Shown here: positions 1 to 46,355 of the stretch, piece after piece
Position numbering within the stretch: the stretch's first letter is position 1
Layout: each line of letters begins with the position of its first letter
NCBI GenBank assembly: GCA_003552985.1
Contig: PUPD01000292.1
Coordinates: 1-46,355 of the forward strand
Length of the DNA stretch: 46,355 bases
Source of the DNA: Spirochaetaceae bacterium
GTDB lineage: Bacteria; Spirochaetota; Spirochaetia; DSM-27196; SLAA01
Direction of reading: 5' to 3'
The notes under the pieces: generated by a model
The model's database searches: none
Seen by the model: only the letters and a program-made list of their open reading frames with translations
What the model was told of the DNA's origin: nothing
Position numbers and translations under genes: made by a program

Positions 1-62
1 CATTAATACAGGCTATCGTCTTCATGATACTTAGTATGCTTATCGGCGCCGGTGTGAGTGGA

Positions 63-91
63 TTGAGTTTATCACGCCAAATCGTTACGCT
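63..91 (+). promoter_or_regulatory. Candidate sigma-70 promoter of xseA
   Basis: A -35 box TTGAGT (63-68) and a -10 box TACGCT (86-91) are separated by 17 nt. The -10 ends only 7 nt before the ATG at 99, so the transcript would start at or next to the start codon. No Shine-Dalgarno sequence lies before this ATG. The same arrangement recurs at six other genes in the window. Confidence 0.45.
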
Positions 92-98
92 GCAATTT

Positions 99-1310
99 AT
101 GGCGCCGAAGGCCTATACAGTCAGCGAGCTTACCCAGCTGATCAAGACCACCCTGGAAACCCAGGTGGGGGATGTAACGCTCGAGGGCGAGATCTCCAAC
201 TTCCGCGCCTCCGGCGCCGGCCACCTCTACTTCACCCTCAAAGACGAAGACGCGATGATCTCGGCGGTGATGTTCCGCGGACGCGCGGCCGCCCTCGCCT
301 TTGACCCGGAGGACGGGCAGCTCGTACGGGTCGAAGGAACGGTAACAGTTTACGCTAAACGCGGCAACTATCAGGTTATTGTCGAGCGCATGCAGCTCGC
401 GGGAGCCGGGCGCATCCTCGCCATACTCGAGGAGCGCAAACGGCGTCTGGCCGCCGAGGGGCTGTTCGACCCCGAGCGTAAGCAGAGCCTGCCGCTACTG
501 CCGCAGCGCATCGCGGTCGTCACTTCGCCGACCGGGGCCGCGATCAGGGATATTCTCCAGGTTCTAGGGCGCCGCAACTCAGGGCTCCACCTGGTGATCG
601 TGCCGACCGCGGTTCAGGGCGACACCGCGGCCGCCCAGATCACGACCCAGATTCAGCGCGCCGACCGCCATCGCCTCGGAGACGTCATCATCGTAACCCG
701 CGGCGGTGGCTCCCTCGAAGACCTGCTGCCGTTTTCCGAAGAGTCTGTGGTACGGGCGGTGGCCGCCTGCCGCACGCCGGTGATCTCGGCCGTCGGGCAT
801 GAGGTCGATATCGCGTTGTGCGACTACGCCGCCGATCACCGCGCGCCGACGCCGTCGGCTGCAGCCGAGACGGTGAGCGCTCCGCGGGAGGAGCTCTACC
901 AACGCGTCATGAGCCTTGGGCACGAGATCGCGCGCAGTTTTCTCCACCGCCGGCGGCACGCGCGTGACCTCGTCAAACGCTTCCACACCGATAACCTCCT
1001 GCGCGAGTTCCGCTTCCTGGTACAGCCATATCAGCTGCGCCTCGACGACGCCAAGGAGGAGTTGGTGCGCGAGACCAGAAGCCGCCTGGAACGCACCCGC
1101 CACCGCCTTGAGCTCGCTTGTCGACACGTTGAGGCTGTATCCCCGCTTGAGATTATGCAGCGCGGGTTCTCGATCGTGCAGTCGCAGCGAAGCGGCGCGG
1201 TCGTCACAAACTCGGCCGTTCTCGAGCCGGATGAGGCGTTGAGAATTCGATTCGCACAAGGCGCCGTCAGGGCGCGTACCGAGGAGCAGCTATCCGATGA
1301 AGAGCTTTGA
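99..1310 (+). CDS. xseA: Exodeoxyribonuclease VII large subunit
   Basis: Large subunit of exonuclease VII, which degrades single-stranded DNA to oligonucleotides together with XseB. The N-terminal OB-fold (about residues 8-105) contains YTVSELTQLIK and GHLYFTLKD. The exonuclease domain follows, with IAVVTSPTGAAIRDI, VTRGGGSLEDLLPF and SAVGHEVDIALCD, then a coiled-coil-rich C-terminus. The length of 403 aa is normal. The frame is open upstream to 24, but homology begins at MAPKAYTVSEL and a promoter ends 7 nt before the ATG at 99, so 99 is preferred. The 3' end overlaps xseB by 14 nt. Confidence 0.95.
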   Translation: MAPKAYTVSELTQLIKTTLETQVGDVTLEGEISNFRASGAGHLYFTLKDEDAMISAVMFRGRAAALAFDPEDGQLVRVEGTVTVYAKRGNYQVIVERMQLAGAGRILAILEERKRRLAAEGLFDPERKQSLPLLPQRIAVVTSPTGAAIRDILQVLGRRNSGLHLVIVPTAVQGDTAAAQITTQIQRADRHRLGDVIIVTRGGGSLEDLLPFSEESVVRAVAACRTPVISAVGHEVDIALCDYAADHRAPTPSAAAETVSAPREELYQRVMSLGHEIARSFLHRRRHARDLVKRFHTDNLLREFRFLVQPYQLRLDDAKEELVRETRSRLERTRHRLELACRHVEAVSPLEIMQRGFSIVQSQRSGAVVTNSAVLEPDEALRIRFAQGAVRARTEEQLSDEEL

Positions 1311-1575
1311 GGAACGTCTCGAGGAACTGGAACAGGTCGGCGAACGCATCCGCGAAGGGAAGATATCGCTCGACGAAGCGGTCAAGGAGTTTGAACGCGG
1401 AATCAGGCTCGCGAAGAGCCTGGAGAAGGACCTCGCGCGCATTGAGCGCCGCGTGGAGGTGCTCGTCAACGAGCCCGACGAGCCCGGGGAAAAACCGGTT
1501 CTGGAGCTGTTTCCCGAGCTTTCGGAGGCCCCCGGAGCACAGCCCGAGAACGATCGACAGACACGGGAAGACTGA
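1297..1575 (+). CDS. xseB: Exodeoxyribonuclease VII small subunit
   Basis: Small helical subunit of exonuclease VII. The pattern FEERLEELEQVGERIREG, followed by SLDEAVKEFERGIRLAK, is the usual XseB signature of two antiparallel helices. It has 92 aa, slightly longer than the usual 70-85 because of a polar C-terminal tail. The start codon lies inside the end of xseA (14-nt overlap), implying translational coupling and balanced subunit production. Confidence 0.93.
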   Translation: MKSFEERLEELEQVGERIREGKISLDEAVKEFERGIRLAKSLEKDLARIERRVEVLVNEPDEPGEKPVLELFPELSEAPGAQPENDRQTRED

Positions 1576-1580
1576 GGTAG

Positions 1581-1628
1581 GTCGGCCCGCGCCGACGGCT
1601 CACGCCCGTCCGTCCGCCCGTCCGTCCG
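1581..1628. repeat. Intergenic hairpin and 12-bp tandem repeat
   Basis: The gap between the convergent genes xseB and the DUF192 gene holds a GC hairpin (GTCGGC 1581-1586, loop CCGC, GCCGAC 1591-1596) and then two perfect tandem copies of CCCGTCCGTCCG (1605-1616 and 1617-1628). There is no T-run, so it is not a typical intrinsic terminator, although it sits where a bidirectional terminator would be expected. Confidence 0.4.
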
Positions 1629-1680
1629 CGCGCCGGCAGGCCACCCGGAAGGGCAGCTCAATCGGGTGCGGCAGCCGTGC

Positions 1681-2169
1681 TTATTCCGGTTCGGGGAGAT
1701 CGTCGGGCAGCTCCACCCGATCGCCGTGCCCGATCCCGAGATCCTCCAACTCGCCCTGGTTTACCTCAAGCGCGTACCGCGCCGGTTCGCTCGACGGCAC
1801 CGAGGCCCGCGAAAAGGGCCTGAGCTCGTGGAGCTCAAAGATGACGCCGTCCTCGTCGATATAGGCAAGAGTTAGCGGGATCGCAGTGTTCGCCATCCAA
1901 AACGCCCGGTAATCGGTATCCGGAAAGATGAACAGCATGCCGTGCCGCTCAGGAAGCTCCGACCGGTACATCAGCCCGCGACGGCGCGTCTGGGGCGTTG
2001 CAGCAAGCTCAACCGTAAACCGATGATCGCCGACCAGAATTTGGCGCTCCGGCAGTTCGGCCGCCAGCTGAACCGGCCGCGCCGGCACGCCCAGTATCGC
2101 CACGGCCGCGACCAAGGGGAGAATTGCCTGCAGTGAGCGGCGCAATCTAAAACAGCTCAAGAAACTCAT
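1681..2169 (-). CDS. DUF192 family exported protein
   Basis: Small exported protein of the DUF192 family, which has no settled function. After a basic start and a hydrophobic segment (about residues 10-28) comes the family core: FTVELAATPQTRRRGLMYR, GMLFIFP, RAFWMANTAIPLTLAYID, then YALEVNQGELEDLGIGHGD. The start at ATG 2169 puts the basic and hydrophobic segments at the N-terminus; an in-frame upstream codon at 2226 lies deep inside the preceding gene. The 23-nt overlap with that gene indicates co-transcription. Confidence 0.8.
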   Translation of the reverse strand: MSFLSCFRLRRSLQAILPLVAAVAILGVPARPVQLAAELPERQILVGDHRFTVELAATPQTRRRGLMYRSELPERHGMLFIFPDTDYRAFWMANTAIPLTLAYIDEDGVIFELHELRPFSRASVPSSEPARYALEVNQGELEDLGIGHGDRVELPDDLPEPE

Positions 2170-2788
2170 CCCGCAATTGACGCCGAATAGTATCACGGAC
2201 ACCCGCCTCGCGTCTGCGCTCCTCAAAGACCAGCAGATCGAGGTATCTGACCGTAAGCGGGCGCTCCAAACTGATTCTGACCGCGTCGTCCTCCCAGATC
2301 ATCTGTTGCGGATCAAGGCGATCCGGCTCACCGTAGCGTTCGCGAAGTGTGGTATACATCGTGAAGTAATCAAGCCGGCCTCGATTGAGATTGAGCGTGA
2401 TCGTGAAAAGACGATCCTCGTGAAACTGAAATACTGCGTGCTCGACAAACGGGCCACCCCGGGTTTCGACCAGATGCTGTTCCTCTCGCGGAACCAGAGA
2501 GACCTCCGGGTCACCACGGTACTGGAAACTTGGATCGGTCAGTAACCGCTGTTTGAGCTCCTCCAGCTCCAGGCCGAGGACCAAATTGCCGAAACCGCGC
2601 GGCAGGCGGCGCTCGAGCACTTCTTCCAGCGGCGAAAGCTCATCCAGCGGCTGCGGTTGCTGCGCCACCACCTGATACAGACCGAAGGGGCCTGCCGCCA
2701 GCAGCGCCACAACCACGAGCTGCGGCAGTGAAATCGGCATACTGCGCCGTCGCCCCTGCGTCCTGCGCTTCGACCTTGATTCGCACAT
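2147..2788 (-). CDS. Exported protein of unknown function
   Basis: A 213-aa protein whose family I do not recognise. A basic N-terminus leads into a hydrophobic segment (about residues 20-42, LPQLVVVALLAAGPFGLYQV), a signal peptide or membrane anchor. The remainder is charged, with alternating beta-like segments (AVFQFHEDRLFTITLNLNRG) and a phrase TTLRERYGEPDRLD that resembles periplasmic proteins tracking small substrates. ATG 2788 has a weak GGAAGG before it and a -10-like TATAAA on the minus strand at 2814-2809. ATG 2740, just before the hydrophobic segment, is the alternative. It is co-transcribed with the DUF192 gene and divergent from the PEGA gene. Confidence 0.7.
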   Translation of the reverse strand: MCESRSKRRTQGRRRSMPISLPQLVVVALLAAGPFGLYQVVAQQPQPLDELSPLEEVLERRLPRGFGNLVLGLELEELKQRLLTDPSFQYRGDPEVSLVPREEQHLVETRGGPFVEHAVFQFHEDRLFTITLNLNRGRLDYFTMYTTLRERYGEPDRLDPQQMIWEDDAVRISLERPLTVRYLDLLVFEERRREAGVRDTIRRQLRDEFLELF

Positions 2789-2830
2789 GTGCCCTTCCGT
2801 CTTCGCCCTTTATAACAGTATCGGCCGTTG

Positions 2831-2839
2831 TGCTATAGT
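2831..2839 (+). promoter_or_regulatory. Extended -10 promoter of the PEGA gene
   Basis: TGCTATAGT is an extended -10 (TGn followed by TATAGT, 2834-2839). No convincing -35 is visible, as is common for extended -10 promoters. The box ends 7 nt before ATG 2847 and no Shine-Dalgarno is present, so a leaderless or nearly leaderless mRNA is predicted. A minus-strand -10-like TATAAA (2814-2809) for the divergent gene lies close by. Confidence 0.45.
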
Positions 2840-2846
2840 AATACAT

Positions 2847-4529
2847 ATGCGTACTGCGCTCATAGTGTTGCTGCTGGCGGTCGTCTTTCCGGTGTTCGAG
2901 ACAATCGTCGCAAGCGAAATCAGCGTTCAGATCGAGCCCGGACTTTCGACCCTGTTCATCGACCCGGAGGACACCCCCCGCGCGGCAGCGCGCATCAGCG
3001 TCCGTGACCGCTCGTCCACCACGCGCAACCTGGACATCAGAACCATGCCTCAGAGCGCCCAGGTCTATGTCAACCAGGAGTACATTGGACGCGGCCCGGT
3101 TCGCCTTGAGAACCTCGAGTCCGGAACCTATCGAATTCGGGTCTCCCAGTCCGGCTACTATACGGCGCGCTATACGATCGTGCTTGACGATCCGCGCACC
3201 GCCGTGATCGAGATCGATCTGCGGCGCGTGACCGGTTACCTCTCGCTGTCCTCCAACCGTCCCAACACACAGTTCCTGATCGACGGAGAGCCGGCTGAGT
3301 CTCACTTGGTTGAGCTTCCGGTCGGCACCTATACCCTGCGGGCACGCAAGTTCGGATACCGTGATGCCGAACGTCGGATCCAAGTCAGCGAAAACGCGAC
3401 CACAAGGGTGAGTGCTGAGCTGAGTGAGGCACCGTTCGAGGTACGCCGGTTGAGACTGAGCCGTACACGGCTCAACCCGGCCAATCCCGGCGTTCTCGGC
3501 AGAGTCCAGGCCTCTTTTGAAGCGACCAATGTCGGCACTGCTCTGTTGGAGGTGATCGATGAGGACGACGAGGTTGTGTGGCGCCACCGATTTCCCGAGT
3601 TCGACCGGCGGGACAACTCGGTGACCTGGGCCGGAGTGGATCAGGAAGACCGGCCGGTTCCCGACGGTGCCTATCGACTCAGGCTTACCGGAAGACATCC
3701 GGACGGCACTGAGGCCAATCAGGAGGAGACGCGTCTGCGGGTAGACAGCACGCAGACGATCCGGTACCGCAGCACCTGGAGCGGAGCTCCGGGCCTGTTA
3801 TACGCCGGCAACACCGAGGTCCTCCCGGCGCGGGCGTTTCAGTTCTCCAGTATCGTGCTCGGCCATCGCCGATGGCTTGACGACACATCACGCGCCAGAA
3901 TACCGGTGCAGGCCGCCCTGCGGGTAGGCCTGCCTCTGCAGTTCGAGCTTGGAGCGCAGGCGACTGCCTTTGCGCACGACGAGTTTGAGCGCAACTACAT
4001 CAGCGGCGGAGCCTATCTGCGTAAGCGGTTTAGTCTGCGAGACGATCAGCGGCTGACCGCGGCGCTGACGTTGTCCGGAACAGGACAGAGCTATCCGGAG
4101 GACTCACGCAACCGCGCACCGGATACCGCTACCAACCCTGCCGGCTTCCGCCTCTCGGCGCCGTTTGAGTTGCGGCTCGAGGCGCTCCGCATGGTTCTGG
4201 CGCCTGAGCTCGCGGTTTCGCCGGCGCGGCCGGATTACGATGACGCCCCGCCCGGTGACAGGGACGCCGATCTTGGCGCCTGGGGCTACCTACGGGGCGG
4301 GGTGTATCTCGACCTCGGCGCGTTCCAGACCGGAGCCTCGGTCGCGCTGCGCTCCGAGCCCTTCGATACCGGAGCGCTGCGTCTTGATACTCCGCTGGCT
4401 GCAGGACTGGAGGCTCATGTCATGGTGCCGCGCACGCAGATCGTTCTGTCGGCGTTCGGCGGGGGCGAGTTTGCCGCCCCGGACGATTACTATCTGTTCG
4501 GCGGGTTAGGGCTTGGGATAGTGCACTAA
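2847..4529 (+). CDS. PEGA-domain envelope protein with beta-rich C-terminus
   Basis: Predicted cell-envelope protein of 560 aa. It has a signal peptide (residues 1-23), then two PEGA-type repeats (about 52-105 and 125-190; AQVYVNQEYIGRGPVRLENL and QFLIDGEPAESHLVELPVG). A FlgD-like Ig module follows (about 215-310; RPVPDGAYRLRLTGRHPDG). The C-terminal 230 residues alternate hydrophobic and polar residues like an outer-membrane beta-barrel, but the last residue is His rather than an aromatic. The start at 2847 is chosen for the signal peptide and the promoter just upstream. Its stop overlaps that of the convergent zinc-ribbon gene by 4 nt. Function unknown; PEGA modules are usually surface-associated. 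Confidence 0.8.
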   Translation: MRTALIVLLLAVVFPVFETIVASEISVQIEPGLSTLFIDPEDTPRAAARISVRDRSSTTRNLDIRTMPQSAQVYVNQEYIGRGPVRLENLESGTYRIRVSQSGYYTARYTIVLDDPRTAVIEIDLRRVTGYLSLSSNRPNTQFLIDGEPAESHLVELPVGTYTLRARKFGYRDAERRIQVSENATTRVSAELSEAPFEVRRLRLSRTRLNPANPGVLGRVQASFEATNVGTALLEVIDEDDEVVWRHRFPEFDRRDNSVTWAGVDQEDRPVPDGAYRLRLTGRHPDGTEANQEETRLRVDSTQTIRYRSTWSGAPGLLYAGNTEVLPARAFQFSSIVLGHRRWLDDTSRARIPVQAALRVGLPLQFELGAQATAFAHDEFERNYISGGAYLRKRFSLRDDQRLTAALTLSGTGQSYPEDSRNRAPDTATNPAGFRLSAPFELRLEALRMVLAPELAVSPARPDYDDAPPGDRDADLGAWGYLRGGVYLDLGAFQTGASVALRSEPFDTGALRLDTPLAAGLEAHVMVPRTQIVLSAFGGGEFAAPDDYYLFGGLGLGIVH

Positions 4530-4912
4530 AGGTGAATGTAGATCGCCACCAGCACGAGAAACGCAAGGCCCAGGATCGACATCGTAAGCGCGAACAGCCA
4601 GCCGGGACGCTCCGGGCGTTTTCGTTGCCGATATCGTACGTGTTGGAGCGCCTGGGAGCGATTGCCGGGCGAGCTTCCCGGCGAACGCGGCAGATCGATG
4701 ACCTCGAACTGCCGATCAGGCATGCTCTCGCCGGTGTAGCCGCAATTGGGACAGCCGGCGAGGAAGAGCTGCACCTCCCCGCTGAACTCGCATATCGGAC
4801 ACTTGACCGCGGAAAAGAACCGGCCGCAGTGTGGACAAACCCGGGCGCTGGGGCCTACCGTCTTCCCGCAGTTCTCGCAATAGAAGCTCACACTGTTCGC
4901 CATGCCGTTCAC
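4526..4912 (-). CDS. Zinc-ribbon protein with C-terminal membrane anchor
   Basis: A 128-aa protein with four zinc-knuckle pairs: CENCG, CPHCG, CPIC and CPNCG, forming two zinc ribbons in the first 60 residues. A basic Arg/Pro linker follows, then one C-terminal transmembrane helix (about 105-126, FALTMSILGLAFLVLVAIYI). The ribbons are probably cytoplasmic. It begins with GTG at 4912, whose last bases overlap the upstream TGA (GTGA), indicating coupling to the sensor phosphatase gene; ATG 4903 is an alternative. The tight coupling suggests a function linked to that phosphatase, but nothing in the sequence shows what it is. Confidence 0.8.
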   Translation of the reverse strand: MNGMANSVSFYCENCGKTVGPSARVCPHCGRFFSAVKCPICEFSGEVQLFLAGCPNCGYTGESMPDRQFEVIDLPRSPGSSPGNRSQALQHVRYRQRKRPERPGWLFALTMSILGLAFLVLVAIYIHL

Positions 4913-7900
4913 TTGCGCCGGATCGCCAGCATAGTCAGGTCATCGTACTGTTCGTCTTCCACCAGATGCGTGTATTCGTTGTAGAGCGAGCTCGCATCGC
5001 TCTCAGGTCTCGCATTACTGAAGAACAGGTTGTACTCCTCGAAATGCGCTTTGAGGAAGTCGTCGATCTTCTTGTCCACAGCCACGCGTTGGTCCCGTCC
5101 GGCGCTTGGGTCGCGGTAGAGGCGGAACACCTTCTCCACCGCCATCAGCGCCAGCGTGGTGTTGCTCGCGGTCGGCTCACAGTCGCTGAAATCGAAGGTC
5201 AGCACCTCGTCCGGATCAGGGCTGTACACCCGCTCGAGCGTATAGCGTCCACCAACCTGCACGGCGGCGACGATATCGTGAATACGGGTGAGAGACAGCT
5301 CCTCATCGCCAACCCCCTCTTCGTCGGTAATTGCCTGATAGTTCGGTCCGCGGAAGGAGCGTTTGGCCTCTTCCACGCCGTCGGTGAAGAACAGCGCAAG
5401 ATCGCCGTGCTCAAGCGTGATGCTGATTTCGGGAAAGCCGTTCGGCGCCATGCTGCTTGGAAAGACGCCTGCCGCCGGCGTTTCGGGCATCGACATCTGG
5501 ACCATCCGTCCGCGCGCACGCTTGTACACGTGCAGTTGATTATCGCCTGCGTTGCAGAGAATCATCTTGCCGGTCGCGGCGTTGTAGAGCCCCACGGTCA
5601 AGGCGGCAAACCGGCCCTTGAAGCCGCGCTCTTCAAGCAGGTCATTGATGCGATACACGAGTTTGCTGAGCCGCAGTCCATGCGTCTTCAGCGACCAATC
5701 GCTGAAGAAATCGAGAAAGATCGTCGCTACCTCGACCATGATCAAAGCTGCCGGCACGCCCTTGCCGGCAACATCACATTTGATCAATCCGTAGTGCTGT
5801 TCGTCGAGCTTGCGATAGTCGAAATAGTCTCCTGAAACCCCCTTGGCGCCTTCGTAGTAGCCGAACACCTCAACCTCAGGCAGGTCCTGATAGCCGGTCG
5901 TCATCTTCTGCCCCGAGCTCGTCACATCAAGCGGAATGAACATCTTCTGAACTTCCTTACCCACCGTGAGGTCTTTGCTCGTCTGTGCCGCCTTCACGAG
6001 CCCCTGCGTCATTGAGTTCACCGTGTCGGCCAAGAGCGAAAGCTCGTCCCGGGTACGCACGTTGATCAAATGGTTGTACAGTTTCTCCTTGTCCTCGGTG
6101 TCGCGGATCACCTCCACGCCCTGCACCAGCCGGTTAATCGGAATAACGACGATCGTGGCGAGAATCATTGCGCCGATTACCCCGGCGACCATCGCGCCCA
6201 CCGCCACAATGACGGTGCTGATAATCAGATCACGTGTCGTAGCATCGATCTCCTGCAGGATCAGGTCGGTGGCGACTCCCAGCCGCACCATGCCGCGATA
6301 GTAGCGCGCTTCCTCCGGAACCTCGCCGACCACCCGGAACAGCACCGGTTTATAGAAGATGTACTCGGTGGTCTCCCGGCTCAGGTCGGCGGCGTCGAAC
6401 TCGGGATAGCTGTGAATGCCTCGTGCAACCTCGGCAAGCACCTCGCTCACCCGGCTTTCGAGCTCACCGCGGATTTCGTCGATCTCCTCCAGCTCCGCTT
6501 GCGCTTCCGGCGTATCCATCAATACCAGCTCGCTGATACGGTCGGTGAACTCGTCGATCTGGCGCGGCGTGTTGCCGAGCTCTTCGCGAGCACGCTCGTT
6601 GATCTCCTGCTCGAGCTCCGGAATACGTTCCGATACCGGATCCTCGAGCCGCGACTGACCGAACGGCTGAAACTCCCCGGTATTGATCTCCGGAAGAATC
6701 CTGCGTCCGGCAACCGCTTCGCTGTACTCATCGGTCCCGATTGTCTCGATCGCCGGGTCGTTCGTCGACCAGATATAGTCGAAGTTGGTTGCATCGTCGC
6801 CTCGTCCGGTAACGGTGAGATAGAGCACCTCGTCCATCACCTCAGTCTGGCGGGTCAACTGCGCGAGCTCGATGATGTTGTCCTGTGGACTATCCAGAAG
6901 CTGACCCGACTGGGTGACGAGGCTTTCCAGAAGCACCTCCACGCGCTGCTCCAGGCCGCGTGCGAGTGTGCGCTCCTGACGCTCCAACGCGGTGGAGCCG
7001 AGAAAAAAGGCTACCAACACAACGACCGCAACCACGAGAAGCACAACGAAAAACGCGAACTTAATCCGCAGCCCTACTCCGCGTCTCTTCATCTTCTTGA
7101 TCCTCTCCAGCTTCTGCTGCGACGGCAACGGCTTGCCGGCCAACAGCGCCTTGACTTCCATCTCTAAGAGCCGGGACTCGGCGATCAATCCCGCGACCCG
7201 GGTACCGGAAAACGCCACCACCAGTGCCAAAAGCAACGCCGCACCGGCCATCATGACTTCTGAGGGCGCCAGTCCGAACCGCGCGCGGGGGTCGGCTGCG
7301 AAACGCGGCACGTAGCGCACCGTGTAATTGCCGAAACTGATATGCCCGCTCTCCTCAAACGCAAGGCTCCGCGGCGCAAAATGCACGCCCCGCTGCGAGT
7401 GCCGCAACCCAATCTGGTACTCCCCGGTCCGCACGCGCTCGATCAGGACGTCGCTGATGCGTTGATCGCTTTCCAGTGCGAACTGGCCATCCTCGGCACG
7501 GAAGACATAGTCGTACGGTTCGCTGCCTTCACGGTCGAGGATCACCTCCTCGATCTGTCCTTCAGCCATGAACCCGCGGCCGAGAATCTGCAGGCTGTAG
7601 CGGCCGAAAAGATCCCGGCTACTGGAAATGTTCCAGATCTCGGTGGTCGGGATGAACTTGTTGGTTCGGAACACCAGCGTTCTCGGCTCACCTATGTTGC
7701 CGACATCGTCGATTGGCCTTACGCTCAGCGCGTACAGCCCGTCGTCGATATTGCGACGCGCAATACGCGGCTCACGCGTCAGCACCGTCTCAGGCGGCAC
7801 CGGCACGTCCAGCTCCTCCGGAGCAATTTCGAGCTCAGGGCCGCCCATGCGTGTAAGCGAAACGGAGTACCCATCAATGTGATCGTCATCCGGTGGTTCC

Positions 7901-9489
7901 CAGGACAGTGTGAAGGTGTTCGACAGTAGATACCCGTCATCATCAAGAGGCGGGGGCGCAAACACCACCGGGTCCGGCGGAGTGCGGTCGCGCTCATAGA
8001 AGATGGTCGTGGGAACCGACCAGTTACCGGCGCGGTCCTTGGTGACAATCCGGAAGTACCACGGGCCGTCTTCGTCGGCCTCAAGAGTTACACGCCGGGT
8101 ATCGGGACCGTACCGCGGCTCGAGCGGCACCTCGGCATCCGGATTTCGGCTCCAGACATAGTTGTACGCGGCGATACCTGAGGTATCAGGCGGCGGTTGC
8201 CACGCAATCTCCACCTCATCGCGCCGCGAACGGCCGCCGGCGGTGAAGTTCACCGGGATAACCCGCGGCGGGCTCACGCTCTGGTCAGGCTCCAAGTAGG
8301 TCAGCGCGGTCCGGTTCGGCGCCACCCAGTTGTGCCAGAACACGTGGATACGATCGCCGAAGCGCATCGGCGTTGCAAAGCGTGACGCGCCCGAAATGAG
8401 ACTCAGGCTCTCCTCCATCCAGGTTTCGCCTACCCGTCGCGACACAAAGACGTTGCTGTTACCGCGCGGATTATCAAACCAAAAGATGTAGAGCTCATCA
8501 CGGTCCACGAGGATACGAGGATTGTTCGCTACCTCCAACCGTGTAGTCACCGCTTCCGGTTCCTGGACGAGCTCGCCTTCGTTATCGAGCTCAGCATAGT
8601 ATACCTGCGGTGCTGCGCCCGCAAGCCTCCGTTCCCAGGCAAGCGCCAGCCGCCCGTCTATATTCTCCAGGACCGGACGCTGATTATCGTAGCTGAAGTA
8701 ATCCTCAGCTTCGTTGGGGTCGTAGAACTCGGTTACGCGTCGGGGCTCACTCCAGGTTCGCCCGCTGTCTTCACTGTACTTGTGATACAGCTGGTAATTG
8801 ACGCGCTCGCGCGGATCGACGCTCTGAAACACCACGTGTTCGCGGCCATTCAGGGACGCATGCGTCGGCAGGAAGTTCAGCCCGAGCTCGCGCTGCTCGA
8901 CAAGCGCCTGCAGCTCGCTCCAGTCGCTACCGTCGCTGGAGGTGCTGTACAGGATACTCTGGATCAGCCCGATATTCTGGCTGACGAATAGTAACAGCTC
9001 ACCGTCCTCGGTCTTGAACAGCCGCGGCGAGACGATCGTCGTCTCCGACTGAACCCCGCCGACATCCTCGAAGCTAAGCCCCCGGTCGGTGGAGCGCATT
9101 ACGCGTGTTTCGGTCGCCGAGGTCGCCACCGCCACATAGAGGTGATCGCGGTCGTCGATGCGAGCCGAGAATACAACCGGCGGCGATTCACGCCGGTACT
9201 GTACCGGACCGACGAAGCGTCGCTCGGTTTGCCAGTTGCGACCGTCGACAGTGCGTCGCAGGCTGAGATAGATCTCTCCACGATTGTCCCCGGTGGGCAC
9301 GATCTCCTGGTAAACGACTACCGCGAACTCCTCGCCGACATGGCTTTCGGGAAACCGGGCGTTCTCGGTGTCGACGTTCCTCGGCGGCTCGAAGAACAGC
9401 ATCTCCGCCTCAACCACGACCGCCGAAACGAGGCCGATGAGACATGCGAGGATGAGTAGTTGCAGCCGTCGATCTGCTCTGATCCGCAC
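4909..9489 (-). CDS. Giant membrane sensor with SpoIIE-type PP2C phosphatase
   Basis: A 1526-aa transmembrane protein. It has a signal peptide (1-28), an extracytoplasmic BNR/sialidase-like beta-propeller (about 30-430, with repeats such as YSEDSGRTWSEP and SSDGSDWSE), and two FN3-like modules (about 430-625). A first TM (about 745-770) leads to a basic cytoplasmic loop, a second TM (805-835), a second extracytoplasmic sensor (835-1085), a third TM (1087-1112), HAMP, and a C-terminal SpoIIE/PP2C domain (from about 1185; SGDYFDY, CDVAGKGVPAAL, LFFTDGVEEAK, YDDLTMLAI). It should dephosphorylate a serine/threonine-phosphorylated partner such as an STAS protein in response to envelope signals. 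No STAS or anti-sigma gene lies in the window. The start codon is GTG. It follows the helical-repeat gene by 28 nt and overlaps the zinc-ribbon gene. Confidence 0.88.
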   Translation of the reverse strand: MRIRADRRLQLLILACLIGLVSAVVVEAEMLFFEPPRNVDTENARFPESHVGEEFAVVVYQEIVPTGDNRGEIYLSLRRTVDGRNWQTERRFVGPVQYRRESPPVVFSARIDDRDHLYVAVATSATETRVMRSTDRGLSFEDVGGVQSETTIVSPRLFKTEDGELLLFVSQNIGLIQSILYSTSSDGSDWSELQALVEQRELGLNFLPTHASLNGREHVVFQSVDPRERVNYQLYHKYSEDSGRTWSEPRRVTEFYDPNEAEDYFSYDNQRPVLENIDGRLALAWERRLAGAAPQVYYAELDNEGELVQEPEAVTTRLEVANNPRILVDRDELYIFWFDNPRGNSNVFVSRRVGETWMEESLSLISGASRFATPMRFGDRIHVFWHNWVAPNRTALTYLEPDQSVSPPRVIPVNFTAGGRSRRDEVEIAWQPPPDTSGIAAYNYVWSRNPDAEVPLEPRYGPDTRRVTLEADEDGPWYFRIVTKDRAGNWSVPTTIFYERDRTPPDPVVFAPPPLDDDGYLLSNTFTLSWEPPDDDHIDGYSVSLTRMGGPELEIAPEELDVPVPPETVLTREPRIARRNIDDGLYALSVRPIDDVGNIGEPRTLVFRTNKFIPTTEIWNISSSRDLFGRYSLQILGRGFMAEGQIEEVILDREGSEPYDYVFRAEDGQFALESDQRISDVLIERVRTGEYQIGLRHSQRGVHFAPRSLAFEESGHISFGNYTVRYVPRFAADPRARFGLAPSEVMMAGAALLLALVVAFSGTRVAGLIAESRLLEMEVKALLAGKPLPSQQKLERIKKMKRRGVGLRIKFAFFVVLLVVAVVVLVAFFLGSTALERQERTLARGLEQRVEVLLESLVTQSGQLLDSPQDNIIELAQLTRQTEVMDEVLYLTVTGRGDDATNFDYIWSTNDPAIETIGTDEYSEAVAGRRILPEINTGEFQPFGQSRLEDPVSERIPELEQEINERAREELGNTPRQIDEFTDRISELVLMDTPEAQAELEEIDEIRGELESRVSEVLAEVARGIHSYPEFDAADLSRETTEYIFYKPVLFRVVGEVPEEARYYRGMVRLGVATDLILQEIDATTRDLIISTVIVAVGAMVAGVIGAMILATIVVIPINRLVQGVEVIRDTEDKEKLYNHLINVRTRDELSLLADTVNSMTQGLVKAAQTSKDLTVGKEVQKMFIPLDVTSSGQKMTTGYQDLPEVEVFGYYEGAKGVSGDYFDYRKLDEQHYGLIKCDVAGKGVPAALIMVEVATIFLDFFSDWSLKTHGLRLSKLVYRINDLLEERGFKGRFAALTVGLYNAATGKMILCNAGDNQLHVYKRARGRMVQMSMPETPAAGVFPSSMAPNGFPEISITLEHGDLALFFTDGVEEAKRSFRGPNYQAITDEEGVGDEELSLTRIHDIVAAVQVGGRYTLERVYSPDPDEVLTFDFSDCEPTASNTTLALMAVEKVFRLYRDPSAGRDQRVAVDKKIDDFLKAHFEEYNLFFSNARPESDASSLYNEYTHLVEDEQYDDLTMLAIRRK

Positions 9490-9517
9490 CGTTCTTCGTT
9501 CCTCTAACTCTCCAGGC

Positions 9518-12500
9518 TCAGATCCCCAGCCGCGAGCTTATGCGGCGGTGCAAACGCTGCAACGGTGGATACGCGGCGTTGGCATCGTCCTGCATCAGAT
9601 TTTGCACGATAGAGTATGCCTGAGCAACATTGCCCTGCACGAACAGCGCCTCGGCACGGCGGTACTGCTGCTCCGCGGTTGAGGACAGCGCCACGGTCGC
9701 CTGCCCGCCGGTGCGGATCCGAAGCTCATCGAGCAGCGCCTGCGCCACGCTGTTTTGCGGGTTCAACTCGAGCGCCTCTTCAAGCAGCTGCATCGCGGCA
9801 CGGTCCTGCCCAAGACCGCCACCGGCTATCCCCTGTGCCTGTGCCAGCAGCTCGTTCGACTGTTCTTCCTGTGCCGCCGTGACCGGATCGGGACGGATGC
9901 CGAGCTCGATCTCCAACTCTACGATCATGTCCTCCAATCCGGGATAGTCGGGATTGATCTCATGCAACACCTCGAGCTCGGTCAGCGTGCTCATCGGATC
10001 CACGGCATCGCGCTGTGCGACCACGTCCTCAAACCGGCGTTCAAACACCCGGTCGAAGTTCTCACCTTCACGAAACTCGATAATACGCAGCTGCAGGAGT
10101 CGCGCTTCCCAGTTGTTCGGTCGCACCGCGATCACGTTCTCGAGATTACGTTCGGCGCGGTCCAGGTATCGCTCCGACTCGTCCGCAGCGTCGTTCTGAT
10201 ACAACTCACGCCCGCGTTCGAAATCATCCTGCGCGATACTCAAGTAGTTCGAAAGTATCGGAAACAACGGGTCCGCCTCGGTGAGCGTGCGTTCGTCCTC
10301 GAAGTTCAGCGCGGCGTTCACCAGACCCAGCAGGCGCTCGATCTCGGCGTTTTCGGTTACGTTCGTCAGCTCCCACAGCCGCCGGGCCTCCAGGAGCTCC
10401 TCCTGCGCGGCCAGATACTCTTCCTCGTTGTAGAGCTGGTTGGCCGCCTGAATCCGTTGGCGCACTTCCTGCACTATACGTTGGTTCTGCGCTTCCTGGA
10501 TCTCCACGCCCAGTGCCACGATGCGACGGTCGATCTCCTCTCGAAACTCGGGATCATCCTGCAGCTCCAGCGCGTCGTAAAACCTGCTACGCGCCTCTTC
10601 CCAGAGCTCGCGGGCGCGTTCCACGTCCAGGTCGGCGATCGCCTGTTCGGTCTGCGCGAGGAGGTCTTCGCCTTCAGCGCGAAGCTCCATCGACCGAGCA
10701 AGATAGCCCTGACTACGTTCCAGCGCCGCGACTGCCTGCACCGAGAAAGAGTCCACTAGATCGGCGAGCTCCTGCATGCGTTCAATCCAGATCTCAACAC
10801 CCGGCTCACCCCGAACCTCCTCACCGGCGGTGTTGAGATGCTCAGCATAACCGCGCACCCTCGGCCCGAGCTGGTCAAGCTGCGGCAACAGCGGCTCCAG
10901 CAATTCACGCGCCTGCGCCGGATAGCTGAGAACCAGCGGCTCGATCTCTTCGTCCTCCGGCAGCAGGTCATCCTCGGGGAGCTCCAGCTGCGGCAGGTCG
11001 TGCGGGTCCATCTCGGCCGGCGCGGGCAGCTCCTGCCCAACATCCGGCGTAACCGCCGCGCCGGGTGCCTCAAACCCCGGCGGAAGCTCACGGCCTTCCA
11101 GGTAGGCGATAGCGAGCTCGTAATCATCTGCGATTGCTGCAAAGTTCCCGGCGGCATCGCTATACTGAAGATCAGCCAGCGCGACCAGCGTTTCACCCTC
11201 GTCCCGCCGCAGTCGCTGCTCGTACTCGGCAAGCCGAGTGCGTGTGGCGCTCACAACCTCTTCGCTCCTCGCGGTGCGCAGCTCGGCAAGCTCGGTTCCC
11301 AGGAGCTCGGCCCGCCCCTCGGCCAGCTCGAGTCGCTGCCCGGCCGCCCTGCGCCCGCCGGATAACTCCTGAAGCCCCCCGAGCAGCACGACCCGCCGCT
11401 GCTCATAGAGCTCACGCGGATCAGTGGCTTCGGAGGGCTCCACCAGAGGAGCGACCCGCGCCATGGCAAGCGAGCGCGCAACGTCATGAAAGGCTCGTGC
11501 CTGCTCGCGCTGCAGCTGCGCCTCCAGGAAATAACGCGCAACACCGATACGAATGCCGCCCATAAGCTCCAGCAGCGCTTCGCGATCGTCAGGCATGAGC
11601 AGCTCGCCGGGCGCGTCGATCTCCAGCTCAACGCCGGCATCTTCTGGATCGCCGTGGGCGGCGCCGCCGGAGCGCCGCAATGTGGCGGCAACCACTGTCT
11701 CGAAGTCGCGCTCGGCCTCCAAAAAGCGTGCATCCGCCTCGATGTAACGCTCCTCGTCCAGCTGATCGAGGCCCGCGCTGATCCGCTCGCGCGCCACCTC
11801 TTCCAAAGGCTCACGAAACTCGCTGATTGCCTCATCGAGCATCAGCGAGGTTGCCCCGAGCACTCCCTGATAGCGCCGTTGCTCGAAACTCCCGACCGAC
11901 AGGATTCGCAGAAAGTTCACGTGCCAGTCCACCGGCTCGTCCGGAAAGTGGTCGGCCACCTCGTCGCGCGCCGCAGCGGCTTCATCGGCAGCTTCGGCCA
12001 GGGCCTCCTCCAGCACCACTACCTCGTCAAGGGCCGTGCTTAGGGCACGCTGAGCCTGTGCCAGGCGCTCGCTGGTTCGCTCATCCGGATAGCGTTGCGC
12101 CTCATCCACTGCGGCACGGACCAGCTCTACCCGCGTGATGACGGCCTCGGTCCGCGCGATAAGCTCCTCGCGCAGGGAGGCGATGCGCTCGCCGAACGCG
12201 TCGGCGAACCCGCGCTCCTCGAAGACCCCTCGGCGAATTTCGAAGCCTTCTTGATAGCGTTCGAGCGCCTCCGCGTATCGACGTTCCTCGAGCAGACCGG
12301 CGGCATCGCGTAGAATTCGGATTACCATCTCGCGGTCGTAGGCAAGCTGGGCGATGGCACGGGCACTCTCCAGTTGCTGTCGTACCTCGGGATTGGGATG
12401 CGCTTCCAGTCTCTCCATCTCCTCTATGATCGACAGCGTAGTCTCAATGTCCTCCGGTGACTCGTCGAGGTGGTCGAGCAGCCGCTCAAATAGCTCGTTA

Positions 12501-12739
12501 TAGTCGGTCCGTACCGCCCTGATGCGGCGCAGGAGGCGCTCGGCCTCGTCTATCCTGTCCGGCTCGGTATCGATTATGTCGTGCAGGACCACCACTGCTT
12601 CGTTGTAGCGGCCCTCGGCGATGAGATCCTCGGCCATGGCGATTGGATCTTCGGGACGGCCCGCGCCGAACACAGGTTGCCCGCTGACTACGAGGAGAAC
12701 GCAGAACGCTGATGCTATGGCGAATCGCCGAAGACTCAC
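9518..12739 (-). CDS. Exported helical-repeat (TPR-like) protein
   Basis: A long exported protein (1073 aa), almost entirely helical and rich in Glu, Ala, Leu and Arg. Recurrent TPR-like units such as AEDLIAEGRYNEAVVVLHDI, YAEALERYQEGF and AMQLLEEALELNPQNSVA alternate with coiled-coil stretches. The GTG at 12739 is preferred over the GTG at 12784: it directly precedes a clean signal peptide (SLRRFAIASAFCVLLVVSG) and has GGAGG 12 nt upstream. A -10-like TATTAT lies at 12791-12786. It is first in an operon with the sensor phosphatase (28-nt gap), so it may be a periplasmic scaffold or partner for that protein's external part. That role is inference. Confidence 0.75.
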   Translation of the reverse strand: MSLRRFAIASAFCVLLVVSGQPVFGAGRPEDPIAMAEDLIAEGRYNEAVVVLHDIIDTEPDRIDEAERLLRRIRAVRTDYNELFERLLDHLDESPEDIETTLSIIEEMERLEAHPNPEVRQQLESARAIAQLAYDREMVIRILRDAAGLLEERRYAEALERYQEGFEIRRGVFEERGFADAFGERIASLREELIARTEAVITRVELVRAAVDEAQRYPDERTSERLAQAQRALSTALDEVVVLEEALAEAADEAAAARDEVADHFPDEPVDWHVNFLRILSVGSFEQRRYQGVLGATSLMLDEAISEFREPLEEVARERISAGLDQLDEERYIEADARFLEAERDFETVVAATLRRSGGAAHGDPEDAGVELEIDAPGELLMPDDREALLELMGGIRIGVARYFLEAQLQREQARAFHDVARSLAMARVAPLVEPSEATDPRELYEQRRVVLLGGLQELSGGRRAAGQRLELAEGRAELLGTELAELRTARSEEVVSATRTRLAEYEQRLRRDEGETLVALADLQYSDAAGNFAAIADDYELAIAYLEGRELPPGFEAPGAAVTPDVGQELPAPAEMDPHDLPQLELPEDDLLPEDEEIEPLVLSYPAQARELLEPLLPQLDQLGPRVRGYAEHLNTAGEEVRGEPGVEIWIERMQELADLVDSFSVQAVAALERSQGYLARSMELRAEGEDLLAQTEQAIADLDVERARELWEEARSRFYDALELQDDPEFREEIDRRIVALGVEIQEAQNQRIVQEVRQRIQAANQLYNEEEYLAAQEELLEARRLWELTNVTENAEIERLLGLVNAALNFEDERTLTEADPLFPILSNYLSIAQDDFERGRELYQNDAADESERYLDRAERNLENVIAVRPNNWEARLLQLRIIEFREGENFDRVFERRFEDVVAQRDAVDPMSTLTELEVLHEINPDYPGLEDMIVELEIELGIRPDPVTAAQEEQSNELLAQAQGIAGGGLGQDRAAMQLLEEALELNPQNSVAQALLDELRIRTGGQATVALSSTAEQQYRRAEALFVQGNVAQAYSIVQNLMQDDANAAYPPLQRLHRRISSRLGI

Positions 12740-12884
12740 GTGGGTGTCAGCCCTCCACCCCTTTTTTAGGCCCACTTTTATCACTATAATACTACACGAA
12801 ATATCGGCATAACTACCGCCGAGGCCAAACCTACGACGGGCAGTTGCGCTCCCCCGGTGTAGATAATCACATATTCTGGCGATA

Positions 12885-12890
12885 TATTAT
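12885..12890 (+). promoter_or_regulatory. Candidate -10 box of the UPF0164 gene
   Basis: TATTAT lies in an AT-rich stretch and ends 10 nt before ATG 12901. No good -35 is visible and there is no Shine-Dalgarno before the ATG. It resembles the other promoter-adjacent starts in the window but is one of the weaker examples. Confidence 0.3.
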
Positions 12891-12900
12891 ACGGGTTGCC

Positions 12901-14253
12901 ATGAAGATACTGTCGGCGTTTTTCCTGCTCTTAATCATCGCCGCCTCTCCGGCGTCGGCTGACACCTTCGCCGACGCCTACGGCACGATCGCCGACTTCT
13001 TCGGAACATCGGCCGCGCGGCGCACCGGTCTTACCGCCTTCCCGGTACTTACTATACCGGTCGGGGGGCGTTACGAAGGGCTCGGCACCGCCTATACGGC
13101 GGTCGCGCGTGACACCGGGTTCTTCGACGCCAATCCGGCGGCGAGCGCCTCGATCGAACGCACCGAGCTCGCGCTTCAGCATACCAACCTGATCGCCGAC
13201 GCAAACATGGAGTCTATCGCCTACACGAGCCGGTTCACCAACTTCGGGTTCGGTGCAGCCGGCAAGTTTCTGCACGTTCCGTTCACCGAGTACGACGCGT
13301 TCGGCGACCAGGTCACCACAATGCGGTATACCGAGAGCGTCGCGGGCGTAAACGCGTCGTACCGCCTGTTCAACTCGTTCTACCGTTACGGGCTCGCCGT
13401 CGGCGCCAATATCAAGGGCGCCTATCGGCACATACCGGATCGGATCGAGCCCGATCAATCGGCCTTTGCCTATATGGCTGACTTCGGCCTGCTCACCCGC
13501 TTCAATTTTCTGAAATTTCACGCCTCACGCGAACGTAACTTCTCGCTTGGGCTCACCGCGCGCAATATCGGGCCCCCGGTCCAGGACGATCCCCTGCCGA
13601 GCACGCTCACCGCCGGGCTCGCCTACCGCCCGCTGCGGCCGGTTGAGCTTTCGTTCGATTTTCAGCTTCCGATCCAACCGTTTACCGATCTTCCGGCCGA
13701 GCCGCCCGCCTATGCCGGCGGCGTATCCGCCCTGGTAACCGAGTTCTTCGGGCTGCACACCGGGTTTCTCCTGAAAGGCGGCAACCCGCGCGCAACAATC
13801 GGGGGCATGCTGGATTTCGAAAGCACGCGCTTCGTTGCCAACTATACCCTGGACATGACGACGCAGGTCGGGACGGTCGATCGATTCAGCGTCGAAGCTG
13901 CGTTCAAGTTCGGCGACCGCGGGCGGGCCGAGCGCGCGCAGCGAGCCGAGGAGTACTACCTCGAAGCGTTGCTTGCGTTTGCCGACGGCGACCTCACCCG
14001 CACCGTCGAGCTCTCCGAACGGGCGCTCGAGGTCGACAGTGCCTTCACCCCCGCCGAGGAAACGCTCAAGTCCGCCGAACGCACGCTCGCGATGCAGCGG
14101 CGGCTCGAAGCAATCCCGCTCGATGAGACTATACCGGTACCCGATTTCGACGAGGATTTCGAAGAAGAGCTCGAAGAACGCTTCGAGCACCAGCAAGATC
14201 CGGACGAACCGTTCAACGACGATATAGAGGTTGAAGGCCCCGCCAACGCCTGA
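12901..14253 (+). CDS. UPF0164-family outer-membrane protein with TPR tail
   Basis: A 450-aa exported protein with signal peptide MKILSAFFLLLIIAASPASA. The body (about 40-350) begins with a pattern typical of UPF0164/FadL-like spirochaetal barrels: GGRYEGLGTAYTAVARDTGF followed by NPAASA. Many amphipathic beta-strands follow. The last 95 residues are helical and contain a TPR-like unit (YYLEALLAFADGDLTRTVEL) and a very acidic end. In Treponema the family is considered an outer-membrane, FadL-like group with possible roles in uptake of hydrophobic nutrients; the substrate is unknown. The start at 12901 is fixed by the signal peptide. It is divergent from the helical-repeat operon. Confidence 0.8.
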   Translation: MKILSAFFLLLIIAASPASADTFADAYGTIADFFGTSAARRTGLTAFPVLTIPVGGRYEGLGTAYTAVARDTGFFDANPAASASIERTELALQHTNLIADANMESIAYTSRFTNFGFGAAGKFLHVPFTEYDAFGDQVTTMRYTESVAGVNASYRLFNSFYRYGLAVGANIKGAYRHIPDRIEPDQSAFAYMADFGLLTRFNFLKFHASRERNFSLGLTARNIGPPVQDDPLPSTLTAGLAYRPLRPVELSFDFQLPIQPFTDLPAEPPAYAGGVSALVTEFFGLHTGFLLKGGNPRATIGGMLDFESTRFVANYTLDMTTQVGTVDRFSVEAAFKFGDRGRAERAQRAEEYYLEALLAFADGDLTRTVELSERALEVDSAFTPAEETLKSAERTLAMQRRLEAIPLDETIPVPDFDEDFEEELEERFEHQQDPDEPFNDDIEVEGPANA

Positions 14254-14300
14254 ATGTCTAGTGCGTGAATGCCTGAACCGGCGCCGCGGCGGTATACAGG

Positions 14301-15125
14301 TCAGGCCGGGGAGCGATTGAACTGGCGGAGTTCGGCCTGCACCGCGATCAATAGCCCGAACAACGGCATATCATCCGCCTGGCGGGCGGCCCACAGCTTC
14401 AGTGCTGCATGCTCGCGCCGGCCAAGCTCCCGCCCGAGCAGCCCTCCGTCCCCGGGTGTCTCGCACGCCAGCCGAACCAGCTTCCGCGCCTTCCGCCGGT
14501 AAGCGGCGCTGTTGAACCGGTTCTGTAGCAGCTCCGCAAACTGCTCGGCGAGCTCGTACTCGTGCTCGTGCACCAACTCGCCGCGGCGCACCAGAACTTC
14601 GTCCACGATCGCTTCAGGCTCTCGTGCTTCGTAGCGGTGCAGGCGTTCCTCGAGGCGGAATACCAGCCCATGCTCGCTGAACACGATGCGGTCGAGGTGC
14701 TCACGCAACTGTTCGCGTTTGTTCCGTGTGCTTTCGGCCGCCAGTGTACGACGGGCGAGATACTGATACGCGCCTACTGCGACAAATACCGCCCCCGCCA
14801 AGTGAATTACGACAGGGATTACCGCTCTGAGAAGCAGCGAGAAAAGGAAATACCCGGCCACAAAGGAAGCAGCGGCGGACACGAAGCGGGGGATGAAGCT
14901 GCGCTCCAGCACCCAGCGTGCGACGGCGACGTCCAGACAGGTATACAGCTCATCTCGAAACTCGTGAAGCGCAGACAGCGCCGGCTCATTTCCGTAAACC
15001 CCTTCCACCCGGCGGCGTTCGAGCAGATCGATCATCTTGTGGGTATCGGCCATGGGATGGAGAAAAAGCGATGAACCGTCGGCTCGTCCGAGATGGAAGA
15101 TTACGAGTGGTCGCTCAGCGCCCAT
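14301..15125 (-). CDS. Membrane protein of unknown function
   Basis: A 274-aa protein not assigned to a family. The N-terminal 80 residues are soluble, followed by two close transmembrane helices (about 82-102 and 105-125; SAAASFVAGYFLFSLLLRAV and VVIHLAGAVFVAVGAYQYLA). The remaining 150 residues are helical and charged (REHLDRIVFSEHGLVFRLEE). The ATG at 15125 is preferred over that at 15053 because a strong promoter (TTGACA-17-TAAGTT) ends 9 nt before it, implying a leaderless transcript. It is divergent from the alpha/beta hydrolase and convergent with the UPF0164 gene. Confidence 0.65.
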   Translation of the reverse strand: MGAERPLVIFHLGRADGSSLFLHPMADTHKMIDLLERRRVEGVYGNEPALSALHEFRDELYTCLDVAVARWVLERSFIPRFVSAAASFVAGYFLFSLLLRAVIPVVIHLAGAVFVAVGAYQYLARRTLAAESTRNKREQLREHLDRIVFSEHGLVFRLEERLHRYEAREPEAIVDEVLVRRGELVHEHEYELAEQFAELLQNRFNSAAYRRKARKLVRLACETPGDGGLLGRELGRREHAALKLWAARQADDMPLFGLLIAVQAELRQFNRSPA

Positions 15126-15134
15126 AACACTTCA

Positions 15135-15163
15135 AACTTAGCTTTGCACCGTTCGGGTGTCAA
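15135..15163 (-). promoter_or_regulatory. Sigma-70 promoter for the 14301-15125 gene
   Basis: On the minus strand, TTGACA (15163-15158) and TAAGTT (15140-15135) are separated by 17 nt. The -10 ends 9 nt before ATG 15125. This is one of the best -35 matches in the window and predicts transcription starting almost at the start codon. Confidence 0.6.
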
Positions 15164-15214
15164 GCAAACTGTAGGCGCCGGCCGCAACGAGCCTCACACC
15201 TCGGTACGGTGACC

Positions 15215-15243
15215 TGGACGGAGCCGGTCCTGGAGATTATGCT
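15215..15243 (+). promoter_or_regulatory. Candidate promoter of the alpha/beta hydrolase
   Basis: TGGACG (15215-15220), 17-nt spacer, TATGCT (15238-15243), then 9 nt to ATG 15253. It lies 51 nt from the divergent promoter at 15135-15163 and mirrors its layout. Confidence 0.4.
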
Positions 15244-15252
15244 GAAACGACT

Positions 15253-16035
15253 ATGAACCTGTTTAAGATTCCGCCGGACACCATCGTCCACTCACCCGGA
15301 GCACCGCGGTTTTATCCCGGGAACCGGGACGTCGTGCTTATTCTGCACGGTTACATCGGGCACAGCGGCGAGCTCGCCTATCTCGGAGAGCGTATCAACG
15401 AGGCCGGCTATACCGTCTTCATTCCGCGACTCCCGGGCCACGGAACCAACGGTGAGGACTTTGCCCAAACCAACGCCTCCGACTGGTTGCGGTGCGCGGT
15501 CGACAGCTACCTGGAGTTGCAGCGCACCCACAACCGCGTGGCGGTCTGCGGCCTCTCGATGGGAGGGCTGCTCGCGCTCCTGCTCGCAGCGCGGTTCCGT
15601 CCTACGGCGGCGGTGGCTCTTGCACCGGCATTGGCAGTGAGCAATCCGTTGTTTTCACTGACCCCCGTACTCCGTTTTGTGATCAAGCGCTTCTCGAAAC
15701 CGTACGATCCGCCGGAGGACGACGACCCGGAGCTACGCTTCCTGCACGAACAGTACTGGCGCTACCACTGGGTAGAGCAGATCGCGGGCATACACCGGCT
15801 CGCCCGCCAGGCTCGCGGTTCGCTACCGCATATCAGCGCCCCCACGCTTACCATTGTGTCGACCGCCGACCGAACTGTTCCGGCTCGAGTCGCCGAGATC
15901 GTTGCGCGCGGAATTAAGGCAGATACGAACGACCAGATACGCCTCACCGAGTCAGGGCATGTGCTGAGCAACGACGTAGAGCGTGAGCGGGTCGCCGATC
16001 TGACCGTCAGCTGGCTGCAGCGTCACATGGGGTGA
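15253..16035 (+). CDS. Alpha/beta hydrolase (carboxylesterase / monoacylglycerol lipase type)
   Basis: A 260-aa cytoplasmic serine hydrolase with the alpha/beta fold. Visible elements are the oxyanion region LILHGYIGHSGEL, the family phrase IPRLPGHGTNGEDF, the nucleophile elbow GLSMGG with Ser102, a probable acid in STADRTVPARV and the catalytic His in TESGHVLSND. It resembles EST/thermostable monoacylglycerol lipases and short-chain carboxylesterases; the substrate cannot be read from sequence. Length is normal. Start at ATG 15253, 9 nt after a candidate -10 box. The downstream membrane-protein gene has its own promoter. Confidence 0.87.
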   Translation: MNLFKIPPDTIVHSPGAPRFYPGNRDVVLILHGYIGHSGELAYLGERINEAGYTVFIPRLPGHGTNGEDFAQTNASDWLRCAVDSYLELQRTHNRVAVCGLSMGGLLALLLAARFRPTAAVALAPALAVSNPLFSLTPVLRFVIKRFSKPYDPPEDDDPELRFLHEQYWRYHWVEQIAGIHRLARQARGSLPHISAPTLTIVSTADRTVPARVAEIVARGIKADTNDQIRLTESGHVLSNDVERERVADLTVSWLQRHMG

Positions 16036-16045
16036 GCTCGGGGCC

Positions 16046-16075
16046 TTGCCGCCCATGGCCGCGCGAAACTATAAT
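16046..16075 (+). promoter_or_regulatory. Promoter of the 16083 membrane-protein gene
   Basis: TTGCCG (16046-16051), 18-nt spacer, and a perfect TATAAT (16070-16075). The -10 ends 7 nt before ATG 16083. There is no Shine-Dalgarno. Confidence 0.55.
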
Positions 16076-16082
16076 AGAGCCA

Positions 16083-16865
16083 ATGCTCGGCTTCATGATC
16101 AAAAAGGCTTTCTTCGACACTTGGGATCACTTGTTGCCCATAATGGGTATCAATCTGCTGTTCCTGATCGTTATCGCGATCCCATTCAGTGCGGCGCCGC
16201 TTTTGGCCGCCACAACCGAGCCCGGAGCGGCAGCGATGTTCGGGGTTGGGCTGCTGATCGTGTTTGTGTTCGCCGGTGCCGTATCCGAGGTGATTCGAAA
16301 CGCTACCGACTATCAGAGCATAGAGCTGCGGGAGCTGCTCGCGGCGTTCAAGCGCACTGCCGGCGGCAGTCTGGTCTTTGGAGGCGTCTTCCTGGCCCAT
16401 CTGATTATTCTCGGGATCTCGGTGCCGGTATACTTCGCGATGGAGCACATTATCGGGCTGTTCGCGCTGATCGTGCTGTTCTGGGTGAGCGTGATCTGGT
16501 GGCTCGCCTGCCAGTTCTACTTCCCGATCCGTGCGCGTCTCAGTGACAAGCCTCTAAAAGCGCTGAAGAAGTGTTTCATCGTGTTCTTCGACAATCCGGG
16601 GTTCGCTGTGTTCACCGGCTTCGGTTGTCTGTTGGTGATACTCGGTTCGTATTTCATGCCGTTATTCCTGTTGATTCCCGGGCCGACGGGACTGCTTGTC
16701 TGGCTGCACGTCGGCTTCAAGCTGCGGCTCTACAAGTACGACTATCTGGAAGAGAATCCGAACGTCAATCGCAAGCGCATACCCTGGACTGCGCTGCTCA
16801 CCGAGGATCGTGAGAAGGTGGGGCCTCGGACCCTTCGGGGGATGATCTTCCCCTGGAAGGAGTAG
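16083..16865 (+). CDS. Polytopic membrane protein (YesL/DUF624-like, tentative)
   Basis: A 260-aa membrane protein with about five or six hydrophobic helices: LLPIMGINLLFLIVIAIPF, AAMFGVGLLIVFVFAGAVS, GSLVFGGVFLAHLIILGISV, IIGLFALIVLFWVSVIWWLA and FTGFGCLLVILGSYFMPLFL. A charged C-terminal tail ends in RGMIFPWKE. The pattern of an N-terminal FFDTWDHLLPIMGINL followed by WWLACQFYFPIRARL recalls YesL/DUF624-type proteins, but I am not sure. ATG 16083 is supported by the TATAAT 7 nt upstream. Its last 68 nt overlap the end of the convergent yhhQ gene. Confidence 0.65.
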   Translation: MLGFMIKKAFFDTWDHLLPIMGINLLFLIVIAIPFSAAPLLAATTEPGAAAMFGVGLLIVFVFAGAVSEVIRNATDYQSIELRELLAAFKRTAGGSLVFGGVFLAHLIILGISVPVYFAMEHIIGLFALIVLFWVSVIWWLACQFYFPIRARLSDKPLKALKKCFIVFFDNPGFAVFTGFGCLLVILGSYFMPLFLLIPGPTGLLVWLHVGFKLRLYKYDYLEENPNVNRKRIPWTALLTEDREKVGPRTLRGMIFPWKE

Positions 16866-17634
16866 ACCTGCCTCCGCCGGACATCGCCCGGGAAGTAGGA
16901 GCACCGTCCTCCGGCGCGGCAGCCGCGTGGGTATCGCGGCTATCCTGCTCGCTGACTGCCCCCCTATCGAACCAGAACCGTGCCAGATATACAAACGGGG
17001 TGTCCGCAACCGCTACGATCAGCTTCAGCAGATAGGTCGTCACCACGATCTCGAGCAGAACTCGGCCGTGAAACACTCCTAGGAACGCTACCAGGGTGAA
17101 GATCACCGAGTCTAAGAGCTGACTGACGGTGGTGCTCGCAATGTTGCGCAGCCAGATCAACCGCCGAGCGGGGAAGCGACGGCGCCAGGCCCCGTAGGCC
17201 CACACGTCATGCAGTTGGGCTACGAAATACGCGATTAGACTGGCTACGGTGATACGCGGAAGCACCGTGAAGATCGTCGCCAAGGCCGCATGGGCAAAGT
17301 CATCCGGCGCCGGTTCGACCTGCAGCGCAACCGTCATCAGCGCGGTGAAGATAACCAGACCGGCAAAGCCGATGAAGGGTGCACGACGGGCCGGCCGCTG
17401 TCCGTAGTTTTCCGAAAGGATATCGGTGACTAGGAACGACCCGGCATATACGATGTTACCCAGCGTAGCGGTTAGTCCGAACAGCTCTATCGTCTTGATG
17501 ACCTGAATATTGGCCGTAATCGCCGCCAGCGGCATCCAGGCCAGCAGGCCCGGTTTGCCGAAGAAGCGATAGACGCACATGATCGCGGCGAAATTGGCAA
17601 GCAAAAGCAGCAGCCACAGAAGCTCATTCGTCAT
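16798..17634 (-). CDS. yhhQ: Queuosine-precursor transporter (YhhQ/VUT family)
   Basis: Membrane carrier of the VUT/YhhQ family, which imports queuosine precursors (preQ0/preQ1) for tRNA modification. Family features include NIVYAGSFLVTDILSENYG, LPRITVASLIAYFVAQLHDV, IWLRNIASTTVSQLLDSVIF and LLKLIVAVADTPFVYLA across about six TM segments. The 278 aa are longer than the usual 210-240 because of a polar, disordered-looking tail of about 45 residues after the last helix; part of this tail is encoded antisense to the end of the neighbouring gene. Start ATG 17634 has AAGGGAG upstream. It follows the ECF-T-like gene by 34 nt and may belong to that operon. Confidence 0.85.
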   Translation of the reverse strand: MTNELLWLLLLLANFAAIMCVYRFFGKPGLLAWMPLAAITANIQVIKTIELFGLTATLGNIVYAGSFLVTDILSENYGQRPARRAPFIGFAGLVIFTALMTVALQVEPAPDDFAHAALATIFTVLPRITVASLIAYFVAQLHDVWAYGAWRRRFPARRLIWLRNIASTTVSQLLDSVIFTLVAFLGVFHGRVLLEIVVTTYLLKLIVAVADTPFVYLARFWFDRGAVSEQDSRDTHAAAAPEDGAPTSRAMSGGGRSTPSRGRSSPEGSEAPPSHDPR

Positions 17635-17668
17635 CGGTTTGCTCCCTTCGAAGATTCACACGAGTGTT

Positions 17669-18295
17669 TCAAAACGGCAGAGGTGAAGCCAGAAACACCA
17701 GCACCCAGTTTACCGAGAGCAATACACCCATGAGCGCGTAGCCGAACCGTGTGGTGTCTTTGGCAACGCTTCGACCGTCGGCGCGCTTTTCGCCCGGAGC
17801 GTACAGATCAAACAGCACCTCGTCCAGGCTTTCGATCAGTCCTCGCGGGCGGATCCGTTTCCTGCCCTCAATGACACGCTCAAAATAGTAGAAGACGCGG
17901 CCGATCAACCCTCCGAGACGCCCGGGCAGTCGGAGCTCGGGCCGTATTGAAGCCAGCGAGATGAAGACCAGCCCAACCACCGTGAAGCCCTTCTCCAGTC
18001 CGCTGCGCAACGCCCCAAGCGTCACCGAGAGGGGGCCGACGGTGAAGAGAATCTGACCGAACGGCGTAAAGAGGTTGAAAACCGTGATTGAGCTCACCAT
18101 GATCAGGAAATACATCCATTTGATGCGCTTGCCGTTCATCTTGGCCAGATACGCAAACAGCAGGACCTGGCCGATCCTCACCAACAGATTAGGTTGGAAC
18201 AGGAACGCCGGTATCAGCAATGCTCCGGTGAGAAAAAGGTGGTGCGGCGCAAAGTGGCGCCCGAGAAAGGTCTCAGGACGCTGCAAAGTAGGCAC
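17669..18295 (-). CDS. ECF-transporter T-component-like membrane protein
   Basis: A 208-aa membrane protein following the Gx transporter gene. Hydrophobic segments include FLTGALLIPAFLFQPNLL, WMYFLIMVSSITVFNLFTPF and the C-terminal YALMGVLLSVNWVLVFLAS. The middle (ITVGPLSVTLGAL-like stretch, then RSGLEKGFTVVGLVFISLAS) resembles the CbiQ/EcfT coupling protein. The start is set at GTG 18295, with GGAGG 6 nt upstream and a 23-nt overlap with the preceding gene; the frame is open to 18340. Together with the Gx protein it may form a substrate-binding plus coupling pair. No ATPase gene is adjacent. Confidence 0.6.
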   Translation of the reverse strand: MPTLQRPETFLGRHFAPHHLFLTGALLIPAFLFQPNLLVRIGQVLLFAYLAKMNGKRIKWMYFLIMVSSITVFNLFTPFGQILFTVGPLSVTLGALRSGLEKGFTVVGLVFISLASIRPELRLPGRLGGLIGRVFYYFERVIEGRKRIRPRGLIESLDEVLFDLYAPGEKRADGRSVAKDTTRFGYALMGVLLSVNWVLVFLASPLPF

Positions 18296-18884
18296 GAACC
18301 CCCTCCAGCCAGCGTGATTGCTCGTAGAACTTCTGTGCAAACAGACCGACCAACACGCCGCTGAACACCCCTAGCCCAATGAACAAAGGCGCAATCACCC
18401 ACGCGGTCATCCCGAAGATGAAGGTGACCGAGAGGTAGATCTGCACCACGTTGCTCGCCAACGCTCCGAAAACACTGAGTCCGACCAGCGAGATTTGCCG
18501 TCCAGCCAGCTTGTGCATCACCAGCATCGTGAACACGCTCGCGAACGAGCCTCCAAACGAGAACAGGAATACGTAGGACGCGAGCGTTCCATTGATCAGA
18601 CCGTGCCCGAGCACTTTCAGGAGCACCAGGAGCAGCACGTAGCGCGGCAACAGCAACTTCATCGCCAGTAGCACCGGAAGATTGGCTAGGCCGAGACGGA
18701 AAAACGGGAACGGCTTCGGGAACAGGTACTCCAGGGTTGAGAAGAAGAGACAAAGCGCGCCCAGAAAGGCGACGAACTCGAGCAACTCGGTTCTGTTCGG
18801 CGCTTCCAAGGTTCTGCCGGTAGCTTCGTGGACATTCATGTGATGCTCATGCGTCTGGCTATCATGCGTCCGGCGCTCACACAA
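18273..18884 (-). CDS. Gx transporter family protein (ECF S-component-like)
   Basis: Membrane protein of the family once called heptaprenyl diphosphate synthase component I and now usually Gx transporter. Recognisable parts are FPFFRLGLANLPVLLAMKLL, HGLINGTLASYVFLFSFGGS and GLSVFGALASNVVQIYLSVT, over about six TM helices. The frame starts with TTG at 18884, two bases after the PP2C stop; ATG 18839 is an alternative and neither has a convincing Shine-Dalgarno. It resembles ECF substrate-binding subunits and is followed by an EcfT-like gene. Substrate unknown. Confidence 0.75.
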   Translation of the reverse strand: MCERRTHDSQTHEHHMNVHEATGRTLEAPNRTELLEFVAFLGALCLFFSTLEYLFPKPFPFFRLGLANLPVLLAMKLLLPRYVLLLVLLKVLGHGLINGTLASYVFLFSFGGSFASVFTMLVMHKLAGRQISLVGLSVFGALASNVVQIYLSVTFIFGMTAWVIAPLFIGLGVFSGVLVGLFAQKFYEQSRWLEGVRAYFAAS

Positions 18885-18886
18885 CG

Positions 18887-19648
18887 TCAGCTTCGCGATA
18901 TCCGCAGCAGAGCTACCGAAATATTATCGGCTCCACCGGCGGCGTTAGCTGAGCCGACAAAGTCGCGAGCGGTCTCGGCGAGATCGGCGTTGCGCTCAGC
19001 AAGCGATGCCGCGATACCACCGTCGCCGAGCATGTCGCTGAGTCCGTCGCTGCACAGCAGCAGCAGGTCGTTTTCGGATTCCAGCGCCTCGATCGCAAAG
19101 AAGTCCAGGTAGAACTGATCCTCGCTGCCGAAACAGTTCACGATTATGTTACCGGGAATCGTAGGATCCCCGAGCTGTTCGCGCAATGTGTGGTCTTGGG
19201 TGAGCTGGCGCAACCCTTCATCGTTGTAGCGGTACAGCCGCGAATCGCCTGCGTGCAGACAGTACAGGGCACCGTTATAGCCAAACACACCGGTATAGGT
19301 GGTAGACATGCCTGCGCGGCCCGACCCGAGCCAGCTCTTCTTGATTAGATCGGTGTTGACCTCCAGGGCCGCAGTGCGAACGGCGTATGCGAGGTTCTCC
19401 GGATCCAGTCCCTCCTCGAACCCCTCCAGCCGGCTCAGCATCTGGCCGGCAACGATCTTGCTGGCCTGATCGCCGCCGGGGGCACCGCCCACACCGTCAG
19501 CCACCCCCACGAGAAAGCGATCATCCGGAAACTCGACTCGCGCGGTCTTCTCGTCGTCCCGAATCAGGCGCGACCCGATTGCGACCACGTCTTCATTCTT
19601 CCTGCGTACCTTACCACGATTGCATGAAACCGCGATCTCAAGTGCCAT
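18887..19648 (-). CDS. PP2C-family serine/threonine phosphatase
   Basis: A 253-aa cytoplasmic Stp1/PrpC-type phosphatase requiring Mg or Mn. The metal-binding motifs are all present: VRRKNEDVV near the N-terminus, VGVADGVGGAPGGDQAS, CLHAGDSRLYRY, LLLCSDGLSDML and GGADNISVALL. It should reverse Hanks-type kinase phosphorylation; no such kinase is in the window. Start ATG 19648 lies 2 nt downstream of the EAL gene stop, with AAGGAGAG inside the end of that gene, so the two are translationally linked. Confidence 0.92.
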   Translation of the reverse strand: MALEIAVSCNRGKVRRKNEDVVAIGSRLIRDDEKTARVEFPDDRFLVGVADGVGGAPGGDQASKIVAGQMLSRLEGFEEGLDPENLAYAVRTAALEVNTDLIKKSWLGSGRAGMSTTYTGVFGYNGALYCLHAGDSRLYRYNDEGLRQLTQDHTLREQLGDPTIPGNIIVNCFGSEDQFYLDFFAIEALESENDLLLLCSDGLSDMLGDGGIAASLAERNADLAETARDFVGSANAAGGADNISVALLRISRS

Positions 19649-19649
19649 A

Positions 19650-21236
19650 TCAGCTCTCCTTCACGGCCCAAGCGTTGAAATCGGCTGCGAACAGTTCCGC
19701 AGGAACCGCCTTGCCGAAATAGTATCCTTGAAAAGTTCTGCAACCCAGGCCCCATAGCACGCTGATCTGTTCGAATTGCTCCGCCCCTTCTACCACGACT
19801 TCTATGCCGAGCCCGGTGGCCATATTGCAGATTGCGCGGACGATACTCATCGTCGGGGGGTCACTCAGCAACTCGCCCAGGAATGTCCGGTCCAGCTTGA
19901 TCGCCCGAACCGGGAAGTGCCTGATATAGCTCAGCGACGAATACCCGGTGCCGAAGTCATCGATGGCGACTTCTATGCCCATCTCGCGCATTCGCCGTAT
20001 TTTGTGCAGCGAATCCTCCGGGTCGTCCATGATGCTGCTTTCGGTAATCTCCAGGCGAAGATTCGGCGGACCTACCTGGGCGCGGTTCAGCGCGCGCTCG
20101 ATGTTAGACAAGAGATGCTCGTCGCGGAACTGCCGCGGGGAGACGTTGAGCGAAACGTATAGCCGGTCCAACCCCTCGTCGGTACGGGAGGCCCACTCGG
20201 CGAGAATGTCCGACACGGTGTACAGCGACCAGGTCCCGATCGGAACGATCAGTCCACTCTCCTCCGCCACCGGAATGAAGCGGTCCGGCGCGACTAACCC
20301 GTGGCTCGGATGATGCCAGCGAATGAGCGCCTCAGCGCCCACCACCTGCGCCTGCGCCTCGGACCGATTACAAGCGGTTACGCGCATCAGCGGTTGGTAA
20401 TGCAGCTCGAACTGCCGGTCTATCTCTGCGATCGCTTGTTCTTCGAGTGCTTTGATAATGCTGTTCTGCAGCTCTATCTTCTCGATGACCGCCACGCTCA
20501 TCTCGGACTGATACATCGTGAACACGCGCCGGGCGCGTAGACTGTTCGACAGCGCGATGTCGGCATTTCGAAGCAGGCTGCGCTTGGTTGTCCCGTGATC
20601 GGGATGCCGGGCAGCCCCAATGTAACACCCGAACGAAAGCGTATACTGCGGCAAGGTATAGCGCCTCGCGATCACCTCATGGAAGCGTTCGGCGTGATAC
20701 TCAATCACCTCGGTGTCGGAGTGGTGAAGCAGGAGCACGACAAACTCGGCTTCGCGCGTATGGTACAGGCGCCCCTCAGCCGGCAGACACTCCTTCAGAC
20801 GTTCACCAGTCTCGTAGATGATCCAATCGGTGAGGCTGGGGTCCAAAGAGCGCTTGGCATCCTCAAAGCTCTGGTCAAGCGCTACGATGTATACCACGAT
20901 GTCGCTTGGCTCGGGCGAGCTGTGCGCTTGATTAAGAAACCCGTTCAGCTCGTTGTCGAGCACCGCGTGATTGGCCAACCCGGTCTTCTCGTTGTAGATG
21001 AGACGCTTCTCGAGCTTCTGTTCGCGACGCTTCCGCGCTTGAATCTGCTCCTGCAGCTCCTGCAGCGACTGGGCGGTTTCGTCGAGTTGCTGCTCGAGAT
21101 GCTGTTCGCGGGTACGAATCGCAAGGTAGCGGTGCTTGATGTCCTCGGGGATATCATGGCGCCCAAAAACATCCTCCAGCTCCCTGACGGTTCCGGAGGG
21201 GAGGTCATGCTCCCCGATCAAGTCCCTCAGACTCAT
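19650..21236 (-). CDS. Degenerate GGDEF plus EAL domain protein (c-di-GMP phosphodiesterase)
   Basis: A 528-aa cytoplasmic protein. It has an N-terminal coiled coil (about 40-80), a GGDEF-like domain (about 85-250) and an EAL domain (about 270-520). In the first domain the signature is replaced by REAEF (YHTREAEFVVLL), so cyclase activity is unlikely. The EAL domain keeps its catalytic residues: EALIRW, LNVSPRQF, LEITES, IDDFGTGYSS, IKLDRTF, EGAEQFEQ and QGYYFGK. It should hydrolyse c-di-GMP, with the first domain possibly sensing GTP. ATG 21236 has AGGGAG upstream. It is transcribed with the PP2C phosphatase gene and possibly with the PTS-IIC-like gene. Confidence 0.92.
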   Translation of the reverse strand: MSLRDLIGEHDLPSGTVRELEDVFGRHDIPEDIKHRYLAIRTREQHLEQQLDETAQSLQELQEQIQARKRREQKLEKRLIYNEKTGLANHAVLDNELNGFLNQAHSSPEPSDIVVYIVALDQSFEDAKRSLDPSLTDWIIYETGERLKECLPAEGRLYHTREAEFVVLLLHHSDTEVIEYHAERFHEVIARRYTLPQYTLSFGCYIGAARHPDHGTTKRSLLRNADIALSNSLRARRVFTMYQSEMSVAVIEKIELQNSIIKALEEQAIAEIDRQFELHYQPLMRVTACNRSEAQAQVVGAEALIRWHHPSHGLVAPDRFIPVAEESGLIVPIGTWSLYTVSDILAEWASRTDEGLDRLYVSLNVSPRQFRDEHLLSNIERALNRAQVGPPNLRLEITESSIMDDPEDSLHKIRRMREMGIEVAIDDFGTGYSSLSYIRHFPVRAIKLDRTFLGELLSDPPTMSIVRAICNMATGLGIEVVVEGAEQFEQISVLWGLGCRTFQGYYFGKAVPAELFAADFNAWAVKES

Positions 21237-21270
21237 CGATCTCCCTCGCTCCTCCCTCAGCCACCGATAT

Positions 21271-22305
21271 TCAGAGATCTAACCGCAGATCGCCGAACCG
21301 TATCAGCCCTTGCTTGCGCATCACCTCGCTGACGAGCAGCGTAAGCGCCGCCGGCAACACTAGGTGCAGCACAACGATGCCCGGTATCCCGGCGCTCCCC
21401 ATGACCTCAAGCGTGGCGATCTGCCCGACAAGGCCGGCCGTGCCCATGCCGGCGCCGATTGCGTTATTCTCCATTTGAAACACGGTCGTGGCAAGAGGCC
21501 CAATCACCGCCGAGCTAACGATGGTCGGCACCCAGACAACCGGCCGCCTTACGATATTCGGAAACTGCAGCATTGAGGTCCCAATGCCCTGCGCCAGCAG
21601 TCCCGCTGCCTTGTTTTCCCGGTAGCTGCTCACCGCAAACCCGACCATCTGGGTGGCGCAGCCGACCGTAGCGGCCCCGGCCGCCAGGCCGCTGATTCCA
21701 AGCGAGATCGAGAGCGCGGCGCTGGAAACCGGTGCGGTCAGAGTCATCCCCATGACTACCGCAACAAGCGCACCCATCGGAACGGGGTAGAGACCTGTCA
21801 GGAAGTTGATGAGCTCGCCGAGTTGCGTCATGAACGCCGCAACCGCCGGAGCAACGGCAATTCCGGCCGCGCCGCCGGCCAGCACCGTGACGCCCGGGAC
21901 TACCACAATATCCAGACGCGTCCGCCCGGCGACGAGCTTGCCGAGCTCGGCGCCGACCCACGCCGCCACCAGCGCTCCGACCGGCTCTCCGATCGTAACG
22001 GCGGCTGGAGCGCCGTTTTCGAGAACCACAGTCCCGGCGCCGATAGCCCCCGCGGTGATTGCGCCGAACAGCGCCAACGGAGGTGCACCGGCGCCCCACG
22101 CAACGCCGGCACCGATAGCCGGCCCCATCAGCAACTGCGCAAGGTCACCAACCCGCTCTACAATCGTGATACTGCTGTAGATGCCTATTTGACGGAGGAT
22201 CAGTCCGATGATCAGCGACGCAAACAGCCCCAACGCCATCCCGTTGATGACCGAGACCGCGTGTGCTTGAACTCTGCGAAGATACTCTATCAGCGGGATG
22301 TTCAA
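21271..22305 (-). CDS. PTS-IIC-like membrane protein (PF13303-type)
   Basis: A 344-aa, glycine- and alanine-rich polytopic membrane protein of the PTS_EIIC_2 type. Typical stretches are GMALGLFASLIIGLILRQIG, LMGPAIGAGVAWGAGAPPL, VGCATQMVGFAVSSYRENK and IGAGMGTAGLVGQIATLEVM. About ten TM segments are visible. No EIIA or EIIB domain is attached, and none lies nearby, so it may be a transporter without sugar phosphorylation or a sensor. The frame begins at TTG 22305 with ACGAGG very close to it; the start is uncertain. It lies 21 nt after the tRNA-Arg gene, so tRNA and mRNA may share a transcript. Confidence 0.8.
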   Translation of the reverse strand: MNIPLIEYLRRVQAHAVSVINGMALGLFASLIIGLILRQIGIYSSITIVERVGDLAQLLMGPAIGAGVAWGAGAPPLALFGAITAGAIGAGTVVLENGAPAAVTIGEPVGALVAAWVGAELGKLVAGRTRLDIVVVPGVTVLAGGAAGIAVAPAVAAFMTQLGELINFLTGLYPVPMGALVAVVMGMTLTAPVSSAALSISLGISGLAAGAATVGCATQMVGFAVSSYRENKAAGLLAQGIGTSMLQFPNIVRRPVVWVPTIVSSAVIGPLATTVFQMENNAIGAGMGTAGLVGQIATLEVMGSAGIPGIVVLHLVLPAALTLLVSEVMRKQGLIRFGDLRLDL

Positions 22306-22326
22306 CCTCGTGCGGTCGAAATTAAC

Positions 22327-22400
<74 letters not shown>

Positions 22401-22472
22401 GCGTATGATCGGCCCGCGCGTGTCGCCGGGCCGCGATCTCTGTCGCCAGCGTACACGACGTATTCCCCGCAT

Positions 22473-22501
22473 ACGGTAAGCATTTGCCACCCCAGTGTCA
22501 A
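22473..22501 (-). promoter_or_regulatory. Promoter of tRNA-Arg
   Basis: On the minus strand, TTGACA (22501-22496), a 17-nt spacer and TACCGT (22478-22473). The start would be near 22466, giving a leader of about 65 nt before the mature tRNA. The leader contains an inverted repeat CGGCCCG/CGGGCCG (22410-22416 and 22427-22433). Confidence 0.5.
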
Positions 22502-22537
22502 GTTCCCGCAAGTCGCCGAGGTTGCCGGTTGCCGCCC

Positions 22538-22565
22538 TTGACAGCCGCCGGCGCGCGACTACAAT
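22538..22565 (+). promoter_or_regulatory. Promoter of the DUF4321-maf unit
   Basis: TTGACA (22538-22543), 16-nt spacer, TACAAT (22560-22565). The -10 ends 10 nt before ATG 22576 and there is no Shine-Dalgarno, so the mRNA is predicted to be nearly leaderless. An in-frame ATG at 22567 would lie upstream of the predicted start site. Confidence 0.6.
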
Positions 22566-22575
22566 CATGCGGCGT

Positions 22576-22806
22576 ATGAAACTCAAGCCCGCGACGGTGC
22601 TCGGAATAACGGTTCTCTGTGTGGTGCTCGGTACCGTAGCCTGGGAGCTTATCGAGCGTATCGGACTCTACTTCTACCAGGCGATGCCGAGTCTCGCGGT
22701 CGGTCCTTACGGCTTTGATGTCGGGGTTCTGGCGGTGTGGATCCGCATCAACCCCGGTAGCATACTCGCACTCCCCGCTGCGGTGCTGCTTCTGAGGCGC
22801 CTGTGA
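22576..22806 (+). CDS. DUF4321 family small membrane protein
   Basis: A 76-aa protein with an N-terminal TM helix (ATVLGITVLCVVLGTVAWEL) and a C-terminal hydrophobic segment (ILALPAAVLLLRRL). The phrase GPYGFDVGVLAVWIRINPGS matches the DUF4321 pattern, in which a conserved D-G-V-L stretch leads into the second helix. In spirochaetes and clostridia this gene often precedes maf, as here. Its TGA overlaps the maf GTG (GTGA). Function unknown. Confidence 0.75.
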   Translation: MKLKPATVLGITVLCVVLGTVAWELIERIGLYFYQAMPSLAVGPYGFDVGVLAVWIRINPGSILALPAAVLLLRRL

Positions 22807-23468
22807 GCTCGGCGGATAACCCACCCCGTAACGCTGATCATCGGGAGCGTGACAACGCCGTGCAGATTACCGGCTCGCTCGGTCGAATTGTGCTTGCGTC
22901 GGCCTCACCGCGACGAGCAGAGCTCCTGCGCATGCTCGGCCTGCCGTTTCGAATCCTCCCGCAGGATATTCCGGAAGATCCCGAGCCGGGTGAAACCCCG
23001 TTGGCGACCGCTCGTCGCCTGGCGGCAGCCAAGGCGCTGGCAGCGCGTGACTCCCTATCAGGCCGGGGGCTTACCGGAGACGAGCTCATACTTGGAGCCG
23101 ACACCGTGGTGGTTCTCGACGGACAGCTATACGGAAAGCCGCGCGACCGTACCGAAGCACGCGCAGTGATCTCTGCCCTTGCCGGCCGTGAGCATGAGGT
23201 GATCTCGGCGATTGCAGTGTGCTCGCCGCAGTTCGCAGACCTGCACCGGGAACACGATTGCAGCACGGTGCGCTTTCGCACCATGACACCGGCCGAGATC
23301 GAGTGGTATTTGAACACCGAGGAATGGGCGGATGCGGCCGGAGGCTACAAGGCGCAAGGCCGTGGCGCGTGGTTCGTAGATGCAATCCACGGCTCGTTTT
23401 ACTCGGTAATGGGGTTGCCAATTCACTGCTTATACTCTATTCTAAGGCGCGTTTCGTTCCGGTTCTAG
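22803..23468 (+). CDS. maf: Maf family nucleoside triphosphate pyrophosphatase
   Basis: Maf proteins hydrolyse non-canonical or canonical NTPs (dTTP, UTP and modified bases) to NMP and PPi. The signature IVLASASPRRAELLRMLG is followed by LILGADTVVVLDGQLYGKPR, AGREHEVISAIAV and WADAAGGYKAQGRGAWFVD. The 221 aa are slightly long because of an N-terminal extension of about 25 residues before the core. GTG 22803 is chosen for its GTGA overlap with the DUF4321 gene; GTG 22860 would give a shorter protein. Confidence 0.92.
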   Translation: MSSADNPPRNADHRERDNAVQITGSLGRIVLASASPRRAELLRMLGLPFRILPQDIPEDPEPGETPLATARRLAAAKALAARDSLSGRGLTGDELILGADTVVVLDGQLYGKPRDRTEARAVISALAGREHEVISAIAVCSPQFADLHREHDCSTVRFRTMTPAEIEWYLNTEEWADAAGGYKAQGRGAWFVDAIHGSFYSVMGLPIHCLYSILRRVSFRF

Positions 23469-23596
23469 TTTGCCCGCGCCTTGCGCCTTGCGCTCGGCGC
23501 CGGTTGATCCGGTCCGGAGCATCCGAAACGCAAAACTTCCGGCCGCTCACTTTGAACTCATCATCGTCGGTGCGGCTCGAGAATCAAACCGAAGGA

Positions 23597-23626
23597 ATAC
23601 CCTGCCCCGCATTCGGGGCGTGGTAT
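23597..23626 (+). promoter_or_regulatory. rpsB leader hairpin, candidate S2 autoregulatory element
   Basis: ATACC (23597-23601) pairs with GGTAT (23622-23626) and GCCCCG (23604-23609) with CGGGGC (23614-23619) around a CATT loop. A 2x2 internal loop with one U-G wobble separates the stems. The hairpin ends 6 nt before the GGAGG-type ribosome binding site of rpsB and has no T-run, which argues against a terminator. Position and strength suggest translational feedback by S2, as known for rpsB leaders elsewhere; this instance is inference. Confidence 0.45.
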
Positions 23627-23642
23627 CGGGTAGGAGGCACTC

Positions 23643-24608
23643 ATGGCAGTCGTTACCATGAAAAATCTGTTGGAGTCCGGAGTTCACTTCGGGCACCAGA
23701 CCAAGCGTTGGGACCCGCGAATGAAGCCGTACATCTTCGCGGAGCGCAACGGCATCCACATCATTGACCTGCAGAAGACGATAGTGGCGATCAAGGAGGC
23801 CTACGAGGCCGTCCGGAAAACGGTGCTCGCCAACAAATCGGTCTTGTTCGTCGGTACCAAGAAGCAGGCCCAGCAGGCGATTGAGCGCGAGGCGCAGGCC
23901 TGTGGAATGTTCTATGTAAACAACCGCTGGCTCGGCGGTATGCTCACCAACTTCGCAACCATCAAGAAATCTCTGCTCCGCCTCAAGAAGCTTGAGAAGA
24001 TGGAGGTGGACGGTACTTACGAGAGCCTGAACAAGAAGGAAATCAGCCGAATCGAGAAGGAACGCGCGAAGCTCGAGAAGAACCTCGGCGGCATCAAAGA
24101 GATGAAGGATCTTCCCGGGATCATGTTCGTGATCGACACGCGCAAAGAAGCGATCGCGGTAGCCGAGGCCAAGCGCATGGGCATTCCCATCGTTGCGGTG
24201 GTGGACACCAATTGCAATCCCGAGCCAATCGATTATCCCATTCCGGGTAACGATGACGCGATCCGCGCGATCACCCTGTTCACCCAGATCATCTCCAAGG
24301 CGGTGATCGAAGCCGATAACGAGATGGGTCTGCAGGTAATTGAAACCCTCCAGGACGACGAAGAGGGCACCGAAGCGAAAGCAGGTGCTGAGGGTGCCGA
24401 GACACCCGAGGGCGCAATGGAGACCGCACCGGTCGGCGCTCTTGCCGAAGCCGAAACCAAGGAGGCTGAAGACAGCTACACCGCCGAGGATTACTCCGAG
24501 TATGAGCCTGAAGACGACGAGGCCAAGCGCCCCGCGCAGGAGATCACCACCGAGGACCAGATGGCGGACCAGGCCGGGATCGATCAGGACGAACTCTATG
24601 AGGAATAA
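23643..24608 (+). CDS. rpsB: 30S ribosomal protein S2 with acidic C-terminal extension
   Basis: Small-subunit protein S2, required for late 30S assembly and for S1 docking. Core signatures are [69 protein letters not shown] and [15 protein letters not shown]. The 321 aa exceed the usual 240-260. About 80 residues after position 240 form an acidic low-complexity tail (Glu, Asp, Ala, Thr; ending DQDELYEE). TAGGAGG precedes ATG 23643. First gene of rpsB-tsf-frr-uppS-cdsA-rseP; a strong hairpin lies in its leader. Confidence 0.97.
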
Positions 24609-24626
24609 CACAGAAGGAGCTAAACC

Positions 24627-25472
24627 GTGGAGATAAAAGCGGCAGATGTGAAGCAGCTCCGGGATAAGACCGGGGCGGGAATGATGGACTGCAAAAAGGC
24701 GCTCACCGAGGCTGCGGGAGATTTTTCGAAAGCCGAACGCATTCTCAAGGAGCTGGGACTGGCGGCCGCCGCAAAGCGAAGCGGACGCGCGACGAACGAA
24801 GGTCGGATCTTCACCGCCGTCACCGAGGGCGCGGCAGCTGTGCTGGAGCTCGCGTGTGAAACCGACTTTGTGGCCCGCAACAAAGACTTCATCGCTCTCG
24901 GCAACGCAATCGTAGAACGCGTCGCGCGCGAAGACATCAGTCTTGAGGATCAGTGGGTCTCCGACCGGGTCAAAGAGGCGATCAGCACAATCAAGGAGAA
25001 CATGGCCGCCCGGCGCGCCAAGCGGTTGACTGCCGACGGCAACGAGAAGATCGTGCCGTACGTACACGGTGAGAGCGGCGGTCTCGGAGTACTGGTGAAA
25101 GCTCACGCCGGCAATCCCCAGACACTTGAAAACGAGGAGGTCGCCCAGTTCGCCTTTGACTGCGCTCTGCATGTGGCGGCGTTCAACCCCACCTTCCTTT
25201 CCAAGGACACGGTTCCGACCGAGTATCTCAAGGAGCAGGAAGAGATCTTCATGCAGCAGGCACGCAATCTCGGCAAGCCCGAAAAGGTACTGGAAAGTAT
25301 CGTGAAAGGGAAGCTCAACAAGCACCTTGCGGAGGTATGTCTGCTCGAGCAGCCGTTCGTGAAAGACGACAAACGCTCGGTCGCCAAGGTTGCCGCTGAT
25401 ATCGGCAAGGACGTCGGCGACGAGATCACGATATCCGAGTTCGCCTACTTCAAGGTCGGCGAACAAGAGTAA
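24627..25472 (+). CDS. tsf: Translation elongation factor Ts
   Basis: Guanine-nucleotide exchange factor for EF-Tu. The N-terminal motif KQLRDKTGAGMMDCKKALTE is diagnostic, followed by ELACETDFVARNKDF and the long dimerisation and C-terminal parts. At 281 aa it is a normal full-length EF-Ts. GTG 24627 is the start, with AAGGAG 8 nt upstream. It lies 18 nt after rpsB, the nearly universal order. Confidence 0.97.
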   Translation: MEIKAADVKQLRDKTGAGMMDCKKALTEAAGDFSKAERILKELGLAAAAKRSGRATNEGRIFTAVTEGAAAVLELACETDFVARNKDFIALGNAIVERVAREDISLEDQWVSDRVKEAISTIKENMAARRAKRLTADGNEKIVPYVHGESGGLGVLVKAHAGNPQTLENEEVAQFAFDCALHVAAFNPTFLSKDTVPTEYLKEQEEIFMQQARNLGKPEKVLESIVKGKLNKHLAEVCLLEQPFVKDDKRSVAKVAADIGKDVGDEITISEFAYFKVGEQE

Positions 25473-25530
25473 ACCGTGTTAGACCGGTTCCCGGCACCAC
25501 GTCGGGAGCCGGCTGTGAAGGAGACCGCGT

Positions 25531-26085
25531 ATGGACGCTATCATTGCCGACGGAAAGAGCAGAATGGGGAAATCGGTACAGACGGTGAAAGACGAGTTCA
25601 GCGGGCTGAGAACGGGACGCGCGAGCTCAGCCATGTTCGATCGTATCAAGGTGGAGTACTACGGTAACCCCACCCCGTTGAACCAGCTCGCGACGATTTC
25701 GATTCCAGAAGCGCGTCTCGTGGTGATTCAACCCTGGGACAAGTCGGTGATCGGGGAGATCGAGAAGGCGATCCAGAAGTCGGAGCTTTCGCTGAACCCC
25801 AATAACGACGGCAAAGTGATCCGTGTCAACATTCCTCCGCTAACCGAGGAACGGCGCAAGGAGTACGTCAAGCACGCCAAGCAACTAGCCGAACAGGCGC
25901 GCGTTGCCGTTCGCAACGTCCGGCGTGATGCGAACGACTCGCTCAAGAAGGCGCAGAAAGACGGCGATATCAGCGAGGATGAAGCCAAGCGCGGAGAAGA
26001 CGAGATCCAGAAGCTGACCGACCAGCATATCAAGGACATCGACCAGCTCCTCGAGGCCAAGGAAAAAGAGATACTGGAACTCTGA
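25531..26085 (+). CDS. frr: Ribosome recycling factor
   Basis: Releases ribosomes from mRNA after termination together with EF-G. At 184 aa it is the standard size. The typical pattern is [78 protein letters not shown] and [25 protein letters not shown] precedes ATG 25531. Its TGA overlaps the uppS ATG by one base. Confidence 0.97.
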
Positions 26086-26819
26086 TGACAACTGCCGCAG
26101 ATCTGCCGCAATCCCTTAGCGAGAAATCCATACCGACGCACGTCGGGATCATCATGGACGGCAACGGGCGTTGGGCTCGAAAACGGAAGCTCAAACGTAC
26201 GCAGGGCCACCGTGAAGGGGTTGAGGCGGCGAAACGCGTGGTCGTCGCGGCAGAAGAGCTCGGCATCGGCTACCTCTCGTTGTACTCGTTCTCGACCGAG
26301 AACTGGAAACGGGCCGAAGACGAGGTTGCATTCATCATGGGGTTGGTGGCGCGCAACCTCCGCGATCAGTACGACTTTTACCGCGAGCACCGCATCCGGC
26401 TGTACCACAGCGGCAACATCGATAAGCTGCCGCCCGACGTGCGTTCAGAGATCGCTGCGGTCACTGCCGACACCAAGCAGTACGAAGGGATCAAGGTGAA
26501 CCTGGCGGTCAACTACGGCGGGCGCGATGAGATCGTCAGAGCGGTGAACCGCTGGATCGCCGCTCACCAGCATGTGCCCGATCATAAGTTGAGCATCGAG
26601 GAGCTGCGGCCCTATCTGGATCTGCCTGAGTTTCCGGATCCCGATCTCATTATTCGCAGCGGTGGGCACAAGCGCATCAGCAACTTTCTGTTATGGCAGT
26701 CGGCCTACTCCGAGCTGTACTTCAGCGATTGTCTGTGGCCGGACTGGACGGCCGCGGAGTTCATCGAGGCGGTCAAGGACTATCAGCAGCGACAGCGCAA
26801 TTACGGCGGAGTGAAATGA
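26085..26819 (+). CDS. uppS: Undecaprenyl diphosphate synthase (isoprenyl transferase)
   Basis: Cis-prenyltransferase that extends farnesyl diphosphate with isopentenyl diphosphate to make the lipid carrier for peptidoglycan. Visible signatures are HVGIIMDGNGRWARKRKL with the catalytic Asp, GHREGVEAAKRVV, LSLYSFSTENWKR, VNYGGRDEIVRAV and the C-terminal DLIIRSGGHKRISNFLLWQ leading to ELYFSDCLWPD. It has 244 aa, as usual. In the C-terminal signature most homologues have G-E rather than G-H in RSGGHKRIS; this seems a local variant. Start overlaps frr (TGATG) and stop overlaps cdsA (ATGA). Confidence 0.96.
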   Translation: MTTAADLPQSLSEKSIPTHVGIIMDGNGRWARKRKLKRTQGHREGVEAAKRVVVAAEELGIGYLSLYSFSTENWKRAEDEVAFIMGLVARNLRDQYDFYREHRIRLYHSGNIDKLPPDVRSEIAAVTADTKQYEGIKVNLAVNYGGRDEIVRAVNRWIAAHQHVPDHKLSIEELRPYLDLPEFPDPDLIIRSGGHKRISNFLLWQSAYSELYFSDCLWPDWTAAEFIEAVKDYQQRQRNYGGVK

Positions 26820-27667
26820 GTAACGTAAGCGTGCGGCTGCTCGTGTTCTTCATCGGTCTGCCTCTGCTGTTGGCAATCGTTGTCCTGCTTGATGAACCCT
26901 ACCACATAGGGTTCAACCTCTTGGCAATCGGGTCCTCGGCAATCTGCACTGTTGAGGCTGCGAACCTGTTCGCGCAAAAAGCGAAGAACTACCGTATCCA
27001 CGGCCCGGGCCTTCCGCTGCTCGGCACAATCCTGCCGATCTCCGCGTACCTCGCCGTCACCGGGCTCGTACCGATCGAAAGTCAGCTTGGAATTCTCGCG
27101 ATCGCCACTATGGCGACACTTGGTATCGAGGCTTTTCGCAAAGACCCGGCAGAGTTCTCCGAGATTCTCCCCCACACCACCACCACATTGGTACTGCTGT
27201 TGTACCCCGGGCTCTTTATCGCCTACGCGGTACGCATCACCGGGCTGCCCAACGCTACGGTCCTGGTATTGGTGTTCCTGTGCGCGGTATACTTGAATGA
27301 TAGCCTGGCCTATGCTACCGGGAAGCTGTTCGGAAAACACAGCCGCGGGATCCTGGCGGTGAGCCCAAACAAAACGTTGATCGGCTTCTTCGGCGGGTTC
27401 GTGATGTCGCCGATAGCGATACTGGTCGCGGCTGCGGTGAGACCGGACGTCTTCCCCGGAGGGCCGCTGCTGCATCTGACGCTTGGCGCGTTGGTGGGCC
27501 TGGCTGTCATACTCGGTGATCTCGCCGAGTCGGCGCTGAAGCGATCGGCGACAATCAAGGACAGTGGGACGGTGATACCGGGACGCGGCGGCCTGCTGGA
27601 CTCGGTAGACTCTGCGTTGTTCGCGGCGCCGGTATATTATTACCTTTACCTGATACTGTATATGTAA
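26816..27667 (+). CDS. cdsA: Phosphatidate cytidylyltransferase
   Basis: Membrane enzyme making CDP-diacylglycerol from phosphatidate and CTP. The C-terminal signature is clear: LNDSLAYATGKLFGKHSRG, VSPNKTLIGFFGGF, VILGDLAESALKRSATIKDS and VIPGRGGLLDSVDSALFAAP. It has about eight TM segments and 283 aa. ATG 26816 overlaps the uppS stop (ATGA); the frame is open upstream but that part lies within uppS. rseP follows directly 12 nt downstream, without dxr between. Confidence 0.93.
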   Translation: MSNVSVRLLVFFIGLPLLLAIVVLLDEPYHIGFNLLAIGSSAICTVEAANLFAQKAKNYRIHGPGLPLLGTILPISAYLAVTGLVPIESQLGILAIATMATLGIEAFRKDPAEFSEILPHTTTTLVLLLYPGLFIAYAVRITGLPNATVLVLVFLCAVYLNDSLAYATGKLFGKHSRGILAVSPNKTLIGFFGGFVMSPIAILVAAAVRPDVFPGGPLLHLTLGALVGLAVILGDLAESALKRSATIKDSGTVIPGRGGLLDSVDSALFAAPVYYYLYLILYM

Positions 27668-27679
27668 GGATAGCCATAA

Positions 27680-29047
27680 GTGATCGGCCTTAATATCGTA
27701 ATAGGACTGATCGGCCTCGGTGTGGTCGTATTCGTCCATGAGCTCGGCCACCTGCTCGCGGCCAAAGCAGTTGGTATAGACGTCGAAGCGTTCTCAATCG
27801 GTTGGGGGAAGAAACTCTGGGGTTTCACCCGCAACGGAACCGAATACCGCATCTCGCTGTTCCCGTTCGGCGGATACTGCAAAATGAAAGGCGAGGAGAT
27901 GCTCGTCAAGGCCTGGGAGGCCGGAGACTCGACTATACCGGCTGAGAAAGGCACCTTCTACGGCGCAACGCCTTGGCGCCGAATAGCTGTCGCCATCGCA
28001 GGGCCGTTGATGAACGTCGTGTTTGCGGTTATCGCGCTCTCACTGGTGTGGTTCGTAGGGTTCACGATTCAGACCTTCGAGAACCGGATCGTGCTCGCAT
28101 CCGAGTATCAGCATTACAACCAGGTGCAAGCTCGAGCCGCCACAGAGGCCGGCATGCAAACCGGCGACTATGTAGTAGCCATCAACAGCGAGCCCGTGGA
28201 ACACTATCGCGAGATTCAGCAGCGCGTAGCTCAGGCGCCCAACCAACAGCTGGTTTTTCGCGTGCTGCGCGATGACCAGGAACGCGAGGTCGAGGTTACC
28301 CCTGAGCTCAATCGCGAGACCGGAGCCGGCCAGATCGGCATATTGCCGTGGATAGCGCCTGTGGTTGGCTCGGTACAGTCGGGCTCGGGAGCGCAAATCG
28401 CCGGGGTACGCGCCGGTGACCGCATCATTGAGATTGGCGGAGAGCCGGTGCCCCACTCGGTCGAGTTCACCGACCGCCTACAACAAACATCGGGGTATGT
28501 GCAGCTCAAACTGGAACGCAACTCCGAAACAATCGAGAAACAGGTTACTCCGGCGCGTACCGAAGAAGGCCACCGCGAGATCGGTGTCGCATTTGAGCCG
28601 CTGGAGGTGAGCTCTCCCGAGCTCGGAGCAATTGAGGCCGTCGGCGCCGGGGTGCGCGAGACCGGCAATACGGTTCAGCTGTACATTCGTGGATTGGGCA
28701 TGCTGTTTGCCGGAATTGATCTCACCCAGGCGATCGCGGGGCCGGTGCGTATCACCTATATTGTCGGCGAGGTGGCGACCGAAGGGTTCACCGTTGGAGT
28801 TGGAGCCGGGTTTACCGCGGTGCTCAACTTCCTGAGCCTGTTGAGCGTGGCGTTGTTTATCATGAATCTCCTGCCGATTCCTGCTCTGGATGGGGGCCAA
28901 ATCCTGTTGTTTATCTTCGAAGGCACTACCCGGCGCAAGCTCAGTCCCAAGCTGATCTATCGCTACCAGTTCATCGGCACGATTTTGATTTTATCGTTGA
29001 TTATATTCGCACTGTTCAGTGATATTCTATTCTTGGCGGGCCGGTAA
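27680..29047 (+). CDS. rseP: Site-2 protease RseP (M50 zinc metalloprotease)
   Basis: Intramembrane protease that cleaves transmembrane anti-sigma factors or remnant signal peptides. The first helix holds the zinc site HELGH (residues 20-24). The C-terminal helix carries NLLPIPALDGGQI with the metal-binding Asp. Two PDZ domains lie between (about 120-210 and 215-300; GMQTGDYVVAINSEP and GVRAGDRIIEIGGEPV). It has 455 aa, as in E. coli. The start codon is GTG with AAGGA upstream. It is last of the lipid/envelope part of the rpsB cluster, followed after 41 nt by a beta-propeller gene. Confidence 0.95.
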   Translation: MIGLNIVIGLIGLGVVVFVHELGHLLAAKAVGIDVEAFSIGWGKKLWGFTRNGTEYRISLFPFGGYCKMKGEEMLVKAWEAGDSTIPAEKGTFYGATPWRRIAVAIAGPLMNVVFAVIALSLVWFVGFTIQTFENRIVLASEYQHYNQVQARAATEAGMQTGDYVVAINSEPVEHYREIQQRVAQAPNQQLVFRVLRDDQEREVEVTPELNRETGAGQIGILPWIAPVVGSVQSGSGAQIAGVRAGDRIIEIGGEPVPHSVEFTDRLQQTSGYVQLKLERNSETIEKQVTPARTEEGHREIGVAFEPLEVSSPELGAIEAVGAGVRETGNTVQLYIRGLGMLFAGIDLTQAIAGPVRITYIVGEVATEGFTVGVGAGFTAVLNFLSLLSVALFIMNLLPIPALDGGQILLFIFEGTTRRKLSPKLIYRYQFIGTILILSLIIFALFSDILFLAGR

Positions 29048-29088
29048 TTGGATAACCGGGTCGGTAACAGCCCGCACAGGAGAAACTG

Positions 29089-31197
29089 ATGTCTCGAAGC
29101 GTTCGTATCCCGGCTGTTGTTGTCGCTGCGGTGGTATTGCTGCCGGTCTGGATCCATGCCCGCGATGCACGCGAGGCGCGCGTCATAGTCAACTCGAGTC
29201 ATCTCGGCGCCGTCACCGCGATAGCGTCGCAGCCGGTAACCGGACGGGTGTTCACTGCGGGTGGCGACGGGACGGTTCGGGTGTGGCAGGGGGAGGATCG
29301 CCGGCTGCAACGCATTCTGCCGGCGTCACCCTTCGAGGTGCGCGCGCTAACCGCAGCAAACAACCTTTCGTTACTAGCCACTGTCTCACCCGAGGGCCGC
29401 GACGGGTACCGCCTTGGAATCTGGAACTGGCGCACCGGCCGAGAAATCTATCACTTCCGGCTCGACAATGAGCCCCTTACGGTACAGTTCTCGCCCCGCG
29501 GAAACTTTCTGGTTTATACGCTACCCGAGTTCCGAAGTCTGCGTTTCGTGAACCTCCGCACCGGCGAGCACGAACAGCGTGTCCAACGGGGGTTTGGAAT
29601 CGTCTCGTTCGTCACCATCGCCACCAGTGAAGAACGCATCATGACCTACATTCCCGCCGGCGGCCGTATTCAGTACTGGGACCTCCAGAGCGGCGATGAG
29701 ATTCAACGCATTACCACAGAGCTCGATCTAGAGGAGTTGACGCTGCTGGCAAACCGCCGCCACGGCGTCGGTGCCAACAGCGACAGCCTGGTGGTGATCG
29801 ATATACTGAACGGCGAAACCCGCGCCGAACGGCGGCTTCGCGACGTGGTCTCGATTCGACGCGATCCCGAGACTGACCAGATTGGGGTGGTGAGACGCAT
29901 CTCCGGAGGCTATGAGTTTACGCGCTGGGAGTACGGTGACGGACGCCTGCGCCGTCTGGATACACCCCGCTCCCTCGGCCCCGATTTCGTAGATTTTGCG
30001 TTTCACCAGGGCCGCGTGCTGGTTGCGAAGCGCGACGGAACGATCACATACTTCTACCCCTTCAGCCGCCTGGACCGCGTTTTCGCGTACCCCCGCACCC
30101 AGCCGGTTCAGAGCACAATGGCGGTAGGTCGCAGCCTGCATCTCACCGTCGGCGACGAGCTGATTACGATCACTTCGGACTTTTTCACCCGCGGGCACGC
30201 GGAGGTAAGTGAAGCCCGCTTTTTGCAGTATGAGCGGATGAAGCTGCCCTACGATAGTGACACCGAGCTCACCCCGCTCGCACCCGGCGAGTACATCGTA
30301 TGGACAAGCGCGCTCGAGGACTCGCAGCTGTATCTCCTCGATACGCGCCGCGGTCGGCTTTCCTCCACCGGAATAACCGTACCGAACGAAGCGCGTCACG
30401 TGGTCGCGTCTGACGACTCCGATGCGGTTTATATCCTTGACGATACCGGGGTCATCGCTCGCTACGAGCTGGAAAGCGGTGAGTCTGAAACAGTCTACTC
30501 GGCTCCCGGTATTCAGACCTTCGCCCGATTGGGACCGCGCAGACTACTTATCGCCGGCGGCAGCGACCACGTGTTCGATACACCCGCCGTGACGGTGGAT
30601 ACCCAAACCGGCGAAACCGTACCGGTGAACGTCAGCGGATTTTATATCCTAGATATGGCCTACGATGCGCACGGCAACACGCTCTATGTGGCCGCCCTCG
30701 AACGAGACGGACCGCGCGGCGCAGTACGCACCACCCTGACCTCCTACCGGGATTTCGGCCTTCGCGGAGGCACGCGCCTGTATTCCCACCGTGGTGAGGA
30801 TCTCGGTGCCACCGTCATCTTTGACCCGGTACGCAGGCGGGCATACAGCACAATCGGGTTTCACGGCGTTCAGATCTTTGACGCTCTGGAAGGGGTAAGC
30901 GCGCTCGAGGCAACCGTGGAGACCCCCGAGCGGCTCTATGCATACCAGGACCGGGTGTTCGGCCTCAACCGCAGCGGCTCGCTGTCGGTTTGGCATGCCG
31001 ATACTACCGAGCACCTACTGGACTTCCACGCCTTTTACGACGGCAACTGGGCGATCACCACCCCGCGCGGACAGTACGCCCTCGCGCGACCGGATCTGGC
31101 CGACGAGTATCTAAGTCTGATTCCGGGCCGAACGGCACCTGCCGACCTGCGCTCGCTGGAGCTGAGCATCCCGATTCGCGAGCCGGCACGCCGGTAG
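29089..31197 (+). CDS. Exported WD40-like beta-propeller protein
   Basis: A 702-aa protein with a signal peptide (about residues 1-25, VRIPAVVVAAVVLLPVWIHA). WD40-like blades follow, clearest near the N-terminus (SHLGAVTAIASQPVTGRVF, TAGGDGTVRVWQG, LGIWNWRTGREIYHF) and less regular further on. A C-terminal part includes NWAITTPRGQYALARPDLAD, seen in other exported propeller proteins. CAGGAGA precedes ATG 29089. Likely periplasmic or surface-associated. It is co-directional with rseP (41-nt gap) and may be read through from it. Function unknown; a scaffold or sensor role is only a guess. Confidence 0.75.
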   Translation: MSRSVRIPAVVVAAVVLLPVWIHARDAREARVIVNSSHLGAVTAIASQPVTGRVFTAGGDGTVRVWQGEDRRLQRILPASPFEVRALTAANNLSLLATVSPEGRDGYRLGIWNWRTGREIYHFRLDNEPLTVQFSPRGNFLVYTLPEFRSLRFVNLRTGEHEQRVQRGFGIVSFVTIATSEERIMTYIPAGGRIQYWDLQSGDEIQRITTELDLEELTLLANRRHGVGANSDSLVVIDILNGETRAERRLRDVVSIRRDPETDQIGVVRRISGGYEFTRWEYGDGRLRRLDTPRSLGPDFVDFAFHQGRVLVAKRDGTITYFYPFSRLDRVFAYPRTQPVQSTMAVGRSLHLTVGDELITITSDFFTRGHAEVSEARFLQYERMKLPYDSDTELTPLAPGEYIVWTSALEDSQLYLLDTRRGRLSSTGITVPNEARHVVASDDSDAVYILDDTGVIARYELESGESETVYSAPGIQTFARLGPRRLLIAGGSDHVFDTPAVTVDTQTGETVPVNVSGFYILDMAYDAHGNTLYVAALERDGPRGAVRTTLTSYRDFGLRGGTRLYSHRGEDLGATVIFDPVRRRAYSTIGFHGVQIFDALEGVSALEATVETPERLYAYQDRVFGLNRSGSLSVWHADTTEHLLDFHAFYDGNWAITTPRGQYALARPDLADEYLSLIPGRTAPADLRSLELSIPIREPARR

Positions 31198-31245
31198 CGA
31201 AGCGGGGGCGTGTTGGTGGGGCTTGGGCTCGGGCCTGGGCTCGTG

Positions 31246-31539
31246 TCAGCCGATCGGCGGATTCTCCCGCACGCGGTTGATGCCTTCGGTAACAGCCTTG
31301 CGCACTTGCTCGCCGTGTTTCTCGCGGAGCGTTCCGGCGTAGACCCGGCCCAGCAAGGTAACCCTGTACATCGGCGGCACGTGATTAAGCGCGTAAGCGG
31401 CGATGTCGAGCACCGCCGCTTCGGTCTTGCAGGAATCGGTGTCCGGCAGCTCATCGAGTTGGCGCTCGAGCTCGTCGAAGACCATTCGTTCGGCGTCATT
31501 CACGAGATCTTCAAAGTTATATCGCTCTAACAGACTCAT
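31246..31539 (-). CDS. ComFB-like protein
   Basis: A 97-aa protein of the late-competence ComFB family. The pattern of NFEDLVNDAERMVFDELERQ, then a Cys and AAVLDIAAYALNHVPPMYRV with GRVY, fits the family, which normally has an additional CxxC in the middle; here only one Cys (SCKTEA) remains. ComFB proteins in cyanobacteria and others have been reported to bind cyclic dinucleotides, so it may be a small c-di-GMP or c-di-AMP receptor. GGAGG lies 9 nt before ATG 31539. It follows dnaB on the same strand after 72 nt. Confidence 0.75.
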   Translation of the reverse strand: MSLLERYNFEDLVNDAERMVFDELERQLDELPDTDSCKTEAAVLDIAAYALNHVPPMYRVTLLGRVYAGTLREKHGEQVRKAVTEGINRVRENPPIG

Positions 31540-31591
31540 GCTGCTGATCCTCCCCCGCCGCCTTCCTTAGACGGGCTCTCTCTACCCAGGC

Positions 31592-31610
31592 GCTCTGCCG
31601 TGGACAGAGC
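31592..31610 (-). terminator. Hairpin after dnaB, weak terminator candidate
   Basis: Just after the dnaB stop, GCTCTG (31592-31597) and CAGAGC (31605-31610) form a 6-bp stem with a 7-nt loop. There is no T-run on the minus strand, so it could equally be a chance hairpin or an RNA-stabilising element. Confidence 0.2.
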
Positions 31611-31611
31611 C

Positions 31612-32934
31612 TTAGACAGGCTCATGGGCCAGCGTCTCGAACTTGGTATAGCGTGGAACGAACGCCACCCTGATAGTACCGACCGGGCCGTTGCGCTGCT
31701 TGGCGACGATCAGCTCGGTTTCTACCACATTCGGCTGCTCCTCTTCCTGTTCGGCGCCTCGCTCGCGGTGCAGAAACATCACGACGTCCGCATCCTGTTC
31801 AATTGAACCAGACTCCCGCAGATTGGCAAGCGTAGGCCTGCGGCCTTCAGATTCACGACTCACCTGGGACAGCGCCACGATCGGAATGTTCAGCTCGCGC
31901 GCGAGCGCTTTGAGCGACCGCGAAATCTCCGCGATCTGCTCGTGGCGTGGAATCTCGGCGTTCTCCGCCCCGATGAGCGTCAGATAGTCGATGAAGATAA
32001 TGCGAACCCCGAGTTGTGAGCGCATCCGGCGTGCCTGCGCGCGTAAGTCCAGCAGCTTTATGTTGGGTGTGTCGCTGATCCACAGCGGTGCCTCGTAGAT
32101 GAGGCCGGCCGCATCGGTCAGGCTCTTGAAATCGGAAGGCCGCAGCATACCGGTTCTGATGCGTTGCGATCCTACTCTGGCCTCACTGGCGATCAGTCGC
32201 TGCATCAGTGCCATATCCGACATCTCCAGCGTGAAGAACCCCACCGGTATCTTCTGATGCACCGAGATATTCGCCGCCATCGTGAGCGCCAGGGCGGTCT
32301 TACCGACCGACGGGCGGGCCCCGAGAATGATGAACTCGGCATCCTGGAAACCGCTGGTAAGGTTGTCGAGCGCCGGCAGCCCGCTGGGAACACCAGTATA
32401 GTCTTCCTGCGTGTGGTAAAGACGCTCGATAGCCTCGATCGTGCGTCCGACGATCTCCCCGGCCTTGAGAAAACTCCCGGCCTGGTGCTCGTCGGTAATC
32501 TCAAAGATCCTGCGCTCGGCTTCTTCAACCAGCAGTCGGCTGTCCTGGCCGTCGTTATAGCCTTGCGCGATAATTTCGCTGGCGATTCGAATCAGCTTGC
32601 GCCGCGCCGAGTGTTCCCGCACGATGCGTGCGTAGTACTCCACGTTGGCGCTGGTGGGCACCACCGAGGTGAGCCCGGAGATATAACCGGCCCCCCCGAC
32701 GCGTTCAAGCTCGCCGCGCGCCTTTAGCTCGTGGGTCAGCGTTATCAGGTCGATCTCTTCACCGCGATCGGACAACGACAGGATCGCGCTGAAGACCTGT
32801 TGATGAGCGGTCTTGTAAAAATCGTCGGCGCGCAGGTAGGTCAGTACCCGGCCGAGCGCTTCTGGGTCGAGCAAGGTGGCCCCGAGCGTGGCCAGCTCCG
32901 CATCATTGTTATGCGGGGGAACTCGATCCTTCAT
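31612..32934 (-). CDS. dnaB: Replicative DNA helicase DnaB
   Basis: Hexameric 5'-3' helicase at the replication fork. The N-terminal domain (about 1-110) starts with VPPHNNDAELATLGATLLDP. The RecA-like domain has Walker A GARPSVGKTALAL (about residue 205), then MQRLIASEARV, VRIIFIDYLTLI (Walker B), ALARELNIPIVALSQVSR and DADVVMFLHRE. At 440 aa it is full length, with no intein. ATG 32934 has only a weak ribosome binding site. Last core gene of the rpsF operon, 32 nt after rplI. Confidence 0.96.
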   Translation of the reverse strand: MKDRVPPHNNDAELATLGATLLDPEALGRVLTYLRADDFYKTAHQQVFSAILSLSDRGEEIDLITLTHELKARGELERVGGAGYISGLTSVVPTSANVEYYARIVREHSARRKLIRIASEIIAQGYNDGQDSRLLVEEAERRIFEITDEHQAGSFLKAGEIVGRTIEAIERLYHTQEDYTGVPSGLPALDNLTSGFQDAEFIILGARPSVGKTALALTMAANISVHQKIPVGFFTLEMSDMALMQRLIASEARVGSQRIRTGMLRPSDFKSLTDAAGLIYEAPLWISDTPNIKLLDLRAQARRMRSQLGVRIIFIDYLTLIGAENAEIPRHEQIAEISRSLKALARELNIPIVALSQVSRESEGRRPTLANLRESGSIEQDADVVMFLHRERGAEQEEEQPNVVETELIVAKQRNGPVGTIRVAFVPRYTKFETLAHEPV

Positions 32935-32966
32935 TGCGCTCGATCACGCCGCATGCGTCCTACTCG

Positions 32967-33734
32967 CTAGGATGACCGCTTTTCGTCCGCTTCCGGATCA
33001 GCGGCTTCGGCGGCCTCGGTTTCAGCGGCCTCGGCTCCAGTGGTCTCGGTTTCAGCAGTCTCGGCTTCAGCAGCCTCGGTTCCAGCGGCCTCGGTTTCGG
33101 CAGCTTCGGCGACCTCGGTAGCGCTGTCACCACCCGGAAGGGGTTCCTCGGCGCTTTCGGCACGCTGGCCGGTCACCTCGTCGGGAGCTACCTCGGCTGT
33201 GGCGCCTTCAGCGCTCTCAGTTTCGGTGGGCGCCACCCTGTCCGCGGCAGTCGGGCGTTCGGACGACGCGGTGCTTCTCTGCGGCGCGTTAGCCGCTACC
33301 ACATTGACCTTGATCTCCGCTTCCTTGTCACCGTAGAGCTTCAGCCCGACCTTGTACTTGCCAACTGCCTTGATTGTACCGTCCGGAACATCGACCTTCT
33401 TCCGCTCGACAACGATGCCCTTCTTAGCAAGCTCCTCGGCAATCATCGCGCTCGTCACCGCACCGAACAGCTTACCGTTCTCCCCGGCGTTCATGCTGAA
33501 CAGCAGTTCCTCTTCAGCCAGCCGTTCGCTGATCTCCAGAGCGGCCTTGCGTTTATCTTCTTTGCGTTGCTCTATCGCGTTGCGCCGCCCTTCGATCAGC
33601 GTCATGTTCGCCCGGTTGTACAGCATCGCGTAACCCTGGGGGACCAGGTAATTCCGTGCGTACCCGCGCGCAACCTCGCAAACGTCACCCTCTTCACCGA
33701 GGTTTACTACATCTTGTTTCAGGATCACCTTCAT
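32967..33734 (-). CDS. rplI: 50S ribosomal protein L9 with long acidic repeat tail
   Basis: Large-subunit protein L9. The canonical part (1-150) contains MKVILKQDVVNLGEEGDVCE, VARGYARNYLVPQGYAMLY, the long helix and FGAVTSAMIAEELAKKGIVV. Normal L9 is about 150 aa; here 105 more residues of Ala, Glu, Thr and Ser follow. Near the end the DNA shows seven 15-bp units (33006-33110), encoding ETEAA-like pentapeptides, before a basic end DEKRSS. The start ATG 33734 overlaps the stop of the preceding gene (ATGA). The tail looks disordered and acidic. Confidence 0.95.
   Translation of the reverse strand: MKVILKQDVVNLGEEGDVCEVARGYARNYLVPQGYAMLYNRANMTLIEGRRNAIEQRKEDKRKAALEISERLAEEELLFSMNAGENGKLFGAVTSAMIAEELAKKGIVVERKKVDVPDGTIKAVGKYKVGLKLYGDKEAEIKVNVVAANAPQRSTASSERPTAADRVAPTETESAEGATAEVAPDEVTGQRAESAEEPLPGGDSATEVAEAAETEAAGTEAAEAETAETETTGAEAAETEAAEAADPEADEKRSS
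33006..33110 (-). repeat. Seven tandem 15-bp units inside rplI
   Basis: Seven consecutive 15-bp units run from 33006 to 33110 with consensus (plus strand) TTCAGCGGCCTCGGT; each differs at one to four positions. They keep the frame and encode pentapeptides such as ETEAA, GTEAA, ETETT and GAEAA on the minus strand. Slippage in this tract would change the tail length by 5-residue steps. Confidence 0.85.
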
Positions 33735-34723
33735 CGGTTCTCTCCACTCCTTTCCAAACGATTAAACTGCACCCAGTTCTCGGAAATACCCAGCAGCGCA
33801 ATCCCGACTATGAGGACCATGTTCAATCCGTGCATAAACAACATCAACACCATACCGCCGAGAATCACGGTCCGCGACAGACGCCCGAAGCCATAGCGGT
33901 CAAACAAAAACCGCATGATGCTCAAACCTTGTAGTGCGTAAAGCATCACGCAGATTAGGCCGAAATTCCATACGACGTAGTCAAGCACGCCGAGGCCGGT
34001 AAATCGAGACGCCAGCACGCCGGCCCAGGCCAATAGGCTCGGCCACAGCAACCGCTCCGGGACGGCGAAGCTCCTGAGCGCGCCCGGGTTGCGGGTCCAG
34101 TTCCCGGACACCGCATTGCCGATGAACCAGTTCAGTAGCAACAGCATCGTAAACGCGAAGACGTAGCTTCGCAGCAGTACCTGCACCGCCTGCAGGAAGA
34201 CCCCTGCGAACTCACCCTCCTCGAACTGCGGCATCGCAGTTCCGGCCTCGCCGGCCGACTCACGCACAAACTGGTACACCTGCTCGAACTGCACGATCAC
34301 GGCATCACGCAACTCCGGCGTACGACCCACTACCCATAGAATCGGCGCGGTCAGGAGCGCCAACAACCCGCCGGCCATCAGCACCCGATAGACACTCTGC
34401 AACCGCGGCGTCACCGGAAGATTGACCAACGCCAGCCCGCCGAGCAGGCCCAGCGGAATCACGAGGTCGGAGCTGAGCAGCAGCGGGCTCATACCTTCGA
34501 GCTCTGACGCCAAGCTCCAAAGCTGCAACCCCCGCATCACCGCAAAACCCAGGAACACCCCGCACAGCGCCGCCACAAACGGTTTGGCGCCGCGCCGGAC
34601 ATACAAGACCTGCAGCGGCACTAGAAAAAGGAACAGCATAAACCCCAGCCGATAGAACAGCAGGGCTGCTGCACCGAGCGCTACCGTTTCAACTGCTACC
34701 CGTCGTCGGGCCGACCACGCCAT
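33731..34723 (-). CDS. YybS/DUF2232-like membrane protein
   Basis: A 330-aa membrane protein with about eight hydrophobic helices (for example VALGAAALLFYRLGFMLFLF, LVIPLGLLGGLALVNLPV and FTMLLLLNWFIGNAV). Proteins of the YybS/DUF2232 type often sit between rpsR and rplI, and the C-terminal half (LPSLLAWAGVLASRF-like, then ICVMLYALQGLSIMRFLFDR) fits that family. Function unknown. ATG 34723 has GGAGAG 11 nt upstream. Stop overlaps the rplI start (ATGA). Confidence 0.75.
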   Translation of the reverse strand: MAWSARRRVAVETVALGAAALLFYRLGFMLFLFLVPLQVLYVRRGAKPFVAALCGVFLGFAVMRGLQLWSLASELEGMSPLLLSSDLVIPLGLLGGLALVNLPVTPRLQSVYRVLMAGGLLALLTAPILWVVGRTPELRDAVIVQFEQVYQFVRESAGEAGTAMPQFEEGEFAGVFLQAVQVLLRSYVFAFTMLLLLNWFIGNAVSGNWTRNPGALRSFAVPERLLWPSLLAWAGVLASRFTGLGVLDYVVWNFGLICVMLYALQGLSIMRFLFDRYGFGRLSRTVILGGMVLMLFMHGLNMVLIVGIALLGISENWVQFNRLERSGENR

Positions 34724-34779
34724 ATCTGCTCACGCTCTCCGGGTGTCGGAATCACACGGGCACCCCGAGCGCCGTGCAA

Positions 34780-35181
34780 TCATGAAAGCGGCAGCAAGCC
34801 GATAATCCGCGCCCGCTTAATCTCGCGTACCAGCCTGCGCTGGTTTTTCGCCGAGGTGCCGGTGATGCGCCGCGGCAGAATCTTTCCGTTGTCGGTGATG
34901 AATCGTTTCAGCACCTCAGGCTGCTTGTAGTCAATCGGCAGATTCTGCGTCTTGATCTTGTCTACTTTCTTGCGGAAGAAAGGCCGACCGCGCGGCCGAC
35001 CGCCGCCGCGATCATCGCGTTCATCGCCACGACCGCCGTCCGAATCACGCCGAGGGCCTCGCGGCCCAGAGGGGCGCGGAGACTCGCTTCTTCCTGCCAT
35101 GCCGCGGTCCGACTGCGGCCGTCGTTCGTCTTCGCCTTGACCGCTCTGGGTCTGTTGCGTGTTTCTATCCTCACTGGACAT
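34780..35181 (-). CDS. rpsR: 30S ribosomal protein S18 with basic/acidic N-terminal extension
   Basis: Small-subunit protein S18, partner of S6 on the 30S platform. The core (about 65-133) reads [39 protein letters not shown] and [19 protein letters not shown]. Typical S18 has 70-90 aa; this has 133 because of about 60 N-terminal residues rich in Arg, Gly, Asp, Ser and Pro, including [11 protein letters not shown] 35181 is supported by AGGAGG 6 nt upstream. It follows ssb by 23 nt. Confidence 0.95.
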
Positions 35182-35204
35182 AGAATCCTCCTGTCTTCAC
35201 TCTC

Positions 35205-35633
35205 TTAGAACGGGACATCATCCTCAAAGTCGGACGGCGCCTGCGGGGCCGTGTCGGACCGCGGCTCAAATCCGCCGCTGTCGTACTGGCCGCCTGAACC
35301 CTCGGAACGCCCGCCGAGCAACTGCAGGTGCGAGGCAATGATCTGCACCTTGCTGCGACGCTGCCCGTCTTCCTGCTGCCACCGGTCCTGGCGCAGCTCA
35401 CCCTGCACTGCAACCTGCTTACCCTTCTTGAGGTAATTGCTCACGGCTTCGCCCTGACGGCCGAAGAGGACGATATCAAAGAAGCTCGTCTCTTCCGCCC
35501 ACTGATCGCCCTGCTTTTTCGAGTAGTTGTTGGCGATCGAGAAGTTGCAGATCGGCATGCCGTTGTTTGTATAACGGAGCTCGGCGTCACGGGTAAGCCG
35601 CCCTACAAGGGAAACGGTGTTTAGGTCTTTCAT
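35205..35633 (-). CDS. ssb: Single-stranded DNA-binding protein
   Basis: Coats single-stranded DNA and recruits partners through its C-terminal tip. The OB-fold (about 1-108) includes NTVSLVGRLTRDAELRYT, GMPICNFSIANNYSKK, TSFFDIVLFGRQGEAVSNYL and KGKQVAVQGELRQDRW. A short Gly/Ser/Pro linker leads to the acidic tip DFEDDVPF. It has 142 aa. AGAGG precedes ATG 35633. It lies between rpsF and rpsR as in many bacteria. Confidence 0.96.
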   Translation of the reverse strand: MKDLNTVSLVGRLTRDAELRYTNNGMPICNFSIANNYSKKQGDQWAEETSFFDIVLFGRQGEAVSNYLKKGKQVAVQGELRQDRWQQEDGQRRSKVQIIASHLQLLGGRSEGSGGQYDSGGFEPRSDTAPQAPSDFEDDVPF

Positions 35634-35663
35634 CGGTTAGCCTCTACTGAGCCGGCCCAAGCC

Positions 35664-35948
35664 TCAGGACTCTTCGCGCCGCACCATCAGGAAGCGAAGT
35701 AACTCATCCTTGAGCTTCATAGCGTGCTCGGTCTTGTGGGCTTTGGCCGGGTCCATCTCCACTACGTAGTAATAGTAGTGGGCCTGGTTCATATTCTTGA
35801 TCGGATAGGCAAGCGTCCGCTGCCCCATATCCTCTTCCTTGAGGATATTGGCGTCGAGCTGCTTGAGCTCCTCACGGACCACGTCTTTTCCCCGAGTGAA
35901 TTCCTCCTCCTCGGGGCGAAAGACGCACATAGCTTCATAGGTTCTCAT
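35664..35948 (-). CDS. rpsF: 30S ribosomal protein S6
   Basis: Small-subunit protein S6, partner of S18. The 94 aa start with MRTYEAMCVFRPEEEEFTRG and contain MGQRTLAYPIKNMNQAHYYY. The frame is open upstream to 36032, but ATG 35948 matches the family and has AAGGAGG 10 nt upstream. First gene of rpsF-ssb-rpsR-yybS-like-rplI-dnaB, with its own promoter and a structured leader. Confidence 0.95.
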   Translation of the reverse strand: MRTYEAMCVFRPEEEEFTRGKDVVREELKQLDANILKEEDMGQRTLAYPIKNMNQAHYYYYVVEMDPAKAHKTEHAMKLKDELLRFLMVRREES

Positions 35949-35976
35949 GTGTGAGTGTCCTCCTTGTGGTCTTTTG

Positions 35977-36008
35977 ACCATCGCCGCGGGAAAATCCCTG
36001 CCGATGGT
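35977..36008 (-). promoter_or_regulatory. rpsF leader hairpin, candidate S6:S18 binding motif
   Basis: On the minus strand ACCATCG (36008-36002) pairs with CGATGGT (35983-35977). Inside is a short stem GGGA/TCCC followed on the 3' side by an unpaired segment starting with GCGG, so a CCG lies at the stem/internal-loop boundary. A conserved leader with a CCG element, bound by the S6:S18 complex, is known upstream of rpsF in many bacteria. The position between promoter and ribosome binding site fits, but this example rests on hand folding. Confidence 0.4.
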
Positions 36009-36022
36009 AAAGAGGTGGTTCG

Positions 36023-36051
36023 AAGCTACCATAGAGCCCTTAGGGTGTCAA
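36023..36051 (-). promoter_or_regulatory. Promoter of the rpsF operon
   Basis: On the minus strand, TTGACA (36051-36046), 17-nt spacer, TAGCTT (36028-36023). Transcription would start near 36016, leaving a leader of about 67 nt with a hairpin before rpsF. This contrasts with the leaderless arrangement seen at other genes in the window. Confidence 0.6.
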
Positions 36052-36203
36052 TATGGACCAACCGGAAAGCAATAACACCGACCGTCTCTTCGCTGCGGTG
36101 ACCTCCGTTTTACACCGACTCTACGATGACGGCACGCCACTCGTTGACGGTGATCGCCCGTGTCGTTCCTATACTCATTTCACGCCGATGCAGGGAGGTT
36201 GCC

Positions 36204-36529
36204 GTGAGCAAATTAACACTTGATTACGCCGAACGTATCCTGGAAGGCTGCAAGACAGCGCTCGCGGAGATGGGTCTAAAGATAAGTGTCACTGTCACAG
36301 ACGATCGCGGAGACCCTATCGCGATGCTCCGCAACGACGGTGCCTCGTGGCGGACGCCGTATATCTCGCGCGGCAAGGCGGGAACTTCATCATGGGCCAG
36401 GGCGCGGTGCCGGTGTACAAGGACGGTGTGCTGGTCGGAGCGGTCGGCGCCAGCGGCGGCACCCGGCAACAGGACGAAGAGGCAGCCGAAGCCGGTGTGC
36501 GGCATGCGGGTCTTTCCACCTCGGCTTAG
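36204..36529 (+). pseudogene. Broken GlcG/HbpS-family heme-binding protein gene
   Basis: The GTG at 36204 has AGGGAGG upstream and begins VSKLTLDYAERILEGCK, then VTVTDDRGDPIAMLRNDGAS and YISRGKA: the N-terminal half of a GlcG/HbpS (DUF336) protein. The C-terminal half continues in another frame: GGNFIMGQGAVPVYKDGVLV, then GAVGASGGTRQQDEEAAEAG, ending at 36529. The two parts meet near 36360-36390, and about 25-40 residues expected between them (helix after SRGKA) are missing, so an out-of-frame deletion is likely. A TTGACG (36144) and TATACT (36170) upstream are 20 nt apart, too far for a good promoter. A sequencing error alone would not explain the missing residues. Confidence 0.75.
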
Positions 36530-36614
36530 GCTCTCAGGCGGATGTTCCGACCCGCATGGGTCTCTCCAGCGATCGCCGGCTGCAGAGTACCGCGCTCAAA
36601 ACTTGAACTGGCTA

Positions 36615-37034
36615 CTATTTCAGCGTCGCGTTCAGCTTAATCTCAACTGCGGCCAGTGCCTGCGACACCGGACAGTTCGTCTTGGCGCCTTCGGCGATCT
36701 TGTTGAACGTATCCGCGTCGATCCCCGGCACATCGGCCTCCGTGTTGAGCGTGATCGAGGTGATCTTGAACCCACCGCTAACCGGATCGATTCTCACGTC
36801 GGCCGTGCTGCTGACCTGCTTCGGGTTGTGCCCCGCTGCGGCAAGTTCGGCCGAAAGCGCCATCGAAAAGCACCCGGCGTGCGCCGCCCCAAGCAGCTCT
36901 TCGGGGTTGCTTCCTTTCTCGCCTTCAAATCTGGAACCGGCGGAATACGGGAACTCGTGCGCCCCGATCTTCATGGTCCCTTTTCCCTCTTTCAGATTTC
37001 CGTTCCACTGCGCGTTTGCGTGTCGTACCGGCAC
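36615..37034 (-). CDS. osmC: OsmC-family peroxiredoxin
   Basis: OsmC/Ohr-type thiol peroxidase reducing organic hydroperoxides. The first catalytic Cys is in ELLGAAHAGCFSMALSAELA and the second in AEGAKTNCPVSQALAAVEIK, with the family spacing. The N-terminal HANAQWNGNLKEGKGTMKIG is typical of OsmC. It has 139 aa. The start is GTG 37034 with GAAGGAGG 8 nt upstream. It lies between a pseudogene and a degraded stretch but appears intact. An interrupted palindrome TTGTGCCACAA at 37116-37126 upstream could be an operator. Confidence 0.92.
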   Translation of the reverse strand: MPVRHANAQWNGNLKEGKGTMKIGAHEFPYSAGSRFEGEKGSNPEELLGAAHAGCFSMALSAELAAAGHNPKQVSSTADVRIDPVSGGFKITSITLNTEADVPGIDADTFNKIAEGAKTNCPVSQALAAVEIKLNATLK

Positions 37035-37730
37035 AAGTTTCCTCCTTCAAGGGTTGTTATCTGTACCGGTAATGTACCAAAAACCTTAAAGAAAGTGTAG
37101 GAATAAGTGGCGCTGTTGTGCCACAAGCATGCCCGGAACGCGCGGGCTATCGTTCGCCGGACAGATCTGTATCATCGCCTACAAGGTCCTGGTCTCGGCT
37201 GATTCGACCACTACGGTCGCAGCGGTGCCGGTGGCGCCATAGAGTTACCGCCCCGTGTTCACCCAACCGGTGCGGGATTCGTTGTTGGTGATTCAAGCGC
37301 TTGAAACTACCGAAGAGCTTGCCACGGACGAAGCAAGTGCCGAGGTGATCGACTTATACAGCATCAAGCCGTACTATCGTGAGACTGTGTTACCCTGAGC
37401 TATGAACTCGCGCATCTGTTCTTGACCGAACAGCGGTTGCATTTCGGTCGCTTGGGAATGACAACGCGTTTCGTGAAAGGTGGTGACTATCGCAAACTGC
37501 TCGGCAAGTTCGTGATCACTTCGGCCCACGTAGGCCGCAGCCCGTGAGTTGCGCTTGCGGAAGGTGCGACGGTACGCACCACTGACAAGGAGTTCTACGG
37601 GTACGCCGCCGCCTGATGGATTCGCCGACTCCCGAAGCCCTCCGTGGAAAGCTCCGGGGGCGTTGCGGCGCACCTATCCTCACCTCCGAACCCGCGCCGC
37701 TTCCCTCTGAAATTACGCGGTAACCGCATC
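37035..37730. other. Long stretch without an intact gene
   Basis: About 700 nt between osmC and pdxA. It contains the osmC ribosome binding site and presumably its promoter (a minus-strand TACATT near 37070 without a clear -35), an imperfect palindrome at 37107-37126, and a transketolase-like remnant at 37243-37398. From 37400 to 37730 short open stretches exist on both strands, but none has recognisable domains. The region reads like decayed coding sequence. Confidence 0.6.
37243..37398 (+). pseudogene. Transketolase C-terminal-domain remnant
   Basis: One frame between stop codons at 37240 and 37396 reads LLVIQALETTEELATDEASA followed by EVIDLYSIKPYYRETVL. This matches the transketolase/pyruvate-dehydrogenase-beta C-terminal domain, where a hydrophobic strand, ALEAAE-like helix, A-E-V-I-D-L strand and S-I-K-P turn occur in this order. 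Only about 50 codons remain, with no start or ribosome binding site and stops on both sides. Confidence 0.45.
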
Positions 37731-38735
37731 CTATACCGCGCTGGCGAACGATGGCGCGTAGCGCGCGGCGGAGAGAATAGCCTCAGCCATGCCGGCGGCG
37801 TCCGCCTTCCCTGTCCCGGCCACGTCGAAGGCCGTACCGTGATCCACCGAGGTGCGCAGGATCGGCATGCCGAGGGTCACCGAAATAGTGCGGTGGAAGT
37901 TATACGTCTTGGCCGCAATATGTCCTTGATCGTGATACAGCGAGAGCACCGCGCCGAAGCGGCCTTGCAACGCCATATGAAACACCGAATCAGCGCCGAT
38001 AGGGCCGACCACCTCAAGCCCTTCCGATTGCGCCGCCTTAATCGCCGGCTCGATTTCAGTCACTTCTTCGTCGCCGAACATCCCGCGCTCACCGCAGTGC
38101 GGGTTTAGCCCGGCGACCGCGAGTTCATTGAGATCGGTGAGACCTAGCTGACGCAACGCTCGGCTGCAGCGGCGGATATAGGTGAGGACGCGGTCATTCT
38201 TCACCATATCGACTGCCTGACGCAACGAGACATGGCGTGAGAGGAAAAAGATCCGCAACTTGTCGATCTCAAACAGCGTCAGAGGATCATCGCTGTTGGT
38301 AAGCGCTCCAAGGATCTCGGTATGCCCGATGTAGCTCACCTGCGCCGCCTTGAGTGACTCCTTATTGATCGGCCCGGTAGCGATCGCCTGTACCGCACCC
38401 TGCTGCGCAAGCTCAACCCCTTTGGCGATGTAGTCGTACGCAGCCTGCCCGCACATCGGCTGCACCTGGCCCATGCGTAGCGCACCGAGGTCTACGTTGG
38501 CAAGATCGAGTACGTCGATAGTACCGAGCTCGTATGCGCCTTCAGCGACTTCCGCTACGCTGTTGACCGCGGACGAACCGCCGACTATCTCAACTCCCCG
38601 TCTCACGACGCCGGCGTCGCCGATCACCAGCGGCCGACACGCGCTGTAGACGTCCTCACGCTGTAGTGCGCGCGCCACAATCTCAGGCCCTATTCCGGCC
38701 GGATCACCGAGGGTGATGCCTATTGTCGGTTTCAT
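37731..38735 (-). CDS. pdxA: 4-hydroxythreonine-4-phosphate dehydrogenase
   Basis: PdxA oxidises 4-phosphohydroxy-L-threonine in pyridoxal 5'-phosphate synthesis, using NAD and a divalent metal. The signature [20 protein letters not shown] starts the protein. The three metal-binding His are in [27 protein letters not shown] and [11 protein letters not shown]. It has 334 aa, as in E. coli. No pdxJ lies beside it, so the related PdxA2 role (4-phospho-D-threonate dehydrogenase) cannot be excluded. GAGGAG precedes ATG 38735. It is divergent from pyk. Confidence 0.92.
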
Positions 38736-38896
38736 TCGGTTCGCTCCTCATGCGCTATGACCAGGCGACCTGTCTGGGCCGCAGGACGCGGGTGCCCAGG
38801 CTCACCTTCGCGCCCCTCTTCGGGCGGCATTCCTGGATCATGTTATCCAAATAGGGTATCTTAAAAGTCGCGAACGTGAAAAGGCCGGGAAAAAAT

Positions 38897-40678
38897 ATGG
38901 CAATACTACGCAAGACGCGCATCGTCTGTACGCTGGGCCCGACAGCCGGGGATTACGAGACGATCAGCGGGTTGATCCGCGCGGGAATGAACATCGCACG
39001 CTTCAACTTCTCGCACGGCGACTACAACGAGCACCTCGAGCGCCTCCAGGTTGTGCGCGCAGCCTCAGCCGAGCTCGGCATTCCGGTGGCCGCGATGATC
39101 GACACCAAGGGCCCGGAGATCCGTACCGGCACCCTTGCCGGCGAGGATAAGATTCGCCTGATCCCCGGCAAACGAATCACGTTGACCACCGAGGAGGTTC
39201 CGGGCACCGCCGAGCGCCTCAGCATCAGCTACCGGCGGCTCCCGCAAGAGGTGCGGACTGGGAGCCATATCTTTCTCGCCGACGGGCTGATGGATCTTGA
39301 GGTTGAGGAGGTAGACGGCACCGAGATCCATTGCCGTGTTCGCGCCGGGGGGCTGCTCGGCAGCCGCAAGAACGTCAACGTGCCGGGAGTACGGTCCTCG
39401 CTTCCGGCGATGACGCCCAAAGACGAGGAGGACATCGGTTTCGCGATCGAGCACGACATGGACTTCATCGCCGCATCCTTCATCCGTAAGGCGGAGGATG
39501 TGCGCACCATCCGCGCGCTCATTGAGTCGCAGGGATCCCCTATTCGCCTGCTATCAAAGATCGAAGACGAGGAAGGGCTGGAGAATATCGACGATATCAT
39601 CCGCGTATCGGACGGAGTTATGGTGGCCCGCGGCGACCTGGGCGTTCAGCTAGAGTTGGAAGAGATCCCGATGGCGCAGAAGCGCATCATCGAGAAATGC
39701 AACCGAGAGAACAAGCCGGTGATCACCGCGACGCAGATGCTCGATTCCATGATCAGCAACCCCAATCCCACACGGGCCGAGCTAACCGACGTCGCCAATG
39801 CGATCTTCGACGGCACCGACGCGGTGATGCTATCCGGCGAAACCGCCAACGGCGCCTACCCGGTGCGGTCGGCGGAAACGCTGAGCCGTATCGCTCTGGC
39901 GGTTGAGCGCTCGGAAGAATACCGCAAGCGTTGTGCCGAGTACTTCAGCTTCCACAGCCCGTCGCATGACATCGGACACAGCGTAGCGAAGGCCGCGTTC
40001 GTGGTCGCCTCGGAGATTAACGCTGCGGCAATCGTCACCCCGAGCCTGCGCGGCAACAGCCCTCGCATTCTGAGCAAGTTTCGCCCAATGCAGAACATCA
40101 TCGCGGTAACCACCTCCGAACGCGTCTGCCGTCAGCTGTTGATCACCTGGGGCGTGTATCCGCTGCTGACGTCGCATGTACGCGACTCGGAGCTTATGAT
40201 TCAGAACGCCCTGCGGATGGCGTTGCAACACGGCTTTGTGCAGCGGCTCGAGAAGGTCGTGACCGCGGCCGGTATACCGGTCAACTCACCCCTGATGATG
40301 AACACCATCAAGGTGCACTTCATGGGAAACATCCTCAATAGGGGCCATGCCGGTATCGGTGGAGCGTGCTCAGGGAGGATCGTGAAGATCACCGGGGCAC
40401 AGCAGGTTCTCACTCGCCTTGAAGGCCCAACGGTGGCTCAGATTCTTTTGATCCCGCAGCTAACCCGGTCGTACCTTGCGGTACTCGGGAACGTTACCGG
40501 GGTTATCTCGGAGGGCCGTATGGAACTGGATCCCGATGAGGTCCTCGCGGTTAACCCGGACCTGGTGGTTGTCTCCGATGTACCCGAGGCGTTCGAGCAG
40601 TTTGAAGACGGCACCTTTGTCAGCCTCAACGGTGAAGAGCAGTTCGTCTACGAAGGGTTGCTGCCCGACGAGGAATGA
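38897..40678 (+). CDS. pyk: Pyruvate kinase with C-terminal extension
   Basis: Converts phosphoenolpyruvate and ADP to pyruvate and ATP. The barrel begins [16 protein letters not shown] and holds [66 protein letters not shown] and [11 protein letters not shown]. The 593 aa exceed the usual 470. The last about 110 residues form an extra domain like that of Bacillus Pyk (PEP-utilising swivel type), but the TSHA motif usual there is not visible. ATG 38897 fits the family; an upstream GTG 38876 adds seven residues. A -10-like TATCTT lies at 38857-38862. Confidence 0.95.
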
Positions 40679-40710
40679 CCGCCACACTATTACAAAACGG
40701 AGGGCACGGG

Positions 40711-42285
<1,575 letters not shown>

Positions 42286-42286
42286 T

Positions 42287-42316
42287 GCGGCCTCCTCTGG
42301 ACAGAGGGGCCGCTTT
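42287..42316 (+). terminator. Intrinsic terminator candidate between the activator gene and glnE
   Basis: GCGGCC-T-CCTCT (42287-42298) pairs with AGAGG-GGCCGC (42303-42313) around a GGAC loop, with one bulged T, followed by TTT (42314-42316). The stem is 11 bp and GC-rich; the T-run is short, so termination may be partial. A -35-like TGGACA (42298-42303) in the loop region could serve a glnE promoter. Confidence 0.45.
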
Positions 42317-42324
42317 GGTCGATC

Positions 42325-45300
42325 ATGCTACCCGTGATGGAGCACTCTAGCGCGGTCCCGTCGGTCGAGGAGCTCACGCCCCACTGTCCCGAACTTTCTC
42401 CTGAGGATATCCGCGTCTTCGTACGCGCCTTCCCAAAGCGTTTCTACCTGCGCAACTCGCCGGAGCAGCTTGGCCACTACGCGCGCCGGCTTGCTGAGCT
42501 CCGTTCCGAGCAACCGTATATCCTGGAGCTCGGCGAGCTGCCGGACGGTCGAGTCATGGTGACCTTCTTCGCCTACGACTACCCCGGGGAGTTTTCGTTG
42601 CTTGCAGGGATGCTCGGCGCCGCCGGCTTCAATATCGAGAGCGGTACGATCGTGACCTCACGACCGCCCGAGCGAGCCGAGGAAGACGGCGCCACGGAGC
42701 CCCACGCCGACGATGCACGGGCTGCGCCCGCCCCCGGCGGGCGTGGAGCCCGCGGGCGCAAGCGGGCCGAAAAGCGGCTGACGGCGCGACAGTTCAGACG
42801 AGTGCTCGCCACCGAGACTCATCGCCGCACCATCATCGACACCTTCATCGGACACGTCGACCGTGAACGCCACCCGGATTGGGCCGAACGGTTCCGTGGC
42901 TACGTTGCCCAGGTCATCCCGCTCCTTAGCAGTGGGACGCAGGACGCCTTCGACGAAGCCAAGCGGCTGGTCAACGAATACGTCGCCGAAGCACTCGCGC
43001 GCATCGAGATCAGCTCCGAGGAGTCTATGTACCCGGTTGAGGTTCGCATCGGCGAGTCTGAAGAAGGGTACACGCGTCTCAGCGTCGTTTCGACCGACAC
43101 TCCGTTCTTCCTGTACGCGCTCAGCACCGCCTTCGCGTTGAACGCGCTCTCGATCGAGCATGTGGAAATCCGCACCCATGGTGAGCAGATCGAGGACACT
43201 TTCGACCTACTCGACTCTTCAGGGCAGCCGATTCGCGACGAAGCCACGCTACAACAGGTGCGCTTCTCGGCGGTGTTCACCAAGCAGTTCACCTACTTCC
43301 TTGACCGCGCGCCGGACCCCTACACCGCCCTACTGCGCTTCGAAGAGCTCCTGCAGAAGCTCAGGCGCCCCTCGCAAGCCGCCGAAGGAATCGCGCTGCT
43401 CTCCGACGCCAAGGTGCTCAAGGACCTTGCACGCCTGCTCGGGGCAAGCGATTTTCTGTGGGAAGACTTCATCCGCCTGCAGTACGAGAATCTGGTGCCG
43501 GTGCTGACGCGAACTCGCCAGGACCGTCTGGTAAGCACGCCACCGGAAGAGCTCGACCAGCGACTGCACGAGCTGTTGGACGATGCCAATGCCGCCGAGA
43601 GCAGGCGACGCATCCTGAATGATTTCAAGGATCAGGAAACCTACCTGATCGATCTCGACCACATCCTGCACCCTGACCTGGATTTCTTCTTCTTGAGCTC
43701 GCGTCTCACCTCACTCGCGGAGGTAGTGGTAAACACTGCGGTGGAGATCGCCGCGTTTGAGCTGACCCTGCGCTACGGGATTCCACGCACCGCCGCCGGC
43801 CTTCGGGCGCCCTACAGTATTGTGGGGCTCGGTAAGCTCGGAGGGCAGGCCCTCGGCTATGCGTCGGACATCGAGCTGATGTTCGTCTACAGCGACGACG
43901 GTGAAACTGATGGGCCCGAGCCGATCACCAACCGCGAGTTCTTCGAGCGCCTGTTTTCGGATGCAGCCGGTCTGATCGACGCCAAGCGCGAAGGGATCTT
44001 TCAGGTGGATCTCCGCCTGCGCCCGCATGGCTCGGCCGGGCCGCTTGCAGTCAGTATCGCGAGCTTTATCCGCTACTACTCCGGTGAAGCAAGCAGCCTG
44101 GAGAAGCTTGCGCTGGTGCGCCTGCGGCCGATCGGCGGCGATGACTCTCTCGGCGCGCAGATCGAGCGGTTGCGTGACGAGCTGCTGTACACCTCCGACA
44201 GCATCGACCGTGTCGAGTTGAAACGCCTGCGCGCCCTGCAGCTGAAAAACAAGGGGGCCGCCGATCGGCCGAACGTGAAGTTCAGCCCCGGGGGGCTGGT
44301 TGACCTCGAGTACTCGGTACAGATTCTGCAGGTGGTACACGGGCGCAGCAACGTGGCGTTGCGGACACCCGGTATTCACCAGGCGCTGCGCGGGCTGGCG
44401 GACTCAGGCGCAATCGATGCCGAAGAAGCAACGCAGCTAGTGCAGGCCTATCGGTTCTTGCGCACCGTGATCAACGGCCTGCGCATGCTGCGCGGCCACG
44501 CCCAGGACCTCTTTTTGCCGGCGGTGGACTCCATGGAATACAAACACCTTGCGCGGCGCGCGGGTTACAGCGGCAAGGGCGAGCTCACGCCGGCGGCCCA
44601 GCTCCACCTGGAGTTCGAAACCACCACCGCGCTGGTGCGCGCATTCGTCGAACGCGAGCTCGGCCGCGACGCCATACCCCAGGACGGCGTCGCCGGGCTT
44701 GCCGACCTGGTGCTCGCCGAAAGTGAGCACGCTGCCGGCCGGCTCGACGTTTTGACGCGGCTGGGTTTCAGAGACCCAAAGCGCGCGCTTTCGAACCTCA
44801 GACGGCTCGGCGGCACGCGCGAACAGTCGTACCTGTTCGCCGAGCTCGCGGTGCTGGCGGCCGACCTTTTGCCGCGCACGCCGGATGCGGACATGGCGCT
44901 CAACAACTGGGAGCAGTTCGTCGATCGCGCTCCCGATCGCGAGGCGCACTATCGAAGCCTGCTGCTGCAACCCAAACGGTTCGAGCTCCTGCTGCTGATC
45001 TTCGCCGGCAGCCAGTTTCTCGCCGACACACTGATCGCAAATCCGCAGTTTCTGGAATGGGTCACGACGCCGCGGATCGTCACCGGCATACGCCGGACGG
45101 AGGCGCTTCGCAGCGAGCTTGACGGGCTTCGCCGCTCGAGCGCCGGTCATGCCGAATGGCTGGCTGCGCTGCGGACCTTCCGCAAGCGCGAGATCCTGCG
45201 GATCGGCACACGTGACATCTGCCTGCAGGTGGATCCTGAGGAGATACTCACCGAGCTGACCAACCTCGCGACCGAGATCGTGAGCGCAGCGCTGCAGGCG

Positions 45301-46179
45301 GCATGGGACGGCTTAGAGCACGAAGATGAGGACCGGCAGCGGTTCTGCGTATTGGCGTTCGGCAAGCTCGGTGGCAGGGAACTGAACTACAGCTCCGATA
45401 TCGACCTGCTGGCGATCTTCGATCCGCGCGAAACCACCGCCAGCGAGCATGAAAAAAAGCTGTACGCGCGCGTGATGCGCCGGCTGCGCGCCGACCTTTC
45501 AGACCATACCGGAAACGGATACCTCTACCGCGTCGACCTGCGGCTGCGCCCGTTTGGGAGCGCCGGGCAGATCGTGCACCCGCTGCCGGCGATGGTGCGC
45601 TACTACAACGGGTCGGCGAGCTACTGGGAGTTTCAGGCGTTGCTGAAGCTCACGCCGCTTGCGGGCGCGCTGGAGCTCGGCGAGCGTTTCCTGCAGGCTG
45701 TGCGCCCGGCGCTGATCTCCGCCGGAGCACGGACCGAGCTGATGCGCGACTCAATCCTCGAGCTGCGCAAGGCAGCCGTTGAGCGCTGTTCGAAAGACGA
45801 CGTCAAGTCGGGCGTAGGGGGGATTCGCGATATCGAGTTTCTTGTGCAGGCGTTACAGCTGACGCACGCCCGGCGAATACCGGAGCTCCTGACCCCAAAC
45901 ACGCTCAACGCCCTCGAGCTGCTTGAGGCGCAACGGGTTCTCTCCTCCGAACTGCACCAGGAGTTGCGCTCAGACTACCTGTGGCTCAGACGCGTGGAAC
46001 ACTATCTGCAGATCCTCGAGGATCGGCAGGTACATACGATCCCGAGCGAGGCGGCCGCCCGCACGGCGCTTGCAAAGCGGCTGTTCGACACGGCGGCCGA
46101 TGACACCACCCTGCTCGAAGAACTCGCGGCGGTGCGCGCCCGCGTGCGCCGGACATTCGAGTCTGCTTTAGAGCCTTAG
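42325..46179 (+). CDS. glnE: Glutamine synthetase adenylyltransferase with N-terminal ACT-like region
   Basis: GlnE adenylylates and de-adenylylates glutamine synthetase. It has two nucleotidyltransferase domains: one at about 500 (GLGKLGGQALGYASDIELMF, with D-x-E) and one at about 1010 (AFGKLGGRELNYSSDIDLLA, with canonical D-x-D). Each is followed by the characteristic helical part (GGLVDLEYSVQILQVVHG and GGIRDIEFLVQALQLTHA). The 1284 aa exceed the usual 940-1000. The first about 340 residues are additional and contain two ACT-like segments: about 66-115 (AYDYPGEFSLLAGMLGAAGF) and about 250-325 (VSTDTPFFLYALSTAFALNA), separated by a helical linker. ATG 42325 or ATG 42334 may be the start; a TGGACA-18-CATGCT promoter would favour 42334. 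The stop lies in a 17-bp tandem duplication. Confidence 0.9.
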   Translation: MLPVMEHSSAVPSVEELTPHCPELSPEDIRVFVRAFPKRFYLRNSPEQLGHYARRLAELRSEQPYILELGELPDGRVMVTFFAYDYPGEFSLLAGMLGAAGFNIESGTIVTSRPPERAEEDGATEPHADDARAAPAPGGRGARGRKRAEKRLTARQFRRVLATETHRRTIIDTFIGHVDRERHPDWAERFRGYVAQVIPLLSSGTQDAFDEAKRLVNEYVAEALARIEISSEESMYPVEVRIGESEEGYTRLSVVSTDTPFFLYALSTAFALNALSIEHVEIRTHGEQIEDTFDLLDSSGQPIRDEATLQQVRFSAVFTKQFTYFLDRAPDPYTALLRFEELLQKLRRPSQAAEGIALLSDAKVLKDLARLLGASDFLWEDFIRLQYENLVPVLTRTRQDRLVSTPPEELDQRLHELLDDANAAESRRRILNDFKDQETYLIDLDHILHPDLDFFFLSSRLTSLAEVVVNTAVEIAAFELTLRYGIPRTAAGLRAPYSIVGLGKLGGQALGYASDIELMFVYSDDGETDGPEPITNREFFERLFSDAAGLIDAKREGIFQVDLRLRPHGSAGPLAVSIASFIRYYSGEASSLEKLALVRLRPIGGDDSLGAQIERLRDELLYTSDSIDRVELKRLRALQLKNKGAADRPNVKFSPGGLVDLEYSVQILQVVHGRSNVALRTPGIHQALRGLADSGAIDAEEATQLVQAYRFLRTVINGLRMLRGHAQDLFLPAVDSMEYKHLARRAGYSGKGELTPAAQLHLEFETTTALVRAFVERELGRDAIPQDGVAGLADLVLAESEHAAGRLDVLTRLGFRDPKRALSNLRRLGGTREQSYLFAELAVLAADLLPRTPDADMALNNWEQFVDRAPDREAHYRSLLLQPKRFELLLLIFAGSQFLADTLIANPQFLEWVTTPRIVTGIRRTEALRSELDGLRRSSAGHAEWLAALRTFRKREILRIGTRDICLQVDPEEILTELTNLATEIVSAALQAAWDGLEHEDEDRQRFCVLAFGKLGGRELNYSSDIDLLAIFDPRETTASEHEKKLYARVMRRLRADLSDHTGNGYLYRVDLRLRPFGSAGQIVHPLPAMVRYYNGSASYWEFQALLKLTPLAGALELGERFLQAVRPALISAGARTELMRDSILELRKAAVERCSKDDVKSGVGGIRDIEFLVQALQLTHARRIPELLTPNTLNALELLEAQRVLSSELHQELRSDYLWLRRVEHYLQILEDRQVHTIPSEAAARTALAKRLFDTAADDTTLLEELAAVRARVRRTFESALEP

Positions 46180-46200
46180 TGCGTTTAGAGCCTTAGCGCG
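46167..46200 (+). repeat. 17-bp tandem duplication at the glnE stop codon
   Basis: TTTAGAGCCTTAGTGCG (46167-46183) is followed directly by TTTAGAGCCTTAGCGCG (46184-46200), with one mismatch. The first copy contains the glnE TAG stop (46177-46179). It looks like a slippage or short duplication event. Confidence 0.8.
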
Positions 46201-46279
46201 CCGGAATTGATCTAACGGATCATATCACGTTCATGGAGGCATGATAAAAAGGTCGCCGTGAGCCGGTGGATCTAATACA

Positions 46280-46308
46280 CTGTCGCAAACCTGTTGGGTT
46301 TGGGACAG
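46280..46308. other. Strong inverted repeat downstream of glnE
   Basis: CTGTC (46280-46284) pairs with GACAG (46304-46308) and CAAACC (46286-46291) with GGTTTG (46297-46302), around a TGTTG loop with a single G-G mismatch. There is no T-run after it on either strand. It could be a terminator without U-tract, an RNA hairpin, or a mobile-element end cut by the window edge. Otherwise 46201-46355 holds no gene that I can support. Confidence 0.4.
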
Positions 46309-46355
46309 ACTGGCTACCGCTCGTCACTTCTACTGGCCTGCGAGGCCGACAAGGA

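Follow-up and report, generated by a model that had tools for sequence, protein, structure and literature searches.

The helical-repeat gene (TPR) and the sensor phosphatase gene (PHOS) of the window, the 46,355-nucleotide stretch of a Spirochaetaceae contig analyzed here, are a true pair, and the divergent UPF0164 gene beside them, overlooked in the original prediction, is a better third gene than the zinc-ribbon gene (ZNR) at their other end. In the sampled spirochaetes of the window's class, TPR, PHOS and UPF0164 mostly come and go together, which suggests a signalling chain across the whole envelope. We put at roughly 0.5 the probability that the locus encodes such a chain, leading from an outer-membrane barrel through the periplasmic TPR protein and the propeller phosphatase to a STAS switch. 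The locus comprises:

9518-12739, minus strand: TPR, predicted exported helical-repeat protein of 1073 aa; open reading frame (ORF) with a GTG start at 12739
4909-9489, minus strand: PHOS, sensor phosphatase of 1526 aa; ORF with a GTG start
4526-4912, minus strand: ZNR, tail-anchored double zinc-ribbon protein of 128 aa with a GTG start; abuts TPR-PHOS and is judged to lie outside the unit
12844-14253, plus strand: UPF0164/FadL-like gene; its family points to a putative outer-membrane barrel, and the C-terminal tail is TPR-like
12740-12900, no strand: intergenic region separating the divergent TPR and UPF0164 genes, with one sigma-70-like match

ORFs and sequence confirmed the three minus-strand genes at their predicted places, with a 28-nt gap between TPR and PHOS and a 4-nt overlap (GTGA) between PHOS and ZNR. 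The longest TPR frame opens at 12784, giving 1088 aa, and the likely start of the UPF0164 gene is the ATG at 12901. The sigma-70-like match, on the plus strand at 12860-12888, is a predicted element only; 0.2 such matches would be expected over the stretch that was scanned.

Gene presence was examined in a sample of 296 genomes, and gene order in 80 named loci and 46 further loci fetched from the window's own spirochaete class (hereafter, the class); 40 of the 46 carry a full PHOS and six a short PHOS; 40 of the 54 class genomes with a full PHOS were fetched with flanks, as were all six short-PHOS genomes. Of the 75 named loci that could be tested, 74 have TPR directly upstream of PHOS, L181 being the exception; 5 of the 80 were left out because a contig edge lay fewer than 600 bases upstream. 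TPR was also beside PHOS in 40/40 further class loci having a propeller-bearing PHOS. These counts include L165 and L195, where TPR is present but merged within the PHOS ORF call. Among the matches listed, propeller-bearing PHOS and TPR occupied identical sets of 54 genomes; the sets were read by eye from match tables down to E ~1e-33, so that every strong match is inside. Since homologues keep this order, the linkage of TPR and PHOS is more than chance, and that part of the predicted three-gene unit stands, while ZNR does not hold its place as the third part.

Among the 55 named loci testable for it (25 of the 80 left out), 53 carry UPF0164 divergent beside TPR. In the matches listed, it occurs in 51 of the 54 TPR-PHOS genomes and in none of the remaining class genomes among the 296 sampled; for the other three (3/54: G218, G236 and G290), these matches included TPR-PHOS and none to UPF0164. 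In the control counts, made on named loci whose TPR is complete, the largest homologous family beyond TPR reached 47/50, and the largest at the other positions tested reached 15/55, 10/40 and 14/48. Six class genomes encode a PHOS of 741-900 aa without the propeller, and these also lack TPR and UPF0164 (a single weak 51-position TPR match in G288 was not counted); their loci, being without TPR, were left out of the UPF0164 test. On a tree of the PHOS core, with TPR and UPF0164 labels entered by hand from match and neighbour tables, the propeller/TPR/UPF0164 pattern amounts to five changes. Four independent pairs on starred branches went in the same direction for TPR (4/4) and for UPF0164 (4/4; three in a few random pairings), for a sign test p of 0.125. 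Shared regulation can also be the cause of the conserved order and joint loss of the three genes.

The description of TPR as an exported TPR-like protein of 1073 aa was borne out by a single N-terminal hydrophobic segment and by a predicted model (m1503c0adfac2, pLDDT 85.0) that is helical except for two 3-residue strands; the protein is thus predicted to be a periplasmic helical-repeat protein. Under the Pfam TPR cut-offs the window protein falls short (TPR_19, 20.1 bits against 25), and both distant relatives tested (n=2) pass Pfam TPR models above cut-off. The modelled fold is that of a helical solenoid, with PDB matches to helical solenoid and TPR proteins at low TM-scores; a structural search with TPR returned generic helical proteins only.

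PHOS had been read as a transmembrane phosphatase, and this agrees with its hydrophobic segments (one N-terminal, then 738-771, 803-837 and 1086-1123) and with a SpoIIE/PP2C domain of the SpoIIE/RsbU type (PF07228, 85.4 bits against a cut-off of 25). A fifth hydrophobic segment, at 1240-1259, lies inside the PP2C domain and was not taken as membrane-spanning. BNR_2 scored 45 bits (cut-off 31.4), fn3 was slightly under its cut-off (24.3 against 25) and HAMP was under (19 against 25). The protein would probably be ordered as signal peptide, beta-propeller, fn3-like part, transmembrane segment, cytoplasmic linker, transmembrane segment, second periplasmic sensor, transmembrane segment, HAMP and SpoIIE-type PP2C. 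The aspartates at 1221, 1239, 1316, 1363, 1370, 1516 and 1517 are conserved in every aligned row (17 of 17), and we take these columns to be PP2C motif residues; a stretch of 144-171 residues stands ahead of the last DD motif. The Pfam table for PHOS contains no histidine kinase domain, and kinase-named NCBIfam matches span only 1063-1175, that is, the last transmembrane segment and HAMP. PHOS resembles Bacteroides hybrid two-component systems such as BT4663 in that a signalling protein of the inner membrane carries a propeller as its periplasmic sensing part (Foldseek match 4a2m, E 1.5e-9, TM-score just 0.10-0.13), but differs from them in that its output is a PP2C phosphatase rather than a histidine kinase and that a TPR gene lies next door.

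The third gene belongs to the UPF0164 family (PF03687, 161.9 bits against 21.4), and its product is probably a FadL-like outer-membrane barrel, judging by family and by papers on T. pallidum members. All 91 complete class ORFs extend into the TPR-like tail, according to a model that was itself derived in part from these ORFs.

In distant relatives these parts can be encoded separately. In 13 of 16 distant loci the gene immediately upstream of a ~530 aa HAMP-PP2C phosphatase encodes a protein of 641-770 aa, and in 14 of 16 a profile built for this analysis finds a STAS gene adjoining the phosphatase. The 13 upstream proteins match the window's TPR family as a group (P 98.9, E 1.3e-17, 343 columns). 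The rule that TPR always follows the propeller holds in the class and fails in these distant genomes, where TPR proteins accompany a propeller-less phosphatase, so the tie between TPR and the propeller is not universal. In 4/16 distant loci a separate gene upstream of TPR matches the propeller of PHOS, at model positions inside 1-608 of 1517, and in L223, which with L224 was fetched for weak TPR matches and stands outside the 16-locus count, a TPR-like gene has a separate gene matching the propeller next to it. In another six distant loci (L079, L082, L083, L084, L221 and L222), PHOS, STAS and HATPase genes follow one another in order, with STAS and HATPase confirmed by Pfam in L079 and L083 and STAS in L082.

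Compared with RsbU/SpoIIE-type partner switching, PHOS shares the SpoIIE domain, the conserved aspartates and a HAMP-like region in front, and STAS and HATPase_c_2 genes adjoin the phosphatase in its distant relatives; it departs from that type in its very large periplasmic propeller-fn3 part and second sensor, the adjacent periplasmic TPR protein and the stretch before the last DD motif. No STAS or HATPase gene lies beside PHOS in the window, the partner-switching arrangement being found in distant relatives only, and we do not file the window locus as a partner-switching operon; it may work similarly. In the window's genome (91.5% complete), the one STAS match is on contig C64, where it adjoins another SpoIIE phosphatase; there were 18 matches to PF13581 and none to the RsbW-like protein of the class. 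The class's RsbV was found in 70/80 genomes at E <= 1e-6, weak paralogues included, and its RsbW-like gene in 64/80. Since genomes that lack PHOS (e.g., G086, G153, G157, G221, G231, G268 and G269) carry the RsbV/RsbW pair as well, co-occurrence does not single out the STAS partner of PHOS.

In the chain that we propose, the UPF0164 barrel would sit in the outer membrane and hang its TPR-like tail into the periplasm, where the large TPR protein would link it with the propeller and fn3-like region of inner-membrane PHOS. The barrel's state or cargo, or the state of the periplasm, would then act through the second sensor and HAMP of PHOS on the cytoplasmic PP2C domain, whose presumed output is to dephosphorylate a STAS-domain protein and so reset a partner switch of the RsbV/RsbW type. 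In FecA-FecR-type systems an outer-membrane barrel with a periplasmic appendage signals to an inner-membrane regulator, and the scheme proposed here would be analogous, except that a FadL-like barrel replaces the TonB receptor, a large TPR bridge makes the proposed contact and the output is a phosphatase. More tentatively, at rather less than even odds, this would be a new trans-envelope route, from the tail of a FadL-type barrel through a solenoid of ~1000 residues and a propeller-PP2C to a STAS switch. If the proposal is correct, the route is old in Spirochaetia and has been kept in the reduced genome of T. pallidum.

The strongest alternative, which we regard as unlikely but worth serious consideration, is that TPR and PHOS form a two-part sensor and UPF0164 is merely a co-regulated or downstream neighbour, such as a transporter controlled by the switch, with no physical link. 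Divergent genes are often regulatory targets, UPF0164 was not beside TPR-PHOS in the two distant loci testable, where TPR is nonetheless paired with a phosphatase, and the three class genomes with TPR-PHOS and no UPF0164 match point the same way. Against this, all six short-PHOS genomes lack UPF0164 as well as TPR and the propeller, and the TPR-like motif of its tail would suit binding. Distinctly less probable is an outer-membrane transport or assembly machine, in which TPR takes FadL cargo or aids barrel folding and PHOS acts as a regulator. Large periplasmic helical proteins are often adaptors, and the UPF0164 family match and the FadL name in published papers fit such a role, but PHOS is built of signalling-protein parts and distant genomes include TPR-phosphatase pairs that have no barrel next door.

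The original prediction itself, with TPR as scaffold, PHOS as phosphatase and ZNR as cytoplasmic effector, has become very improbable. ZNR is indeed a tail-anchored zinc-ribbon protein, with one C-terminal hydrophobic segment and four CxxC, and its overlap with PHOS in the window speaks for a unit, as does a zinc-ribbon-like C-terminal region (under the Pfam cut-offs) on the STAS proteins beside PHOS in L082 and L083. By the test that the prediction set for itself, scattering of the homologues in related genomes, the effector role fails: ZNR is directly downstream of PHOS in just 15 of 71 testable named loci (9 of the 80 left out; within 3 kb in 32/71) and in 4/45 further class loci (one of the 46 left out), and it is present as one copy in 111 of the 296 genomes, including f8 genomes, presumably Borreliaceae, that lack TPR and PHOS. 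This scattered occurrence, together with recurring neighbours of its own (the 2147-2788 gene, DUF192 and XseA), leads us to reject ZNR as the third part. Less credible still is a flagellar reading, in which TPR belongs to the periplasmic collar or the motor scaffold of the flagellum and PHOS regulates motility. In its favour, the Borrelia collar proteins include a TPR protein (PMC8609358), and one weak fold match (E 0.01, rank 17) pairs TPR with 9hmf_K, a scaffold chain of the Campylobacter flagellum. Against it, no f8 genome is among those matched by TPR, PHOS or UPF0164, and a TPR orthologue of the FlcA collar type is rejected by the lack of any f8 genome among 69 matched genomes.

By gene order, we take TP0854 (PHOS), TP0855 (TPR) and TP0856 and following genes (UPF0164) to be the T. 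pallidum counterparts. The literature names TP0854-TP0855 and a FadL family of TP0856, TP0858 and TP0859 (PMC10600179) and lists the genes separately, as a SpoIIE phosphatase/sialidase-like protein, a hypothetical putative outer-membrane protein (OMP) and UPF0164; in the sources as available we found no paper that joins TP0854, TP0855 and the UPF0164 genes. According to PMC8407342, three of five T. pallidum FadL orthologues end in a helical extension that lies in the periplasm and contains a TPR motif; the main text of that paper, as far as it was available, does not mention TP0854 or TP0855. Spirochaete envelopes are poorly understood, and TPR and the sensor phosphatase, encoded back-to-back with UPF0164, provide a concrete candidate partner for the FadL tails. 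FadL-like proteins of this family are syphilis vaccine antigen candidates, and if the proposed chain is correct the tails under study would gain a partner and the sialidase-like and putative OMP listings would merit re-examination.

That these published annotations are right, with PHOS a sialidase-type virulence factor and TPR an outer-membrane protein, seems highly improbable. In published work, TPANIC_0854 is modelled on sialidases by Phyre2 (confidence 98.9-99.5, coverage 17.0-25.8; PMC5956850) and TP0855 is placed among putative OMPs (PMC5015957, PMC10600179 and PMC11668736), and Foldseek also places the window's propeller with sialidases from rank 6 on (1wcq at rank 6, E 3.6e-11). The best VIA alignments of the propeller are instead to CylK (Z 30.1) and the lectin PLL4 (Z 29.8), in a list for PHOS 27-1180 with good coverage of model residues 4-378 only, and PHOS ends in a SpoIIE phosphatase domain. 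Likewise, the window's TPR is predicted to be helical, and its two short strands are at odds with the transmembrane beta-barrel of the TP0855 listing. The T. pallidum order of PHOS, TPR and three divergent UPF0164 ORFs was observed in locus L057 of genome G056, where just one of the three UPF0164 ORFs carries the tail.

The window carries three minus-strand genes, TPR, PHOS and ZNR, placed as originally predicted: 28 nt separate TPR from PHOS, and PHOS and ZNR overlap by 4 nt. A divergent outer-membrane barrel gene lies beyond TPR. The source genome (G000) is an assembly of 305 contigs and 3.93 Mb with a completeness of 91.5%, and the closest named records are Spirochaetaceae, Spirochaetales and Treponema genomes, for the most part MAGs. 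The features considered here are as follows:

9518-12739, minus strand: TPR, exported helical-repeat protein
4909-9489, minus strand: PHOS, sensor phosphatase
4526-4912, minus strand: ZNR, tail-anchored zinc-ribbon protein
12844-14253, divergent to TPR: UPF0164, FadL-like outer-membrane barrel (UPF0164 match 161.9 bits; start likely at 12901)
2787-4529, convergent to ZNR: PEGA-domain protein, with homologues close to ZNR in many compared loci
2147-2788: gene recurrently neighbouring ZNR
1681-2226: DUF192 gene
24-1310: XseA gene

The best supported reading of this locus is trans-envelope signalling, to which we give about even odds, with contacts and output putative. PHOS matches the BNR_2 and SpoIIE models above cut-off and the fn3 and HAMP models slightly below it (Pfam), and has one N-terminal hydrophobic segment, three long ones at 738-771, 803-837 and 1086-1123, and one more within the PP2C domain. 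This arrangement suggests a periplasmic propeller and fn3 part, a membrane segment, a short basic linker, a second membrane segment, a second periplasmic sensor, and a third membrane segment leading to cytoplasmic HAMP and PP2C domains. Seven aspartates of the PP2C region were aspartate in 17/17 aligned rows. A stretch of 144-171 residues (1371-1515 in PHOS) separates the TDG and DDLT motifs of this domain, and the SpoIIE match ends early in PHOS orthologues, which is not so for the majority of the remaining SpoIIE proteins in these genomes.

A search of 296 genomes of the phylum found PHOS extending into the propeller in 54 genomes of the window's own class and a short, propeller-less PHOS in six, and strong TPR-profile matches occurred in exactly those 54. 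TPR lay upstream of PHOS in 74 of the 75 testable loci among 80 obtained from one genome-collection scan, and in 40 of a second set of 46 class loci, where the six misses were the short PHOS. Of 72 pairs, 41 had a 4-nt overlap and 68 were spaced by 60 nt or less. The proposal that TPR and PHOS belong together is thus borne out; they form a genuine conserved pair, apparently undescribed as such. L181 (PHOS 2674-7437) is the sole testable collection locus with a full PHOS and TPR missing upstream.

The better third member of this unit is UPF0164, not ZNR. Of 55 testable collection loci, 53 (all but L169 and L194) had UPF0164 divergent and adjacent to TPR, as did 39/40 second-set loci (all but L061). 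A control count of the most frequent homologous family per position gave 47/50 beyond TPR vs 15/55, 10/40 and 14/48 at the other positions tested. PF03687 matched 95 of the 296 genomes; its 51 class genomes were all among the 54 with TPR-PHOS, of which G218, G236 and G290 gave no match in this search. A tail following the barrel, which includes a TPR-like motif, was reached in 91/91 complete class ORFs by a profile built in part from these ORFs.

ZNR, cast as the cytoplasmic effector of an envelope-spanning complex with the other two proteins, did not hold its place in the order: it lay directly downstream of PHOS in 15/71 collection and 4/45 second-set loci, and within 3 kb in 32/71 and 8/45. 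It is single copy in 111/296 genomes, including f8 genomes (0.9-1.9 Mb; presumably Borreliaceae) where neither PHOS nor TPR was found. Genes that recur beside it are DUF192, homologues of the 2147-2788 gene and, in many cases, XseA, a cluster which in the window adjoins PHOS; in L226 and L234 the neighbourhood is present while PHOS is absent or ~50 kb away, L226 having ZNR, a 2147-like gene and DUF192. Scattered position, independent occurrence and its own recurring neighbours make ZNR an unlikely third member.

In the six short-PHOS genomes, TPR and UPF0164 matches were absent genome-wide, a weak 51-position TPR match in G288 being left uncounted. On a tree built by a short search from 53 rows of the PHOS core, with the propeller left out, propeller presence required five changes. 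Four independent pairs fell on well-supported branches; TPR changed in the same direction in all four, and UPF0164 followed the propeller in four as well, dropping to three under a few random pairings, for a sign-test p of 0.125, the lowest reachable with four pairs.

Outside the class, 16 loci (L205-L220) encode a phosphatase of ~530 aa, with a protein of 641-770 aa directly upstream in 13. These 13 proteins matched the TPR family in profile comparison (P 98.9, E 1.3e-17, 343 columns), and the two that were scanned both match Pfam TPR models. Four of the 16 loci have, upstream of TPR, a stand-alone gene that matches the propeller part of PHOS (model positions within 1-608 of 1517), the one in L207 scoring 26.2 bits for BNR_2, below the cut-off of 31.4. 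A part encoded on its own in certain genomes but fused elsewhere, as the propeller is within PHOS, is a classic indicator of joint function. L223:2849-5074 is likewise a stand-alone propeller-matching gene (model 155-610) that adjoins a weak TPR match, and no PP2C frame was found within that 10 kb contig.

A STAS gene, detected with our own profile from three loci, adjoins the phosphatase in 14/16 of these loci, the remaining two stopping at a contig edge. Six other distant loci have consecutive PHOS, STAS and HATPase genes (Pfam confirmed HATPase as well as STAS in L079 and L083; for L082 it confirmed STAS). Because such genes adjoin the phosphatase in distant loci, PHOS would be expected, by analogy, to act on a STAS substrate. 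Past the STAS gene, several loci (L205, L207, L208, L213, L219) have genes of ~435-461 and ~301-302 aa, alike in size. The STAS proteins at L082:6829-7407 and L083:12374-12940, beside a HATPase gene and downstream of PHOS, have a zinc-ribbon-like C-terminal region with two CxxC and Pfam zinc-ribbon matches below cut-off.

In G056, which we take to be T. pallidum partly on its gene order, L057 has PHOS, TPR and three divergent UPF0164 ORFs, just one of which carries the tail. These genes fit TPANIC_0854, 0855, 0856, 0858 and 0859, as named in PMC10600179. Of five FadL orthologues in T. pallidum, three are reported to carry periplasmic tails of this kind (PMC8407342). In the literature, TP0854 figures either as a SpoIIE phosphatase or as a candidate resembling sialidases (PMC5956850, PMC10600179). 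TP0855 is listed among putative OMPs and was detected as highly abundant in both compared strains (PMC5015957, PMC10600179, PMC11668736). Within the accessible parts of the open PMC literature, no paper was found linking TP0854, TP0855 and the UPF0164 genes.

The predicted TPR structure (1073 residues, pLDDT 85.0, pTM 0.52) is all helical save two 3-residue strands, and its PDB matches are generic helical proteins. Residues 27-1180 of PHOS were modelled with pLDDT 86.5 and pTM 0.51; domain placement in both models is unsure because pTM is low. The propeller aligns over 343 residues with CylK (Z 30.1, 3.6 A) and over 299 residues with the lectin PLL4 (Z 29.8, 2.3 A), and its Foldseek list also includes sialidases (1wcq at rank 6) as well as the sensor BT4663.

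Within the class, a highly conserved RsbV/RsbW-like pair is widespread and also occurs in genomes without PHOS, and therefore does not fix the PHOS substrate. G000 encodes two SpoIIE proteins and a single STAS match, which adjoins the phosphatase other than PHOS, and the class's RsbW-like protein was unmatched in this 91.5% complete genome. G056 gave no RsbW-like match at E <= 1e-6 and retains the RsbV-like STAS gene (58% identity). A highly conserved class module at L229 and L231 comprises a SpoIIE phosphatase, a STAS protein and an RsbW-like protein, the L231 phosphatase having GAF-like matches below cut-off.

What the first reader, a model, noticed from the sequence alone, without database searches (positions are those of the whole stretch)
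4909..9489. Giant sensor phosphatase with two extracytoplasmic input regions
One protein combines a sialidase/BNR-like propeller, two FN3-like modules, a second periplasmic sensor, HAMP and a SpoIIE phosphatase. Two separate external inputs on one phosphatase are unusual. The output is presumably partner-switching, but no STAS or anti-sigma partner is adjacent.
Basis: partly seen in the sequence, partly recalled or inferred. Interest (0 to 1): 0.6.

Follow-up and report, generated by a model that had tools for sequence, protein, structure and literature searches.

The report
Spirochaete envelope-spanning sensor phosphatase
This very large bacterial sensor protein, found across most spirochaetes including the syphilis agent, reads conditions in the cell envelope through two separate sensing parts, and its outer part is inherited together with a periplasmic partner and an outer-membrane pore protein, which points to a signalling line running from the outer membrane to the cell interior.

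Summary
ORF 4909-9489 (-), 1526 aa, carries a seven-bladed propeller, two FN3 modules plus a third beta domain, TM1, TM2, a folded second periplasmic sensor, TM3, HAMP and a SpoIIE/PPM phosphatase whose metal ligands are invariant (AlphaFold2 pLDDT 89). It is no oddity but a core protein of Spirochaetales and Treponemataceae; the syphilis orthologue is TP0854.

A periplasmic TPR gene directly upstream is present in 72/72 genomes with the propeller form, 0/7 genomes whose phosphatase lost the propeller (at least 3 independent losses) and 0/20 without the phosphatase. The divergent outer-membrane UPF0164 (FadL-like) gene is present in 71/75, 0/7, and in no other class member above cut-off. In one genome all three are unlinked yet retained.

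Best reading: a trans-envelope system (outer-membrane barrel, periplasmic TPR, sensor phosphatase), with the second sensor able to work alone. The propeller lacks the sialidase catalytic set, against the published virulence-sialidase suggestion. STAS output is inferred only: no STAS or kinase gene is adjacent, and no RsbW-like kinase passed cut-off in TP0854's genome. New variant of a known kind.

The parts
4909..9489 (-). Giant sensor phosphatase, 1526 aa (orthologue of T. pallidum TP0854)
   Evidence: ORF; Pfam; orthologues
9409..9489 (-). Signal peptide (residues 1-27)
   Evidence: hydrophobic core 9-27 after a basic n-region
8260..9402 (-). Seven-bladed BNR/sialidase-like propeller (residues 30-410)
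   Evidence: Pfam BNR_2; AF2 model, 28 strands; Foldseek
7660..8259 (-). Two FN3 modules (residues 411-610)
   Evidence: Pfam fn3 29.8 bits on the sub-fragment; profile match to titin FN3 modules; AF2
7285..7653 (-). Third all-beta periplasmic domain (residues 613-735), no family match
   Evidence: AF2 pLDDT about 90; conserved G/D/H/R columns; no Pfam family over cut-off
7201..7257 (-). TM1 (745-763), followed by a basic cytoplasmic loop (764-811)
   Evidence: hydropathy; 12 K/R vs 4 D/E in 768-810
7000..7056 (-). TM2 (812-830)
   Evidence: hydropathy
6226..6993 (-). Second periplasmic sensor (833-1088), Cache/WalK-like with helical insert 953-1021
   Evidence: AF2; WalK profile match in the T. 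pallidum orthologue 943-1160, E 2e-7; WalK structure 9a5d in Foldseek
5986..6213 (-). TM3 (1093-1111) and HAMP (about 1112-1168)
   Evidence: Pfam HAMP subthreshold in the window protein, over cut-off in orthologues
4912..5892 (-). SpoIIE/PPM phosphatase (1200-1526); metal ligands D1221, D1239, D1370, D1516/D1517
   Evidence: Pfam; invariant 66/66; Foldseek to Rv1364c RsbU, RssB, SpoIIE
4966..5349 (-). Family-specific expansion of the PPM fold (within residues 1381-1508), partly next to the alpha3/4 docking loop
   Evidence: TDG to DDxT span 152-182 aa vs 58 in ordinary paralogues; 68 in a distant relative without the insert
9518..12784 (-). Periplasmic TPR protein, 1088 aa, same strand, 28 nt upstream of the phosphatase start
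   Evidence: signal-like N-terminus; co-occurs with the propeller 72/72, 0/7, 0/20
12844..14253 (+). UPF0164 outer-membrane barrel (FadL/PorV-like), divergent
   Evidence: Pfam 161.9 bits; co-occurs 71/75, 0/7
4526..4912 (-). Zinc-ribbon protein with C-terminal hydrophobic segment; start overlaps the phosphatase stop (GTGA)
   Evidence: relative in the flanks of 40 of 80 loci

Best explanation
This is a conserved inner-membrane sensor phosphatase of spirochaetes that works in a three-part, envelope-spanning module. The periplasmic ectodomain (propeller, two FN3, beta domain) reads the state of a periplasmic TPR protein and, through it, of an outer-membrane UPF0164 barrel. A second, Cache/WalK-like periplasmic sensor gives an independent input and suffices alone in lineages that lost the first. 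Both inputs converge through TM3, HAMP and a helical linker on a SpoIIE/PPM phosphatase, which most likely dephosphorylates a STAS protein encoded elsewhere. SHOWN: the predicted domains and topology, invariant catalytic aspartates, operon-like order, co-occurrence and co-loss. INFERRED: physical contact of TPR, barrel and propeller; what is sensed; linker-driven dimerisation; the STAS substrate.
For: Structure: both halves modelled at pLDDT 89. Metal-binding Asp invariant 66/66. TPR is present in 72/72 genomes with the propeller form, 0/7 propeller-less, 0/20 without the phosphatase, and is directly upstream in 70/72. Of the two exceptions one is a contig break; in the other (G296) phosphatase, TPR and UPF0164 lie on contigs C76, C71 and C37 and all are kept. 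UPF0164: 71/75 with the propeller, 0/7 without, none over cut-off in class genomes lacking the phosphatase. Propeller loss happened at least 3 times on supported branches; all 3 independent pairs change the TPR gene in the same direction. In distant families of the phylum a 715-842 aa ORF lies directly upstream of the phosphatase (G041, G043, G055, G062), with UPF0164 elsewhere in G043 and G055. Propeller-less forms keep TM2, sensor 2, HAMP and PPM. A HAMP/linker-controlled PPM dimer is the published general mechanism (PMC12143880).
Against: TPR and the propeller-coding 5' end are neighbours, so one deletion could remove both. Three independent pairs cannot reach significance (p 0.25). Four Treponema genomes keep TPR and propeller without UPF0164, so the barrel is not strictly required. 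No physical interaction was tested. STAS output rests on family membership only; the genome's only detected STAS gene sits beside another SpoIIE, and T. pallidum shows no HATPase_c_2 protein over cut-off. The PPM expansion may mean a different substrate.
Confidence: 0.55

Rival explanations
1. The ectodomain is a receptor for a soluble periplasmic ligand, for example an envelope glycan, and TPR and UPF0164 merely share its locus and fate.
For: The best whole-propeller structural matches are carbohydrate-active: GH145, PL24/25, PLL fucose lectins. Conserved NQRP and WER motifs (269-272, 285-287; W285, E286, R287 invariant 67/67) could line a pocket.
Against: TPR and UPF0164 track the propeller even where unlinked (G296). 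Propellers of such folds can also bind proteins (general knowledge).
Confidence: 0.25
2. Co-loss reflects deletion of one contiguous block (UPF0164, TPR, 5' end of the phosphatase gene), not functional coupling.
For: The three coding segments are contiguous in most genomes. In propeller-less genomes the upstream side is occupied by other genes, in several by the same DUF4912-like pair, while the downstream MinD-like gene stays in G273.
Against: TPR-only or propeller-only losses should then be common, yet none was seen among 79 family genomes tested. Four genomes show UPF0164 gone while TPR and propeller remain, so losses are not all one block. G296 keeps all three unlinked.
Confidence: 0.2
3. 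Output is not classical RsbU-RsbV-RsbW partner switching: the substrate is another phosphoprotein, or a STAS protein without an RsbW-type kinase.
For: The PPM domain is expanded by about 95-120 residues, partly next to the alpha3/4 docking loop that sets specificity in SpoIIE and RsbU (PMC11418112). No STAS or kinase gene adjacent. No HATPase_c_2 protein over cut-off in T. pallidum despite 3 SpoIIE and 3 STAS.
Against: The SpoIIE-type catalytic core is intact; 33 of 34 genomes examined hold STAS genes; characterised regulators of this type mostly act on STAS proteins.
Confidence: 0.35
4. It is a secreted or surface virulence sialidase, as proposed for TP0854 from structural modelling.
For: Sialidase-like fold; TPANIC_0854 listed as modelled on sialidases (PMC5956850; PMC10600179).
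Against: Seven rather than six blades by strand count. R45 at the RIP-like position is kept in only 34/67; no conserved Tyr nucleophile; the Glu-like position is Gln (Q270) in 63/67 (by-eye correspondence). Predicted topology is periplasmic, anchored in the inner membrane. The family is widespread in sediment and other environmental spirochaetes.
Confidence: 0.03

Closest known systems
T. pallidum TP0854 (TPANIC_0854), annotated SpoIIE family protein phosphatase
   Same: Orthologue: same domain order, full length (1533 aa), TPR gene upstream, UPF0164/FadL genes (TP0856/0858) divergent; detected in proteomes (PMC10600179)
   Different: UPF0164 expanded to five copies. Published only as a SpoIIE annotation and a sialidase-like virulence candidate; I found no paper on a sensing role
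B. subtilis RsbU / SpoIIE and M. tuberculosis Rv1364c RsbU domain
   Same: PPM catalytic core, metal ligands, alpha-helical linker before the PPM
   Different: Membrane sensor with two periplasmic inputs; 95-120 residue expansion of the PPM; no linked STAS or kinase
WalK/NblS-type histidine kinases
   Same: Periplasmic Cache/PAS-like domain, TM, HAMP; weak profile matches
   Different: Output is a Ser/Thr phosphatase; large extra ectodomain in front; helical insert in the sensor
Bacteroides hybrid sensors such as BT4663 (periplasmic propellers plus Y_Y_Y)
   Same: Propeller ectodomain followed by beta-sandwich modules on a membrane sensor (4a2m among Foldseek hits)
   Different: BT4663 is a hybrid two-component system for heparin; here a phosphatase, a second sensor and TPR/UPF0164 partners
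PorV/PorQ and FadL outer-membrane proteins
   Same: UPF0164 matches PorV_fam (76.7 bits, cut-off 90) and is called FadL in T. pallidum (PMC12369335)
   Different: Below the PorV cut-off; here tied by co-occurrence to a sensor phosphatase; type IX secretion not tested

Membership tests
SpoIIE/RsbU-type PPM phosphatase | PF07228 over the curated cut-off | tested here: met
   85.4 bits vs 25; the match stops at profile position 139 of 192 because of the expansion
SpoIIE/RsbU-type PPM phosphatase | Metal-coordinating Asp set (VSGD, DVAGKG, TDG, DD-T) | tested here: met
   D1221, D1239, D1370, D1516, D1517 invariant in 66/66
SpoIIE/RsbU-type PPM phosphatase | Phosphatase activity | not testable with these tools
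   needs biochemistry
RsbU-RsbV-RsbW partner-switching system | Linked STAS substrate gene | tested here: not met
   none among the window proteins scanned; the only STAS in the genome is next to the other SpoIIE
RsbU-RsbV-RsbW partner-switching system | RsbW-type HATPase_c_2 kinase in the genome | tested here: inconclusive
   the two short own-genome hits are not RsbW; a 446-aa HATPase_c_2 plus cNMP protein exists; none over cut-off in T. pallidum; incomplete MAG
RsbU-RsbV-RsbW partner-switching system | Dephosphorylates a STAS-P | not testable with these tools
   needs biochemistry
GH33 sialidase | Propeller with Asp boxes | tested here: met
   STDRGLSF and SEDSGRTW; 1-3 boxes (strict pattern) in 66 of 67
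GH33 sialidase | Arg triad, Tyr nucleophile with Glu | tested here: not met
   R45 34/67, no conserved Tyr nucleophile, Q270 in 63/67 at the Glu-like position; correspondence by sequence, not superposition
GH33 sialidase | Six blades | tested here: not met
   28 strands, i.e. seven blades by strand count; target TM-score about 0.67 to GH145 and 0.59-0.66 to PLL lectins vs 0.3-0.5 to sialidases
Cache/PAS-like extracytoplasmic sensor | Long N-helix, alpha/beta core, C-helix into TM and HAMP | tested here: inconclusive
   AF2 topology fits and WalK profile matches, but no Pfam Cache family matched
UPF0164 (PF03687) for the neighbour 12844-14253 | Score over curated cut-off | tested here: met
   161.9 bits vs 21.4

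The most novel reading that the evidence does not exclude
Spirochaetes have a dedicated signalling line from the outer membrane to a cytoplasmic Ser/Thr phosphatase: UPF0164/FadL-type barrel, periplasmic TPR bridge, propeller sensor phosphatase with a second, independent periplasmic input. In T. pallidum this would make the FadL vaccine-candidate proteins part of a sensory system with TP0855 and TP0854 rather than only transporters.
Probability: 0.42. Interest if true: 0.8.

Novelty: new variant of a known kind. Interest (0 to 1): 0.6.

Why it matters
In what I could search, no function has been assigned to this gene, to its TPR neighbour or to the pairing of UPF0164 barrels with either, although the phosphatase is nearly universal in Spirochaetales and Treponemataceae and is kept in the reduced T. 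pallidum genome. The co-loss pattern turns three separate unknowns (a sialidase-like virulence candidate, an orphan TPR protein, the FadL outer-membrane proteins under vaccine study) into one testable hypothesis: a sensor of the outer membrane. It also argues against treating TP0854 as a sialidase. For signalling it offers a natural experiment, since lineages lost one of two inputs while keeping the other and the output.

Tried and rejected
Linker hypothesis for 833-1088: rejected, confidently folded. Sialidase enzyme: rejected on residues. Anti-sigma candidates L010 and L011 in the own genome: L010 is an ORF antisense to another gene, L011 a histidine-kinase fragment. Possible resemblance of the PPM expansion to an RsbW domain: no Pfam match at E up to 5, dropped. 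Tight obligate link of UPF0164 to the propeller: weakened by four Treponema exceptions, checked at the locus. NCBIfam gave no name. Independent-pairs test of co-loss: right direction in 3 of 3 but without power.

Full report
WHAT IS THERE. The ORF is exactly as given: 4909-9489, minus strand, 1526 aa, GTG start. Pfam finds BNR_2 (73-274, 45 bits over a cut-off of 31.4), fn3, HAMP (subthreshold) and SpoIIE (1230-1378, 85.4 bits over 25). Hydropathy gives a signal peptide and three TM segments (745-763, 812-830, 1093-1111), with a strongly basic loop between TM1 and TM2 (12 K/R vs 4 D/E), as expected for a cytoplasmic loop.

STRUCTURE. Two AlphaFold2 models were built from alignments of 67 and 66 orthologues. 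Residues 25-770 (pLDDT 89.3) form a 28-strand propeller, i.e. seven blades by my strand count, then two FN3 sandwiches, a third all-beta domain (613-735) and TM1. Foldseek places the propeller nearest GH145 (BT3686), PL24/25, PLL fucose lectins and sialidases. Residues 745-1526 (pLDDT 88.9) form the TM1-TM2 helices, an alpha/beta domain at 833-1088 with a three-helix insert (about 953-1021), TM3, HAMP, a helical linker and the phosphatase. The phosphatase is nearest Rv1364c RsbU, RssB and SpoIIE; WalK also appears, in line with a WalK-like sensor and HAMP. The T. pallidum orthologue matches the WalK profile over 943-1160 (E 2e-7).

CATALYTIC STATUS. The PPM metal ligands are invariant in 66/66, so an active phosphatase is expected. 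The distance from the TDG to the DD-T motif is 152-182 residues in the sequences measured, against 58 in ordinary spirochaete RsbU paralogues and 68 in a distant member of the family. The class therefore carries a folded expansion, part of it next to the alpha3/4 docking loop that sets substrate choice in SpoIIE and RsbU (PMC11418112). The propeller keeps Asp boxes but not the sialidase catalytic set: R45 at the RIP-like position in 34/67, Gln in 63/67 where a Glu would be expected, no conserved Tyr nucleophile. This correspondence is by sequence, not by superposition.

DISTRIBUTION. 40 of 41 genomes (the window's own plus relatives, out to the same order) have a match. All 80 named loci are spirochaetes: Spirochaetales, Treponema, Breznakiella, Gracilinema, Sediminispirochaeta. 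In a phylum sample of 297 genomes it is class-wide but missing from the roughly 1-Mb genomes I take to be Borreliaceae, and distant full-length forms occur in other families. Genome G089 (1,139,633 bp) is T. pallidum by size and gene order; its copy lies beside three UPF0164 genes and is TP0854, annotated 'SpoIIE family protein phosphatase' and modelled on sialidases by others (PMC5956850, PMC10600179).

THE PARTNERS. Upstream on the same strand lies a TPR gene with a signal-like N-terminus (9518-12784). In 72 class or order genomes with the full-length protein it is present in 72; in 7 genomes with a propeller-less version (748-914 aa, keeping TM2, sensor 2, HAMP and PPM) it is present in none; in 20 class genomes without the phosphatase, in none. 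It is the immediate upstream neighbour in 70 of 72. One of the other two is a contig break (G110); in the other (G296) the phosphatase and TPR genes are unlinked, each inside its contig. The divergent UPF0164 outer-membrane barrel gene is present in 71 of 75 full-length genomes and 0 of 7 propeller-less ones, and no class genome without the phosphatase has one over cut-off (one 19.5-bit fragment in G331). In G296 it lies on a third contig (C37). In four distant relatives (G041, G043, G055, G062) a 715-842 aa ORF directly upstream occupies the TPR position, detected as a TPR homologue by profile in three of them (G041, G043, G062).

EVOLUTION. On a tree of the cytoplasmic part, propeller loss needs 4 changes, at least 3 of them forced by supported branches; T. 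pallidum (full length) sits beside propeller-less relatives. Four Treponema-family genomes have lost UPF0164 but keep TPR and propeller, with other genes (in three, the same DUF4912-like pair seen near propeller-less copies) on the upstream side. This fits, without proving, an order in which the barrel goes first and the TPR and ectodomain follow.

MECHANISM. The most economical reading is a three-part trans-envelope sensor: barrel, TPR, propeller ectodomain, with a second Cache-like input that works alone after the first is lost. HAMP and a helical linker feed a PPM dimer, the mechanism shown for RsbU and modelled for HAMP-containing phosphatases (PMC12143880). The substrate is most likely a STAS protein, but this rests on family membership. 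No STAS gene is adjacent; the one in the genome sits beside the other SpoIIE; the sampled genomes hold STAS genes (33 of 34); and T. pallidum shows no RsbW-type kinase over cut-off.

LIMITS. TPR and the 5' end of the phosphatase gene are neighbours, so single deletions can explain part of the co-loss. Three independent pairs give p = 0.25 at best. The window genome is a 305-contig MAG. Interaction, ligand and substrate are untested.

Noticed in passing
L125:4193-5314 (G014), similar ORFs in G020, G025, G030, G034, G005-G007, G038: Free-standing ORFs of about 250-420 aa match TM2, sensor 2 and TM3 of this protein; the one read (L125) shows no recognised output domain: orphan copies of the second sensor.
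   Followed up: partly
L123, L124, L151, L152 (propeller-less loci); L167-L169: The same two-gene pair (a DUF4912-like protein of about 230 aa and a 530-aa protein that looks like a GH57-type hydrolase) sits upstream of several propeller-less phosphatases and in three of the four genomes that lack UPF0164. Family names are by eye.
   Followed up: partly
L006:1012-2349; L154, L156, L157: A conserved 435-461 aa protein with HATPase_c_2 and (in L006 by Pfam) a cNMP-binding domain; a candidate switch kinase in spirochaetes, not found in T. pallidum.
   Followed up: partly
L122:4398-5534 and L123:8220-9365: A MinD/FlhG-like ATPase gene lies directly downstream of the phosphatase in T. pallidum and in a propeller-less relative.
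   Followed up: no
window 18887-21236: A PP2C-type phosphatase gene lies next to a GGDEF-EAL gene, a possible second phosphatase/c-di-GMP unit in the window.
   Followed up: no
window 32967-33734: Ribosomal protein L9 reads 255 aa, about 100 residues longer than the two L9 domains that match (1-147).
   Followed up: no
window 29089-31197: A 702-aa protein with WD40-type propeller repeats beside a site-2-protease-like (M50, PDZ) gene, i.e. a second propeller protein near an envelope-stress protease.
   Followed up: no
G120, G234, G287, G245, G221: TPR orthologues in some Treponema-family genomes are broken or only partly matched, possibly early decay of the partner gene.
   Followed up: no
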